The notes beneath the pieces are model-generated. The model was given only the letters and a program-made list of their open reading frames with translations. It made no database searches and was not told the origin of the DNA. Below are positions 1 to 64,000 of a stretch of DNA of 64,000 bases, one piece after another. Each line of letters opens with the position of its first letter. The first letter of the stretch is position 1. The stretch is from Bryoerythrophyllum caledonicum (Eukaryota; Streptophyta; Bryopsida; Pottiales; Pottiaceae), in assembly GCA_963971425.1 (NCBI GenBank), contig OZ020516.1:14992593-15056592 (forward strand). The letters are read 5' to 3'. Position numbers and translations under genes: made by a program.

Positions 1-364
1 CCGTGCAAGAGGGTAGATCTACCAACACAGACACAGATCTGGACAGCAGAGCACTAGACTTCCATTCGAGTGACAGATCGAGCTTCCAACACCAATGTCC
101 CACGCTTCAGATCCATACACAAGCTAATCTGCCACTGAATCTTTCCAGTTGCTCTATTAACCCTAGATCTGTGCAAGCCCTTTCCAACACATTCACTCTC
201 TCTACCCAAACTTGCATCCGCCGCAAGAATAAGCTCATAGGGGCCCTCGTTGAGTTCAGCTACCTCTCCCCGACCATGAGCTCAGCTCCTGCGGCTAAGT
301 CACTGCACTCCTCTCACCAGGATTTACAGAGCGTTTAGGCGTCCATCCTTTTGTATGTGTGTAT
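1..364. other. Flanking DNA, no gene recognised
   Basis: The stretch before the mariner element has an open frame of about 110 codons on the plus strand. It has no recognisable domain and a composition that looks non-coding. I see no repeat or RNA gene here. Confidence 0.4.
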
Positions 365-492
365 GTCCCCTCCTTAGGATTGAGTTTTTGTTGGTACATA
401 GTGAAATTTTTGGCACAAGATCATCTCTACGTTGGTAACATGTGAGATAAATTTCAAAGCCAAAAGATATACACAAAAAAGTTATTCCATAT

Positions 493-1502
493 CTACCAAC
501 GTGTATGTCCTCCATTAGCGTCAATCACTGCTAGTAACCTAGAGGGCATAGAATGACATAGTTGAAGGAGCTTTGTACCATTGACTAACTTCCACTCTCT
601 TTCAAGAACTACCTTCAACACATCTAAGCTTCTAGGGCATTGTTTGCCATGTTGCACAACATCTTTTAACATCCTCCAAAAGTCCTCGATTGGATTGAGA
701 TCGGGAGAGTTTGCAGGCCAGTTGAGCTTTTTGAGAAGGTGGCTTTGTCTCCATTCTTCACATATTTTGCTCCTATGGACGGGTGCCCCATCTTCCATAA
801 ACACTCCTTGTGGAATTTGACCCATGAAATGAACCAATTTGGCATCGTAAACCACTTCTATAAAATCCTTAGCAGAACGTTGACCTTTAGGCATAAAGAC
901 AAGTTCTGACTTTTGTCCTCCCGCAAATGCGCCCCAAATCATTAAACAAGTCCTTCCACTTTTCAAAGTATGAACTAGACAACTTGATGAATAACGCTCG
1001 TATGCACTTCTCCAAACATGAATTTGCCGAGAATTTTTTCCAATTTCAAAAGTAGATTCACCTGTCCAAACAACACGCTCCCACTCTTTTGATTCCATCC
1101 ACGGTACTTCTGAGCAAAAGCTAATCGTTGAGACATGTGACGAGGTGTCAAAAAAGGTTTTTTGACTGCAATTCGACTAAAAATGCCATTTTTATGTAAG
1201 ACCCTTTGAATAGTACGTCTACACACTTGAGTAGGACATGCATTGGTAATCTCTGAGAGTGAAGAGCAACGATGAATTTTTGAGTAATGCACAATACTAC
1301 GAACATCTCTATCACTAAGCTTTTTAGCGTGACTTCCACCGCAAGGTTTGCGCTTGTAGGTTCCATCTTCTCTAAATGTTTTTACTAACCTTGTAACTGT
1401 TCTAATAGGAACTCCAATAGTAGCTGCAATTTGAACTCCTGTAAATCCTCCCTCACTCAAACCTATGATGCGAGCACAAATTTCATCTGAAATTGCCATC
1501 AT
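493..1502 (-). pseudogene. Tc1/mariner DD34E transposase, frameshifted
   Basis: Starts at the ATG at 1502. The first frame (975-1502) encodes the N-terminal DNA-binding half: helix-turn-helix segments around residues 5-60 and 65-125, with basic residues. The protein continues in another frame (493-1098) with the DDE half, so a single-base indel lies near 1085-1100. In the second frame the first catalytic motif reads VVWTGEST, with Gly where Tc1 enzymes have Asp. The second Asp is present (FMEDGAPVH). The last acidic residue follows 34 residues later in SPDLNPIEDFW, giving the DD34E spacing typical of Tc1. Combined length is about 335 residues, normal for the family. The family cuts and pastes DNA at TA sites in the nucleus; this copy should be inactive. 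A second, more decayed relative lies at 56.9-57.3 kb. Confidence 0.88.
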
Positions 1503-1547
1503 AAACTTATAGACTGCGTGATGCTAGCTACAGCAGTAGAGAAGAGG

Positions 1548-1720
1548 TTAGAGCAGAGCAAGGGGGAGAGAAGGGGGCCAAGGGGCTAGAGCAGAGCAAA
1601 GGAGGTTGCAGGATTGACACGTGACAATTGGCAGAGGAAAGAGAACAGGGCTGGAGCAGAGCAAGGGGGAGAGAAGGGAGCCAAGGCGCTGGAGCAGAGA
1701 GGAGAGAGAAGGGTCGCCAA
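1548..1720. repeat. GA-rich direct duplication upstream of the transposase
   Basis: A purine-rich block containing GAGCAGAGCAAGGGGGAGAG occurs twice (about 1551-1610 and 1650-1710), with shorter echoes between. It lies just 5' of the transposase start on the minus strand, inside the element. It may be a promoter/leader duplication or simple expansion. Open frames here are low-complexity artefacts. Confidence 0.6.
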
Positions 1721-2119
1721 AACACAAGCCAATATGCATACATGAAAAATCGTTTTGCTCTTAATCACTCATCATGTATGCCCAATGTGAATCAACACTC
1801 ATGCATCCCACAATACAACACTCTATGTTTTGAGGATTGTCTCAACATTCAGTCTATCACAAATCACACACACCATTCCCTTTACATAGTGTTCAATAGA
1901 TATTTAGAAGAAAAAATTTGTCATGTGTCTAATGCACACTTTATAACCAAGTGGATTCTTCTGCATGGAACACCTCTTCACTTCTTCATTTAGATATTAT
2001 TGATCTTTTTGAGAAGCATTTATGTTTGGTGGCTTACTCACATGATTGAGTTCAATGAAAAAGCATGAGGTGTCAAAGATATTTTGACATTTTCAATATG
2101 ACCTTCAAATTGTTTATCA

Positions 2120-2665
2120 TAGTTACACATGTTGATAGATATGGAATAACTTTTTTTATGTATGTCTTTTGGCTTTGAAATTTATCCCACATGTTACCAG
2201 CGTAGAGATGATCTTTTGCCAAAAATTTCACTATGTATCAACAAAAACTCAATCCTAAGGAGGGCGTCAAAGTTGGAAGTAGTAAAATGGTTTTCCCCTT
2301 TGTTTCTCAAAACTACACATGTTGGTAGATTTGGGATATTATTTTTTGTATGGGTCTTTTGGACTTGAAATTTTCCACACACGCAAACAACATAAAAATG
2401 TTTTTGCTCCAAAAATTTCATGGGCAAAAAAAATTTCCTCAATTCTTGGGAGGGTGTCAAAGTTGGCAGCTGTGACACTTTTCTCACAGCTATCCCATGT
2501 TGGTAGATCTTGCATAAGTTTTTTTGTATAAGTCTCCTGGACTTGAAATTTGGTATGCATGTTTTCAACATAAAGATGATGATGTCTTCAAATTTTCATG
2601 GTAAAATAACAATTTCTCAGCTTTGGGGAGGGTGTCATAGTTGGTAGCACTGTAGGACACTATCC
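2120..2665 (+). repeat. ~185-bp tandem array derived from the mariner terminal repeat
   Basis: Three diverged units recur, each with a TGTTGGTAGAT-like start, CTTTTGG-CTTGAAAT in the middle and GAGGGTGTCAAAGTTGG at the end (ends near 2261, 2449 and 2626; spacing about 180-188 bp). The first unit is also the right inverted repeat of the mariner element. The array stops about 70 bp later at a segment ending CAATTTGAATGTCACCCTA, which also ends the related array at 38.3 kb. Confidence 0.75.
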
Positions 2666-2699
2666 CTGGAACTACTAAACGGCCAATTTGAATGTCACC

Positions 2700-5600
2700 C
2701 TATTTTACATTAATATTAATTGTCCTCAACTATAAATCAGATTGTCTACCGGCATGTATCAGGGTCTCACCAAATATTTCAGAGGCATAAGATGGAGACT
2801 AGTCAAGCACATGGCATGACCATAACGATGTACCTTATTATCAATTGTCGTGAACCATGCATCAGATTGTCTACCAAGATGTCTTAGGCTCTAAGGAATT
2901 ATTTCACTGGCCTAAGATGTGGACTAGTCAAGTACATGGCTTGATCAAATCTATATGCCTTAATATCAATTGTCCTGACCCATCTATGAAATTCTCTACT
3001 CGCATGTATCAGGATCTGAGCAATTATATCACTGGCCTGAGATGTAGACTAGTCAAGGACATCGTTTGACCAAAAGTATGTGCCTAAATATTAATTGTCG
3101 TTAACCATGAATAGATTGTCTATTGGGATGTATTAGGCTCTAATTGTCTCCTGGCATGTATCAAGGTCTAAGCAATTACATCACTCGCCTAACATGTGGA
3201 CAAGTCAAGCACATGGCTTGACGAAAGCTATGTACTTTAATATCAATTGTCCTCAACCATGTATCAAATTGTCTATCGGCATGTATCAGGCTTTGAGCAA
3301 TTATTTTAGTGGCCTATGATGTGGACTAGTCAAGCTCATGGCATGACCAAAAATATATGCCTTAACATCAATTGTCCCGAACCATGTATCAAATTGTCTA
3401 CAAGCATGTATCATGCTCTAATTGTCTACCGACATGAATCAAGTTTTAAGGAATTATTTCATTTGCCTAAAATGTGGACTTGTCAAGCCCATGGCTTGAC
3501 CAAGAGTCTACACCTTAATATCAACTTTCCTGATCCATGAATCAGATTGTCTACAAGCATGTATTAGGCTCCGAGCAATTATTTCAGTGGCCTAAGATGT
3601 GGACTAGTCAAGCACATGGCTTGACCAATACTACGTACCTTAATATCAATTGTCCTCAACCATGTATCAGATTGTCCACCGGCATGTTTCAGGCCCTGAG
3701 CAATCGTTTCACTGGCCTAAGATATGGACTAGTCAAGCACATGGCTTGACCAAAACTATGTACCTTAATATCAATTGTCCTGAAGCATGTATAAGATTGC
3801 CTACTGGCATGTATCAGGCCCTTATTGTCTACCTGCAGGTATTAAGCTGTGAGCAATTATTTCAATTGCTAGAGATGTAGAGTAGTCAAGGACATGGCTT
3901 GACCAAATCTATGTACATTAATATTAATTGTCCTGAACCATGTATCAGATTGTCTACCGACATGTATCAGGGTCTAAGCAATTATTTCATTGGCGAAAGA
4001 TGTGGACTAGTCAAGCACATGGCTTGACCAAAACAAGGTATAATAAAACACCATATTCATTATATTGGAAGATTGGGGGCCTCCCAAAATACTATATGAA
4101 GCTTAAGTCGACCTAAATTTGCAAATGTATAGTGAAATAATACAATGAAATTTGTCCTTCATGTAAAATATGGGTACATATTCAACTCGAGTCGAGCGGA
4201 ATGTGCACAAACAATTTCTATTGGGAAAACCATTCATACCTTTCAGACTCCTAGAAATCTCGAAATATAATGAATATGGTATTCTAATATCAACTGTCTT
4301 GAACCATGTATCCAATTCTCTACCAGCATGTTTCAAGCTATGAGCAATAAATTCACTAGCCTAAGATGTGGACAAGTCAAGCACATGGCTTGACCAAAAC
4401 TATGTGCCTTAATATCAATTGTCGTAACCCAAGTATGAGACTGTCTACATCCATGTATCAGGCTCTAAGCAATTATTTCACAGGCCTGAGATGTGGACTA
4501 GTCAAGCACATCGTTTGACCAAAACTATACCCCTTGGTACCAATTGTTCTGAACCATGAACTAAATTGTCTACTCAGACGTATTAGGCACTAAATGTCTA
4601 TCGGCATGTATCAAGCTCTAAGCAATTATTTCACTAGCCTAATATGTGGACAAGTCAAGCACAGGGCTTGACCAAAGCTATGAACCTTAATATCAATTCT
4701 CCTAAACCATGTATCAGATTGTCTACCAGCATGAATCAGGCTCTGATAAAGTATTTCACAAGCCTAAGATGTGGACTAGTCAAGCACAAGGCTTGACCAA
4801 AACTATGTGCCTTAATATCAATTGTCCTCAACCATGTATCAGGCTGTCTACATGCATGTATCAGGCTCTGAGTATTTATTTCAATGGCCTAAGATGTGGA
4901 CTAGTCAAGCTCATGGCTTGACCAAAACTATTTGCCTTAATATCAATTTTCCTGACCCAAGTATGAGATTGACTACGGACATGTATCAGGCTCTTATTGT
5001 CTACCGGCATGTATCAAGCTCTATCGAATTATTTTACTTGTCTAAGATGTAGACTAGTCAAGGACATGGCTTGACTGAAACAATGTACCTTAATATCAAT
5101 TGTCTTCAACCATGTATCAGATTGTCTACAGGCATGTATCAGGCTCTAAGCAATTATAACACTGGCCTAAGATGTGGACTAGTCAAGCCCATGGCTTGAC
5201 CAAGAGTTCGTACTTAAATATCAAGTTTCTTAAACCATATATCAGATTGTCTACACGCATGTGTTAGGCACTTAGCAATTATTTCACAGGCCTAAGATCT
5301 AGACTAGTCAAGCACATGGCTTGACCAATACTATGTATTTTAAAATCAATTGTCCTCAACAATGTATTACATTATCTACTGGCGAGTATCAAGCTCTGAG
5401 GAATTATTTCACAAGCCTAAGATGTGGACTAGTCAAGCACAAGGCTTAACCAAAACTAAGTGCCTTAATAACAATTGTCCTCAATCATGTATCAAATTGT
5501 CTACATGCATGTATCAGGCTCTAACTAATCATTTCACTGGCCTATGATATGGTTCTAACTAATTATTTCACTGGCCTATGATATGGACCAGTCAAGCACA

Positions 5601-8600
5601 TGGCTTGACCAAAACTATGTGCCTTAATATCAATTGTCCTGAGCCATCTATGAGATTGTCTACAGGCATGTCTCAAGCTCTAATTGTCTACCGGCATGTA
5701 TCAAGCTGTGAGCAATTATTTCACTTGCCTAAGCTATGGACTCGTCAAGCACATGGCTCGACCAATACTATGTATCTTAAAATCAATTGTCCTCAACAAT
5801 GTATTACATTGTCTACCGGCGAGTATCAAGCTCTGAGGAATTAGTCCACAAGCCTAAGATGTAGACTAGTCAAGCACTAGACTTGACCAAAACTATGTGC
5901 CTTAATATCAATTGTCCTCAACCATGTATCAGATTGTCTAAATGCATGTATCAGGCTCGAACTAATCATTTCACTGGCCTATGATATGGTTCATAATAAT
6001 TTCACTCGCCTATAATATGGACCAGTCAAGCACATGGCTTGACCAAAACTATGTGCCTTAATATCATTTGTCCTGAGCCATCTATGAGATTGTCTACCGG
6101 CATGTATCAAGCTGTGAGCAATTATTTCACTTGCCTAAGATGTGGACTAGTCAAGCACATGGCTCGACCAAAACTATGAACTTTAGTATCAATTGTCCTT
6201 AATCATGTATCAGATTGTCTACGGGCATGTATCAGGCTCTGAGTTTTTATTTTAGTGGCCTAAGATGTGGACTAGTCAAGCTCATGGCTTGACCAAAACT
6301 ATGTGCCTAAATATCAATTTTCCTGACCCAAGTATGAGATTGACTATGGGCATGTATCAGGCTCTAATTCTCTACCGGCATGTATCAAGCTCTATTGAAT
6401 TATTTCAGTTGCCTAAGATGTAGACTAATCAAGGAAATGGCTTGACTGAAACAATGTACCTTAATATCAATTGTCCTCAACCATGTATCAGATTGTCTAC
6501 AGGCATATACTAGGCTCTGAGCAATTATTTCACTGGCCTAAGATTTGGACTAGTCAAGCACATGGCTTGACCAATACTATGTATTTTAAAATTAATTGTC
6601 CTCAACAATGTATTACATAGTCTACCGGCGAGTATCACGCTCTGAGGAATTGTTTCACTGACCTAAGATGTGGACTAGTCAAGCACATGGCTTGACCAAA
6701 ACAATGTACCTAAATATCAATTGTCCTCAACCATGTATCAGATTGTCTACCGGCAAGTATGAGGCAGTGGGCAATTATTTCACAAGCCTAAGATGAGGAC
6801 TAGTCAAGTACATGGCTTGACCAGAATTAAGTGCCTTAATATCAATTGCTCTAAACCATGTATCAGATTCTCTAGTGGCATGTGTCAAGCTCGAAAAGTC
6901 TACTAACATGTCTCAAGCTGTAAGCAATTATTTCAGTCGCCTAAGATATGGACTGCTCCTGTTCATATCATGACCAAAGCTATGTACCTGAATATCTACT
7001 GTCCACAATCATGTATCAGATTGACTACATGTAATATATGAGCCACTGAGCAATTAATTTACTGGCCTAAGATGTGGACTAGTCAAGCACATGGCTTGAC
7101 CAAAACGTTTTACCTTTATATCAATTGCCCACAACCATGTATCAGATTGTCTACCAGCATGAATTATACACTCTACCAGCATGAATCAGACTCTAAGCAA
7201 TTATTTCACTGGCCTAAGATGTGGACTAGTCACGCACATAACTTGACCAAAACTATGTACCATAATATCAATTGTCCTAAACCATGTATCAAATTGTCCA
7301 AGGGCAGATATGCGGCTCTGAGGAATTATTTCACAAGCCAAAGATGTGGACTAGTCAAGCTCATGGCTTGACCAAAACTATGTGCCATAATATCAATTGT
7401 CCTCAACGATGTATAAGATTCTCTACAGGCATGGATCAGGCTCTCAACAATTATTTCAGTGGCCTAAGATGTGAACTAGTCCAGCCCCCGGCTTGACCAA
7501 AACTATATATCTTAATATCAATTATACTAACCATATATGAGATTGTCTACAGGCATGTATTAGGCTCTGAGCAATAATTTCACTGGCCTAAGATAGGGAC
7601 TAGTCAAGCACATGGCTTGACCAAAACTAAGTGTCATAATAGCAATTGTCATAAATCATGTATCAAATACATTTTTCGCATGTATGAGGCTCTAATTGTC
7701 TACCGACATGTATCAAACTCTGAGCACTTATTTTGCTCGGCTAAAATGTGGACAAGTCAAGCACGTGGCTTGACCAATACTATGTAGCTAAATATTAATT
7801 GTCCTCAACCACGTATCGGATTGTCTACCGGCATGTATAAGGCTCTAAACAATTATTTCATTGGCCTAAAATGTGGACAAGTCAAGCACATGGCTTGACC
7901 AAAACTTAGTACCTTAATATCAATTGTCCTCAACCATGTATCAGATTGTCTATCGGCATGTCTCAAGGTCTGAGCAATTATTTCACTAGCTTAAGATCTC
8001 GACTAGTCAAGCACATGGCTTCACCAAAACTATATGCCATAATATCAATTGTCCTCAGCCATGTATCAGATTGTCTACCAATTGTATCAGGGTCTAAGCA
8101 ATTAGTTCACTGGCCTAAGATGTGGACTAGTCAAACACATGGCTCGACCAAAACTATGTGCCTTAATATCAATTGTCCTCAACCATGTATCAGATTGTCT
8201 ACATGCATGTATCAAAATCTAACTAATCATTTCACTGGCCTATAATATGGACCAGTCAAAGACATGGCTTGACCAAAACTATGTGCGTTAATATCAATTG
8301 TCCTGAGCCATCTATGAGATTGTCTATGGGCATGTCTCAAGCTCTAATTGTCTTTAGGCATGTATCAAGCTATGAGCAATTATTTCACTTGCCTAAGATG
8401 TGGACTAGTCAAGGACATGGCTCGACCAAAACTATGTACATTCATATCAATTGTCCTCAGCCATGTATCAGATTGTCTACCAATTGTATTAGGGTCTAAG
8501 CAACTATTTCACTAGCCTTAGATGTGGACAAGTCAAGCACATGGCTTGACCAAAACTATGTACATTAGTATGAATTGTCCTCAACCATGTATCAGATTGT

Positions 8601-11600
8601 CTACGGGCATGTATTAGGCTCTGAGTTTATATTTCAGTGGCCTAAGATGTGGACTAGTCAAGGACATGGCTCGATCAAATTTATAAACATTCATATCAAT
8701 TGTCCTCAACCATGTATCAGATTGTCTACCAACTGTATCAGGGTCGAAGCAATTAGTTCACTGGCCTAAGATGTGGACTAGTCAAACACATGGCTCGACC
8801 AAAACTATGTGCCTTAATATCAATTGTCCTCAACCATGTATTAGATTGTCTAAATGCATGTATCAAAATCTAACTAATCATTTCACTGGCCTATGATATG
8901 GTTCTAACTAATTATTTCACTGGCCTATAATATGGACCAGTCAAACACATGGCTTGATCAAAACTATGTGCGTTAATATCAATTGTCCTGAGCCATCTAT
9001 GAGATTGTCTACGGGCATGTCTCAAGCTCTAATTGTCTACTAGCATGTATCAAGTTGTGAGCAATTATTTCACTTACCTAAGATGTGGACTAATCAAGGA
9101 CATGGCTCAACCAAAACTATGTACATTCATATCAATTGTCCTCAGCCATGTATCAGATTGTCTACCAATTGTATCAGGGTCTAAGCAATTATTTCACTGG
9201 CCTAAGATGTGGACTAGTCAAGCACATGGCTCGACCAAAACTATGTACATTAGTATCAACTGTGCTCAACCATGTATCAGATTGTCTACAGGCATGTATC
9301 AGGCTCTGAGTTTTTATTTCAGTGGCCTAAGATGTGGACAAGTCAAGGACATGGCTCGACCAAATTTGTAAACATTCATATCAATTGTCCTCAGCCATGT
9401 ATCAGATTGTCTACCAATTGTATCAGGGTCGAAGCAATTAGTTCACTGGCCTAAGATGTGGACTAGTCAAGCACATGGCTTGACCAAAACTATGTGCCTA
9501 AATATCAATTTTCCTGACCCAAGTATGAGATTGACTACGGGCATGTATCAAGCTCTTATTGTCTACCGGCATGTATCAAGCTCTATCAAATTATTTCACT
9601 TGCCTAAGATGTGGACTAGTCAAGGTCATGGCTTGACTGAAACAATGTACCTTAATATCAATTGTCTTCAACCATGTATCAGATTGTCTACAGGCATGTA
9701 CCAAGCTCTGAGCAATTATTTCACTGGCCTAAGATGTGGACTAGTCAAGCCCATGGCTTGATCAAGAGTTCGTACTTTAACATCAAGTTTCTTGAACCAT
9801 GAATCAGATTGTCTAGAGGCATGTGTTAGGCACTTAGCAATTATTTCACTGGCCTAAGATCTGGACTAGTCAAGCACATGGCTTGATCAATAATATGTAT
9901 CAGAAAACCAATTGTCCTGAACAATGTATTACATTGCCTACCGGCGAGTATCAGGCTCTGAGGAATTATTTCACAAGCCTAAGATGTGGACTAGTCAAGC
10001 ACAAGGCTTGACCAAACTATGTGCCTTCATATCAATTGTCCTCAACCATGTATCACGTTGTCTAAATGCATGTATCAAGCTCTAACTAATCATTTCACTG
10101 GCCTATGATATGGTTCTAACTAATTATTGCACTAGCCTATGATGTGGACCAGTCAAGCACATGGCTTGACCAAAACTATGTGCCTTAATATCAATTGTCG
10201 TGAGCCATCTATGAGATTGTCTATAGGCATGTCTTAAGCTATAATTGTCTACCGGCATGTATCAAGCTGTGAGCAATTATTTCACTTGCCTAAAATGTGG
10301 ACTAGTCAAGGAGATGGCTCGACCAAAACTATGTACATTCATATCAAATGTCCTCAGCCATGCATCAGATTGTCTACCAATTGTATCAGGGTCTAAGCAA
10401 TTAGTTCACTGGCCTAAGATGTGAACTAGTCAAGCACATGGCTCGACCAAAACTATGTACATTAGTATGAATTGTCCTCAACCATGTATCAGATTGTCTA
10501 CGGGCATGTATCAGGCTCTGAGTTTTTATTTTAGTGGCCTAAGATGTGGACTAGTGAAGGACATGGCTTGACCAAAACTTTGTGCCTTAATATCAGTTTT
10601 CCTGATCCAAGTATGAGATTGACTACAGGCATGTATCAATCTCTAATTGTCTACCGGCATGTATCAAGCTCTATCGAATTATTTCACTTGCCTAAGATGT
10701 AGACTAGTCAAGGACATGGCTTGACTGAAACAATGTACCTTAAAATCAATTGTCCTCAACCATGTATGAGATTGTCTACAGGCATGTACCAGGCTGTGAG
10801 CAATTATTTCACTGGCTTGAGATGTGGACTAGTCAAGCCCATGGCTTGACCAAAACGATGTACCGAAATATCAATTGTCCTTAACCATGTATCAGATTGT
10901 CTATTGGCATGTATCAGGCTCTAATTGTCTATTAGCATGTATCAAGCTCTGAGCAATAATTTTTGTGGCCCAAGATCCTGACTAGTCAAGCTCATGGCTT
11001 GACCTGAGTTAAGTGCCGTAATATCAATTGTCCTATACCATGTATTGGATTGTCTACTGGCATGTATCAAGCTTGATAGGTCTACCAACATGTATCAAGG
11101 TCTAAGCAGTTATTTCGCTCGCCTAAGATATGGACTGCTCCTACACATATCTTGACCAAAGCTATGTACCTTGATATCAACTGTGCGCAACCATGTATCA
11201 GACTGACTACTGGTGTATATGAGCCTCTGAGCAATTATTTTACTGGCCTAAGATGTGGACTAGTCAAGCACATGGCTTGATTAAAACTAGGTTCAATATT
11301 ATCATTTGTCCAGAACCATGTATCAAATTGTCTACCTGCATGTATCAAGTTCTGAGCAATAATTTCACTAGCCTAAGATGTGGACTAGTCAAGCACATGG
11401 CTTGACCAAAACTATATACCTTAATTTCAATTGCCCTCAACCATGTATCAGATTGTCTACAGGCATGTACCAGGCTCTGAGCAATTACTTCACTGGCCTT
11501 AGATGTGGACTAGTCCAACCTATGGCTGACCAAGAGTCTGTACTTTTATATCAATTTTCCTGAACCATGTATCAGATTGTCTACACAAATGTATTTGGCT

Positions 11601-14600
11601 CTGAGCAATTATTTCATTGGCTTTAGATGTGGACTAGACAAGCACATGGCGTGACCAATACTATGAAACTTAAAATCAATTGTCCTCAACTCTGTATCAG
11701 ATTGTCTACTGGCAAGTATCAGGCTCTGAGGAATTATTTCAATGGCCTAAGATGTGGACTAGTCAAGCACATGGCTTGACCAAAACTATGTGCCTTAATA
11801 CCAATTGTCCTTACCCAAGTATGATATTCTCAGCCAACATGTATCAAGCTCTAAGCAATTTTTTCACTGGCTTGAGCTGAAGACTAGTCAAGCACATCAT
11901 TTGACCAAAAATATGTGCTTTAATATCAATTGTCCTGGAGCATGAATTAGATTGTCTACTGGCATGTATCAGGCTCGAATTATCTACCAACATGTATCAA
12001 GCTCTAAGCAATTATTTCACTTGCCTAAGATGTGGACTAATCATGCACATATCTTGACCAAAGCTATGTACCTTAATATCAATTGTTCGCAACCATGTAT
12101 AAGGTGACTACCGGCATGTATCAGGCTCTAGCATGTATCTGGCTTTGAGCAATTATTTCAGTGGCCTATGATAAGGACTATTCATGCCCATGGCTTGACC
12201 AAAACTATGTACTTCATTATCATTTGTCCTGAACCATGTATCAGATTGTCTACCAGCATATATCAGGCTCTGAGCAATTATTTCACTACCCTAAGATGTA
12301 GACTAGTCAAGCACATGGCTTGTCCAAAACTATGAAACTTAAAATCAATTGTCCTCAACCATGTAGCAGATTGTCTACCAGCATGTATCAGACACTAAGC
12401 AATTATTTCACTGGCCTAAGATGTGGACTAGTCAAGCACATGGCTTAACCAAAACTATGTACCTTAATATTTATTGTCCTGAACTATGTATTAGATTGTC
12501 TACAGGCATGTATCAGGCTTTCAGCAACTATTTCACTGCTCTAAGATGTGGACTAATCAAGCCCATGACTTGACTCAAACGTCGTACCTAAATATCAATT
12601 ATCCTAAACCATGTATCAGATTGTCTATCGGCATGTATCAGACTCTGAGCAATTATTTCACAAGCCAAAGATGTGGACTAGTCAAGCTCATGGCTTGATC
12701 AAAAGCATGTGCCTTAATATCAGTTGTCCTCAACCATGTATTAGATTCTCTACTGGCATGGATCAGGCTCTCAACAATTATTTCAGTGGCCTAAGATGTG
12801 GACTAGTCCAGCCCCCGGCTTGACCAAAACTATGTACCTTAATATCAATTTTCCTGAACCATGTATCAGATTGTCTACAGGCATGTATTAGGCTCTGAGC
12901 AATAATTTCACTGGCCTAAGATGTGGACTAGCCATGCACATGGCTTGACCAAAACTAAGTGTCATAATAGCAATTGTCATAAATCGTGTATCAAATGTAT
13001 TTTTCGCATGTATGAGGCTCTAATTTTCTACCGACATGTATCAAACTCTGAGCACTTATTTCGATCGGCTAAAATGTGGACAAGTCAAGCACGTGGCTTG
13101 ACCAATACTATGTAGCTAAATATTAATTGTCCTCAACCACGTATCGGATTGTCTACCGGCATGTATTAGGCTCTAAGCAATTATTTCACTGGCCTAAGAT
13201 GTGGACTAGTCAAGCGCATGGCTTGACCAAAACTTAGTACCTTAATATCAATTGTCCTCAACCATGTATCAGATTGTCTATCGGCATGTCTCAAGGTCTG
13301 AGCAATTATTTCACTGGCTCAAGATCTCGACTAGTCAAGCACATGGCTTCACCAAAACTATATGCCATAATATCAATTGTCCTCAGCCATGTATCAGATT
13401 GTCTACCAATTGTATCAGGGTCTAAGCAATTAGTTCACTGGCCTAAGATGTGGACTAGTCAAACACATGGCTCGACCAAAACTATGTGCCTTAATATCAA
13501 TTGTCCTCAACCATGTATCAGATTGTCTTTGGGCATGTTTCAGGCTCTAAGCAATCTCTCCACTGGCCAGAGATGTGGACTAGTCAAGCACATGGCTTGA
13601 CCAACAATATGTGCCTTAATATCAATTGTCCGGAATCATATACTAAATTGTCTACTAGGATGTATTAGGCTGTATTTGTCTTCCGGCATGTATGAAGCTC
13701 TAAGCAAATATTTCACTAGGCTTACATGTGGACAAGTCAAGCTCATGGCTTGACCAAAATTTAGTATCTTAATATCAATTGTCCTCAGCCATGTATCAGA
13801 TTTTCTACCAGCATGTCTCATGGTCTGAGCAATTATTTCACTTGCCTAAGATGTGAACTAGTCAAGCACATGGCTTGACCATAAATATGTGCCGTAATAT
13901 CAATTGTCCAGACCCATGTCTGAGATTGTCTACGGGCATGTATCAGGCTTTGAGCAATTTTTTACTGGCATGAGATGTGGACTAGTCAAGCTTATCGTTT
14001 GACCAAAAATATGTGCCTTAATATCAATTATCCTCAACCATGTATTAGATTTTCTACTGGGATGTATTAGGCTCTAATTGTCTACCGGCATGTATCAAGC
14101 TCTAAGCAATTATTTCATTGTCCTACCATGTGCACAAGTCAAGCTCAAAAACTATGTACCTTAATATCAATTGTCCTCAACCAAGTATTTGATTGTCTAT
14201 CGGCATGTATCTGGCTCAGAGAAATCATTTCATTGGCCTAAGATGTGGACTAGTCAAGCACATGGCTTGACCAAAACTATGTGCCTTAATATCATTTGTC
14301 CAGAATCATGTATGAAACTGTCTTCCGGCATGCTTCAGGCTCTGATCAATTATTTCACTAGCCTAAGATGTGGACTAGTCAAGCACATAGCTTGACCAAA
14401 ACTATGTGCCTTAATATCAATTGTCCTGAACCATGTATCTGATTGTCTAGTGGCATGTATCAGGCTCTAATTATCTACGAGCATGTATCAAGCTCTAAGG
14501 ATTTATTTCACAAGCCTAACATGTGGACAAGTCAAGCACATGGCTTGACCAATGCTATGTATCTTAATATCAATTGTCGTGAACCATGTATCAGATTGTC

Positions 14601-15650
14601 TACCGGCATGTCTCAGGCTCTGAGCAATTATTTCATTGGCCTAAGATGTGGACTAGTCAAACACATGGCTTGACCAAAACTATGTGCCTTCATATCAATT
14701 GTCCTCAACCATGTATAAGATTGTCTATTGGCATGTATCAGGCTCTAAGTAATTATTTCAGTGGCCTATGATATGGACTAGTCAAGCACATGGCTTGACC
14801 AAAACTATGTACTTTAGTATCAATTGTCCTCAACCATGTATCAGATTGTCTATCGACATGTATGAGGCTGTGAGCAATTATTTTACTGGCTTAAAATGTG
14901 GATTAGTCAAGCACATGGCTTGACCAAAACTATGTACCTTAATATCAATTGTCCTCAACCATGTATCAGATTGTCTACCGGCATGTATGAGGCTCTGAGC
15001 ATTTATTTCACTGGCCTATGATGTGGACTAGTCAAGCCCATGGCTTGACCAAGACTATGTACCTTAATAATAATTTTCCCTGAACCATGTATGAGATTGT
15101 CTACAGGCATGTATTAGGCTCTGAGCAATTATTTCACTGGCGTAAGATGTGGACCAGTCAAGCACACGGCTTGATCAATACTATGTACCGTAATATCCAT
15201 TGTCCTTAACCATGTATATGATTGTCTGGCGGCATGTATCTGGCTCTTAGTAATTATTTCACTGGCCTAAGATGTGGACTAGTCAAGCACATGGCTTGAC
15301 CAAAACTCTATTCGTAAATATCAATTGTCCTCAACCACGAATCAGATTTTCTACTGGCATGTATTAGGCTCAGAGCAATTATTTCCCCGGCCTAAGATGT
15401 GGACTGGTCAAGCACATGGCTTGACGAAAACAATGTACTTTAACATCAATTGTCCTCAACCATGTATCTGATTGTCTACTGGCATGTTTCAGGCCATGAG
15501 CAATTAGAGAGCCTATGTTATGCATTAATTTCTAGGAACAACGTGGATTAGTCAAAGACTTGGCTTTTGACAAAATTATGTACATTAATATCAATTGTCT
15601 TGGACCATACGTCAAATTGTCTACTAGCAAGAATCACGCTCTAAGCATTT
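2700..15650 (+). repeat. 125-bp satellite array, about 13 kb
   Basis: Head-to-tail units of 125 bp; for example, the landmark TGGACTAGTC falls at 14246 and 14371. Each unit contains TGGACTAGTCAAGCACATGG, then CTTGACCAAAACTATGTGCC, TTAATATCAATTGTCCTCAA, CCATGTATCAGATTGTCTAC, CGGCATGTATCAGGCTCTGA and GCAATTATTTCACTGGCCTA. Many units carry an extra ~33 bp that duplicates the TACCGGCATGTATCAGGCTC part, giving ~158-bp variants. Divergence is moderate, with roughly 100 units in the array. Because 125 is not a multiple of three, the many 60-110 codon open frames with similar peptides are periodic artefacts. A satellite of this length could be centromeric, pericentromeric or interstitial; the sequence does not say which. 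Confidence 0.95.
4040..4284. mobile_element. Small MITE inside the satellite
   Basis: About 240 bp breaks the satellite between the CTTGACCAAAAC and TAATATCAA parts of one unit. Its ends are inverted: ACACCATATTCATTATATT near 4049 and AATATAATGAATATGGTATT near 4264. No coding capacity. The insertion seems to fall at TAATA in the satellite consensus, suggesting a short target duplication, but the exact TSD is unclear. Confidence 0.65.
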
Positions 15651-15654
15651 AGAC

Positions 15655-16960
15655 AACTTGTATGATTGTAGAGCAAGAATGTTTTAATCAACCTTTTTCA
15701 AAATTTATAATGTAAAAAGGGTTTTAGATACGTTGAAAACTAGTTAAGTAGTAATTTAGTTCACATTAAATAGGTTTTTAGTTTTAAAGTACCTCTTCAT
15801 ATTCAATGATTAGGAGATCATGAGAAAAGGGTTAAATTAGTGGCCTTTTGTGAAGGCACAACTCTTGATAAAAAGAAACCTTGAAGCTTTAAAGAGAACT
15901 ATGTGAGTGGTAGAAATTTATGGAATAATATGAAAAAAGATATTTGGTGATCTTTATAGAAGACAATGTGTTCTCTAAAACGATTTATGGTGATCTTTAG
16001 AGAATCCTTGTTTATTTTATTTATATTGTTATTGTTTATTTTGTATTGTGTTGATTATGCATATGTGTATGTATGAGCCTATGTATATTTGGTCTTCATG
16101 TTAAATTAGGACAAACCCTAATTAGGTCAAGTTTGACCTTGTGTGTTTAAAGAGTGAACTTAAGTGAATATATTCTTAAGAGAGAGTTATTGTGATTGAG
16201 AGAACTTAATGAATATTTAAATGGAAGAATAAGCACAAGTTAGAAGTTTTAAATGTAAGTGGATTATGCTTAAGGATTTAATCGTTGAGAATAAGATTAA
16301 GTAGTCTTATTAGAGTATTGCATTTAATGTGAGTTACTTAATGCAATTTATGGAATATCATATGAGTACAAGTGGATAGTTAAATCTAGGCTTTAAGGAG
16401 AAATCATAAAATGAATTAACTTAATTGTACAATGTATTGTGATGATTAATGTGTGTTCAATTCCATTGGAGAATTAAAGAAACAATTAACTTGTGTGGTT
16501 TTTGAAAGAACTAATGTGTTATTGAAGGATTGAGATTGAATCAAACCCATGGATACTGGACGATCGTGATAGGACAAAGCTTTATTGCATCTGGTAAGGT
16601 TGTGTGTTTCAAAAGAATTAATCAATGAACCAAACCAATGAGCTAAGAATGGATAAGATCCATTCTCCCAAGGTGGCATAGTATAATATGGGGCACATAC
16701 ACAATATAGACAAAGAGCAAGGGTCTTGTCCAAACAACTTTTACCTTGGAGTTAAAAATTGAGAGTTCCTCAATCTTTAAGAGTGTAGATTGTTTATCTC
16801 AAAAATTCTATAACGCAAGTAGATAAACTTAAGTGTTTCAATAGAAGATAGCTTATATGTTATAATTAGACTCAAACTACCTAATACTACACGCTATACC
16901 ATCCCGGAGAACGAACTTGGAATAAGAGTGATTCTTGGGTGTTTTGGAAGTAGCCAATTT
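15655..16960. other. AT-rich spacer between the two satellites
   Basis: No satellite periodicity, no inverted ends found and no protein similarity. The open frame at 16446-16733 (minus) has no recognisable domain. The flanks are satellite units of the two different families, so this may be an old insertion or the junction between arrays. Confidence 0.5.
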
Positions 16961-19900
16961 CCGCATGGAATAATGCATCAATTGCCATAAATCTTGTGGA
17001 CTAGTCAAAGACAAGGCCCGGCATGAACTATGTATTTTACTATCAATTGTCCTAATTCATACATCAGATTGTCTCCCGGCTTGAATCAGCCTCTGGACAA
17101 CAAGACAAAGTGTATCATGCATCAATCGCCATAAATCTTGTGGACCAATCAAAGATATGGCCCTTGGCCTAAATTATGACCCTTAATATCAATCAACCCG
17201 AATCATACATCACATTGTCGGTTGACATGAATCACGCTCCTAACAGTTAGACAACCTCTATCATACATTAATCTCCACAAATCTCGTGGACTAGTCAAAG
17301 ACATGGCCTGCAACCTAAAGTATGTCCCTTAAAATCAATCATCTTGATTCATACATTAGATTTTCTACTAGCGTGAATCATTCCTGGGGCAATTAGAGAG
17401 CCTTTATCATGCATTAATTGGCATAATTTATAAATCTAGTAACCTAGTCAAAGACATGGCTTTTCAACTAAATCATGTACATTAATATCAATCATCATAA
17501 ACCATACACCATATTGTCATTCGGCATGAATCATGCTTCGAGCAGTTAGACATTCTATATCATGCATCAATCTCCATGGCCCTTGACCTAAAGTATGTAC
17601 CTTAATATCAATTAGCCTAAACCATACATCAAATTATCGATCGACATGAATTACATTATAATCCATTGTCGATTGGCATGAATCATATTGTAAGCCATTA
17701 GACAACTTGCATCATGCATCAATCGCCATAAATCACATGGATTAGTCAATGACATGATCCTTAACCTAAAGTATGTACCTTAATATCTATTGTCCTCGAC
17801 CATATTTCAGATTGTCTACCAGCATATATCACACTCATAGCAATTAGACAACCTCTAGTATGCAATATTTGCTATATATGTCATGGATTAGTCAAAGACA
17901 TGGCCTTTGACCTAAAGTATGTCCCTTAACATGAATCATCCTAAACCATATGTCAGATTGTCTACCGGCATAAATCACTTTTTGAGCAATAAGACAGCTT
18001 GTATCATGCATCAATCCCCATAAATCTCATAGACTAGTCAACGACATGGGCCTTGGGCTAAATCATGTACGTAAATATCTTTTGTCCTCGACCATGCATC
18101 AAATTGTCAATTGACATGAATCATGCTCCAAGCCATTAGACAACCACTATCATGCATCAATGGCCATAGATCTTGTGGATTAGTCAAAGACATGGCCCTT
18201 GATCTAAAGTATGTACCTTAACCCTCAAAGGCCCAAGAGTCCCTCCCAAAGACTATAAGAGTCTCCTTGGGGGACTCTTGGGCCTTTAGGGGTTAATATC
18301 CTTTGTCCTTGACCATTCATCAGATTGTCGATCGGCATGAATCATGCTTTAAGCATATAGACAACTTGTATCATGCATCAATCCCCATATATTTTGTCGA
18401 CTAGTCAAAGACATGGCTTTCAACCTAAATCATGTCCCTTAATATCAATCATCCTGAACCATACATCACATTGTCTACCGGCACATATCATGCGCTGATC
18501 AATTTGACAGCTAATAATATGCATCAATCGCCGTAAATTTTGTAGACGAGTCAAGACATGGCATTTGACATAAAATATGTCCATTAATATGAATCATTCT
18601 AAACCATTCATCACATTGTCTACCAACATGAATCACACTATGAGCAATTAGAGAGCAAGTATCATGTATGAGTGGCCATAATTCTCTTGGACTAGTCAAA
18701 GAAATGGCCTTTGACCTAAATTATATCCTTTAATATCAATCATCTTCAACCATATATCGCATTGTCTAACGCCATGAAACACACTCTAAGCATATAGACA
18801 ACTTGTACTATGCATCAACCGCCATAAATCTTGTGGTCCAGGCAAAGACATGACCTTTGACCTAATTTATGTCCCTTAATATCAATGATCTGGAGCCATA
18901 CATTAAATTATCACCAACATCAATAATGATCTAAGCAATTAGATGGCAAGTATCATGCATCAATCACCATAAATCTCGTAGAGTGGTGAAAGACATGGCC
19001 TTATATCTAAATTATGTCCTTTAATATCAATCATCCTAAACTATAACTCAGATTGTCTACGGGCATGAATCATGCTCTAATCAATTAGTCAACCTCTACC
19101 ATGCATTACTTTCCATACATCCTTTGATATTAATAGTCCTTAACCATACATCAAATACGTCTACCAACCTGAATCACGCTTTAATGAATTAGACAACCTA
19201 TATCATGTACCAATTGTTGTATGGCCCTTAATGCAAATAATGTCTCTTTATATCAATGATCCTAAACCATATATCACATTGTCTACTGGCATGAATCACG
19301 CTCTAAGCATTTAGACAGCTTGTATCATGCATCAATCGCCCTCAATCTCGTGGACTACTCAAAGACATGGCCCTTAATCTAAATTATATACATAATATCA
19401 ATCATCCTAAACCATCAGATCGTCCATGGACATGAATCGCGATTTGAGCATTTAGAAAATATATTTCATTCATTATTTGTCATAGATCACGTGGACTAGT
19501 CAAAGACATGCCTTGACCTAAATTATGTCCCGTAATATTAATCGTCCTAAACAATACATTTAATTATTTCCTGGCATGAATCATGTTGTTAGGATTTAGT
19601 CAACATGTATCATGCATCAATCGTCATAAATTTTGTGGACTAGTCAAAGACTTGGCCCTTTACCTAAATTATGTTCCTTCATATCAATGATTTGGAACCA
19701 TACATCACATTGTCTACCAACATCAATCATGCTCAAAGCAATTAGACAGTCTATGTAATACATCAATCACCATAAATCTTGTGGATTAGTTAAAAAAATG
19801 GCCCTTGACCTAAATTACGTACATTAATATCAATCATCTGAACCATACATCAGACTGTCGATTGGCAAAAATCACGCTCTCAACAATTAAACAGCCTATA

Positions 19901-21800
19901 TCATGCATCAATCATCATAGATCAAGTGGATTGGTGAAAGACGTGGCTTGTGACCTAAATTATGTAAGTTAATATCAATCATTGAGACCTATACATCATA
20001 TTGTTGATCAACATAAATCACCCTCTAAATAACTAGACAGCCTAAATCATACATCAATTGCCATATATATGTAATAAAACAATTTTAATCACGCGGATTA
20101 GTTAAAGACATGGCCCTTCATCCAAACTATGTACCTTAATATCAATCATCATGAACCATACATCAAATAATCTCCTTGCATGAATCATGCTTCAAGGAAT
20201 TAGACACCATGTATCATGCATCAATGGCCATAAATGTCGTGAACTAGTCAAAGACATGGCCCTTGAGCTAAATTATGACCCTTCACATCAATGATTGTAA
20301 ACCGTACATAGATTATCCAACAACATAAATTGCGCTCTGAGCAATTAGACAGCGTGTATCATGCTTCAATAGCCATAAACCTTGTAGACCAGTCAAAGAT
20401 ATGGCTCTTGATCCAAAGTTTGTTTCATAATATGAATCATTTTGACCACACAATAGATTGTCAATCGAAATGAATCATGCTCTAAGCAGTTGGATAGCTT
20501 GTACTACCCATCAATTGCCATAATCACGTGGACTAGTCAAAGACATGGCCTTTGACCAAAATTATGTCTCTAAATATCAATCATCATGAGTCATACATGA
20601 GATTGTCTATTGGCATGAATCATGGTCTAAGCAATTAGAGAACCTGTATCATGCATCAATTTCTGGAAATCTCGTGGACCAATCAAAGACATTGCCTTGA
20701 ACCTAAATTATGTCCCTTAAAACCAATCATCATCAATTTCTGGAAATCTCGTGGACTAATCAAAGACATGGCCTTGAACCTAAATTATGTCCATTAAAAC
20801 CAATCATCATGAAGGTTACATCATATTGTGGACCGACGTAAATCACTCTCAAGGCAATTAGAGAGCCTTTATCATGCATTCATGGCCATAAATCTAGTAA
20901 TCTAGTCATAGACATGGCCCTTTACCTAAATCATGTACATTAATATCAATTCTCGTGAACCATACATTGGATTGTCGATTGCCATGAATCTCGTTCTAAG
21001 AAGTTAGACAACATGTATCAAGCATCATTTGCAATGAAATGATTGTTGATTGGCATAAATCACCTTCTCAATAATTAGACAACCCGTATCATGCATCTAT
21101 TGCCATAAATCACATGGATTAGTTAAAGACATGGCCCTTGATCTAAATTATATACCTTGATATTAATCATCACAAACCATTCATCAAATTGTCTCTCGGC
21201 ATGAATCACGTTTGATGGAATTAGACAACCTTATCATCCTTTAATTGCCATAGATCACATGGATTAGGTAAAGACATGGTGTTTATTTTAATCATCCTAA
21301 ACCATACATCAAATTGATTCTCGGCATGAATCACACTTTGAGGAATTAGACACCATGTATCATGCATCACTCGCCATAAATCTTGTGGACCAGTCAAAGA
21401 CATGTGACCTTTGACATGAAGTATGTCCTGTAATATGAATCATTTGACCATGCATTAGATTGTCCATCAAAATAAACGAGCTCTGAGCAACTAGACAACC
21501 TGTATGGTCCATCAATTGCTATAAATCACATGGATATGTCATGGACATGGCCCTTGACCTAAATGATGTACCTTAACATCAATTGTCCTCAACCATACGT
21601 CTGGTTCTCTCCCAACATGAATCACGTGATGAATCAGACAGCCTATATTATGCATCAATGGCTGTAAATCTCATGGACTAATCAATGACATGGCCCTTGA
21701 TCTAAATTATGTCCCTTAATATCAATCATCATGAACCATACATGTGATTATCCAGTACATGAATGACGCTTTGAGCAATTGGAGAACTTGAATTTTTCAT
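16960..21800 (+). repeat. ~146-bp satellite related to the 125-bp family
   Basis: Units of about 146 bp; the landmark TGGAC falls near 17141 and 17287. They share the core of the 125-bp family (TGGACTAGTCAA, GACATGGC, ACCTTAATATCAAT, ATTGTCTACCGGCATG). The end of the unit is replaced by a longer segment containing GTATCATGCATCAATCGCCA. Units are more diverged and less regular than in the 125-bp array, with several partial or duplicated units (for example near 20640-20820). About 30 units. Confidence 0.88.
18218..18296. mobile_element. Minimal TTAA-flanked hairpin insertion
   Basis: A near-perfect palindrome of 71 bp sits between two TTAA tetramers (18218-18221 and 18293-18296), inside a 146-bp satellite unit. 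Uninterrupted neighbouring units read ACCTTAATATC, so the empty site is known and the TTAA was duplicated. Arms read CAAAGGCCCAAGAGTCC and GGACTCTTGGGCCTTTAGG. TTAA duplication with CCC-type ends is the hallmark of piggyBac-type transposition. Larger relatives with similar ends occur at 49.3, 51.3, 53.6 and 59.6 kb. Confidence 0.82.
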
Positions 21801-22640
21801 CAATGCCATTAATCTAGGAGTGTATTTCCAACAACTCGGATCACGCACTTGATATGAATGGTCATGCATCATAAATCAACCAATATTGAAAAAGCATTGA
21901 GTTCTGCACATAATTATGGATCATTATTAATTTAAATAAATCACTAATAAAGTTTGTTGTATTAGTAACAAGTGTGGATTCTGCAAAAGTAAAACCAATC
22001 AACTCAAATCACGCCCTAGCAAACAACTAACTGGAATTGGGTAGTGAACCATCCTAAACTCATAAATTTAGCAATTTTACAAAAAATCTACTTATGACAA
22101 AGAAAATATCTATTTGAATGATTTTTCTACAATGCAATGTAATATTTATTTTAAAATAATTTTAAGCTTAAAACTCTATACGTGACTAATAAGTTAATAA
22201 CTATTATAATATTCCAATATTGGTTTTGAATTGTTAACTCTTTGGAGTCGTTATTGAATGTTGGAATGTAGCGCATTCAACTTTTTTTGGTTTTGTTTAA
22301 TGATTATATATGCATCATTTATTATTCATTTCTTCTATTATCAACCCCCTTGTATGATTATATGATTTAATTTGAAGACTATAAGTTTGTGTAACAAATT
22401 TTGTTTAGAGATTAGATGACTTAAACTTTGGAAAAATATGTATCAATTGTACAATATATGAATTTAATACAAAGCTAGGCATTGCATGGACATCGCTTTG
22501 GCATTACATGGATGTCATCTTGACTCATTTTCAATACTTTAGTTTTTCGTTCTAAATTGATTATCTACAAAACTGACCAACACGTATCGAAGTCTAGTAC
22601 GTGAATTTAATTGTTAATAAAATCAGTCAAGAATATGTAG
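21800..22640. other. AT-rich region, no gene seen
   Basis: Satellite similarity fades after about 21.8 kb. The sequence is very AT-rich, without open frames, clear repeats or RNA genes that I can recognise. Confidence 0.5.
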
Positions 22641-23270
22641 GCATTTGCAACTTCTTTTGAACCTGAGCTGAACTATCCACCAGCCTAGATGTAGATTGGC
22701 CTAGACTAACGTGACCTGACATAGAGCATGGATTGAACTATCCACCGACTTACAATGTGAAACATATTTTGAATGTGACCAACACATAGGATAGCCTAGA
22801 ATGTCAACTTAATTGTCAATCAAATCAGTCAAGAATCTGCAGGCACTGGTAGCCTCTTTTAAACTTGAACTATCCATCAGCCTAAAATGTGAACTCGCTT
22901 AGACTAACAAGGCTTGACGTAGAACAAGGATTGAACTATTCACCGGCCTACAATGTGACTAGCTTGAACTAATATGGCCTAACATAGAGCATGGGCTGAA
23001 CTATGAGTTTGGCCTAAACTATTGTGGACTATCTACAATGTAGACTTGTCTAGACTGACTTGGACTAGCCTAGAACGTGGACTAGCTTAGAATGTGGTCT
23101 GAACTATCGACTAGCCTAAAACGTACACTAATCAAGAACATGGTCTGACCTAAATTATGTACCTTAATATCAATAGTCCTAGAACATACATCAAATTGTT
23201 TACCGGCATGAATCACGCTATGAGGAAATAAACAACTTGAATCATGCATCATTCACCATAGATCACGGAG
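22640..23270 (+). repeat. Degenerate short repeats and a terminal 146-bp unit
   Basis: Irregular repeats of about 70-90 bp share GAACTATCCACC, GGCCTAGACTAA and ACATAGAGCATGGATTGAAC. They use words found in the satellites (GGACTAG, CATGG, TTGAC). At 23110-23265 the sequence becomes a recognisable 146-bp satellite unit. This looks like an older, decayed edge of the array or a third subfamily. Confidence 0.6.
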
Positions 23271-23724
23271 TGGATAATCCTAATTTGGGTGGCCCTTTGC
23301 CTAATTTTTTGCATGAATCAGAAATGTAAACGACAATGATGTCAACAACTTCTTTGAAAACATGAAGACACATGAGACAAGCTTTGTCACCACCTTGTAA
23401 GACACGTTTCCTAGAGGCCTTATAAGTGAGCACTTCATCAAAGTGATACTCCTAGTCCTAAATATTGCTATTTTGAAGGTGAAACAATAACTCAAATGAA
23501 ACAATTAACTTCCACTTAGAGAGGCAAAATGTCCTACATTTAATGCAGATCAAAATCACAATCACAATCACAATTTGACCATGAATTATCAATGGGAATC
23601 ATTAGGTAAACGTTTAAAGTTGTTGGTGTTGTTATTTTGCTAAGAATGGTCAAATCCTTGATTCATTTTTCAACTCACACATTATTGTATATATAATGTA
23701 TTTATCTATATATGCAATTATATG
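23270..23724. other. No gene seen
   Basis: AT-rich DNA with a short CAATCA-type microsatellite near 23550-23575. The open frame at 23301-23504 (minus) shows no domain. Confidence 0.4.
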
Positions 23725-23825
23725 GAATGATTTTTTTTGTATAGACATCTTTTGGCTTTGAAATCTATCTAACATAGAGATGATCTTGTGGCCAAAATTT
23801 CATAATGTATCAACAAAAACTTTGT
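23725..23825 (+). repeat. Partial copy of the mariner terminal repeat
   Basis: About 100 bp match the right inverted repeat of the element at 0.4-2.3 kb (TGGAATGA, then CTTTTGGCTTTGAAAT, then GTATCAACAAAAACT). No transposase adjoins it, so it is a fragment or solo end. It lies about 450 bp beyond the 3' coding end of the retrotransposon. Confidence 0.7.
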
Positions 23826-24282
23826 GGTGCACAAACACATCGTGCAAAGATAACATCGTGCCAACAGGTGAGAGCGCACAATTAGAGGCAAACTCGGAGC
23901 AATGGTGATTATACTATCACCGTTGCCTCCGTAAACAACGAAAACAATAGTTCACAAAAGAAACTAACAACCTCCAACAACCTAGGCTAGGGAAAAATAA
24001 ATAAATACCCAGACCATAACATTTAGTAATTGGTCTACAAGGACCCCTTTACTCGCCCCCTTCACTCGTGCTGGAGCCCCTTTCACACCGGCAAACCACA
24101 CAATTAACGTAAAGTGTATGAACGACCGAGCATGAAAACCTCTCAAGTCCAGAAAAATCAAGGTGACCTATAGAAAAGACACTAATAGACCATGTAGACA
24201 AAGGATAGGCCGGGTGCATTGAGAGCCCCATCGTTAATCGCCTCTAACACTTTTAATGGCTAGACCTTGTCTACGTAGACTC
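23826..24282 (-). other. 3' end of the retrotransposon, LTR not identified
   Basis: This is where a polypurine tract and 3' LTR would be expected on the minus strand. I could not match it to sequence beyond the 5' end (32.2-33.5 kb) by eye, so no LTR pair or target duplication can be given. The LTRs may be lost, strongly diverged or replaced. Confidence 0.35.
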
Positions 24283-24720
24283 TTAATGTGCTAAACAATT
24301 TGGACACGACCATTGACCCACTGGTACCTCTAGAAGAGGTGGGGTTAGACATTCTAGATGCCACCCCGTAGAACACAAGTCACAAATGACCATTGTGGCT
24401 GCCTATTTGGCACTACCACACAATTGACATCGCAATCCAGCCGAGATGTGAGAAATACCAGGGTTTACCGTGCCATCAATGTGTGGTAAATGGCAAGGAG
24501 CGCAATTGCGCGTGTGATCCTTCCATATCTAACCATCACGACCCTCCAACAATAATACTTCTGAGTGCTTCACCTCACGAACTCGCAAGATCACCCGTCC
24601 CGTTGTCACATCCAAAGTGGTGGGCGCTGCTTGTTGTAAATACGCATAGTCTCCAGGAGTAAACCGTCGCACTTGCGGTCGGTAGCCTCCTCCCCGTATT
24701 GTAGCATAACGCAACGTATC
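24283..24720 (-). pseudogene. Integrase C-terminal tail with PHD finger (out of frame, two stops)
   Basis: After a one-base loss near 24720, integrase similarity continues in a new frame (TTG codon at 24714) with a basic tail, GYRPQVRRFTPGDYAYL, the usual post-core segment. Further on is a full set of PHD-finger ligands: CQLC (Cys at 24429 and 24420), CDLC (24384 and 24375), His at 24360 with Cys at 24351 in GWHLEC, then CPNC (24306 and 24297) preceded by GQWS. The linker between the last pairs, LTPPLLEVPVGQW, is typical of PHD fingers, which bind the histone H3 tail. The frame ends at TAA 24283-24285. In-frame TAG codons lie at 24529 and 24403, the latter between the first two ligand pairs. 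Many Ty3 elements carry a chromodomain at this place; here a PHD finger occupies it. The Cys/His pattern is seen directly; histone binding is inferred. Confidence 0.82.
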
Positions 24721-26156
24721 CGATGTTGAGCAATGGAAAGATTCTCCAATGCCATAGGCATCACCCGTTTGAACAAATCCGCACGTTGCTCACACACTTG
24801 AGCCCACGTATCTGGATTGTCCATGTTAGCCAACACGGTGTCAGCATCTGCTTGAATGGCCTTCGGTAACACCGGTTGCCTTCCAAACAACAGAAAGTAA
24901 AGAGAAAAGGACGCCAAAGATGCTTGCTTACTAAACCGGTAGCCCATGGCTATCCACGGTAATTGCAAGTCCCAATCTTGATGATGTCCCTTCTTCAAAC
25001 TATACTTCCGAAGCCCCCTCTTGACGGTTTGCACCATGCGCTTCGCCAAGCCATCCGCTTTGGGATGATCCCTCGAAGTAGTGCGGTGATCTATCATCGC
25101 TTGCTCACACAACGTTTGAAACTCATCCAAGAATTCCCTTCCTTGGTCTGTGAGAACTTCCGCTGGAGCTCCAAAGCGGCTCAATACACGATCAAGAAAA
25201 GAGTAAGCGGCCCCCTCACTAAACTTGTCAGGCAACGCCACCAATTCTATCCATTTTGAGAAGTGCTCGATCATCACCAACACATACTTATTGTGTCGAG
25301 GTGTCATTGGCAATGGACTAGCAAAATCTAAGCTCCACCTATATCCCAAGCCCATAATTGGCAATGGTTGCAATTGTGGCATCGGAGCGTTAAAAGACGC
25401 TCGTACCCGATCACAAATCATACACCGAGCTACCAAGGCTTGAACTTGAGTTTGCATTCCTCGCCACCAATAGTGAAGCTGAAGCAAGCTATAAGTCCTC
25501 CGCACTCCAAAGTGCCCAAGGTCTTCATGCGTGTCCTTGATGAGCTTCACTCTCTCCAATGGAGTTGGAACAACCTTCCGCGTGCCATCCGGCCACACCC
25601 TCAAAAGATGAGTCCTCTCCCACACGAACCGTTTGGCTCGTTGTGAGACCCGATCTCTCTCCTTGGCAGACCACGTAGGCACCATTTCTCCATTCTTCAG
25701 AAAATGCATCACGTTCGTGTCTTCAAAGATGTCTTTGGCGCCCCCAGATTCTTCACCGACATCCTCATCTACCGTGGCCACAGTAGAAGCTCCGGTGTCA
25801 TCTCCACGCATCGCCAATACACTTAGAAAGGCCGAACAATGCCAACCTGGCAACGGATCGGCTTCATCCTCCTTGTGCCACCTAGCGCCTGTAGTTTCCG
25901 TTTGGTTTGGAATTGGATTGCGGCTAAGGCCGTCGGCATCCATATTCACCAATCCCGCTCTGTGCACCACCTTGAAGTCGTATTCCATCAACATCAAGGC
26001 CCACCGCGCTAGCTTGCATGTTAGTTTGTCAGACTCCATCAACCACTTTAAAGGTTGATGATCCGTGACTAACAAGAACTCGTTACCATAAAGGTAACAT
26101 CGAAAATGAGCAATTGCCCATATGGCAGCCAAACACTCCCCTTCATACGAGCTATA
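24606..26156 (-). pseudogene. RNase H C-terminal part and integrase
   Basis: Continues the polyprotein after the TAA at 26157. The start completes RNase H (YEGECLA just upstream, then TDHQPLKW at residues ~23-30 of this open segment). Integrase follows: an HHCC zinc module (THEDLGHFG to CMIC, residues ~202-240), then the catalytic core with Asp in WSLDFASP (~269) and LTDQGREF (~329). Thirty-five residues after the second Asp the expected Glu is Lys (GLAKRM, codon near 25041-25043), a G-to-A change that should abolish strand transfer. The last ~35 codons before 24606 are out of frame: the true continuation lies in another frame from about 24720. In this family integrase inserts the cDNA into chromatin. 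The dense reading frame suggests a fairly recent insertion despite the damage. Confidence 0.92.
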
Positions 26157-27407
26157 TTAGGCCTCTGCATTATTGTTGGACTGGCTGGCGTACGCAATGA
26201 CAAACTCCTTCCCGTCGTCATCCATTTGCGTCAACACCGCACCAATTCCCAATGCGCTCCAATCTGTATGTAGCTGGTATGTCTTTCCGGCTATTGGCCT
26301 TCGAAGTATAGGTGCCGATGCCAAGCGGTCCTTCAACTCTTGAAAGGCCACCTCTTGCTCATCCCCCCATATCCAAGGTTGATCATTCCTTGTCAACATG
26401 GTTAATGGCTTGGCAATAGCACTGAAAGTCTTCACAAACTTTCTATAGTAATTACACAACCCCAAGAATGCACGTAGCCTACTAATATCCCTTGGTCTAG
26501 GAATAGACATCACTACTTCAATTTTACTAGCTACCACACCCAATCCACTTGGATATATCATGTGGCCTAAGTACTCGATGCGGTCAAAGTAGAATTTGCA
26601 CTTACCAGGGTGCAACTTCAAACCGTGGAGCCTCAATCTAGCAAACACTTCCATCAAGTGTAGCCTATGTTGCCTTCGATTCGTGCTAAAGACAACGATG
26701 TCGTCAATGTAGCATCTCATGAAATCCAAGCCCGAGAATACTCGGTCCATAACCCTCTGGAATTCGGCAGGCGTATTCTTTAATCCAAATGGTAAGAATT
26801 TCCATTGGAACAACCGGTCCTTCCCATCTTTGTCAATGCCACAGAACGCGGTCTTCTCCTTGTCTTCCTCTCTCAGTCCAATCTGGTGGTATCCAGAGCG
26901 CAAGTCCAACGTACAAAATACCTTGGCGTGACCAATAGCCTCAAAGTTCTCCTCCGGCGTTGGCATCGCATAACGATCTGACTTGGTGAATTTGTTAATC
27001 CTCCTATAGTCCCCGCACATCCTCTTCTCGGTCCAATTACCGTAGATATCTTTCTTGGATGGCATAACCGTCGCCGATGCATACTCGCAATCCGGTGGAG
27101 CCAACTTCACTAGCCCCGCAGCCACCAACTCCTCCGTACGAGCAAGTATCATCCTCCGTTCAACGTTGCTATACTTGTACGGCTTCCGGTATATTGGTGC
27201 TTTGTCCATCAAATTGATATGTACTTCTTGCCCCTTCAATACTCCAAGATCTTCAAGACTAAAGGCAAAACAATCTACGTACTCCCTGAGGAACTCATGT
27301 TCCTCTCTCTCAACTGCTCCATCCGCCAGGCCTACCATCGGTTTCCAAGTATCCTTGGTCACCGCCTCCTTCGGTTCCTTTGGAGCAAGATTCTCCTTCC
27401 TTGGTTG
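26157..27407 (-). pseudogene. Reverse transcriptase and RNase H N-terminal part
   Basis: Same frame as the upstream methyltransferase, separated from it by TAG at 27408-27410. The reverse transcriptase is well kept. The first catalytic Asp lies in TLDLRSGYHQIG (~152 of the Met-initiated segment from 27362), then PFGLKNTPAEFQ (~191-202) and the YIDD box with both Asp residues (~218-221), followed by the thumb region FLGLCNYYRKF. RNase H begins at LHTDWSALGIGAVL with its first acidic residue. The frame stops at TAA 26157-26159, just before the second RNase H acidic motif. This copies element RNA into DNA and removes the template RNA. Ty3/gypsy assignment rests on these motifs and on the RT-RH-integrase order. 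Confidence 0.95.
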
Positions 27408-29447
27408 CTATTGGATGCCATGCGAAGGAGACTCTTCTCCCTCCACATCTACCAAGCTTCCAAGTCCTTCCAATTGGCTTAGTTTGCCAATTGTCTCCCT
27501 TTGCTGAGCTGTGTGTTCTCCCACGAACATATTCTCCACAATCTCCTCCAAATCCTTCGTTTGGTGGGCCAATCCCCTACTTCGGCTCCCATCCTTCACT
27601 CCATGAAGATGATCCTCAGTCTTGAGTGTCGCGAAAAGATTCGCGGAGCCCCACATGTTCCATGGGTGAGGTGTCAAGGCCTTCTCGCCCCCAACCACTT
27701 TGCTTGTCACCCTGACAAAGACAAATTGTTCTCCGGCCGCCCGCAACTCATAAGACCCCATGTAACCAGTAAAACTAGAAGCCAACCGCTTCTGTTCTGC
27801 CACTAGCAACGAAACGATCCACGTCAAGCAATTTAAGTCCATCGCTTGCCCAAGTAAAAATCGCCGTTGTTGCTCCGAGATCCCGGGCGCATCGGTAGTG
27901 CCCGTGGAAAATCCCATGGCTCTCTCCCGTTCATCCGCATTAGGCTCCACCATCTCTTGAGACAAGGAATCCTACACAAAACCCGGGCCGTTATCCTTAA
28001 AGGCATACGACCGAGCAAAACTAACCAACGTGGGCAATGCCCTACGTGGTTCTCCTTTGCGGTTAACGACCGCCAAAGGTGCTTGGTCGTCATGATAAAC
28101 GCGTCGCGGTGCCTTGTGAGGATCCAAAATATCACTCACATAGACATCCGGCCGTTTAATTCGACCTACAGCGGACTCTAACAACTCTTGAGGTGCTAAA
28201 TTCGTCCACCACAATCGCGGGCGATGTGCTCACGATCCCACCGCAGCTGCATCCAACAACACGGGCATACCCAGAGTCTGGTGTATGCGGTGCATGCCCT
28301 CCAATGTCCTCGACCTCGAGCTACTCATCACTGGTACATTCTCCACAATGTAACCTGGTGGTCGCTTCTGAGAGGTTTGAAGCAAAGACAATACGCGAAT
28401 CATATCATGAAACCGCGAAGAACGAGTGTCTTTCAACCCGTTTTGATGTCCAGCCATTGACAATCCTTGACATGGCCATCCCGCGATGACAAGGTCCACA
28501 TGGCCAACACGTTGAATATCCTCTGTTGAAAGCAAAGCAATATCACCAACAAGAGTAGAAAATGAAGTCTTGATGGCACTAGTGGCCAACAAGTTTGGGA
28601 ATTGGGTCCTCAATCGCCGTGAATGTCGCTTAGCCACGTGCCTTGCTGCCTCATCAACATCTACGTAAATGTAGCGTTTGACCTTCATCCCTACTTGCAA
28701 CACTGCCGCCAAGCCACTTCCAATCCCTCCGAACAACTCCAACAACACAATACCATCGTCTGGTACCTTCCACTGAATGGTGGAAGTGTCTAGACGTGGG
28801 CCCAAGTCTCGGTCCACTCGAGAATCATCTTCCGATTGTGGGAGTATCGAATGCTGCCAAGCATCTTCAATGACATGTGCCGCATCCTTCTGAAGTTGAG
28901 TCGTGGTCCTCCACGCTGCTTCTATGCCAGGTTGATACGTCTCTGTATCTCCACCACTTGTGTCACCCACTTGGGCATCCATCTCGTGAAGTATAGGAGT
29001 ATTCATCGAGAAAGTATCACAACCCTTGTGAAACCATGATGGTCCCACATCCATACCTCCTGAGAAGGCAAACACGTCTGCAAGATTGCCAGTCAGAACT
29101 CGAATAAAACGAGCTGGCAGCTGAGCCTTCCGCCCATCTCCTGCTTGCCATCCTGGTCTATAACTTGCGGTTTCCTCCCAGAAATCTAAGGTAAACCCCA
29201 TGGGATAAAGCACCGCCGAGCCCACCAAGACATCGTATGACTTGGCCTCCGTTACTATAGCTTTCACCTTCATAAAGCTTGCATCCTCGACATCATCTTC
29301 GTTGAGTCGTAAAATCAACTCCTCCTTTGTGATGCCTGTAGCATGCTCCGTACCCCCCATCGAAGTGCTAATTGTCCATGGACACTTCTCCAAAGTGTCC
29401 CCAGTCAAACCCAACCCCTCACGGGCAGATGCTCCCAACATCAATGG
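27408..29447 (-). pseudogene. Retropepsin remainder and C5 cytosine-DNA methyltransferase domain
   Basis: The open part from 29444 first carries the rest of the protease fold (PLMLGAS after the active site; YDVLVGSAVLYPMGF near residues 80-94). A C5 methyltransferase follows: motif I LELFGGIGSGLA (~235-246, nt ~28742), an acidic cofactor motif YVDVDEAA (~260-267), motif IV GWPCQGLS with the catalytic Cys (~322-329, nt ~28470), and motif VI IVENVPV (~366-372). TGA at 28230-28232 interrupts it. The same frame goes on with motif VIII-like HRPRLWWTN, a TAG at 27972-27974, then motif IX-X-like ERERAMGFSTGTTDAPG and RRFLLGQAMD. All parts of the fold are present. Such enzymes transfer a methyl group from S-adenosylmethionine to cytosine C5. 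Motif VIII resembles DNMT3/DRM enzymes, while PCQ is more like DNMT1/CMT, so the subfamily is uncertain. It lies between protease and RT, as part of the polyprotein rather than a chance insertion. Confidence 0.9.
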
Positions 29448-31505
29448 TTAAGCTCCTGAATCCAAAAGCACTCGTCGAGGCACAAATACCCTCCCCTTGG
29501 GCCCAACAAGTTGGAAAATCCCTTGGGAGTTGTCAACCACCACCACACTAGGTGTAATGGATGACCTCTCGATTGCAGGTCTGGCGGCCATGGTCTTGAC
29601 ACGCATGGCTGCTGAAAGTAGCCCCTCCACGTTGTCCTCTTGACTCTTATCCACCTTTCCTTCAATCACTTCTGTCTTCAACGCATTGACGCCCGTGGAG
29701 TCACCCGACTCACATATGTGAGCCGCCATCTTGAAGACCGTTGCTACAGTCAAGCCCTCTTGTGACATCAATTTAGCAGAAAATAGTGAAGCCTCACAAA
29801 CCACGTTTGCCGCTTCTCTCACCACCGTACTAGATGGCTCTACAATCCCAACGCTAGGGCGAGTAGTTGGCACCCCCCGACGCGTTGGAGGCACCATGGA
29901 AGATGTTGGCACCATCTCCTCCAACGTGAAAGACTCGGGCAATCGAGCTTGCCGGTTGTCCTTCCCATGTTGAGGATCCAAGGTTGAACTTGCTCCACAT
30001 GGAACCTCCTTGGTCACCGGTGTTTGACTCTGCGTAAAAGCATAAGCCTCCCGTGAGCCATCCGTGATAGCAAGTGCCATGCCACTTAGCATATAGTCCC
30101 CGAATTCGTCATCATCGGGCCTAAACCCGCCCCTAGCATAAAAACTAGGAGTGACTTGGGGCTTTTCACTCACTGAAGCAGCATTCGTGCTCATGGCCGC
30201 CATCTTGGCCTCCAATTCCGCAAATTTGGCCTTCCAACCTTTCTTGTCTCCACCCGAAGACTTGGACTCCTTCTCCTTATTGCCTGCCTTGGCTCCCTTG
30301 CCTCCAGGAGGCTTCAACTCGGGGTGAAGCTTCCAATACTTAGCCTCGGAATGCCCCTTGGCACCACAACCAGAGCAATAGCCACCGGTTTGAGGGGTAG
30401 AGGACTTGCCTTCCTTGCAATCCTTCCTCAAATGCCCCGGTTTGCCACAACTAAAGCATAATGCTTCAGTGTCGGTGGCATAGGAGGGAACCGAAGCCTT
30501 GGCCACCTTGACCTTTTCAGGAATCTTCTCTTCACGTTTGAGAAATCCCATGGCCGCTTTCTCCTCCAATAAATTGATCTCAATTCTCTCCGAAGTCTCA
30601 AACACAAATCTCAAAGTCGGTGGCTCACCCAATCGCAATGCCTCATTGCGAACTAATGTCTTCAGCTCCTTCTCTAAGATGTTGTACCAGTGCTGCACTG
30701 CTTGCTGCTCCGTGACTCCGTGAGTAGCAGAAATCAGTCTCCGCAATCTCGCATGAGCTTCCCGCAAGGACTCATCTCCTCCTCGCACAAAAGACCTCAA
30801 TGCCTTCATCTTATCCGCCCGTTGACCTTGATAGTCTCGACGGATCTGTGTGAAGAATACAGCCGTAGGGTTAAACGGAGGTGGAATAGCCACCGTTTCC
30901 ATCGGTTGGCTCAAGTCCTCGGCACTACTCGTGCCCTCCTCTTGCTTCCCCTTTCCCACACGTGATGGAACACTCGGCGCTCCGCCGAATACATCCGCGT
31001 AATTTGGTGCATAGAAATCCCTCCATGCCAATATCTCCGTGAGGTGAGCCGCCTCGAATTCTCCATAATCCGCGAACGGAGCTCCCTCTAGACATCCAAA
31101 TAACGCCCTCCACACCATGTAAGGGTTGAAGTTGGGGTTGTGAGACTTCTGGAGTTCACACCACATGGTGAACTCCCTCTTGAAGTCATCCGCTTCGATA
31201 GTGCCCGTGGCACCCGAAAACCGTCGCACCCCCCATTCTCCTCCTCCTCCATATGGTGAAGCCATCTCCTCCCAATCAAAAATTGATTGCAAAGGCTTTC
31301 TTGGTGGGGAACTTGCACTACGTGCCAAAGATTCTACCACAAACTCACGTTCTTCTACTATCGGTTGGACCGTATCCTCCTCTTCCTTCGATTGAGTGGT
31401 AACTTCCTCTACCACTGTTTCTCGAACGCCTACCGCAAATGGAGTGTTTCTCCGAGTGAAACCGGGCCCCTTCCACGTCTCCAGATTGAGAATTGGTTGG
31501 CTCAA
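29448..31505 (-). pseudogene. Gag polyprotein with zinc knuckles, ending at the protease active site
   Basis: An open frame of 685 codons. Residues ~100-310 look like a Ty3 gag capsid region (FKREFTMWCELQK; EQQAVQHWYNILEKELK). A CCHC zinc knuckle follows at ~350-363 (CFSCGKPGHLRKDC). A second at ~377-390 has C, C and H, but Tyr where the last Cys belongs (CSGCGAKGHSEAKYW), a G-to-A type change. A Lys/Gly-rich linker and a long Ser/Thr-rich region lead to LLDSGA, the retropepsin active site, where TAA (29448-29450) cuts the frame; the protease goes on beyond it. The open frame begins at a TTG that overlaps the stop of ORF1, so the true gag start is unclear. Gag packages the RNA; the zinc knuckles bind it. 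Confidence 0.9.
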
Positions 31506-32143
31506 TCAAAGAAGCGCCATGCTTCATGAGTGCCCTTTTTCTCCGGAGCGTAGATAGTGGGTGGTTCTTCCCAATCGAGTAGCTCCAAGGTGAGTGTGTC
31601 CCACACACTGCTGGCCCGCTTTCGCCACGTACCCACTTCCCACTGCCACGTCGTATGAAACACGAAGCCTTCACTCTCAAATTCGGTGAAGATGAGGAAG
31701 AACGTGGGCAATTGGTTCCCTCGGCGGAAATCCGCCACCTCCACGGCGTACCTTGACCCAACGTTCTTAAGGACGACGGCCTCCTCTCCAACCACAAGAT
31801 CCACGGCTTCAACTTGGCCTCGTGCACGACAAAGAGGTGCTCGAACACCTTCCTTGGCCCTAAGCGCTCGGACCTTGCGCACCCCACCAAGTGAAGTCCA
31901 ATACTTCACGGACTCTTCGCTTAGCACCTTTGTGCCTGGCTTTCGCAAGTCTTGAGTCCCGGTTCGAGACTTGGCTATGGAAGATAACTCAAAATCCCTA
32001 CCACTAGAGCTTGCCTGGGAAGGTGAAGATTTAACTTGCAAATCTTGGAGGCAAGTAATCAATTGACTAAGGGTCTCGGTGCTAATCTCTACCGTGGATG
32101 CACTAGACTCTTTTGATTCCTTCTTCTTTCCTCCACTATCCAT
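31502..32143 (-). CDS. ORF1 upstream of gag, unknown function
   Basis: An intact frame from the ATG at 32143 (an in-frame TTG lies 15 bases upstream) to TGA at 31502-31504, about 213 residues. The N-terminal third is Ser/Lys-rich with a possible amphipathic helix (TLSQLITCLQDLQV). The rest is a compact mix with many Trp and Phe (TTWQWEVGTW; LELLDWEEPP) that suggests a folded domain, but I recognise none. Its TGA overlaps the TTG that opens the gag frame in a different phase, so it could be the N-terminal part of gag joined by frameshifting, a separate leader protein, or a frame broken from gag by an indel. It is the only retrotransposon frame here without an internal stop. Confidence 0.6.
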   Translation of the reverse strand: MDSGGKKKESKESSASTVEISTETLSQLITCLQDLQVKSSPSQASSSGRDFELSSIAKSRTGTQDLRKPGTKVLSEESVKYWTSLGGVRKVRALRAKEGVRAPLCRARGQVEAVDLVVGEEAVVLKNVGSRYAVEVADFRRGNQLPTFFLIFTEFESEGFVFHTTWQWEVGTWRKRASSVWDTLTLELLDWEEPPTIYAPEKKGTHEAWRFFD

Positions 32144-32215
32144 GTCCCATAGGCTCAATGCAACCCACTCTTTTTACGTGGTTGTATTAAGTGGGCTCAC
32201 AATGGATGTTAGGGG

Positions 32216-32263
32216 AATGCTAGATTAGGGGAATGCTAGATTAAGAGAATGCTAGAATTTCAC
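32216..32263. repeat. Three ~18-bp tandem repeats
   Basis: GAATGCTAGATTAGGG recurs three times with small changes, about 75 bp before the first ORF of the retrotransposon, in its leader or 5' LTR. Confidence 0.7.
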
Positions 32264-32397
32264 TTCTTGTTCACTATCATATGCCACACTTAGCTCACGT
32301 GATACAACACATCAACAGTGTGCACAACAATTTGATGAGAACAACCCCAAGTCTAGCCATACATGATCCCCATAATCCAAATCCCTAGCCGAAGTAC

Positions 32398-32660
32398 AAG
32401 AGGAAAGCGACAATGTCACTCACCATCCCATATCTCTACTAGTCACTCCCCAAAGGTGGCAAAGTGCAAGAAAAAGGTGACTATGGCACCCAATATCCCA
32501 CAACTCTTCCAATCATTCTCACACGCAAATTGGCAAGGGTAAGAAGTGGGCAACAATGGTACCCACTATCCCACACCTTCACCTCTTACAAGAATGACGA
32601 AGAGCAAGAAGAAGGTGACTATGGCACCCGCTCTCCCGCACTTTCACCACTTACTAACAA
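32398..32660. repeat. ~63-bp imperfect tandem repeats in the 5' leader
   Basis: About four units share GGTGACTATGGCACCC and TCCCACACCTTCACC-like blocks, interspersed with AAGAGCAAGAAGAAG. They sit upstream of ORF1 on the minus strand, where the LTR or leader is expected. The open frames across them are by-products of the repeats. Confidence 0.65.
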
Positions 32661-33475
32661 GATGCAACATACAAACTTGTCACTCCCCCAAGCAACCGAC
32701 TACCCCCTCCCAACGCGGGTCCGGATACGTTACCTTGTTGAAATAGTCTTGGGCCGCTGAATAGCTATCACTAGCTGCTCTTAAAGAAAACCCTAAGTCA
32801 AATCAAAGCCTTATAATGCCACATAAAAGTAGCTGGCTTTTCTCTAAAACCACAAAGTTCTAGGATAACACCCTAAAATTCTAAGTGATCAAAATCACTA
32901 GAAATGGGCAGCTCTTGCACTAAAATGTACACAAAGCTAACATGTGCTTAAGCATGTATCATTCCCACATGGAGACAAATGAACAACCTTGACACAATTG
33001 CAATGTGCAATTCCAACAAAATTTTGGCAACGCTTCCGCATCACCAAAAGCACCGCAAAAATTCAGACGACACTATAAGTGAATTCAATTGAGATTTAGG
33101 AAACCCCCAATTGTCAACCACTCACCCGGTTGCAATGAGTACCTCCACGCTTCACTAGACTTCCAAGTTTGGCGCTGGTAATCTTTGTATCACTCCGGCG
33201 CTTTACGTTGCTCTGTAGGTACCGAACTTCAATGGGAAAATGAACGAGACGTGGCATGCACGCGCACAGTAGCAGCACACCACTACTTCCTGCAAGAAAC
33301 TAAAACTCTGTCGCTAGCGCCGCCGCAGTTCCTGCAACCGCTCTCGAACGCGCGGACCTTCACCTCGTCCTCCAGGAAGTTGTTGCATCCGTCCTCCACC
33401 CAACGCCCAAGCTTCGTCACCTATAGTAACTCCACCAGCAGCGAGCCACCAGATCGTCGTTCGACTCCGGCTTAG
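32661..33475. other. Retrotransposon 5' flank or leader, no gene fixed
   Basis: Probably 5' LTR/leader of the retrotransposon up to about 33.1 kb, then GC-richer DNA. I found no primer-binding site or LTR boundary. The minus strand at 33250-33420 has fragmentary coding look (VKVRAFESGCRNCGG) with stops, which may belong to the decayed region further up. Confidence 0.35.
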
Positions 33476-33548
33476 TTTGGCAACTCTTCACAATGTGTCC
33501 CCACTCTACCAAAGAAGAGGACTCCTGTACACCAAGTATTCTCTGCAG

Positions 33549-33740
33549 CTAAAGACTGTTTGAGCTGAGTACTGTATGGGCCAAGTCGTCCTTCCACACC
33601 TGGAAGCGGTGCGTGCACTCCTCTAAAGTCTGGTACACCTTCCCCTGCTTCTTTGCCCATGCCGAGAACTGGTCTAAGGGCACCGCTTGGTCTCTACCAA
33701 TCCTCGTGGGTGTGCCGACAGTGCTTCCTGGTGTGTACAC
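33549..33740 (-). pseudogene. Fragment resembling a papain-type protease propeptide (I29)
   Basis: A 63-codon frame contains FSAWAKKQGKVYQTLEE followed by CTHRFQVWKDDL. This matches the spacing of the I29 inhibitor (ERFNIN-type) propeptide of plant cysteine proteases: aromatic-x2-W, HGKxY-like, then RF-x-W/F-x-N/D. No catalytic domain follows in frame, and neighbouring frames hold stops. It lies on the same strand as the decayed coding DNA at 36.2-37.0 kb, which would adjoin it if the CACTA insertion were absent. The assignment rests on one motif, so it is moderate. Confidence 0.4.
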
Positions 33741-34824
33741 AGACGTGGACGGACCAAGCTACTCCGGTTTAGCCTTGCACTTGTGACGTCATAGTTTCGG
33801 CGGCTCTTGCTGGACCCGCACTCACACTATAAGAAACTCGTGTTTTTTGTCACGTCCTGAATCATGTCCCAGGAGACATGTAGACATCCGAATTTACATC
33901 CCTCTGGCGTACCAACGCGTGTAACACGCTATAACGCGTAGGGACATCACCAAAAACGCGAGGACATCCCTGCGACAAGGACGATTTTTGGAGATTTTGG
34001 GAGGTTGGAAATGGTGCCAACTGGGCGCCACGTAGACGACACCTAAGCGGCAGGATGACGGGCAGTCCCACATGGCCGGGAAATTCATCCTCTCCATTGG
34101 TGACGTGGCATCTGACGTGGCATGTGACGTGGACCCACGTGGCCTCTGATGTGGACCCGGGAAAGAGTGACGTGGCGTGCCACGTCAGCAGAGATTTGCG
34201 TGGTTTTTTTTTCAGATTCGTGTTCGCGGGGACGTCATTGGTAACATGGCTGTGTTTTTTAAGACGTCCCGGGTTGACGTGGAGATGTCCTGCTCGACGT
34301 CTACGCCAACGCTACCTGGATTTTGATGCTGATTTCGTTGAACATCGCCATGCCCTAGAGGACGTGGCGATGGATATGATCGCGTCCTCCAATATGTTGC
34401 CGACCCATGGTCGTCGGCACTGAGGGTGTCATTGCAGATGTCTCAAAGAACTTATGCGTGTCTGACGTGACATCCCCTGATGCATGGTATTGTTGACGCT
34501 GTGTATGATGGTGTTTTGAGGGACATCAAGAGATGTTGTACAAGACATGAATACGTTGTACAAGACATGAGTATGTTGTACAAGACATGAGTACAAGACA
34601 TGAATACCTCATCTTACATGTAACATGTACATTCATCCAAATTCATGCTTACTGGCCTACTTGCAAATGTGGTAATATGATATACACGCAATTTAAAATA
34701 TGTCTCCATAGACACGGGGATGTTTCAAAAGACGTCCCTACGTTTCCTAAGTGTTGCGGCATACGTCTTCTACAACATGGTCACGTCTATATGTCGCTCA
34801 CATCACATTGGATGTCCAACACTG

Positions 34825-35002
34825 CACCTCTAACCTCTACACTCTAAACTCTAACCTCTACACTCAAAACTCTAACCTCTACATTCTAAACTCTTACCTC
34901 TACACTCAAAACTCTAACCTCTACACTCTAAACTCTAACATTCTAACTTGTAAACTCAGTCTACACTCTAAAACTCCAACCTCTACATTCTAAACTCTAA
35001 CT
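34825..35002. repeat. 21-bp tandem repeat within the CACTA element
   Basis: Units of CTCTACACTCTAAACTCTAA and close variants repeat about eight times. They resemble degenerate telomere-like pyrimidine repeats but lack the exact plant telomere heptamer, so they are simple repeats. Confidence 0.85.
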
Positions 35003-35060
35003 ACTTGGAGAAATGAAGGCCAAAGTGAGCTTTGTGCAACCTCAAATTCTACTTAAAGGT

Positions 35061-35142
35061 CTCATGACCTAACTATGGCTGTAGCAGCTAACCCTAGCCG
35101 CCTCATGACCTAACTATGGCTGGAGCAGCTAACCCTCGCCGC
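35061..35142. repeat. 41-bp tandem duplication within the CACTA element
   Basis: CTCATGACCTAACTATGGCT followed by (G)AGCAGCTAACCCT-GCCGC occurs twice in direct succession, with two mismatches. Confidence 0.9.
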
Positions 35143-36203
35143 CTCTATTCATCCAATGAACTTGACAAAATTCATCCTACTTGATGGTTATGTTTTGCAA
35201 GACACGATGATGTTTTCCAGGACATGTCGATGTTTTCCAGGACATGTCAATGTTTTGCCAAACACTGCTGATGTTTTCAGAGACGTCTCTGTGGGATGTC
35301 CTCAAAGACATGTAGACGTTACTCGAGACATCTTCAATTGGATGTCTCAAGTGACGTGGACCTATACACAGAATGACGCGTCACCTTGTCCGACATGGAA
35401 TTGTGTTTGCCATGTAGATGAAGTGCTGTAAACTACAAAATATATAATATGTCTACATGGGTAAGCCACCAAGGACTTTACAAAATCACCCTAAATTCCT
35501 TATAATTCGGGTTTTGGTAGAAAAGTGGTATTTTAATATTATATTAATTAATAAATATTATTTAATATTTAAATACACAGTACTGAATTTAATATGTCCG
35601 CTTTAATTACAGAATAATCATTTTTTATAAAATATTATTATAATATTAATTAATATTTTGTATTTTTAATATTTAAAATTAAATTTTATTTTGAAAACCA
35701 TTTTGATACGAAGTAGACAAATCAAAAATTTCAGAGGATCAAAGTTAATAAATATAATCAGAATATTCTTCAATTTTATATACTTTATTTTTTTTATTTT
35801 TAAAAAAAAAATCTAGTTTTATAATGCTCGTGCCTTTTTTTTCCTCCTCTTGCAGACCGCTGCCCGTTTCGTTGTTTTTTTTAACGTTGGGCTACTTTCT
35901 ATCTTGCACAACAGTAACTTCGACATTCTTACCTCAAGTGAAACGTTTGTCCGCTGCCAGCGTGGCAGTTTTGCGTCACCCAAGATGTCCTCGATGACGT
36001 CCTCGGAGACGGGCGCGTTGTTGGAGACATCATCGCGTCTCCTATTTCGCACGCACGTTTCGGGACCCTCCCACCTCCACTGTTCATTATTGACGCGTGG
36101 ACATCCTCACGTTCACGGGGACATTACTGGCTAGCTCCAAGACATCAAAAAAACACGCTGACATGATTAAAGACATAACAAAAAACACGGGTTTCTTACA
36201 GTG

Positions 36204-37000
36204 TCACTACCCCTCCACGTCCCGTGTTGGCACGAAGCCGAAAGTCCTTGATGCGTTGCACTGCCGTATTAGGGTCGTACTCCGTTTTCTTCCCTCTCAG
36301 TTTCTGAATCTCCAAGTACCTCTTTGCCCTTGTCCTGTCACGCTTCAAGAGCAATGCGGCCTCGCCAGTCTTGGGCTTGGCACTCTTGACGGGCGCCTGC
36401 TGCTACTCTTTCTCCACGTCGAGAACCTCAGACTAGAAGAGCTCCGCCACAGCGCAGACGTGCGCCCTGCTGCCACCGCCGACCACCATCCAACTCCAGA
36501 ATCTGCTCATGGATCGCCGTCTGCTTCTTCTCGTTACCGCACGCCTCTCACGCTAGGACCACCTTCTTGTGCAGCATGACGTCATCCGGCGCGAGCTCCC
36601 CCGCGCGCGCTTGTTCTCCGGCGTGCACCACACGACTCCTCGAACTGTTGCACGATAGAACACCGGGTTCAAGTCGTCCAGCTCCGGCAGCGTTTACTTG
36701 GTTGACCCTGCCTAGCACTCGTAGAGTTCTAGCACGCGCCGCCAATTCTCTCGCCCGACGCTGCCCAACACCACCGCGAGATCCTCGTTTTCCAGTTGCT
36801 CGGGCCAGCTCTCCAACACGTCCGCCACAGGACGGTCGAGATCCAGCTCACAAATGGCGATGGCGAGACGCTGAACTCGCTCCTTCTAAGGATTTCTTGC
36901 GCACTCCATGCACACTCTCCGTGCTTCCCCTGATCACAGAAAACTCTAGTGCGAATGTAGGAGTTTTGAACAACGCCCACAAAACCCTAGTAGATGTATA
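36204..37000 (-). pseudogene. Decayed coding region, PPR-like start, several stops
   Basis: GC-richer minus-strand DNA with long stretches of protein-like sequence in one frame, broken by TAG and TAA codons. From about 36900: RLAIAICELDLDRPVADVL, then ENEDLAVVLGSVGRENWRRV and LELYE. This resembles the N-terminal part of some plant pentatricopeptide-repeat proteins. Further on come LPELDDLNPVFYRATVRGVV with CTPENKRAR, and (36210-36420) AALLLKRDRTRAKRYLEIQK with DPNTAVQRIKDFRLRANTG. At least two TAGs (near 36430 and 36395) sit where Gln codons would fit. It ends against the CACTA insertion. It may be a dead host gene or a gene fragment carried by another element. Confidence 0.4.
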
Positions 37001-37411
37001 ATAATGTTGCGGCCACACCCATTTCCACAACATGATCTTTCTCAAGTAATAAAATAAGTGATAAACACTCACAAATCACAATAAGTCGAGTCCATGCCAC
37101 TCTTCAAGAGTGAAAACATGATATGGATAAGGCTAACGATGTGCAACACGTACACACCCTCACCTCATCACGTGGGAAACTCAACTTGAGAAAGATGAGT
37201 CTCCCTCAACCACACGTGGAGGTCACCCGGGTTCCAAGTCCCGAGATGAGGTGTCGAAAGACACCACCGTTGCCCTAGCCGCCACGCGGCACTAAACCTA
37301 ACTCTAATCTCCCATTAGCGCTAAGTCTTGGGCTCTCCGGTAACTCCACAACTCTCTAGATGGTTTCTACCCGAATACCATCTATACAAACACCTCCATG
37401 CGCCGATCCTG

Positions 37412-38316
37412 ACAACTCAATTCTAGGAAGGGTGTTGAAGTTGGAAGTAGTGGTAAGCTTTCCCCTTTGTTTCTCACAACAACACATGTTGGTCACCACA
37501 ACACATGTTGGTCACAACAACACATGTTGGTCACAACAACACATGTTTCTCACAACAACACATGTTGGTAGACTTGGTATATGTTTTTTTGTGTAGATCT
37601 TTTGGATTTGAAATTTTCCACACTTGTATTTGACATAAAGACGACTTCATACCCAAAATTTCATGGACAAATAATTTTTTTTGAATTCTTGGGAGGGTGT
37701 CAAAGTGGGCAGATGTGAAACTTTCCTCACAGCTAACCCCCATGTTAGTAGATTTTGAATATCTTCTTTTGAATACATTTTCTGGCCTTGAAAATTTTCC
37801 CACATGCTATCAACATAAAGGTAACCGTGTGGCAAAAAATTTCATGTTGAAATAACAAACTCTCAGCCCTAGGGAGGGTGTCAAAGTTGGAAGTAGTAAA
37901 ATGGTTTTTCCTTGTTTCTCATAACTACACATATTGGTAGATTTGGGATGCGATTTTCTTGGTGCACTTTTTGGACTTGAAAATTACCACACATGTAATA
38001 AAAATAAAGGTGTTTTCACTCCAAAAATTGCATGGGCAAAAAAAAATTCCTCAATCCTTGGGAGGGTGTCAAGTTGGCAGTTGTGAAACTTTTCTCACAG
38101 CTACCCCATGGTGGTTAATCTTTGATATCTTTTGTTTTAAATGTCCCTTGGACTTGAAATTTGGTATGCATGTTTTCAACATAAAGATGATGTTGCCCCC
38201 AGAACTTCAGGGTAAAATAATAAATTTTCAGCCCTGTGGAGGGTGTCAAAGTTGGCAGTAGTGTGGGGCATCATCCTTGGAATTGCCCGAATGCCAATTT
38301 GAATGTCACCCTACTA
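37412..38316 (+). repeat. Second ~185-bp array, kin to the mariner terminal repeat
   Basis: Five units end in GAGGGTGTCAAAGTTGG-like words near 37428, 37691, 37873, 38062 and 38238. Each contains TGTTGGTAGA, TTTGGACTTGAAATTT and CAAAAATTTCATGG-like blocks, as at 2.1-2.66 kb. Both arrays stop after CCAATTTGAATGTCACCCTA. No transposase is associated. Confidence 0.78.
37474..37569. repeat. ~20-bp tandem repeat
   Basis: CACAACAACACATGTTGGT is repeated five times, enlarging the first unit of the surrounding array. Confidence 0.9.
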
Positions 38317-38622
38317 TACATAATTAACTCAAAATGGAGGGTGTCCAAAAAATTTGAAAATATAAAATGTTTGTCTAAGGTGATACCCATGTAAAGCCAA
38401 AGTCTTACCCTTGTAATATCTAGGAAATACTCATGTAATACCTATGTGATACCCGTTGTGTCCAAACCACTGTATTAAGAAAAAAGTTGGTTCGTACAAG
38501 GGGTGTCCAAACCAGACCAATACATATGGTATATGATTATTAGGTGTCACCCTACCAAACCTAAGGTTAAGCTACAATATTCAACAACTACCAAGTCAAA
38601 AAATGAGATGATTGATTATGTA
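38317..38622. other. No gene seen
   Basis: Low-complexity AT-rich DNA with several GTAATACC/GTGATACC words near 38380-38455. No open frame or inverted ends recognised. Confidence 0.4.
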
Positions 38623-38977
38623 AAGTTAGCCCCCCCATAACCAACAAAAATCCATAATCAATGCCTATTAAATTGGGATATATCCAACCCTCTTCCATCC
38701 CATTACTGTACCACCAACTCAGCTCCAAATGGAGGTTTGCTATTAGTCAAGACCCTTACTTTTGGCCGTTGATTATGGGGGGTACCTACTATTGGCCACT
38801 AAACATAGCTGCATACTTTGAAAACTCATAACTACTTCAGTTTTCATCGAAAAAATATGAAATCACTTGGTTGGAATTGTATTTCTATTGGCTATCACTG
38901 AAAAGTAATAGTATAATTATCTCCTCTCTCCATATATGCACATTCCTTAACTTGTCGGTTTTAGGGGGCCTTACCTT
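38623..38977 (+). mobile_element. ~354-bp MITE, copy 1 (upstream of ABC1K8)
   Basis: Reads AAGTTAGCCCCCCCATAACC at the left and TTTTAGGGGGCCTTACCTT at the right, so its ends are inverted repeats. A second full copy in opposite orientation lies at 46862-47215. No coding capacity. It ends about 60 bp before the GC-rich promoter region of the kinase gene. Confidence 0.85.
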
Positions 38978-39039
38978 GTCTCATGTGAGGTGCAACGTAA
39001 AGTTGTATGAATCCTACGAAGTGCACACCACAAGGAACT

Positions 39040-39918
39040 TTCCTTGCCCTCACCAAAGCGAATCTCATCCGTAAACGCATTCCACGGCCACGATCCGCGG
39101 ATGCGGTGGCCCTTTACAGGACCACAACCAGCGACCAGAACCTACCACCGCTCGCGTCCATCACGCCACCCCAATCCCGTGCTCGCAACCGCAACCACGC
39201 GCGCGACCACGCATCCCCGAGACCGCCGCCTCCCGAGGCCGCGCTCGGGGCCGCGCGCGCAACCAGGGACGGGTCCGGCAAGCGCTCGTGCTGCAGTCCC
39301 CTCGGACCACCCCAGTCCTCGGCGATTGGACCCGGCCAGCTTCACCGCTTCGGCGCGTCCTCTGGTGGTGTGGCGGCCGCGACGTCACCGCAGTTGCGTA
39401 GCGCGCCTCCCTAGCTCCGCAACAAGCCTCCAAGGGCGTGAATTGGTGCCCATTTTCTCCGTTGTTGGTGCCTAGCTCTGTGGGACCTGTTCTCAGCTCC
39501 AGAGTTTCCACTCGGAGTTCATTTTCGAATTGGGCTCTGTAACAGGTGCGACGCCAGTTCTGTGGATTCTCGTGGTTGCATTTTCTGACTGATTCGGGGT
39601 TAGACTAAAGCTTGCTCACTCTTAGGTTTATCGTCACAAAATGCTGCCAGAATGAAAAATATTCAATTCCAGTACTTGTTGCGGATCTTCACTCGAGACG
39701 CAAGTAGCAAGAGTGATTTTTGTTTTTAGAAGCAGACTTGGAATCAAATTTTGTGGCCAATTCGTCTGGGTTAGGCTACCTGGTGGATGTATTTTTTCAT
39801 GTCGTTTTTGTTTTTGTTCAATAAACATGTGCATGGAACAGGAGCCTCTCTCAATTTGTGGTTTCTAATCGAGACGGAAGATTGATTGGACGGGTACGGG
39901 GTTGGTGTGCTGGTCGCC
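39040..39918 (+). promoter_or_regulatory. GC-rich promoter and 5' leader region of the ABC1K8-like gene
   Basis: From about 39060 to 39420 the sequence becomes markedly GC- and CpG-rich compared with its AT-rich surroundings, then normalises before the ATG at 39919. This position and composition fit a promoter and 5' untranslated region; AG sites such as AACAG near 39840 would allow a leader intron. Overlapping open frames on both strands (for example 39044-39475) are Arg/Pro-rich and look like composition artefacts. Transcription start unknown. Confidence 0.45.
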
Positions 39919-42900
39919 ATGGCTCTGGTGAATGCACATCTGGTCACTTCTCAGACAATCAAGCTGAGCAGTGAGCTTGGGAGCTCGGAATTGCGGGAGG
40001 GCCAGGCTCTCCGGTTCCACAGCTTGCAGCCTCTGCGAGCTAAGAAGCTCCGGAATGGTCGCAGCAGCATTCGAAGCGCGGGTGAGAACGGGAGCACTAA
40101 TGGGTCAGCTAATACTCGCATGGTCCCCATCGAGGAAGCTCTCAAGGGCCGGAGCGCCACTTTCCTCAGCAAAAGACCTGATTCCAAGCCAACAAACGGT
40201 ATGTAAAATACGTCTCCATTTGCTTCTTTATTTTCATCCAAGGGCCGTGAAGGTGGTCTCACGCGAGAACTTGACATGAGTATGCCCAATCCCAAACTTT
40301 GCAATCCTAATTCACCTTGTAACTGTTCTCCGTCATTAAAATTATTCTAAAATTTCCTTGCGACATAAGGAGTCGTATCACGCACTTTGACACCCCCTAA
40401 TCTGACCAAAACTGACTAACACGGGCAAGGTTTTAATCTATAGCTTGAATGCAGAATATGTCACCATAACTGACTAAAGTAGCCAAGGTTTTATCTGTAG
40501 CTTCGTGAATGCCCTTTAAGGATTTCATGAATTCTTTGAACCACATGCAGGAGGAGTGAAGACCTCAACAAACGGCGCCACTTACAGAAATTCCAACACA
40601 AACGGAAGTACGAACGGAAGTACGAATGGAAGTAGTACAAATGGGAGTGCTAAGGGAGCGGTGATGAACCGTCAGCTGGGAGTGTCCATCGGCAAGGTGA
40701 GCGGCAGCGCGAGCACCGACGTGGTGATTTCGAACGTGGACGTGGCGAAGCGAGTGCTGCAGCCTCCGGTGGACGTGGCCAAGTACGAAGAGCCTGAGCC
40801 GCAGGCCCTGAGGGTGCTGCCATCCGACGAGGGCTTCAGCTGGGCCAAGGAGGACTACAGCCCCACGCAACGGAACATTGATGTCTGGAGCTTCGTGCTC
40901 ACGCTGCGCTCTCGCGTGTGGCTTCTGGACGCCAAATGGACCTACATCGGCGGCTTCACCGAGGAAAAACAGGTGAAGATCGCTCCTACATGAGCCTCGA
41001 AGTCGGTGAAACCTGAAACTCTTCTGAAAGTGGTCGTCTTGTCGTTACAGAAAGCGAGGCGGCGAAGCTTAGCGGTTTGGGTTAGGGAGAAGATCCTGCA
41101 ACTGGGACCGACTTTTATCAAGCTCGGCCAACTTTCGTCCACGAGATCCGATCTCTTCCCGGCTGAAATTGTGGAGGAGCTAGCCAAGCTTCAGGTACAT
41201 AGATACTTTTCGAAAAGCTCTTGTGTTAAGTTCATCCGATTTGTCGCTGAAGTCTAGATTTTCCACATGTTTTGTGCAGGACCGAGTTCCAGCGTTTTCA
41301 GCTGAGAAGGCCATGGCTTTCATAGAGAAAGAGTTGGGGGCGCCAGTGGATGAGTTGTTTGCAGACTTTGAACGTCAGCCTATTGCTGCAGCAAGTCTTG
41401 GACAGGTTGAGTCCTTTTTCAAGCTCCTGAATCATATATAATTCAAATCCCTGTTGTGATTGTAAGGTCAGTTCATGTGAACGCATTCTCTCCAGACCTC
41501 ATCTTTTTCTATGAACGTTCTGTTTCTGCAGGTGCACAGAGCAATTTTGCGCAATGGAGAGAGAGTTGTAGTCAAAGTTCAGAGACCTGGCCTGAAGAAA
41601 CTGTTTGACATAGACTTGAGTAAGAAACCTGCAGTTAAGCCCTTAGTAGTAATTCTCAGCTTCAGCTAGAAGTGGACCTCACTTTCTGATGCTGCATGTG
41701 GATGTTTGTGCAGATAATATGAAAGTGATAGCTCAGTATTTCCAAAACAGTGAGTCTATGGGCGGTCCAACGAAGGACTGGATTGGCATCTACGAGGAGT
41801 GTTCCACGTAAGTACATGGGACTCGGTTTGTCTTCTTTTGTGTATAATTCAAAGGATTAATGATTCTAACATGGATTTTGTCACAGGATATTGTATCAGG
41901 AGATTGATTATTTGAATGAAGGACGCAACGCAGATAGGTTTAGGCGAGATTTCCGGAAGCAGAAATGGGTCAAAGTGCCTGTGAGTTCCGCCTCCTCTAC
42001 TAACTTCATGATGGTGTGTATATAGGCACACATGAACTGAGAACATTATCCAGCTGGAATGTGTTTAACAAGTTTCTTATGATTGTGACATGCAGCAAGT
42101 GTACTGGGATTATGCATCACAAAAGGTGTTGACTCTGGAGTATGTACCCGGTAACTTTCTCCTCCTTATCTGAAGGTTCTTGTGGATTATTACACCACAC
42201 AATGTATGCTTTAAGTGACCTTATTTCTAAGAGCCAAATGGTCAGTAACTAGTTAAGTATCCTTCTTTTTATGGTCAAACTCCTGTTAACTTTACGTTTC
42301 TGAGCAGGTATAAAAGTAAACGTCGTTGCGGTTCTGGATGCTGGCGGATTCAACAAAGCGAAAATAGCAAGTCTTGCCATAGAAGCTTATCTGATACAGG
42401 TGCTTATTCTTTTATTCATTTTGAATAAGAAAAATGAGTTTAAAATATCTAAAATCAGCTCTAAGAACAGAAAGGAAACTAGTATGTCATCCTCAAAGGT
42501 GATTCAAACTAGTTTGACTTGAGTTTAGAGACCACCAAGCTCTTCTATTGATCTCATTAGAGTGAGGGAAGAGTAGTTTGATAAAAAAGAAGAGGTATCT
42601 TATTGAAATTTTGGATGGCTCTCTAGTTAGCTTACCTCTGATTATGAGTTTCTTGCTAATTTTGGCTGCCAACAGATCTTGAGGACAGGTTTTTTCCACG
42701 CTGATCCACATCCCGGGAACCTAGCTGTGGACGCCGACGGCTCCCTGATCTATTATGACTTCGGAATGATGGGCGAAATCAAGGCTTTCACACGAGAGAA
42801 GCTGCTGGAGATGTTCTACGCTGTTTATGAAAAGGACGCCCAGAAAATCATCCAAGCGTTGATCGAACTTGGAGCCTTGGTGCCAACTGGAGACATGGGA

Positions 42901-44897
42901 TCAGTCAGTTATCCTCCCTTCTTCTCCTTTCAAAATTACACTACAAATGATAAACAGTGTCACAAATTCTAATTGTCTTCCTCAAAATTGCTTATGTATT
43001 GATTGGTCCAATAAGGTACTCGTTGAGAAATATATGAATAGCGTCACTAAGATGGATAAAATAGCATCATATTTAGAACCAATGCTAGGGTGGTCCTTTA
43101 AGTTCTTGGAAATTACGTGGCTGACAAACTCATTTTTAATGTGTCATGTCCATTCCTAATTTATTGACACACATTGACTTCGTATCTTTGATTTTGACTT
43201 GCTTTACTTTCGTTAGTCAGGTAAGGTAACATTTTCTCTTCTAGTTAGGTTCTAAGCTCATTTAAGAACCCTCCTCAAAGATTCCTAAACGAAAGGCTGT
43301 TCTAGCATTGGTTCTAATGTTATGGTCACTTACTGCTATATGTCACTTTTTTTACTTTAAAAAAAAAATGCAGTTGTAGTATTGCTCTTATATAGTATGG
43401 ACAATGAGGGATAAGTGCATGTAGATTACATATCACGGATAATAAAAAAGGATGAATATTTGCTAATTCAACCATTTACTGGTTGTGAACAGGTGCGGAG
43501 ATCAGTGCAATATTTCTTGGATAACTTAATGGACCAAAAGCCTGATAAAGCTGCAACTTTTTCAGCTATAGGAGAGGTAAGCGTTTCTTGTCATCTGCAT
43601 TAGAATCATGCACTTTGAATATTCAGATTCTGAGCTACGTGTGCCCTGAATCATGCAGGATTTATTTGCTATTGCGATTGATCAACCTTTTCGATTCCCA
43701 GCGACATTTACGTTCGTGCTTCGTGCGTTCTCCACACTTGAAGGTTCGTTATAAAACTCCCATTCTGCAAATTCCGTAGACCGAGAATTACTCCTACTTT
43801 CACACAACTGACTAAAGGGAATGTGCAGGCATCGGCAATACGTTGGACCCTGATTTTTCATTTGCAAAGATTGCTGCACCGTATGCCCAGGTATGGAAAG
43901 AAAATCAGCTTCTCAAGTAGGTTAAGTAGCTTTTCGTAGGGTCCATGTGCATTACAAACTTTTTACTGTATGAAACATTGTCAAACTTTAGAAGTGAGAG
44001 GGAGGAATAGTGAGTTGATTGAGTCAAATGACATGTTCTGCTCCAAAACTGTCATCTGAGACACACATCTTCCTTTTAATTATAATAGATTTTCCTAGAA
44101 TTTTAGAAGCTATCCGAAGTTTTAATCTTACATGTTGTGTGTTTTATCAGGAATTGCTGGATTCACGCACCGGGCAGAAGAGTGGGTCACAGTACTTTGT
44201 TGAGGAGCTGCAGCGCCAGGCAACTGATGTAATTTTCTCACGAACCAAAAATTACTCCATATGTTTCTTCATATTTTTGCATATTTTAATACAATGGTCA
44301 TTTTTGCAGGCAAGGGATGCCACGGTTGCTATGCCCCAGAGAGTGCAACGTGTAGAGAAGATAATGCGGCAGCTCGAAACTGGTGACTTGAAGCTCCGAG
44401 TTAGGAGCCTTGAAGTGAGAAAATCTTCAGAGTTCTCTCATTTTGGGAAGGTTCATGAAGCAAAGAAGAAGAAAATTAATTTGTCGTTGATTGTTGGTGG
44501 CAGGCGGAGAGATCAGCAAGGCGAGCATCCGTGATGCAAATGGCCACCATCAACACCATCTTTGCTGTGGGCTTAGCTAACATTGGAGTCACACTGAGCA
44601 CTGCCCAAGGCATCACACTTGTATCAAATTCCTCGTTTGTGGGAGCTGGTAAGCAATCAACCTCACTTCAACGAATCCAGGTATCAAGGCAAACACATGT
44701 TGATACTACCACACAAAGAAAGAAAGAAAAATGAAGAGCCCGGTGCATGGACTTCTAGCTGTCATGATATTGTAGCTCACCATGAATATTCACTTTCGTA
44801 TCCTTGTGACTGTCCATGTGCAGCTGTATTCCTGGCCCTGCTGGTGAACAATGTGCGCCGGATTCGCAACCTTGAAAAATTTGAGAAGATGCTGTAA
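39919..44897 (+). CDS. ABC1K8: ABC1-family (UbiB-like) plastid kinase, ABC1K8/OSA1-like
   Basis: Seventeen exons join to 751 codons without a frame break: 39919-40198, 40551-40972, 41051-41194, 41280-41405, 41532-41619, 41714-41807, 41887-41980, 42096-42150, 42308-42399, 42676-42903, 43493-43576, 43659-43743, 43829-43890, 44151-44228, 44310-44414, 44504-44648, 44824-44897. The ATG has a good context (GCCATGG). Residues 1 to ~75 are Ser/Arg-rich like a chloroplast transit peptide; ~120-140 hold an Asn-Gly-Ser-Thr repeat. Kinase motifs: KLGQ (~258-261), Ala-rich loop AAAS (~318-321), VVVKVQRPG Lys (~339), HADPHPGN (~473-480), DFG (~493-495). Two hydrophobic C-terminal segments (~692-710, ~724-737) may anchor it in a membrane. 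The FTEEKQ-KARRR and [19 protein letters not shown] context matches the Arabidopsis OSA1/ABC1K8 type (about 760 residues), a chloroplast-envelope protein linked to iron and oxidative-stress balance. Intron 10 has a less usual GTCAGT donor. The subclass assignment is from memory of the family. Confidence 0.93.
40580..40656 (+). repeat. Coding minisatellite in exon 2 of the kinase gene
   Basis: Short repeats of AACGGAAGTACG encode Asn-Gly-Ser-Thr units in the region between transit peptide and kinase domain. Such a tract is probably disordered and could vary in length between individuals. Confidence 0.75.
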
Positions 44898-45550
44898 TTA
44901 GCCATGCTCACCGCCACATTGTATATTAAATTATTAGCCACATTTTAGACGCAGGCTCGCTCCATTCTTTCAAATAACCAAGCATGTATACGATGATCCC
45001 GGTATCTGGGCTGAAATATCCACGATTACATTAACTTTGTCTACTACTGTAACAGTAATCAACTTCTGTTGTGTCCACGTCCATGGATTCCATGACAAAT
45101 AGTGTCAAAAAATGCGACTTTATGTGACATAAATATCGTCGATAATGGAGATGAAGAGTGTCACTTCTTGTGACACGAAAGGCTTGTTTTCACTTGGTGG
45201 TTTAGATTTCCCAAATTGTTGGTAATAATGGAGTGGTTTGTATTTGCCCATTTCCACTATCAAACAATGGTTGGCTTTCTAACGATAAAGAAGCGTACAG
45301 CGCAGGTGAGTCAGTAGAGATATTAATTATGGTGTTATGGTTAAATTTTTTCACTATTAAAGTGATGGTTTGAAAATACCAATAATAGAATGTGCATGGT
45401 GGTTTGAGTGGTAGTAAGTACTATATTGTTCACCTTACTTAGTGTGGACTAGAGTAGTTTGAATTTCTACACCCTGGCCTAGTGCCAGTTTCTTTGAGGC
45501 TCTTTTGTCTCGTTGTACTCCGTTTCTGTTGATTCAACCCGAATTGAGAT
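44898..45550. other. 3' flank of the kinase gene
   Basis: Contains AT-rich DNA suited to polyadenylation (TATATTAAATTATT near 44920). No other gene recognised. Confidence 0.4.
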
Positions 45551-45551
45551 T

Positions 45552-46600
45552 TTAAAGTTTGAGTTTCTACACTAATAGAAAATTCATATGCAATCTTTGA
45601 CTTGCACACATTTGCTTGGAATTGAATACCCAATCCAAACTTGACATGATACAAATTAAATGATCCACATTAATAATACATCCACACTATATAAGGTGAA
45701 TGGTATAGTGGATCAAAGGAACAATTAACTTTGCTGGAAATCGAAAGAAAAAAGAAAACCACACCAACAGACCTCTGAGCCCCCCTCCCCTTCGTCTTCT
45801 CATGTTTCCTCTCATGATAACTAATTTTTGGAATCCAATAATGGTTCTTAACACAATTATGACACTACATCTTTTCTAAAGATAATATAGCAAACCTTAA
45901 TTTGAGGGTGGAACACTACACGTGGACAAGGTAGTAAAAGATTCATAATTGAGTGTGGATTCATGATTCGAAGGCAGGTTGTGTGCCTAGTAAACACTTG
46001 GCGTTCGAGGTTCTAGTTTGTAACCGTAGTTGACCTCTTTTGAACCGGGAATCATCACACGCAGAAAGGTGCAACAGTGGCATGGAAGCTCTGGTTGCTA
46101 CACAGCTTGTCATGACTGCAGGAGGCGGTGGATGTGTGGCCACCTGCTCGCGAGTGCCGAGTTCGAGGGGAGTCGTGTGTCAAGCTCTCCATGGAGGCTC
46201 CTGCAGTCACCACTAGATCCCTTCAGAGGCATCAGTTTCCAGAAGATGGGGAATTTATCTGTGGCTGCTGTGACCGCCATGAACTTCACTTCTGTACTCT
46301 GGTGGAACCTCTTTTGTGTCTTGGATTCTCCTCTTGCAGGGGAAAAAAAAAACACTAGTTTTTCTTTTTCCTTGGGGACATGAGAAAAATTGGCTAGGTT
46401 TTTTTAGTCACGTACATCCTTCACTTCATGTCGTTCGAGTTTCTACACTAATGAGAATTCACATGTGCTCTTTGAAAGGCACGCGGATGCTTGAAAATAA
46501 ATACCCAATCAAAACTTGACATACGTGTGCTTGATGTGAATTGGTGTGAGTGATTCACATCAATAAAGAATTCACACTATATGAAGTGTAGAGAGAAGGT
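45552..46600 (+). repeat. Pair of ~140-bp direct repeats, about 0.9 kb apart
   Basis: The block at about 45552-45700 (GAGTTTCTACACTAAT, ATACCCAATC-AAACTTGACAT, TCCACACTATATAAGGTG) recurs at about 46437-46590 with moderate divergence. Between them lie unrecognised sequence and some open frames without domains. The pair could be diverged LTRs of a small non-autonomous element or two separate MITE copies. Confidence 0.5.
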
Positions 46601-46861
46601 CTTACAGCTCAAAGTTGGATAACGGACGACTTTATTTGGCTAACGAACTTCTCCACTATTATCTAGTAGTGTAGATAAATGAAAATCACTACGGTACTTT
46701 TTTTCTTTTTTCTTTTTTCTTTTTTCCTTTGGTTAAGAGGGAACCAAGAACCAAATCAACGCGCCAGAGCATTTCTACGGTACTTTCACATTTCTTTTTT
46801 AACACTATAATAAGAAATCACATGAGTAAACCCTGTGACTGTAACAAAACTGCAGAGATTA
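46601..46861. other. No gene seen
   Basis: AT-rich with a TTTTTCTTTTTTC pyrimidine tract at about 46699-46728. Confidence 0.4.
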
Positions 46862-47215
46862 AGGTTAGCCCCCCTAAAATCGACAAGTTAAGGAATGAGC
46901 ATATATGAAGAGAGGAGATAATTATACTATTATTTTTCAGTAATAGCCAATAGAATTACAAATCCAACCCAAGTGATTTCATATTTTTCCAATGAAAATT
47001 GAATTAGTTATGTAACTTCAAACTACGCAACCATATTTAGTGGGTGGCTAGCAGTAGGTACCCCCCATAGCCAACAACCAAAAGTAAGGATCTTGACTAA
47101 TAGTTAACCTCCATTTGGAGCTGAGTTGGTGGTAATGGGATGAAAGAGGGTTGGATACACCCCAATTTAATAGGCGTTGGCTATGGGTTTTTGTTGGTTC
47201 TGGAGGAGCTTACCT
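46862..47215 (-). mobile_element. ~354-bp MITE, copy 2 (downstream of ABC1K8, inverted)
   Basis: Reverse-complement copy of the element at 38623-38977, about 85-90% identical by eye. Ends AGGTTAGCCCCCCTAAAA and the inverted form of AGGTAAGC lie between TA dinucleotides (46860-46861 and 47216-47217). This fits a Stowaway-like, Tc1/mariner-mobilised MITE. The two copies bracket the kinase gene. Confidence 0.85.
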
Positions 47216-47273
47216 TACTCCTAAAAAAGACGAAGGTGTTAGAACTGCAGATGTCATGTCATACAGAGTGTAA

Positions 47274-47573
47274 AACATTTGCCCTAACAATAAACCTCGC
47301 CCTCGTATTAATGACTAGCGGGTATTTATTAGTGGGGCAAATAGCCCCCTATTTTTGGATTGTTGATTAAAAAAATAAAATTTTAAAATTAAAAAGATGT
47401 GTAAGTTAAGGGGGTCTCTCGTTCCCGAAATAAAGTCAAAATTTCTTTTAAAAGTGCCGTAAGCCCCATAAATTTAAGAAACAGGGCTGGAGGACGGCCT
47501 GCAGGGTTAGGAGGAGGGCCCGCTGCTCACGAATGCGAGGGCGAGGTTTATTGTCTAGAAAACATTTGATATG
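47274..47573. repeat. ~40-bp inverted repeat pair
   Basis: CAATAAACCTCGCCCTCGTA near 47290 recurs inverted near 47530-47570, with about 200 bp between. It may be the ends of a degenerate foldback element. No coding capacity. Confidence 0.45.
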
Positions 47574-47735
47574 GCTCCAAGTGAGAGATGGTGTGGCGAG
47601 TGAAGGGTGGACGTGAGTGGTCCCAAAGGACACGGACTAGGGAGCCGAGGCGGTGCGCAAGGTAAGAGTCAGAAACAATGATGAAGTGAAATGCAGTGAG
47701 TGGTATGAGGGGCAGTAATATAAGTTAATAGCGGG

Positions 47736-48141
47736 GTGATCCTGCCAGCACTCCTTGCGCCGCGGCGCGGAAGCGCTCTCGCTCCCAGCCTCCCGCTTCC
47801 GCTCCTCAAGGCCCGGTGGCCACCGCGGTCCTCCCAGCTCGCCCTTCCTTGCAGCTACACGCCTCCGTCAATATCTACCCCGCCACACTTTGGTGGTCTC
47901 CCACTCCAGCAAGGCAGGAGCGCAGGCTTGTCCTTTGGGATAGTCACAAGCGAGTATGCAGGCAGTGACAGCCTGCAGCGGCTGCGGTGATGGACTCGTC
48001 GTCGATGAGGATCTTCAAGCGCCAGGGCGGACGTCAGCCTCGTGTTTTCTCAGATCTTTCCTGTTGCGCGCATCCGAGTTGTCTGCACAAGCGAGAATTC
48101 GTGTTCTGCGATTCCTAAACTGCCTAAAATTAGTTGAATAG
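47736..48141 (+). other. GC-rich island with unrecognised open frames
   Basis: A sharp GC-rich block in AT-rich DNA. Overlapping plus-strand frames (47736-47990, 84 codons; 47956-48141, 61 codons) have no known domain. The first has a Ser/Pro/Leu-rich N-terminus that could mimic a transit peptide. It could be a first exon of a gene, a gene fragment or a regulatory island. I see no supporting downstream exons. Confidence 0.25.
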
Positions 48142-49262
48142 TTACACCAATCACTGTGTATAATGTGGACCAAACACCTACACTAATTATAGATTACAGT
48201 GTTCCACCTCAATTCTCAATCCACATCAAATCATGTTCCTCAGAAAATAGTGTGGGATGTTTCAAAATTGTTAACACGAAATTAATGTGGACTATGGAGA
48301 GGTGGCAGCAAGCAATGAGGAGTGAAGATATTTGGTAGTGAGCAGCGGTGGGGTGGCAAAGAATGGCATGACACATGTTCGAAATGTATTCTCATCAATC
48401 ACATAAGTATGTGTTGGATATTATCGGGTATCACCTAGGTATCTCTATATATTATGTGCTTAAATGTCTTACCAAACTCCTTCAAAGTGCAGATTGTAGC
48501 ATTTCTCCCAATTTTGGAAAATTGATTTTAATTACTGCTACTGATAATGGTGTGTTTTCTTCTTCTTTTTAAAAATTTCCCATTACGCCATTTGTGCTGT
48601 AACACAAGTAAAACCGGTTGGGTTTACTTGTGTTAATTTTACAAGTTGCCCACAAACCGACATTGAGCAACTTGTGCCATGGTTTTTCACCTCTCCCCAT
48701 CATAAGTGCAAATATTGAGGTCACAATTAAATTGCCAACCCGCTACAAATCGCCTCGGACCCTCTACAAACTACCAACCTTCTATGAATTGGCAACCCTT
48801 AAACCCCTAAAGGACAGAGCCTATAATCGTGCCATCTATCCCAATTTCTGTTTTACTATGTGCTCTAATTTTCATTAAAATGAGTGAAAATAAAATTATT
48901 TCATTCTTTAGAGAAGAAATCCCTTGTTTTGTTTATGTCAAAAAAAAAGACAAATTATTCTGTGAAATTTTGAAATTAGTGTGACTTTTTTTAAATGTGA
49001 AGAAAATTCATATCTAATACACCAAAAAAAACTAAATTTTTTACCAAATGTGTACATTATAGTGCCAAAACTTGTGGTGTAAATGAAACTTCCGTGTTCA
49101 ACTAAAACTAGAAAAATTGGTCAATCATGGTTGAAGGTCCTGAGTTCAAATTGCAATAACTTATTCAATTTGATGTATTTTTCAAATTTTCAGTTTGGAA
49201 TGAAAACTGGACTTCGATCAATTAATTTCATTAGTTGGGCACATATAAAAGAAAACATTTTT
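48142..49262. other. No gene seen, one short hairpin
   Basis: AT-rich. At 48599-48635 a 13-bp inverted repeat, TAACACAAGTAAA and TTTACTTGTGTTA, flanks a short loop. Open frames here lack domains. Confidence 0.45.
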
Positions 49263-50199
49263 TTAACCCCTAAAGACCCAAAACTCCCCTTGGAGGACTC
49301 TTGAAAGATTTGGGCAGATTCCTTTGGTGTCAATTTATAACATTTTTATTTTTTTTAATTATTGTGGGTGGACATTGCTAAAAGCTTCGTGTGAGTCTAA
49401 TTTTTTCCTAAATCCGACATTTTTTTGAATAAGTTATGGGATTTGAATTTCAAATGGGCAAACTAGGTACGTTGGGCAACTCCAAAAACTTTTGCTAGGA
49501 CAATCTATTGAATATGAGATTTGCAATACTAGCAAATGATATTATTTCCTTTCATATTATCAAAAAAATCTCTTGTCTTAAGTGGAAAATAGCATTAAAA
49601 TCTAAGTCAAACATTTTTACAGTGACATTGTCACACTTCATCAGGCAAGGTACCAAGAAAGCTTCTTCTTTTCCACATTAAACTTAGAGATCTTCATATT
49701 TCTTACATTTTGTTTTTTCTACTACAAGATGTGGTCTAAACCTTCTTATTGGCCATTCGGATTATCATTCTAAAAATAAAACGTGAATTGGCAATTTTTG
49801 AACCTCCACTCCTTGCACATTTGTTTTGAATACACTACATCCCTTCTCTACTTCTAAAAATTGGTGTACCATGAAATAATATCATGATTAACATGATGGT
49901 AATGTTTTTAGACCTTATGTAGTGCAAAAATTTGACACCAAGTGTAGTCAAAGTTTGTTGATCTACTCAAAGCAGGGAAGAAAAAGAATTGTTTTCTCTA
50001 CTTCAAACACTATTAACCTTAAATCCGTGCCGTCAAAGTTTATGAAATTTTGTGAGGACGTTAATGAATAAGTCTTTATTTAGATCCTACGGTTAGATAT
50101 AGAAATAAAAGGTTTTGATATACTCATCACTCATTGTACTAGAACGAGCAGTTTCAAAGTGTTTTTGGTGTGAAAATGCCTTGGGTCTTTAGGGGTTAA
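49263..50199 (+). mobile_element. TTAA-flanked non-autonomous element A (937 bp)
   Basis: Runs from TTAACCCCTAAAGACCCAA to TTGGGTCTTTAGGGGTTAA, so the ends are near-perfect inverted repeats bounded by TTAA on both sides. This is the target duplication of piggyBac-type elements. The interior is non-coding and related in sequence and orientation to copy B at 53.6 kb. Confidence 0.85.
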
Positions 50200-50434
50200 A
50201 TCATGGGATTTCTTCCAACTGGTACTCCTCCCTTCATGGTTGGTGCAACGTCATATCTGCTTCAACTAAGGACCATTCTAAAATCCCCAATGGATGATTC
50301 AGACTTAGATAATACCACTCAAATTGACACCATTTCAATTTCAAATAGACTATGCCAAAGTTGCAGGTTATTCCTCTTGTCAAATTCACCCCATTTCAAT
50401 CTAAGCCAAACTTGCAGGGTATCCCTACACTGAA

Positions 50435-50698
50435 GGCCAGGGCGAATTGACCCTCTCGTTGGGAGTTACCCAAGGTGGGCCCTGTCTTAATAGCATGGGG
50501 TCATTTTTTTGGCCCTCTTATTTTGGATGGTTTGGAGGCTTTTTTGGATTCTTTTGAAAAATTTAGGGCCTATAGCCATTGCTTGACCCTCCCTTGCTAT
50601 AAATAGGTCACATCCCAAAAAAATAGGGTCCATGTTTGGCTCCACCACCTCGTGGCCCCCTTGGGTAACTCCCAGCGAGGGGTCAATTCGCCCTGGCC
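50435..50698. mobile_element. Mutator-type MITE 1 with a 10-bp target duplication
   Basis: Terminal inverted repeats of about 45 bp start GGCCAGGGCGAATTGACC and end with the matching GGTCAATTCGCCCTGGCC. The 10-bp sequence CTACACTGAA flanks both sides (50425-50434 and 50699-50708), in the 8-11 bp range of Mutator-like elements. The core holds TATAAATA at 50598-50605. The same core occurs in MITE 2 at 61.4 kb. Confidence 0.88.
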
Positions 50699-50940
50699 CT
50701 ACACTGAACTGATAAACCGAATAACTGAAACACAGACATTGGCCGTTACAGGTACAATATAACATGAGCTAGTACATTTTAATATTCAGTGGCTCCCTCA
50801 ACCATACCCCATCATGCCTCTTCGGATGACCAGACATTTCACAGAAATCAGGGGACCGGCCGCCCGGCCTACTTGCCAATAGGCAATTGCAATGGCTGTT
50901 TCCCTGGGCCGGTTGGACCATCATCTGGCCAAAAACATGT

Positions 50941-50960
50941 GTATATATATATATATATAC
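50941..50960. repeat. TA microsatellite
   Basis: A GTATATATATATATATATAC-like run of about 20 bp. Confidence 0.9.
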
Positions 50961-51316
50961 ACAAAGAAGGTTGTGTAAATCTGGTCAGCTGCCCTGTCCT
51001 CCACCGAACTTATCCATGCAATAGGGTTTCCCATGTTTATCCCATTTTACAAACATGGCAACCCAGGAACCTGTCAATGACAGGCCCCTTGGAAATCAGG
51101 CAGGAAACAATGGATCAGCATTATTATCGTATCCACAAAAAGCCATTGCATCTTTATCCTCACGAATAATGGAATTCAATTTGTACAAGGGGATCAACAT
51201 AGAAAGAAGGTGCATGGTTCCTTCACTTCAAGACAATGCTCAAATAGTACTTCCCCAGAAAATCCTAGAAGCTGTAACTGTGCTTCCTGGAGGGTCATCA
51301 AGGGTTGTCTTTACTC

Positions 51317-51506
51317 TTTACTCCCTAAAGGACCAAAGGGTTATCCTGGGGACAATTTGTTCATTTTGACTGCTGTTATCTTTTGATCCATAAGGTCAAA
51401 TTCACAAAATGTTTACCACATCATCTCTTACAAGCTTAGAAGAAGATCCATTCTTAATCAATGGATTAGAGATTCCTCTATGATGTCTTGGTCCTTTAGG
51501 GGTTAA
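51317..51506. mobile_element. TTAA-flanked short derivative (~190 bp)
   Basis: Starts TTTACTCCCTAAAGGACC and ends TTGGTCCTTTAGGGGTTAA. Its right part (ACATCATCTCTTACAAGC, then TTAATCAATGGA) matches the right end of the larger copy C at 60.6-60.9 kb, so it is a deletion derivative of that family. The left TTAA has become TTTA. Confidence 0.7.
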
Positions 51507-52650
51507 ATCAAGGCTATGTGTGCCACAGGGACGGTGTGGAGTCCGTGGACAAAACCTATCCCTATTTTATGTTGTATGGAGGCCTACTTTAAGAAGGCTA
51601 GACTTGCATTGGTAATTTGGGATCCCAAGCCCACAATTTGGGGTCCCAAGCGCCAAATTTGGCAAGACAAATTCCAAAAAATGCCTCCAGATACCCTAAA
51701 TAAGAAATCCTGAAAAAGGAGCCTCCCTCACGCGGCATCAGTAGCCATGAAATAACAAAGTCCATCATCCAGAGGAGATCAATGGGGATTCTCATCATTT
51801 GTTGCACCTGCCTCATAATGGAACACAAGGGGGCACCACTTCCCAAAGAGCAAACTTCCACCACCCCATTGACTCCAATGATCTCCAGAAAGAATGACTT
51901 CCCGGAAGGCACTTTTGAATTTGAAACTTGACTCGCCCACATACATGGAAAAAAAAATAGGACCCCTTTTTTTGTGCCACCCCTCCTTCCCAACCGCTAA
52001 GGTGAGTCACGCAATCATGAGATAACTGGAATCCTGGCTGACATGGCACATGTACAGCACCCTAGAGGCTGATTTAGGGGTCCCCCAGACTGAATCAACT
52101 CCTTATTTTATGAGGGGTCCTCTATTATAATGGTTTCCATCTTTTATAGTATGACGTGACCGGTATTCAACTCCAAAATAGACTAACTGATTCAACTGCC
52201 ATGAATCAGTTAGCCTATTCCTGCACTGCACAAGGCTCCAGAAACAGCATTTTGAATCTCTACTGCAATCACAGCCCTTCTTATTTTGCATTGTATTCGT
52301 TTGCCCTGCTAATTACGCTTGCTTGTAACCTTATAGCTTATATTATTAGCTTCATGTGAGCTTCACTTCCTTCTCTTTTAAGCTGGTCTGGACTCTGGAC
52401 AGCACTGCGTCGATTCTTCGGATTTGGAGTCCGGACTTTGCAGATTTTAATTTCTTTGTTTTATTTTTTTATTTTATTTTTTTGACACAAGTAAAGGCAG
52501 ACTTTACTGCAAGGGAAGGAAACAAGGCAAGCCCCCGCCAAGGCCGGCGAGGCCGGGCCGGGGCCCGGGCTGGGTCAGTGGTTAGCAAGAAACAGTGGGT
52601 TAGAATGTGCTAGTGAAGTAACTGGAGAGAAGCCTCCAGTTCTGTCTTTT
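51507..52650. other. No gene seen, one perfect hairpin, GC-rich patch
   Basis: At 52183-52213 CTAACTGATTCA and TGAATCAGTTAG form a perfect 12-bp inverted repeat with a 7-bp loop. A GC-rich patch lies at 52530-52575. The open frame at 51598-51993 (minus, 131 codons) and others have no recognisable domain. Confidence 0.4.
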
Positions 52651-52689
52651 GTCGGCCCAAGAAGCAAGAACTTCATTGTAGCACCATTG

Positions 52690-53570
52690 CGTCTTGAAAC
52701 GTTTAGCGTAGAGCACATTGTTGTTGTAAGACTATACAAGCTTGCACATGGTTATTATTTTTACCATATTGTTTGATCGTTTGAAAGTTGAAGGATTGAC
52801 CATTTTGAAACATTAGACATAGTTTGTGACATTGTCTGTAACAAAAACAAATTGTTTACTACATGCATTAGCATATCGACATGTGTACACTTACAAGGCA
52901 TCATTGATCATTTCCACATAATCGCAAGATTGTCAAACAAGTGTGGTGCAATTGATGAAACACACATTCCCCTTATTATTCAACTGAATTGAAAAATCGT
53001 ACTTGCACAAAGTTACTTTTTCAATGTATTATTTACAGGCAATTTGCAATGCAAACAAGCATTTTAAAAATGTGTGTGTAGGTCAGCTTGGAAGTGTTCA
53101 TGATCAAAGACAATTCAAAGTCTCTAGCTTATATAAAAACTTGAGGAGCCGAGTTGTTATGTAGACGTCAATTGTGGATGTTGAAGGAAAGGTGTGGAAT
53201 TTTATTTTTGCTTGACAATTTTGATCATCCAATTAGCCCTTTTTTGTAGAAGGAATGGAAGCCATTACCAAATGAAAACAAAAAGAGATTTTATGGTTTA
53301 ATGAATTCAAGAGGGGTTATCGTAGATCATGCGTTTGGATCTTTGAGAAAAAAATGGCTTACTTTGAAGATCTTCAACTGTGGGATTAATTGCGGCAAGG
53401 ATCACCATAGAATGTTGTTAGGTACATAACTATTATGAGCTACACAATTTGTCGAGGCGATGGAGGTCTTAGAACACATTATAAGAATCTTGTATAAGGA
53501 TGTGGCAATGTTAGCATTTTGGTTGTTTGAGAATTGGAGAGAGCCAAAGCCAAGAGTGAAGTGTTACAAG
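52690..53570 (+). pseudogene. PIF/Harbinger transposase, decayed
   Basis: Fragments in shifting frames follow the order of plant PIF/HARBI1 proteins: RLYKLAHGYY (52727-), CGAIDETHIPL with the first catalytic Asp (52942-52974), VGQLGSVHDQRQFKVSSLY with the second Asp (53078-), then VDHAFGSLRKKW (53322-). Asp replaces the usual Glu in that last motif. Many stops and shifts interrupt it, for example TGA soon after the first Asp motif. The family is a nuclear DDE transposase inserting at TTA/TWA sites. No terminal repeats or Myb-like partner gene are evident. The 3' part abuts a TTAA-flanked element that inserted at 53581. Confidence 0.75.
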
Positions 53571-53580
53571 AGAATTTGTT

Positions 53581-54536
53581 TTAACTCCTAAACGACTAAG
53601 TGTCAAAAATGGGCTTTCTGAAAGTTTGGAAAGGTTCCTATGGTGTCAATTTTTAGAATTCCACTTTGAAATTTTTACAGTACAAGGACATTACTAAAAC
53701 CTCATTGGGAGAACATTTTTTTTCCTAAATCCGACATATAATGAAAAAGTTATAGGGTTTCAAATTTCAAATGGGGAGAGCAGGCACTTCGGGTACCTCC
53801 AAAAACCTTTGCTACAACACTCTACTGAATGTGAGATTTTCAATACTAGCAAGTAATATTTTTTTCTTCATATTGTCCAAAAAAAGTTCTTGTCTTTAGC
53901 GAAAAATAGCATACTAACCCAAGTCAAACATTTTCACACATTGTCATACAGTGTTGAGCAAGGTACCAAAAAAACTTCTTCTTTTGCATATAAAACTTAG
54001 AGATCTTCATATTTTTGAATTTGATTTTTCTCCACAACAATGCGGAGTGTAAATCTTCTTCGTCACCATTCAGATTACTAATCTAAAACATATTTAGTTC
54101 AAAAAAATTAAAGTTTGAATTGACAATTTTTGAACCTTCACTCCTTGCACGGTTGTTTTCAATATGCAACACCCCTCCTCTACCTCTAAAATTTAGTGTA
54201 TAAGGAACTAACATCATACTTAACACGATGGTATTGGATTTAGACCTCGTGTAGTGCAAAAATTTGACACAAAGTGACGTCAAAGTCTGCTGATCCACTT
54301 AACGCTAGGAAGAAAATCAACCATTTGACATGTTTGACTTTGAACACTATAATCTTTCAATCCGTGCGGTCGAAATTCATGAAATTTTTTGAGTATGTTA
54401 CTTAATAAGTCATATTCAAAATCCTACAATCCAAACTAGAAATAGAAGTTTTTGTTTCCTTCTTTGTTCATTGCACTAGAATCCATTAATTTTGAAGTGT
54501 TTTTGGTGTGAAACTGTCATGGTACCTTAGGGGTAA
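53581..54536 (+). mobile_element. TTAA-flanked non-autonomous element B (956 bp)
   Basis: Begins TTAACTCCTAAACGACTAAG and ends CCTTAGGGGTAA. Interior blocks (TTCCTATGGTGTCAATTT; TCCTAAATCCGACAT; ATTGACACC-type words) align in order with copy A at 49.3-50.2 kb. The right TTAA has mutated to GTAA. No coding capacity. Confidence 0.78.
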
Positions 54537-56880
54537 ACAATGTATCTTCGACAATCCTCGCAATCAATAGTTTATGTTTTTGCACTATTGCCAAGTTTAT
54601 TGAGGCTCTTTTAGTAACTCCACATTTATTTTCCTAGCAAATTCTACCCAATGCCTTTCTTTAGAAAACTTGCAATCGTTCTCCTAATACTTTTTCATTC
54701 ATATTATCATAAAATACTTGACGCTATTGTCTAAAAACACTCTAATGACCTTCCTCTTTCAACGCTTGTTTACTTTACTCACTTGAGAAGGCCCTTTGAG
54801 AGCATCAAGTCAAGGAGGCTACGTGCAGTAGTATTTGCCTTGATGACACACTTGAAGCAATTAAAAACACTTAAAATTATAGGACTCAAAATTAAAGCAC
54901 TTGATTTTATGAAAAATAAAAAACATAATGAGAAGGAGAAAAAACTTAGGATGAGAAGGGGCAAAACCCTAGGGTGAAAAGGATAAAAAACCGAGGAAGT
55001 AAAAGAGTTGTCTAAGAGTTGTGGAGATACATGAAGGGTGGTGGTGGTGCATAGATACGTTTATTGGAGAAGGTAAAAATCAAAATCAAAATCAAAATAT
55101 AAGGGATAGAAGGAGGCCCCTGCAATTGTTGATGTGCTAACTCATCGGTTTGTTTCCAACGTGGTGCAAAGTTAGGTCCATTGGAGGTGAGTTGGGGTGT
55201 GAAGGAGGCATGTTGGGCCTTTTGCGTGCTTTGCTATGGGATCTCTTTCTAGGGGAGGATGGTGGAAAACTTGTAGGCACGCCAAAAGACCGTCGACAAA
55301 GGAGTATTTGAACTTGATGTAGGCCGTGCGAGAGAGAAGTGCCTAAATCTCATGTAGGCATTGCAAGTGCGACACGTTGTGAACCGACATAATTGCAGTG
55401 TTGTATGTTGGAGACGTGGTGTGGACGCAAGCACACCAACCACCACGGAGACGCAATCCATGCCGTAGCAATTGTCATGCCTTCTCGTGCGGGTGTTCTT
55501 ACACTAACATAGAGTAGTGCACTAGTTGGTGAAGAACATTAGCCTAGGACATGGTTATTTGAAGCAAACCGTTGTCTTTTCATCGTCTCCGGCATGATGA
55601 TGAATAGACAACGACTTTTCAGAATTTCAAGCTTGACTTTCTCAAAGGCCAAGTTTCTTATCCAAGGCTGTGAGGTTGCCCAAGAAACATGATCTCCAAA
55701 GAGCTCCCTTTCAAAAAAGTATTGCAACATTTGCAGCCATGTCATTTTTTCATCCATGTGCAAATTTCTCCAGCGATGGACTCTTCCCTACAATGTAAAA
55801 CTTCTCAAAACAAGAGTCTCACTCTCAAGTGGTCAAACTTTAAAATACGACTTAGATACTTGACCGGTGGTCTTCTCTATTTTAGTATAAAGCCGCTCAT
55901 GGTTAATGAATAATATGATTTTTCTAAGAATGTTAATTAATTTTCATAGGTAATCAAGGTATTTCAATAAATTATGTGATGTTGAAGTGGTAGCGTGTAG
56001 ATGGTTGGAAGCTACCTTATTAATTGAAAGGTGTGATAAAAACACCATTTTTTTAACAAAAGAAGGACCACAATTAACGAAAGGTATTAACCCTCAAAAG
56101 TCAAAAGGTGTCATTGGTGGCCACAATATTCTACACATATGGTGTTGTATTTAAACATGATAAGCTTTAGACATTGAAATGACCTCCAAATGAAAGATGT
56201 TAGTTGAAGAATCTTTAATCCAGAGGTGTAAGTCTTGTTGAAGTTTAATACATTTTCTGTAATCTACATAGCAAAATACATGTCAATATGTACAGTTCTT
56301 GACTAACGTTTAAGGGTTTACAAAACCATTTTAAGGCCACTCATAAAACAACATCTTTTCAATTTGCCCTCTTGCTCTTCTATTCTCTTCATTCTTCAAA
56401 GGTTTTCCTTGATTTTGATTCTCCTATGTACAAATGTACATATCCTACATGTATTAAAATATTCAACTTTATGCTTTATACTAATGCAAGTATTGAAAAT
56501 AGACTTGTCAAAGCAAGTATTGAAAATAGACTTGTCAAAGCAATTTGTTTTTAGTCACTCTATGTTTAAGGCATCACTTAGTAGAGTTTGTTGTCAAGAT
56601 GAAAATTGGGCTTGATTTTAAACAAACAATCTTGTATAATTGAAATGCACTCCATGAGGTTGGTTTTACATCCGAGTTGCACAAAAGAATTTGTTCTTAG
56701 GTGATGCTCATAGAAGTAAAAGACTTGAGTTTCCAACACAACACCAAAAAATTGACATGTAAGGAGTCAAAGAAGACAATGTGGACAATTTGAGATAGAC
56801 AAGAGCATGCAACAATTTATAGTGTCACGTGACAGAGTGATGAATAATTCACATTATATTGTTTGATACCAATTTTCTAA
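54537..56880. other. No gene recognised
   Basis: AT-rich DNA. Short open frames (54783-54977 plus, Lys-rich; 55249-55461 minus; 55539-55763 minus; 55689-55913 plus) show no domain. A 23-bp tandem duplication (CAAGTATTGAAAATAGACTT) lies at about 56484-56535. A TTAACCCTCAAAAG word at 56088 may be another TTAA-element end. Confidence 0.4.
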
Positions 56881-57345
56881 TTGGGATGCACTTCTGTCAT
56901 TATGTGGGGAGCACTTACATCCACCCACAACCTTCAAACTATTATCATGCCTAAAAATAGACACATTGTCATAGATTTTTTTCAAATTGTCTATGATGAA
57001 ATTTTGGATATGTTTTTAGATGCACAAGAGGAAGCTTGCAAGCTAGTGCTCATGGAGGATGGTGCTCTTGTTCATAGAAAGATTCTGGGAAGTTGGAGAG
57101 ACAAACCACAAAATTGAGAAAAGTATATGGCCACAAAATTGAGAAAATTGGAAGCTTGAAACTTGCCCGATTTGAACGCCATTGAGAGCTTTTGGAAAAT
57201 GCTTAAAGATACCATTCAAAAGAAATGTACGCTTAAGAATTAGACATTGGTGTGGATGGATGTGGAGGTAGAGTAGAAGGCTATTCTCCAAAGCAGGCTT
57301 GAATATTTAGTTGCATCTATGCCAAAGAATCAAACATGGCCACAT
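56881..57345 (+). pseudogene. Tc1/mariner transposase fragment, decayed
   Basis: The plus-strand frame from 56881 reads VIMWGALTS, then FQIVYDEILDMF and LVLMEDGALVHRKI. This parallels the catalytic half of the transposase at 0.5-1.5 kb, with the second catalytic Asp kept. After a shift, DLNAIESFWKMLKD (57170-57215) supplies the third acidic motif. The N-terminal DNA-binding half is not recognisable. No inverted termini were found. Confidence 0.75.
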
Positions 57346-58856
57346 TGATCGATGATTTTTAAAAAACTAAAAAAATCTACTAGGGTTTTTTGTTTTGTTT
57401 TTGTTTTTGTAAGGGTTAGTTATTTAGGACCTTGATGGAAAGGTGAGATGGAAAGATGAGATGGAGAGATGCCCTTGTGTACTCAATTGCATTCTGAGAG
57501 ATGAAATGTTGAAAAACAATTTGTTGTTTGGAACCTCTTCTTTGCTCTTCGGCATGGGAAGAGTCAAAGTATGTAAACTTCTGTGAAGGAACTGTACAAT
57601 ACAGTTGTACAACGTTCCGTATAAGGAGGGAGCATATAAAGGCATGAACCCCATAATATCCGAGACTTATTGGCAATATAGCAACTTGCCAAAGGGTTGC
57701 TTCTGCTTTTTGCACACAGTATTTTGAACTTTGAAGCCAATGATGGTGTCCCAAAAGTCTGAATGGCCTCAAGGAACTCAAAATGCTCATGTGGTGACTC
57801 GAAACCTCAAGCCCGAGGTAAAGTTATGGTATCTTCATGGACTTTTAATTTGTGTGGAGTATCACCAATTTTTCACGGAACATGAGGTACATGATTATTC
57901 TATTAGAAAAAGGGTAATGTTATTTTATGGGGAACCATATCCCTTGACCCTATTACTTACTTCAGCCATCATTTGTGAATGTTGGGCCTTCATGGGGATC
58001 AACAAAGTTGAAATCTTGTGTTGCATCTCTATCCAATAACTTACCCAATCTACATGCCATGCCCACATGTTTGTGATAAGGCTTTTCTTTGAGGTTTGTC
58101 TTTCCAAGGGCTCCTTTCATGCCAACTTCCAAGAACATAAAGCTATACTTTGCAAGAGAGGGTGTAAATGATTGTTTGTAATTGGTTAAAATGCTCCATT
58201 TTGTACAAATCCCTTTCCTTTTTCAATGAGCTTAGAAACGAATTTGGACCAAATTAATCATTTGGAAAAGACATGATGTAATATGGTGTAAGTTTAGTGA
58301 ATTAAGTGAATGAAAAATATAGTGTTAATTCATAGACTAAGATATCATTTTTAGATGTTAATTTTATCATAACATAATCCAAAAAGAAAGGCGGATCGAA
58401 AAATTTTAGACTCCATAAAACCAGCTTGGCTTCTTGGCCTAAATCCTTTAGATATGGGATGGTTGGCCCTAGTTAAAATCTTATTTTTGGGAACAATTAT
58501 AGATGGTGTGTCATGTTAAAGACTAATTGGACTCAAATTCCAAACAATTGGCCCAAGAAGCACTTGACTCATCCTTTTGTTTAAAGTACTTTCCTAGAAG
58601 CAGGCACAATACTTGCCGATTCACTAATTTCATTGAAACTCTAAAACCTTTCAAATCATGTTCATGACTATGTTTTTACTAGTGTTAATAATGATCGTGA
58701 GGAATTAGTATTATGATAGAATAGTATCCTGCCATCTTTAGCCATGGGATTTTCTTCAAATCTTAAAAAATAAATAAATTTAGAGTTTTAGTGAACAAAT
58801 TGGAAATTACAACATTTGTAGGATACATAAGCTTCTGAAACTCTAGATTTAACTCT
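57346..58856. other. No gene recognised
   Basis: AT-rich. The longest frame (57416-57790 minus, 124 codons) has no domain I can name and no repeat or codon signal that supports it. Confidence 0.4.
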
Positions 58857-59174
58857 TTAACGCCATTGGTCTTCCTAAGATAGGGGAAACCTTGGAGTAT
58901 ACTAGATCATGCACAACAACCAGTAGATAATGCACATCAATATCTACACATAGGGTACATTTCATGTTGACCTTACTTCATAGAAATCATTGTAGCTCTT
59001 CAATGCTTGGACCAATACGCCCGGGAATTGTTCCATTTGAAGTGTACAAACATTTAAACAAGTACCAGACACGTTTCCAACCAAAAAAAAAAACACCTAA
59101 TTTACAGTAAAGGAGCTACACCCAAAAAGCACAAGAATCCATCCAAAAAAACAACCTCAACACTAAAGGGTTAA
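58857..59174. mobile_element. Possible TTAA-flanked element (318 bp)
   Basis: TTAACGCCATTGGTC at the left and CACTAAAGGGTTAA at the right look like degenerate ends of the TTAA family. The inverted match is weak, so this is a candidate only. Confidence 0.4.
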
Positions 59175-59643
59175 AGGTTATTGACTTCTACCCCTCTTGA
59201 TTTTGAAAATTCATATTATAGATAGTTTTTAGTGTTAGTATGATTATTTTAAAACATGAAGTGTCCAATTATGTCCTTATCCTCAAAAATTAGATATTTT
59301 CTTATTTATCTACTCAAGAACTAAGTTTCCACAAATGGGCTCTCTAGTAACTTCAATCAATTTAGAGTGTGATTTTCAAAAAAATGATGGTAAGAATTTG
59401 TAAAGGCTATGTGTTTTGATGGTTTAAATGTGCAAACTTACCTCTACTTCACCTAATATTTGGTGGATGAGTACCTTACATCATGTGGATTGTGATCGTG
59501 TATAATGACAAGTTTACCTAGTCCAAAAACTTTGTTTCATCAAATAAATAAAGTGCAATGACCTATAAAATGAGTGTTTCAAATATTACTTATGTAGCTT
59601 CAAGGGCTATGATCTTTGAATATGTATAATGAAAAAATATATT
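59175..59643. other. No gene seen
   Basis: AT-rich DNA between two TTAA-flanked elements, without open frames or repeats that I recognise. Confidence 0.4.
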
Positions 59644-60114
59644 TTAACCCCCAAATTACCAAGCCATCTTCAGACCAAAAACACTTCAAATCTGCTTGTT
59701 TCAGTGCAATGAGTAAGGAAGAAAACCAAAACTCCTATTTCTAGATTTAACCATAGGATCTCAATTAAGACTTATTAAGTAACATACTCACAAAGTTCTA
59801 TAACGTTTGACCGCAAGGATTGAAAGATTACAGTGTTTGAAGTACAAAAAAGGATTCATTTTCTTCCGTGCGTTTACTAGATGAGCAAACTTTGACTTCA
59901 CTTGGTGTCCAATTTTTGCACCATACAAGGTCTAAATTCATTATCACCATGTTAAGCATGATATTAGTTCCTTGTATTCCAATTTTTAGAGGTAAACAAA
60001 GGGTGTAGCATGTTCAAAAAAATTGTGCAAGGAGTGGAGGTTCAAAAATTGTTAATTCATTTTTTTTTGTGGTGAACTTGATATGTTTTAGAATTAGAGA
60101 GGGGGAAGTAGTTC

Positions 60115-60230
60115 CATACTACTAAATCTTTGTCTGGTGGGCATGGTCTTAGTGGTGGAACGAACAAACACTAAATTCACGCCGGCCCCCTTATTGGGGA
60201 CTAGCGTTCTTCTCTCTCTCTTTTAGAATT
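60115..60230 (+). other. Insertion in element C with a Pol III A-box-like word
   Basis: About 110 bp without counterpart in copies A and B contains GGCATGGTCTTAGTGGTGGA and ends in a CTCTCTCTC run. The first word fits a Pol III A box; a convincing B box is missing. It could be a SINE fragment. Confidence 0.25.
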
Positions 60231-60675
60231 AGAATTGGAATGGTCAATGAAAATTTTTACACCACATATTGTTGTGGGGTAAACAAAAAGTAAAAAATAT
60301 GGAAATGAAGAAGATTTTCATAAAGATTTTCATAGAGATTTTCATATGGAAAGGAAGAAGATTTTTTGGTACCTTGCCCAACAATGTGCAACAATCTGTG
60401 AAAAATGATTGACTTGGATTAACATGCTATTTTCACTAATGACAAGAGGTTTTTTTTGACAATAGAGAGGAAATAATATCATTTTTTATTATTGAAAATA
60501 TCACATTCAATAGAGTGTCATAGAAAAAGTTTTTGGAGTTGCCTGACGTGCTCACTCTCCACATTTGAACTTCAAAACCCTATAACTTTTTCATTAAATG
60601 TCGGATTGAGGAAAAAATTGGACTCAAACTAAGCTCACAAAATATTTACCACATCATCTCATGTAGGTTTTAGAA

Positions 60676-60800
60676 GAACATCCTACACTTAGAGTATATT
60701 TGCACTTGGTGTTAGAGTGGTGTTTACATGAATTTAGGTACAACTTCAGACCAAATTCATTTGTTAACACCACTCCTATCACCAAGTGCGAATAGACCTC
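60676..60800. mobile_element. Nested ~120-bp hairpin MITE
   Basis: GCACTTGGTGTTAGAGTGGT and, inverted, ACCACTCCTATCACCAAGTGC are arms of about 35 bp around a short centre. It interrupts sequence shared by copy C and the short derivative at 51.3 kb, so it inserted later. Confidence 0.75.
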
Positions 60801-60875
60801 AAAAAGTACATCTTAACAATTTTTAATCAATGGAGCAGAGATTCCATTAAAATGCCTTGGTCCTTCAGAGATTAA

Positions 60876-61374
60876 ATACAGTTGTGCAGTGATGTAAAGG
60901 CTATAGAATGTTAATATGCGGTTCAGCCAAAGGGTACATCTGTATTGGATGAAAATGACCTTACCCAATGTGGCATATAAAGTAATAGTCTGAACTCTAC
61001 ATAAATCATTACTTAATCAATCACATAAGAATGTGGCAACACGAACTGACCGAGTTTCTGGGCCTGCATGCCATGTAGGCTGCACATAGGCGAAGAAAGT
61101 GGAAAGAGAACACTGTTCATTGGAATGCCACCAAATTCTCTCATGCTCATTATATTATAATGATATGACGGCACTATGCATCATATAAAATGGGACGTGG
61201 TGTTCCCTTTTTCATGCAATGAGTCGGAATAGGGCACGAATGAATGTCAATTTGCCACATTCCACATTCCATGGCAGCCTTCTTGGATTGCTATTTGACC
61301 CTCATGCATGGGAGAAGAAAATTGGTTTGGCAAAGAACAATATTCTGGTTGGTATAAGAGGTCCAGTATGATGC
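60876..61374. other. No gene seen
   Basis: AT-rich intergenic DNA with no recognisable feature. Confidence 0.4.
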
Positions 61375-61651
61375 GGCACGGACAAGATATCCCCACGCTC
61401 GGACTTACCCGAGGTGGGCCCCATTTTAATTGAATGGGGTCATTTTTCTGGCCCTCTTATTTTGGGGGGTCCAGAGGCTTTTTTGGAATTTTTTTGGACA
61501 AACTTGGGGCCTACGGCTGTTGTTTACCCTGGAGGTCCCTCCCTTGCTATAAATAGGTCCCCATCCAAAAACAAAATAGGGGCCGGGTTTGGCCCCACCA
61601 CCTTGTGGCCCCACGCAGTAAGTCCGAGCGTGGGGATATCCTGTCAAATCG
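61375..61651. mobile_element. Mutator-type MITE 2 with a 9-bp target duplication
   Basis: GTATGATGC flanks both sides (61366-61374 and 61652-61660). Inverted arms include GATATCCCCACGCTCGGACT. The core (GAGGTGGGCCCCATTTTAAT to CCCTTGCTATAAATAGGTCC, TATAAATA at 61548-61555) is nearly the same as in MITE 1. The outer ~30 bp of each arm differ from MITE 1 but still pair with each other. Confidence 0.85.
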
Positions 61652-61788
61652 GTATGATGCACGCTAGACACATCAAAAATTATGAAAGTTTTAGAGCATG
61701 TTCACTAAGATATAGCCCCCACACTTGCGGCTTGGGAAAAAGCACGTTGACAACTACGGCACTTTCAATATGTTGACAAGAGCTAGAA

Positions 61789-61868
61789 TACATGGTGTAT
61801 TCTGAATACATGGTGTATTCTGAATACATCTGAATACAATATTCTGAATACATGTGAATACATCTGAA
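61789..61868. repeat. Palindromic 19-bp tandem repeats
   Basis: GAATACATGGTGTATTC, itself a palindrome, occurs twice in succession, followed by shorter GAATACATCT and GAATACATGT copies. Confidence 0.85.
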
Positions 61869-62089
61869 TCTAGACATGATTCTACCATTAATCTCCGTAG
61901 CTTCAAAGTCACAAGGTGGGCTTTTGTAGATCTTCGGTATGTTACCATAATTGGTATAGTTTCAAATCCTTTTAAACTCTTTGTAGAGATTACATAAGGA
62001 AGGAGCTTTGTGGCAATATCATTATTTTTTCTTACCACAGTTTATACAAATATGTTTATCCATCTTCAATGGTTTATGTTCAGTTCGGG

Positions 62090-62776
62090 CATCTCTAAAA
62101 TTATTGCTACACCCCTTATAATATTTGAGGTTTTTTGATAAAAATAAAAACAAAGGATTTTAGTTGAGATTGTTTTAGAAGGGGAAAAATTTCTTCACTC
62201 CGAAAGGAATCAAAGTCTTCTCTCATTGATGAGCTTGGTGCAAAAGAAACCTCTTCACTCCTACAACAAAATTAGAGACTTTAGCCTCTTTTATTCATTT
62301 TCATCTATGTACAATTTATTTAATTTTATTGTCTAGACTTGCATATTTTTAAGGATTTGCATTTGCAAAAAGTTAATTTGTGAATTGGCAAATTTTTTAA
62401 CCTCTATTCCTTATACATTTTTAAAAATGTGTTTTTTTGCTCCTCAACCCTTGGAAATTGGTGTACAAGGAACTAATATTGTGTATACTATAACTCTATA
62501 ATATGTAGACCTTTTGTAGTTCAAAATTTTGGACACCAAGTGAAGCCAAAGTGTGTTGATGCTTTTAAAGCAAGGAAGGAGAAAATTCCTTCATCTTTAC
62601 TTTGAACGTCAATTTTTTTGAAAAAATTGAATTATATTTGTATTTGTCTAAATTAAGATATTATGTTTGGTAATAAAAATGATTTTTACTTCTAATTTTT
62701 CCTTTCACAATTAAATGAGCAATTTTGGTGTATTTTTGCTTTATAATAGTCATGGAACATTAGGGGGTATACTACT
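62090..62776 (+). mobile_element. Truncated TTAA-family element D
   Basis: The right end GTCATGGAACATTAGGGGGTAT matches the right end of copy B. Interior blocks (TGTACAAGGAACTAATATTG; ACACCAAGTGAAGCCAAAGT) follow the same order. The left end is not clear, and the TTAA is not kept on the right. Confidence 0.6.
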
Positions 62777-62811
62777 GTCATCAACTCAAAGATGCCCATC
62801 TACCGCGCTGA

Positions 62812-63090
62812 GGATGGTCTAGTGGTCATTGTGCCAGTCGGGCTTGGCGCCCCAATTAGGCCGGATTGCGTGCTGCCAGCTTTGGCACGCCATAGAGGCT
62901 AAGTTTGCAAGACCTCCAGCAACCAATTGTGGGCAACTAATCCACTCGTGTGCTTTTCTTTGAAACTTTCTCGTGTACTTTCTTAGAATCAGACTACTCG
63001 TATTTATATATATATATAGTTCTTGTTTTTTCCTCTGTGTTCCTCGGTTCCTCACTAACCTAGAAAGTTAGTGAGGTTCTTCCAAACCTA
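62812..63090. other. GC-richer insert with an A-box-like word and hairpin
   Basis: GGATGGTCTAGTGGTCA near 62813 fits a Pol III A box. The segment ends with a 10-bp hairpin (CCTCACTAAC, GTTAGTGAGG, 63050-63076) after a TA microsatellite. This may be a SINE-like insertion; no B box was found. Confidence 0.3.
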
Positions 63091-64000
63091 GGAAGCTCAT
63101 TTTATGGGTCTCTTTGATGGGGAGTAGTGGGAACAAGTGTTTAGAGTTATATGATTTCCTCATGTGTTGTTTTTTGCTAATTTTTTTCATCTTTGATAAT
63201 CTCAGTGGTGGTGAAGTATTCTTCTACCCTCATTAGGCCCACGCACATGATTGAGATTTGGTGCAGAATATGCCACCGAATTTGGTTAAGAATTTGGCCC
63301 AGAATTGGGCGAACCCGCACATGGTTCAGAATTTTCCCACAGCCCTCGCCTCGTTTATCCCGCCCTTGCCTTGGTTTTAACCTTCCAAAAATATTTTGTG
63401 TCGATTTACTGTCAAACCTACCAAAAACGTCCCCAACATACACGACGGTCTGGCCAACATGTTAGGGGACGAATTTCAGTAAAGTGCTCCTCAAAACAGG
63501 GGTCTGGTCCCTAAAAACTCCAATCTGGGTGCATGTGCGGAGGCCTATTGTATACAACAATTGAATTCATTAGCAACTTTAAAGAATTTTGGACAAAAAT
63601 TGAATCAAACATTAATTGCAAGGGAAAGAACAACACATGTCTTTCACATGATTGGTTCTCACATTTTTGTATCCCTCTGAACTAGAATTTGAGTTGGTAC
63701 TTGGTAAACCCATTTGAGTTTTCCTGAAAGTCACCAAAATACACTGGATAGGTACCCTGAATCTTAGGGTCTTATGTTAGTAACTGGGACCACATGCACA
63801 TGGTGTTTTGGCTTGGGAAAGGTTTGGGGGAACTATTGGTCTACTCTGTGAGAACTTAGGGTACTACAGTCTAACCTTGATAATATCACACCCTCCGTTT
63901 CATCCAAAAATGTGATATTATCAAGGTGTGACAATTTTAATAATATCAGGTTTGGCAATTTTAGGCAAAATGTGATATTATCAAAAAGTAGGCCAATTTT
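63091..64000. other. No gene recognised, hairpin near the end
   Basis: Open frames at 63177-63514 on both strands overlap each other and have no domain. At 63874-63926 CTTGATAATATCACA and TGTGATATTATCAAG form a 15-bp inverted repeat, with a further TGTGATATTATCAA copy at 63970. This may be the start of a MITE cut by the window edge. Confidence 0.45.

What the first reader, a model, noticed from the sequence alone, without database searches (positions are those of the whole stretch)
27408..29447. Cytosine-C5 DNA methyltransferase built into a Ty3/gypsy polyprotein
Seen: motifs I (FGGIGSG), IV (GWPCQG), VI (ENV), VIII-like (HRPRLWW) and X-like (RRFLLGQAMD) in the same frame as gag, protease, RT and integrase. 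Known: from memory, retrotransposons that captured cytosine methyltransferases have been reported in charophyte algae and dinoflagellates, so the principle is not new. The lineage, the DNMT3-like motif VIII with a DNMT1-like PCQ, and the place between protease and RT deserve comparison. Inferred: the element may methylate its own cDNA or host DNA to hide from, or copy, host silencing marks.
Basis: partly seen in the sequence, partly recalled or inferred. Interest (0 to 1): 0.92.

Follow-up and report, generated by a model that had tools for sequence, protein, structure and literature searches.

The report
Retrotransposon carrying its own DNA methyltransferase
A large family of jumping genes in a moss-like plant genome carries a DNMT3-type DNA-methylating enzyme, kept by selection and placed just before a probable leaky stop codon, so that the enzyme should be made in the same amounts as the particle protein; the copy in this window is a dead one.

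Summary
Window 28790-27750 (minus strand) encodes a C5 cytosine methyltransferase (PF00145 1.7e-13), nearest to DNMT3, inside a Gypsy-type gag-protease-DNMT-RT-RNaseH-integrase element ending in a PHD finger. It is not a one-off: the 100 best RT copies in this genome all carry the domain or part of it. Two copies read to their ends have nearly identical split repeats (a-I-b-a-b) and 4-bp target duplications. The principle is published: KnitGypsy-Dnmt3 of Klebsormidium nitens has this gene set and repeat layout (PMC5890265). Not found in print in ten searches: (1) the in-frame TAG at 27408 is no decay. It stands in 74 of 76 readable junctions, 72 of the 74 in the TMV-type context UAG-CAR-YYA, so the enzyme is predicted to be made with Gag and RT-integrase only by readthrough; (2) relatives in mosses, liverworts, Closterium, Mesostigma and chlorophytes, some with the enzyme between RNase H and integrase. 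Methylation of the element's own cDNA is inferred, not shown. This copy is broken.

The parts
37052..37414 (-). terminal repeat 'a' at the 5' end of the element (starts TGTC)
   Evidence: 97.5% identical to the a repeat of the L010 copy
33133..36976 (-). leader region with no match to the leader of the compared copy; probably a later insertion or a divergent leader
   Evidence: no alignment of L032/L010 here
31502..32173 (-). ORF of 223 aa upstream of gag, also present in copies of subfamilies A and B, function unknown
   Evidence: one A-B pair: dN 0.217 with saturated dS; no Pfam family
29451..31505 (-). gag with CCHC zinc knuckle, running into the start of the protease (DSGA)
28930..29447 (-). 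rest of the aspartic protease region and linker
   Evidence: matched in all 20 long copies
27750..28790 (-). DNMT3-type C5 cytosine methyltransferase domain (motif I about 28748, then PCQ, ENV, HRPRLWW, motif X about 27857-27837); in this copy cut by stops at 28230 and 27972
   Evidence: class from homologues
27408..27410 (-). conserved in-frame TAG followed by CAACCA (UAG-CAR-YYA, type I readthrough context)
   Evidence: TAG in 74 of 76 readable junctions
26157..27407 (-). reverse transcriptase and start of RNase H; a stop at 26157 breaks RNase H in this copy
   Evidence: PF00078 1.3e-31, PF17919
24606..26156 (-). rest of RNase H, H2C2 zinc-binding domain and DDE integrase core
   Evidence: PF17917, PF17921 4.5e-16, PF00665 4.1e-14
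24295..24429 (-). [quoted passage not shown] in this copy out of frame and with a stop inside
   Evidence: window translation; PF00628 1.5e-9 in the L010 copy
23822..24050 (-). terminal repeat 'b' at the 3' end (ends CACCACA here, CACGACA in L010); the further a-b pair seen in other copies is missing here
   Evidence: 97.8% to b of L010

Best explanation
SHOWN: this is a decayed member of a high-copy, recently active retroelement family with a Gypsy gene set and split direct repeats (a-internal-b-a-b), which carries a DNMT3-class cytosine methyltransferase as a regular, selected component. STRONGLY INDICATED: ORF1 is gag-protease-DNMT3 and ends at a programmed leaky UAG (UAG-CAR-YYA); RT-RNaseH-integrase-PHD is made only when ribosomes read through. 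INFERRED: the methyltransferase is thus made at Gag level, is cut free or stays on Gag, and is packed into the particle in excess over RT; it methylates the new double-stranded cDNA (probably CG, by analogy with the retroelement enzymes tested in yeast) before or at integration, so that the new copy enters as already methylated DNA, while the PHD finger on the integrase helps to choose the chromatin.
Against: No readthrough, enzyme activity, expression or methylome was measured. In PMC5890265 the published element nearest in layout, KnitGypsy-Dnmt3, showed no activity in yeast (called inconclusive there). Copies of the family carry excess C-to-T type changes (window: CG 12, CHG 20, CHH 39; 25, 54 and 19 per 1000 sites, against 5 per 1000 for A/T transitions), which fits methylation and deamination of integrated copies; so carrying the enzyme does not spare copies. 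Two of 76 junctions have CAG, and two of 74 TAG contexts depart from CARYYA. Whether the protease frees the enzyme is unknown.
Confidence: 0.6

Rival explanations
1. The enzyme acts mainly on the host genome in trans (for example flooding or copying host marks to blur silencing, or limiting the family's own copy number).
For: High copy number (158 places matching a DNMT); the integrase ORF carries a PHD finger, often a chromatin reader; de Mendoza et al. discuss host-wide effects and self-limitation (PMC5890265, discussion read).
Against: No methylome here; a Gag-linked product is expected in particles; K. nitens, with an element of the same layout, has an ordinary plant-like methylome (PMC5890265, section 9 read).
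Confidence: 0.2
2. The domain methylates RNA or only binds nucleic acid (a packaging or chaperone role) and no longer methylates DNA.
For: C5 enzymes of the DNMT2 type act on tRNA; the K. nitens enzyme was inactive on yeast DNA (PMC5890265).
Against: Closest to DNA-acting DNMT3, far from DNMT2 (E 0.08 and 0.01 against 1.4e-12 and 2.5e-13); motifs I, IV, VI, VIII, IX and X are kept in most rows.
Confidence: 0.12
3. The TAG at the DNMT/RT border is only decay, or pol is started anew by reinitiation or made from a spliced RNA.
For: The window copy has other stops; two copies have a sense codon there; some Marchantia gene models run from DNMT into RT (P0252, P0255, P0259), which may be modelled introns.
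Against: 74 of 76 TAG, many between otherwise open ORFs; CARYYA in 72 of 74; kept in subfamily C with different flanks; no shared Met. Six of 19 gag-PR-DNMT relatives end in the peptide that precedes the TAG in subfamily C.
Confidence: 0.08
4. A single element picked up a host gene by accident (one-off insertion), or the call is a false profile hit.
For: None found.
Against: 100 of 100 sister RTs carry the domain or part of it; 58 of 59 proteins found also show a retroelement domain.
Confidence: 0.01

Closest known systems
KnitGypsy-Dnmt3 of Klebsormidium nitens (de Mendoza et al. 2018, PMC5890265; abstract, sections 9, 11, 15 and passages read; supplement not seen)
   Same: Gypsy gene set, unrearranged DNMT3-type domain in the polyprotein, repeats in DIRS-like order, purifying selection on the domain.
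   Different: A term search of its main text finds no 'readthrough' and no 'PHD', and it places the enzyme in the Pol ORF of one alga. Here the DNMT lies on the Gag side of a conserved leaky-type UAG, in a moss-like genome with over a hundred places, and has relatives across green plants. The K. nitens sequence was not held, so direct homology is untested.
SymbioDIRS-Dnmt3 (same paper)
   Same: DNMT3 domain in a retroelement; split repeats; enzyme shown to methylate CG de novo in yeast.
   Different: Tyrosine recombinase, not DDE integrase; described there as unrelated to the Gypsy case.
Type I (TMV-type) stop-codon readthrough, UAG-CAR-YYA (PMC3542737, PMC2754532; passages read)
   Same: Stop codon, hexanucleotide and, in most A and B copies read, the CAA codon before the stop.
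   Different: In those passages it is a feature of plant RNA viruses; here it would split Gag-PR-DNMT from RT-IN in a retroelement, and is unmeasured.
Chromoviruses (Gypsy with a chromodomain on integrase; search listings only, e.g. PMC2864245, PMC3605345)
   Same: Chromatin-reader type of domain at the C-terminus of integrase.
   Different: PHD finger instead of chromodomain, plus a DNMT3.

Membership tests
DNMT3 (de novo C5 DNA methyltransferase) | best sequence and fold match is DNMT3A/B | tested here: met
   (homologue P0003 and a profile of 20)
DNMT3 (de novo C5 DNA methyltransferase) | motifs I, IV (Cys), VI (Glu), VIII, IX, X in linear order, not rearranged as in DRM | tested here: met
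DNMT3 (de novo C5 DNA methyltransferase) | clusters with host DNMT3 to the exclusion of DNMT1, CMT, DRM and bacterial enzymes in a tree | not tested
   the tree had one DNMT3A outgroup only; plant host DNMT3, DRM and CMT sequences were not fetched
DNMT3 (de novo C5 DNA methyltransferase) | de novo methylation of DNA | not testable with these tools
   needs an assay
Animal DNMT3A/B | PWWP and ADD domains | tested here: not met
   no such Pfam family; algal and protist DNMT3 also lack companion domains (PMC12344493, passage)
Ty3/gypsy retroelement (gene set) | gag-PR, then RT-RNaseH-DDE integrase in this order | tested here: met
Ty3/gypsy LTR element (plain form) | one complete LTR at each end | tested here: not met
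   two copies read to both ends: a-internal-b-a-b, split repeats; so filed by gene set, not as a plain LTR element
DIRS | split direct repeats | tested here: met
DIRS | tyrosine recombinase, no target duplication (recalled) | tested here: not met
   DDE integrase core; 4-bp duplications AGGA and CCTC
KnitGypsy-Dnmt3 group | Gypsy genes plus DNMT3 in the polyprotein plus DIRS-like repeats | tested here: met
   against PMC5890265
KnitGypsy-Dnmt3 group | sequence homology to the K. nitens element | not testable with these tools
   no K. nitens row among those listed or 56
Type I stop-codon readthrough | UAG followed by CARYYA, frame kept | tested here: met
   72 of 74
Type I stop-codon readthrough | measured readthrough | not testable with these tools
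   needs a reporter
Chromovirus | chromodomain on integrase | tested here: not met
   PHD finger and no chromodomain in the two copies scanned

The most novel reading that the evidence does not exclude
An old green-plant lineage of Gypsy-type retroelements, from chlorophyte algae to mosses, makes DNMT3 a structural-ratio part of its particle (in the bryophyte branch by placing it before a programmed leaky stop) and so pre-marks its cDNA with cytosine methylation before integration, guided by a PHD-bearing integrase: a self-contained writer-plus-reader system whose new copies join the genome already looking like silenced or native DNA. The enzyme was moved within the polyprotein, or captured a second time (protease-RT against RNaseH-integrase position).
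Probability: 0.35. Interest if true: 0.9.

Novelty: new variant of a known kind. Interest (0 to 1): 0.72.

Why it matters
Why a mobile element would carry the enzyme of its own silencing was left open by the 2018 paper (its discussion, read). The conserved leaky-type UAG gives a concrete, testable clue: the enzyme should be dosed like Gag, not like RT. High copy number, near-identical terminal repeats and a host group with tractable members (mosses) make it possible to ask directly whether retroelement cDNA is methylated before integration. The spread across green plants suggests an old, persistent strategy rather than a curiosity of one alga.

Tried and rejected

Led nowhere: the IMG/VR scan with P0003 found nothing. 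Rfam found nothing in the window. No K. nitens row was listed. No paper on bryophyte or chlorophyte DNMT-Gypsy elements, or on UAG readthrough in them, was seen in searches (listings, with passages of a few papers); many subscription papers are not held. In one search one A copy, L021, was set aside because a large insertion misaligned it; its raw numbers are in that output. In one search rows with a DNMT match under 231 residues or an RT match under 191 were dropped (59 and 27 rows kept). RT tree: one RNaseH-DNMT-INT element (P0277) does not group with its 13 fellows; several nodes have support under 0.7, the DNMT tree has one distant outgroup and the RT tree is midpoint-rooted. The 158 DNMT places were not all read: some of those found by PF00145 alone may not lie in this family.

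Full report
WHAT IS THERE. The minus strand of the window from about 37414 to 23822 holds one copy of a retroelement. Read 5' to 3' it has a terminal repeat a (37414-37052), a long leader, a 223-aa ORF of unknown function (32173-31502), gag with a CCHC knuckle, aspartic protease, a C5 cytosine methyltransferase, RT, RNase H, H2C2 and DDE integrase, a PHD-finger region, and a terminal repeat b (24050-23822). This copy is dead. Stops stand at 29448 (protease), 28230 and 27972 (methyltransferase) and 26157 (RNase H), and a frameshift and a further stop affect the PHD region. No second a-b repeat pair follows b, and the flanking 4-mers are GAGT and AAGT.

THE HOST. rbcL lies on three contigs. The accD gene beside it on C894 is 96% identical to a protein cluster of 236 members represented by the moss Timmiella anomala (Pottiales); the next row, Sphagnum by its cut-off label, is at 86%. 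C821 carries a different plastid rbcL. I infer a moss; this rests on plastid contigs, not on nuclear genes.

IT IS A REGULAR PART OF A LARGE, RECENTLY ACTIVE FAMILY. PF00145 finds 123 scored places of 1054 candidates in the genome. Twenty of these, chosen with a lean towards long open frames, were fetched with 10 kb each (L009-L028). All 20 match gag, PR and both halves of the DNMT. RT is matched in 20 (25 residues only in L018, partial in L028) and integrase in 18 (not in L021 and L028), in the same order in each. They form subfamily A (the window's, 8 of 20), B (8; first half of DNMT 78%, RT about 91% identical to the window, lower in L016) and C (4; DNMT 48-53%, RT 52-61%). Of the 100 best RT copies (100 scored of 5153 candidates), 84 have a listed DNMT match just upstream. 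The other 16 were read over 601 bp each and all 16 carry DNMT sequence, in L102 only 46 residues of it. together give 158 distinct places that match a DNMT. In the two copies whose ends were read, the a repeats are identical over 367 and 357 bp and the b repeats 99.6 and 99.2% identical: recent insertions.

SELECTION. Between one A and one B copy, dN/dS is 0.08 for DNMT, 0.10 for gag, 0.22 for PR, 0.26 for the 38-codon tail, 0.04 for RT and 0.05 for RNaseH-integrase (Nei-Gojobori; dS 0.75-1.45, so near saturation; for A-C and B-C dS is saturated and gives no ratio). The enzyme is kept about as strictly as gag.

REPEATS. The two copies read have a-internal-b-a-b, with GC between the first b and the second a in L010, ends TGTC...GACA, and 4-bp duplications AGGA and CCTC. 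This is the split-repeat order of DIRS elements combined with a DDE integrase and a target duplication. PMC5890265 describes the same combination of Gypsy genes and DIRS-like repeats for KnitGypsy-Dnmt3 (legend of its figure 4). L018 and L019 show b-a-b at the 3' end; in the window, L009, L017, L022 and L023 no a follows b within the stretch held.

THE LEAKY STOP. In open sister copies the gag-PR-DNMT ORF of about 1360 codons is followed, in the same frame, by one TAG and then a 1041-codon RT-RNaseH-integrase-PHD ORF. I examined 81 copies (20 long, 60 short junction reads, the window copy). In 76 the junction codon could be aligned: 74 TAG and 2 CAG (L022, L083). Of the 74, 72 match TAG-CAR-YYA; the exceptions are CAACCT (L012) and CAAGCA (L045). 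The 5 not aligned are L019, L036, L053, L072 and L078. In subfamily C the flanking peptides differ, yet it is TAG CAA TCA in 4 of 4. UAG_CAR_YYA is the type I readthrough consensus of tobamoviruses (PMC3542737, passage), and TMV and BNYVV sites gave 32% and 11% readthrough in plants (PMC2754532, passage). The first Met after the TAG lies at codon 24, 82 and 117 in one A, B and C copy, so a shared new start is unlikely. Six of 19 gag-PR-DNMT relatives from other records end in ALSAT plus one residue, the peptide that precedes the TAG in subfamily C; their DNA was not seen. So the TAG at window 27408 looks like a working feature, and the methyltransferase belongs with Gag.

RELATIVES. A search with the DNMT part of ORF1 gave 59 proteins; 58 also show at least one retroelement domain, the other is a hagfish DNMT3A. 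Named hosts are Marchantia, Sphagnum fallax, Closterium, Mesostigma (from the label Mesvir1), and the chlorophytes Haematococcus and Monoraphidium; one search adds Sphagnum troendelagicum and Calypogeia fissa. In one group the DNMT lies between protease and RT, in another between RNase H and integrase. In the DNMT tree the 16 elements of the second kind and 2 of unknown order form one clade (support 0.92); in the RT tree 13 of 14 do (0.89), P0277 being the exception. A PHD finger ends the integrase ORF of L010 and L013 (1.5e-9, 2.3e-9) and follows the integrase in P0263 and P0279, so it is an old companion. In those two relatives DNMT and RT share one ORF without the stop, so the leaky-stop layout is known here only for the bryophyte branch. 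With one outgroup I cannot say whether the DNMT was captured once or twice.

MARKS OF METHYLATION. Changes private to the window copy, polarised by L010 and L013, are C-to-T type at 54 per 1000 CHG sites, 25 per 1000 CG and 19 per 1000 CHH, against 5 per 1000 A/T transitions. CHG exceeds CHH (20/368 against 39/2075, Fisher p 2.7e-4), CG does not (p 0.37). CHG has the highest rate in 7 of 7 A copies counted (L021 set aside), but in only 1 of 7 B copies; there CG is highest in 4 of 7, CHH in 2 (one of them, L014, with two changes in all). This fits host methylation of integrated copies, without a uniform context bias, and says nothing about who methylates the cDNA.

HOW IT MOST LIKELY WORKS. Shown: gene order, class, selection, repeats, conserved UAG. 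Strongly indicated: expression by readthrough with DNMT on the Gag side. Inferred: packaging of the enzyme, de novo methylation of cDNA before integration, PHD-guided targeting. The last three rest on analogy: SymbioDIRS-Dnmt3 enzymes methylate CG in yeast, while the K. nitens enzyme gave no activity in the same test, called inconclusive by its authors (PMC5890265).

NOVELTY. The kind is known (K. nitens, 2018). New here, as far as the ten library searches named in Tried and rejected show, are the conserved UAG-CAR-YYA after the enzyme, the PHD finger beside it, the high copy number in a moss-like genome, the spread to liverworts, zygnematophytes and chlorophytes, and the second position of the enzyme. 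I rate it a new variant of a known kind.

Noticed in passing
window 2706-15651 and 16970-21815: Two long tandem satellite arrays with units of about 125 and 146 bp, related to each other, in a region (1-24000) of CpG observed/expected 0.35.
   Followed up: no
window 493-1523, minus strand: Overlapping ORFs of a Tc1/mariner-type transposase (DDE_3 8.2e-14, HTH_Tnp_Tc3_2 1.5e-15).
   Followed up: partly
L001:1441-2535 (G000:C14:16014858-16018817): A complete 364-aa C5 methyltransferase in one open frame, of bacterial look, beside a transposase-like ORF on a 22-Mb contig: contamination, scaffolding error or transfer.
   Followed up: partly
G000 contigs C821, C590, C894: Two different plastid rbcL sequences in one assembly, suggesting a second plant in the sample.
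   Followed up: partly
window 31502-32173, minus strand: Upstream ORF of about 220 aa also found in A and B copies, with no known family, in another frame than gag or cut off from it by a stop.
   Followed up: partly
P0265, P0279 and 14 other relatives: Elements in which the DNMT3 domain lies between RNase H and integrase, including the chlorophyte Haematococcus.
   Followed up: partly
L022 and L083 junctions: Two copies have a sense codon (CAG) in place of the conserved TAG; whether such copies spread is unknown.
   Followed up: no
window 49302-50200, 53619-54548, 59634-60635; 38620-38977 with 46861-47218: Dispersed repeats of up to 0.9 kb at about 74-82% identity, and an inverted pair at 85%.
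   Followed up: no
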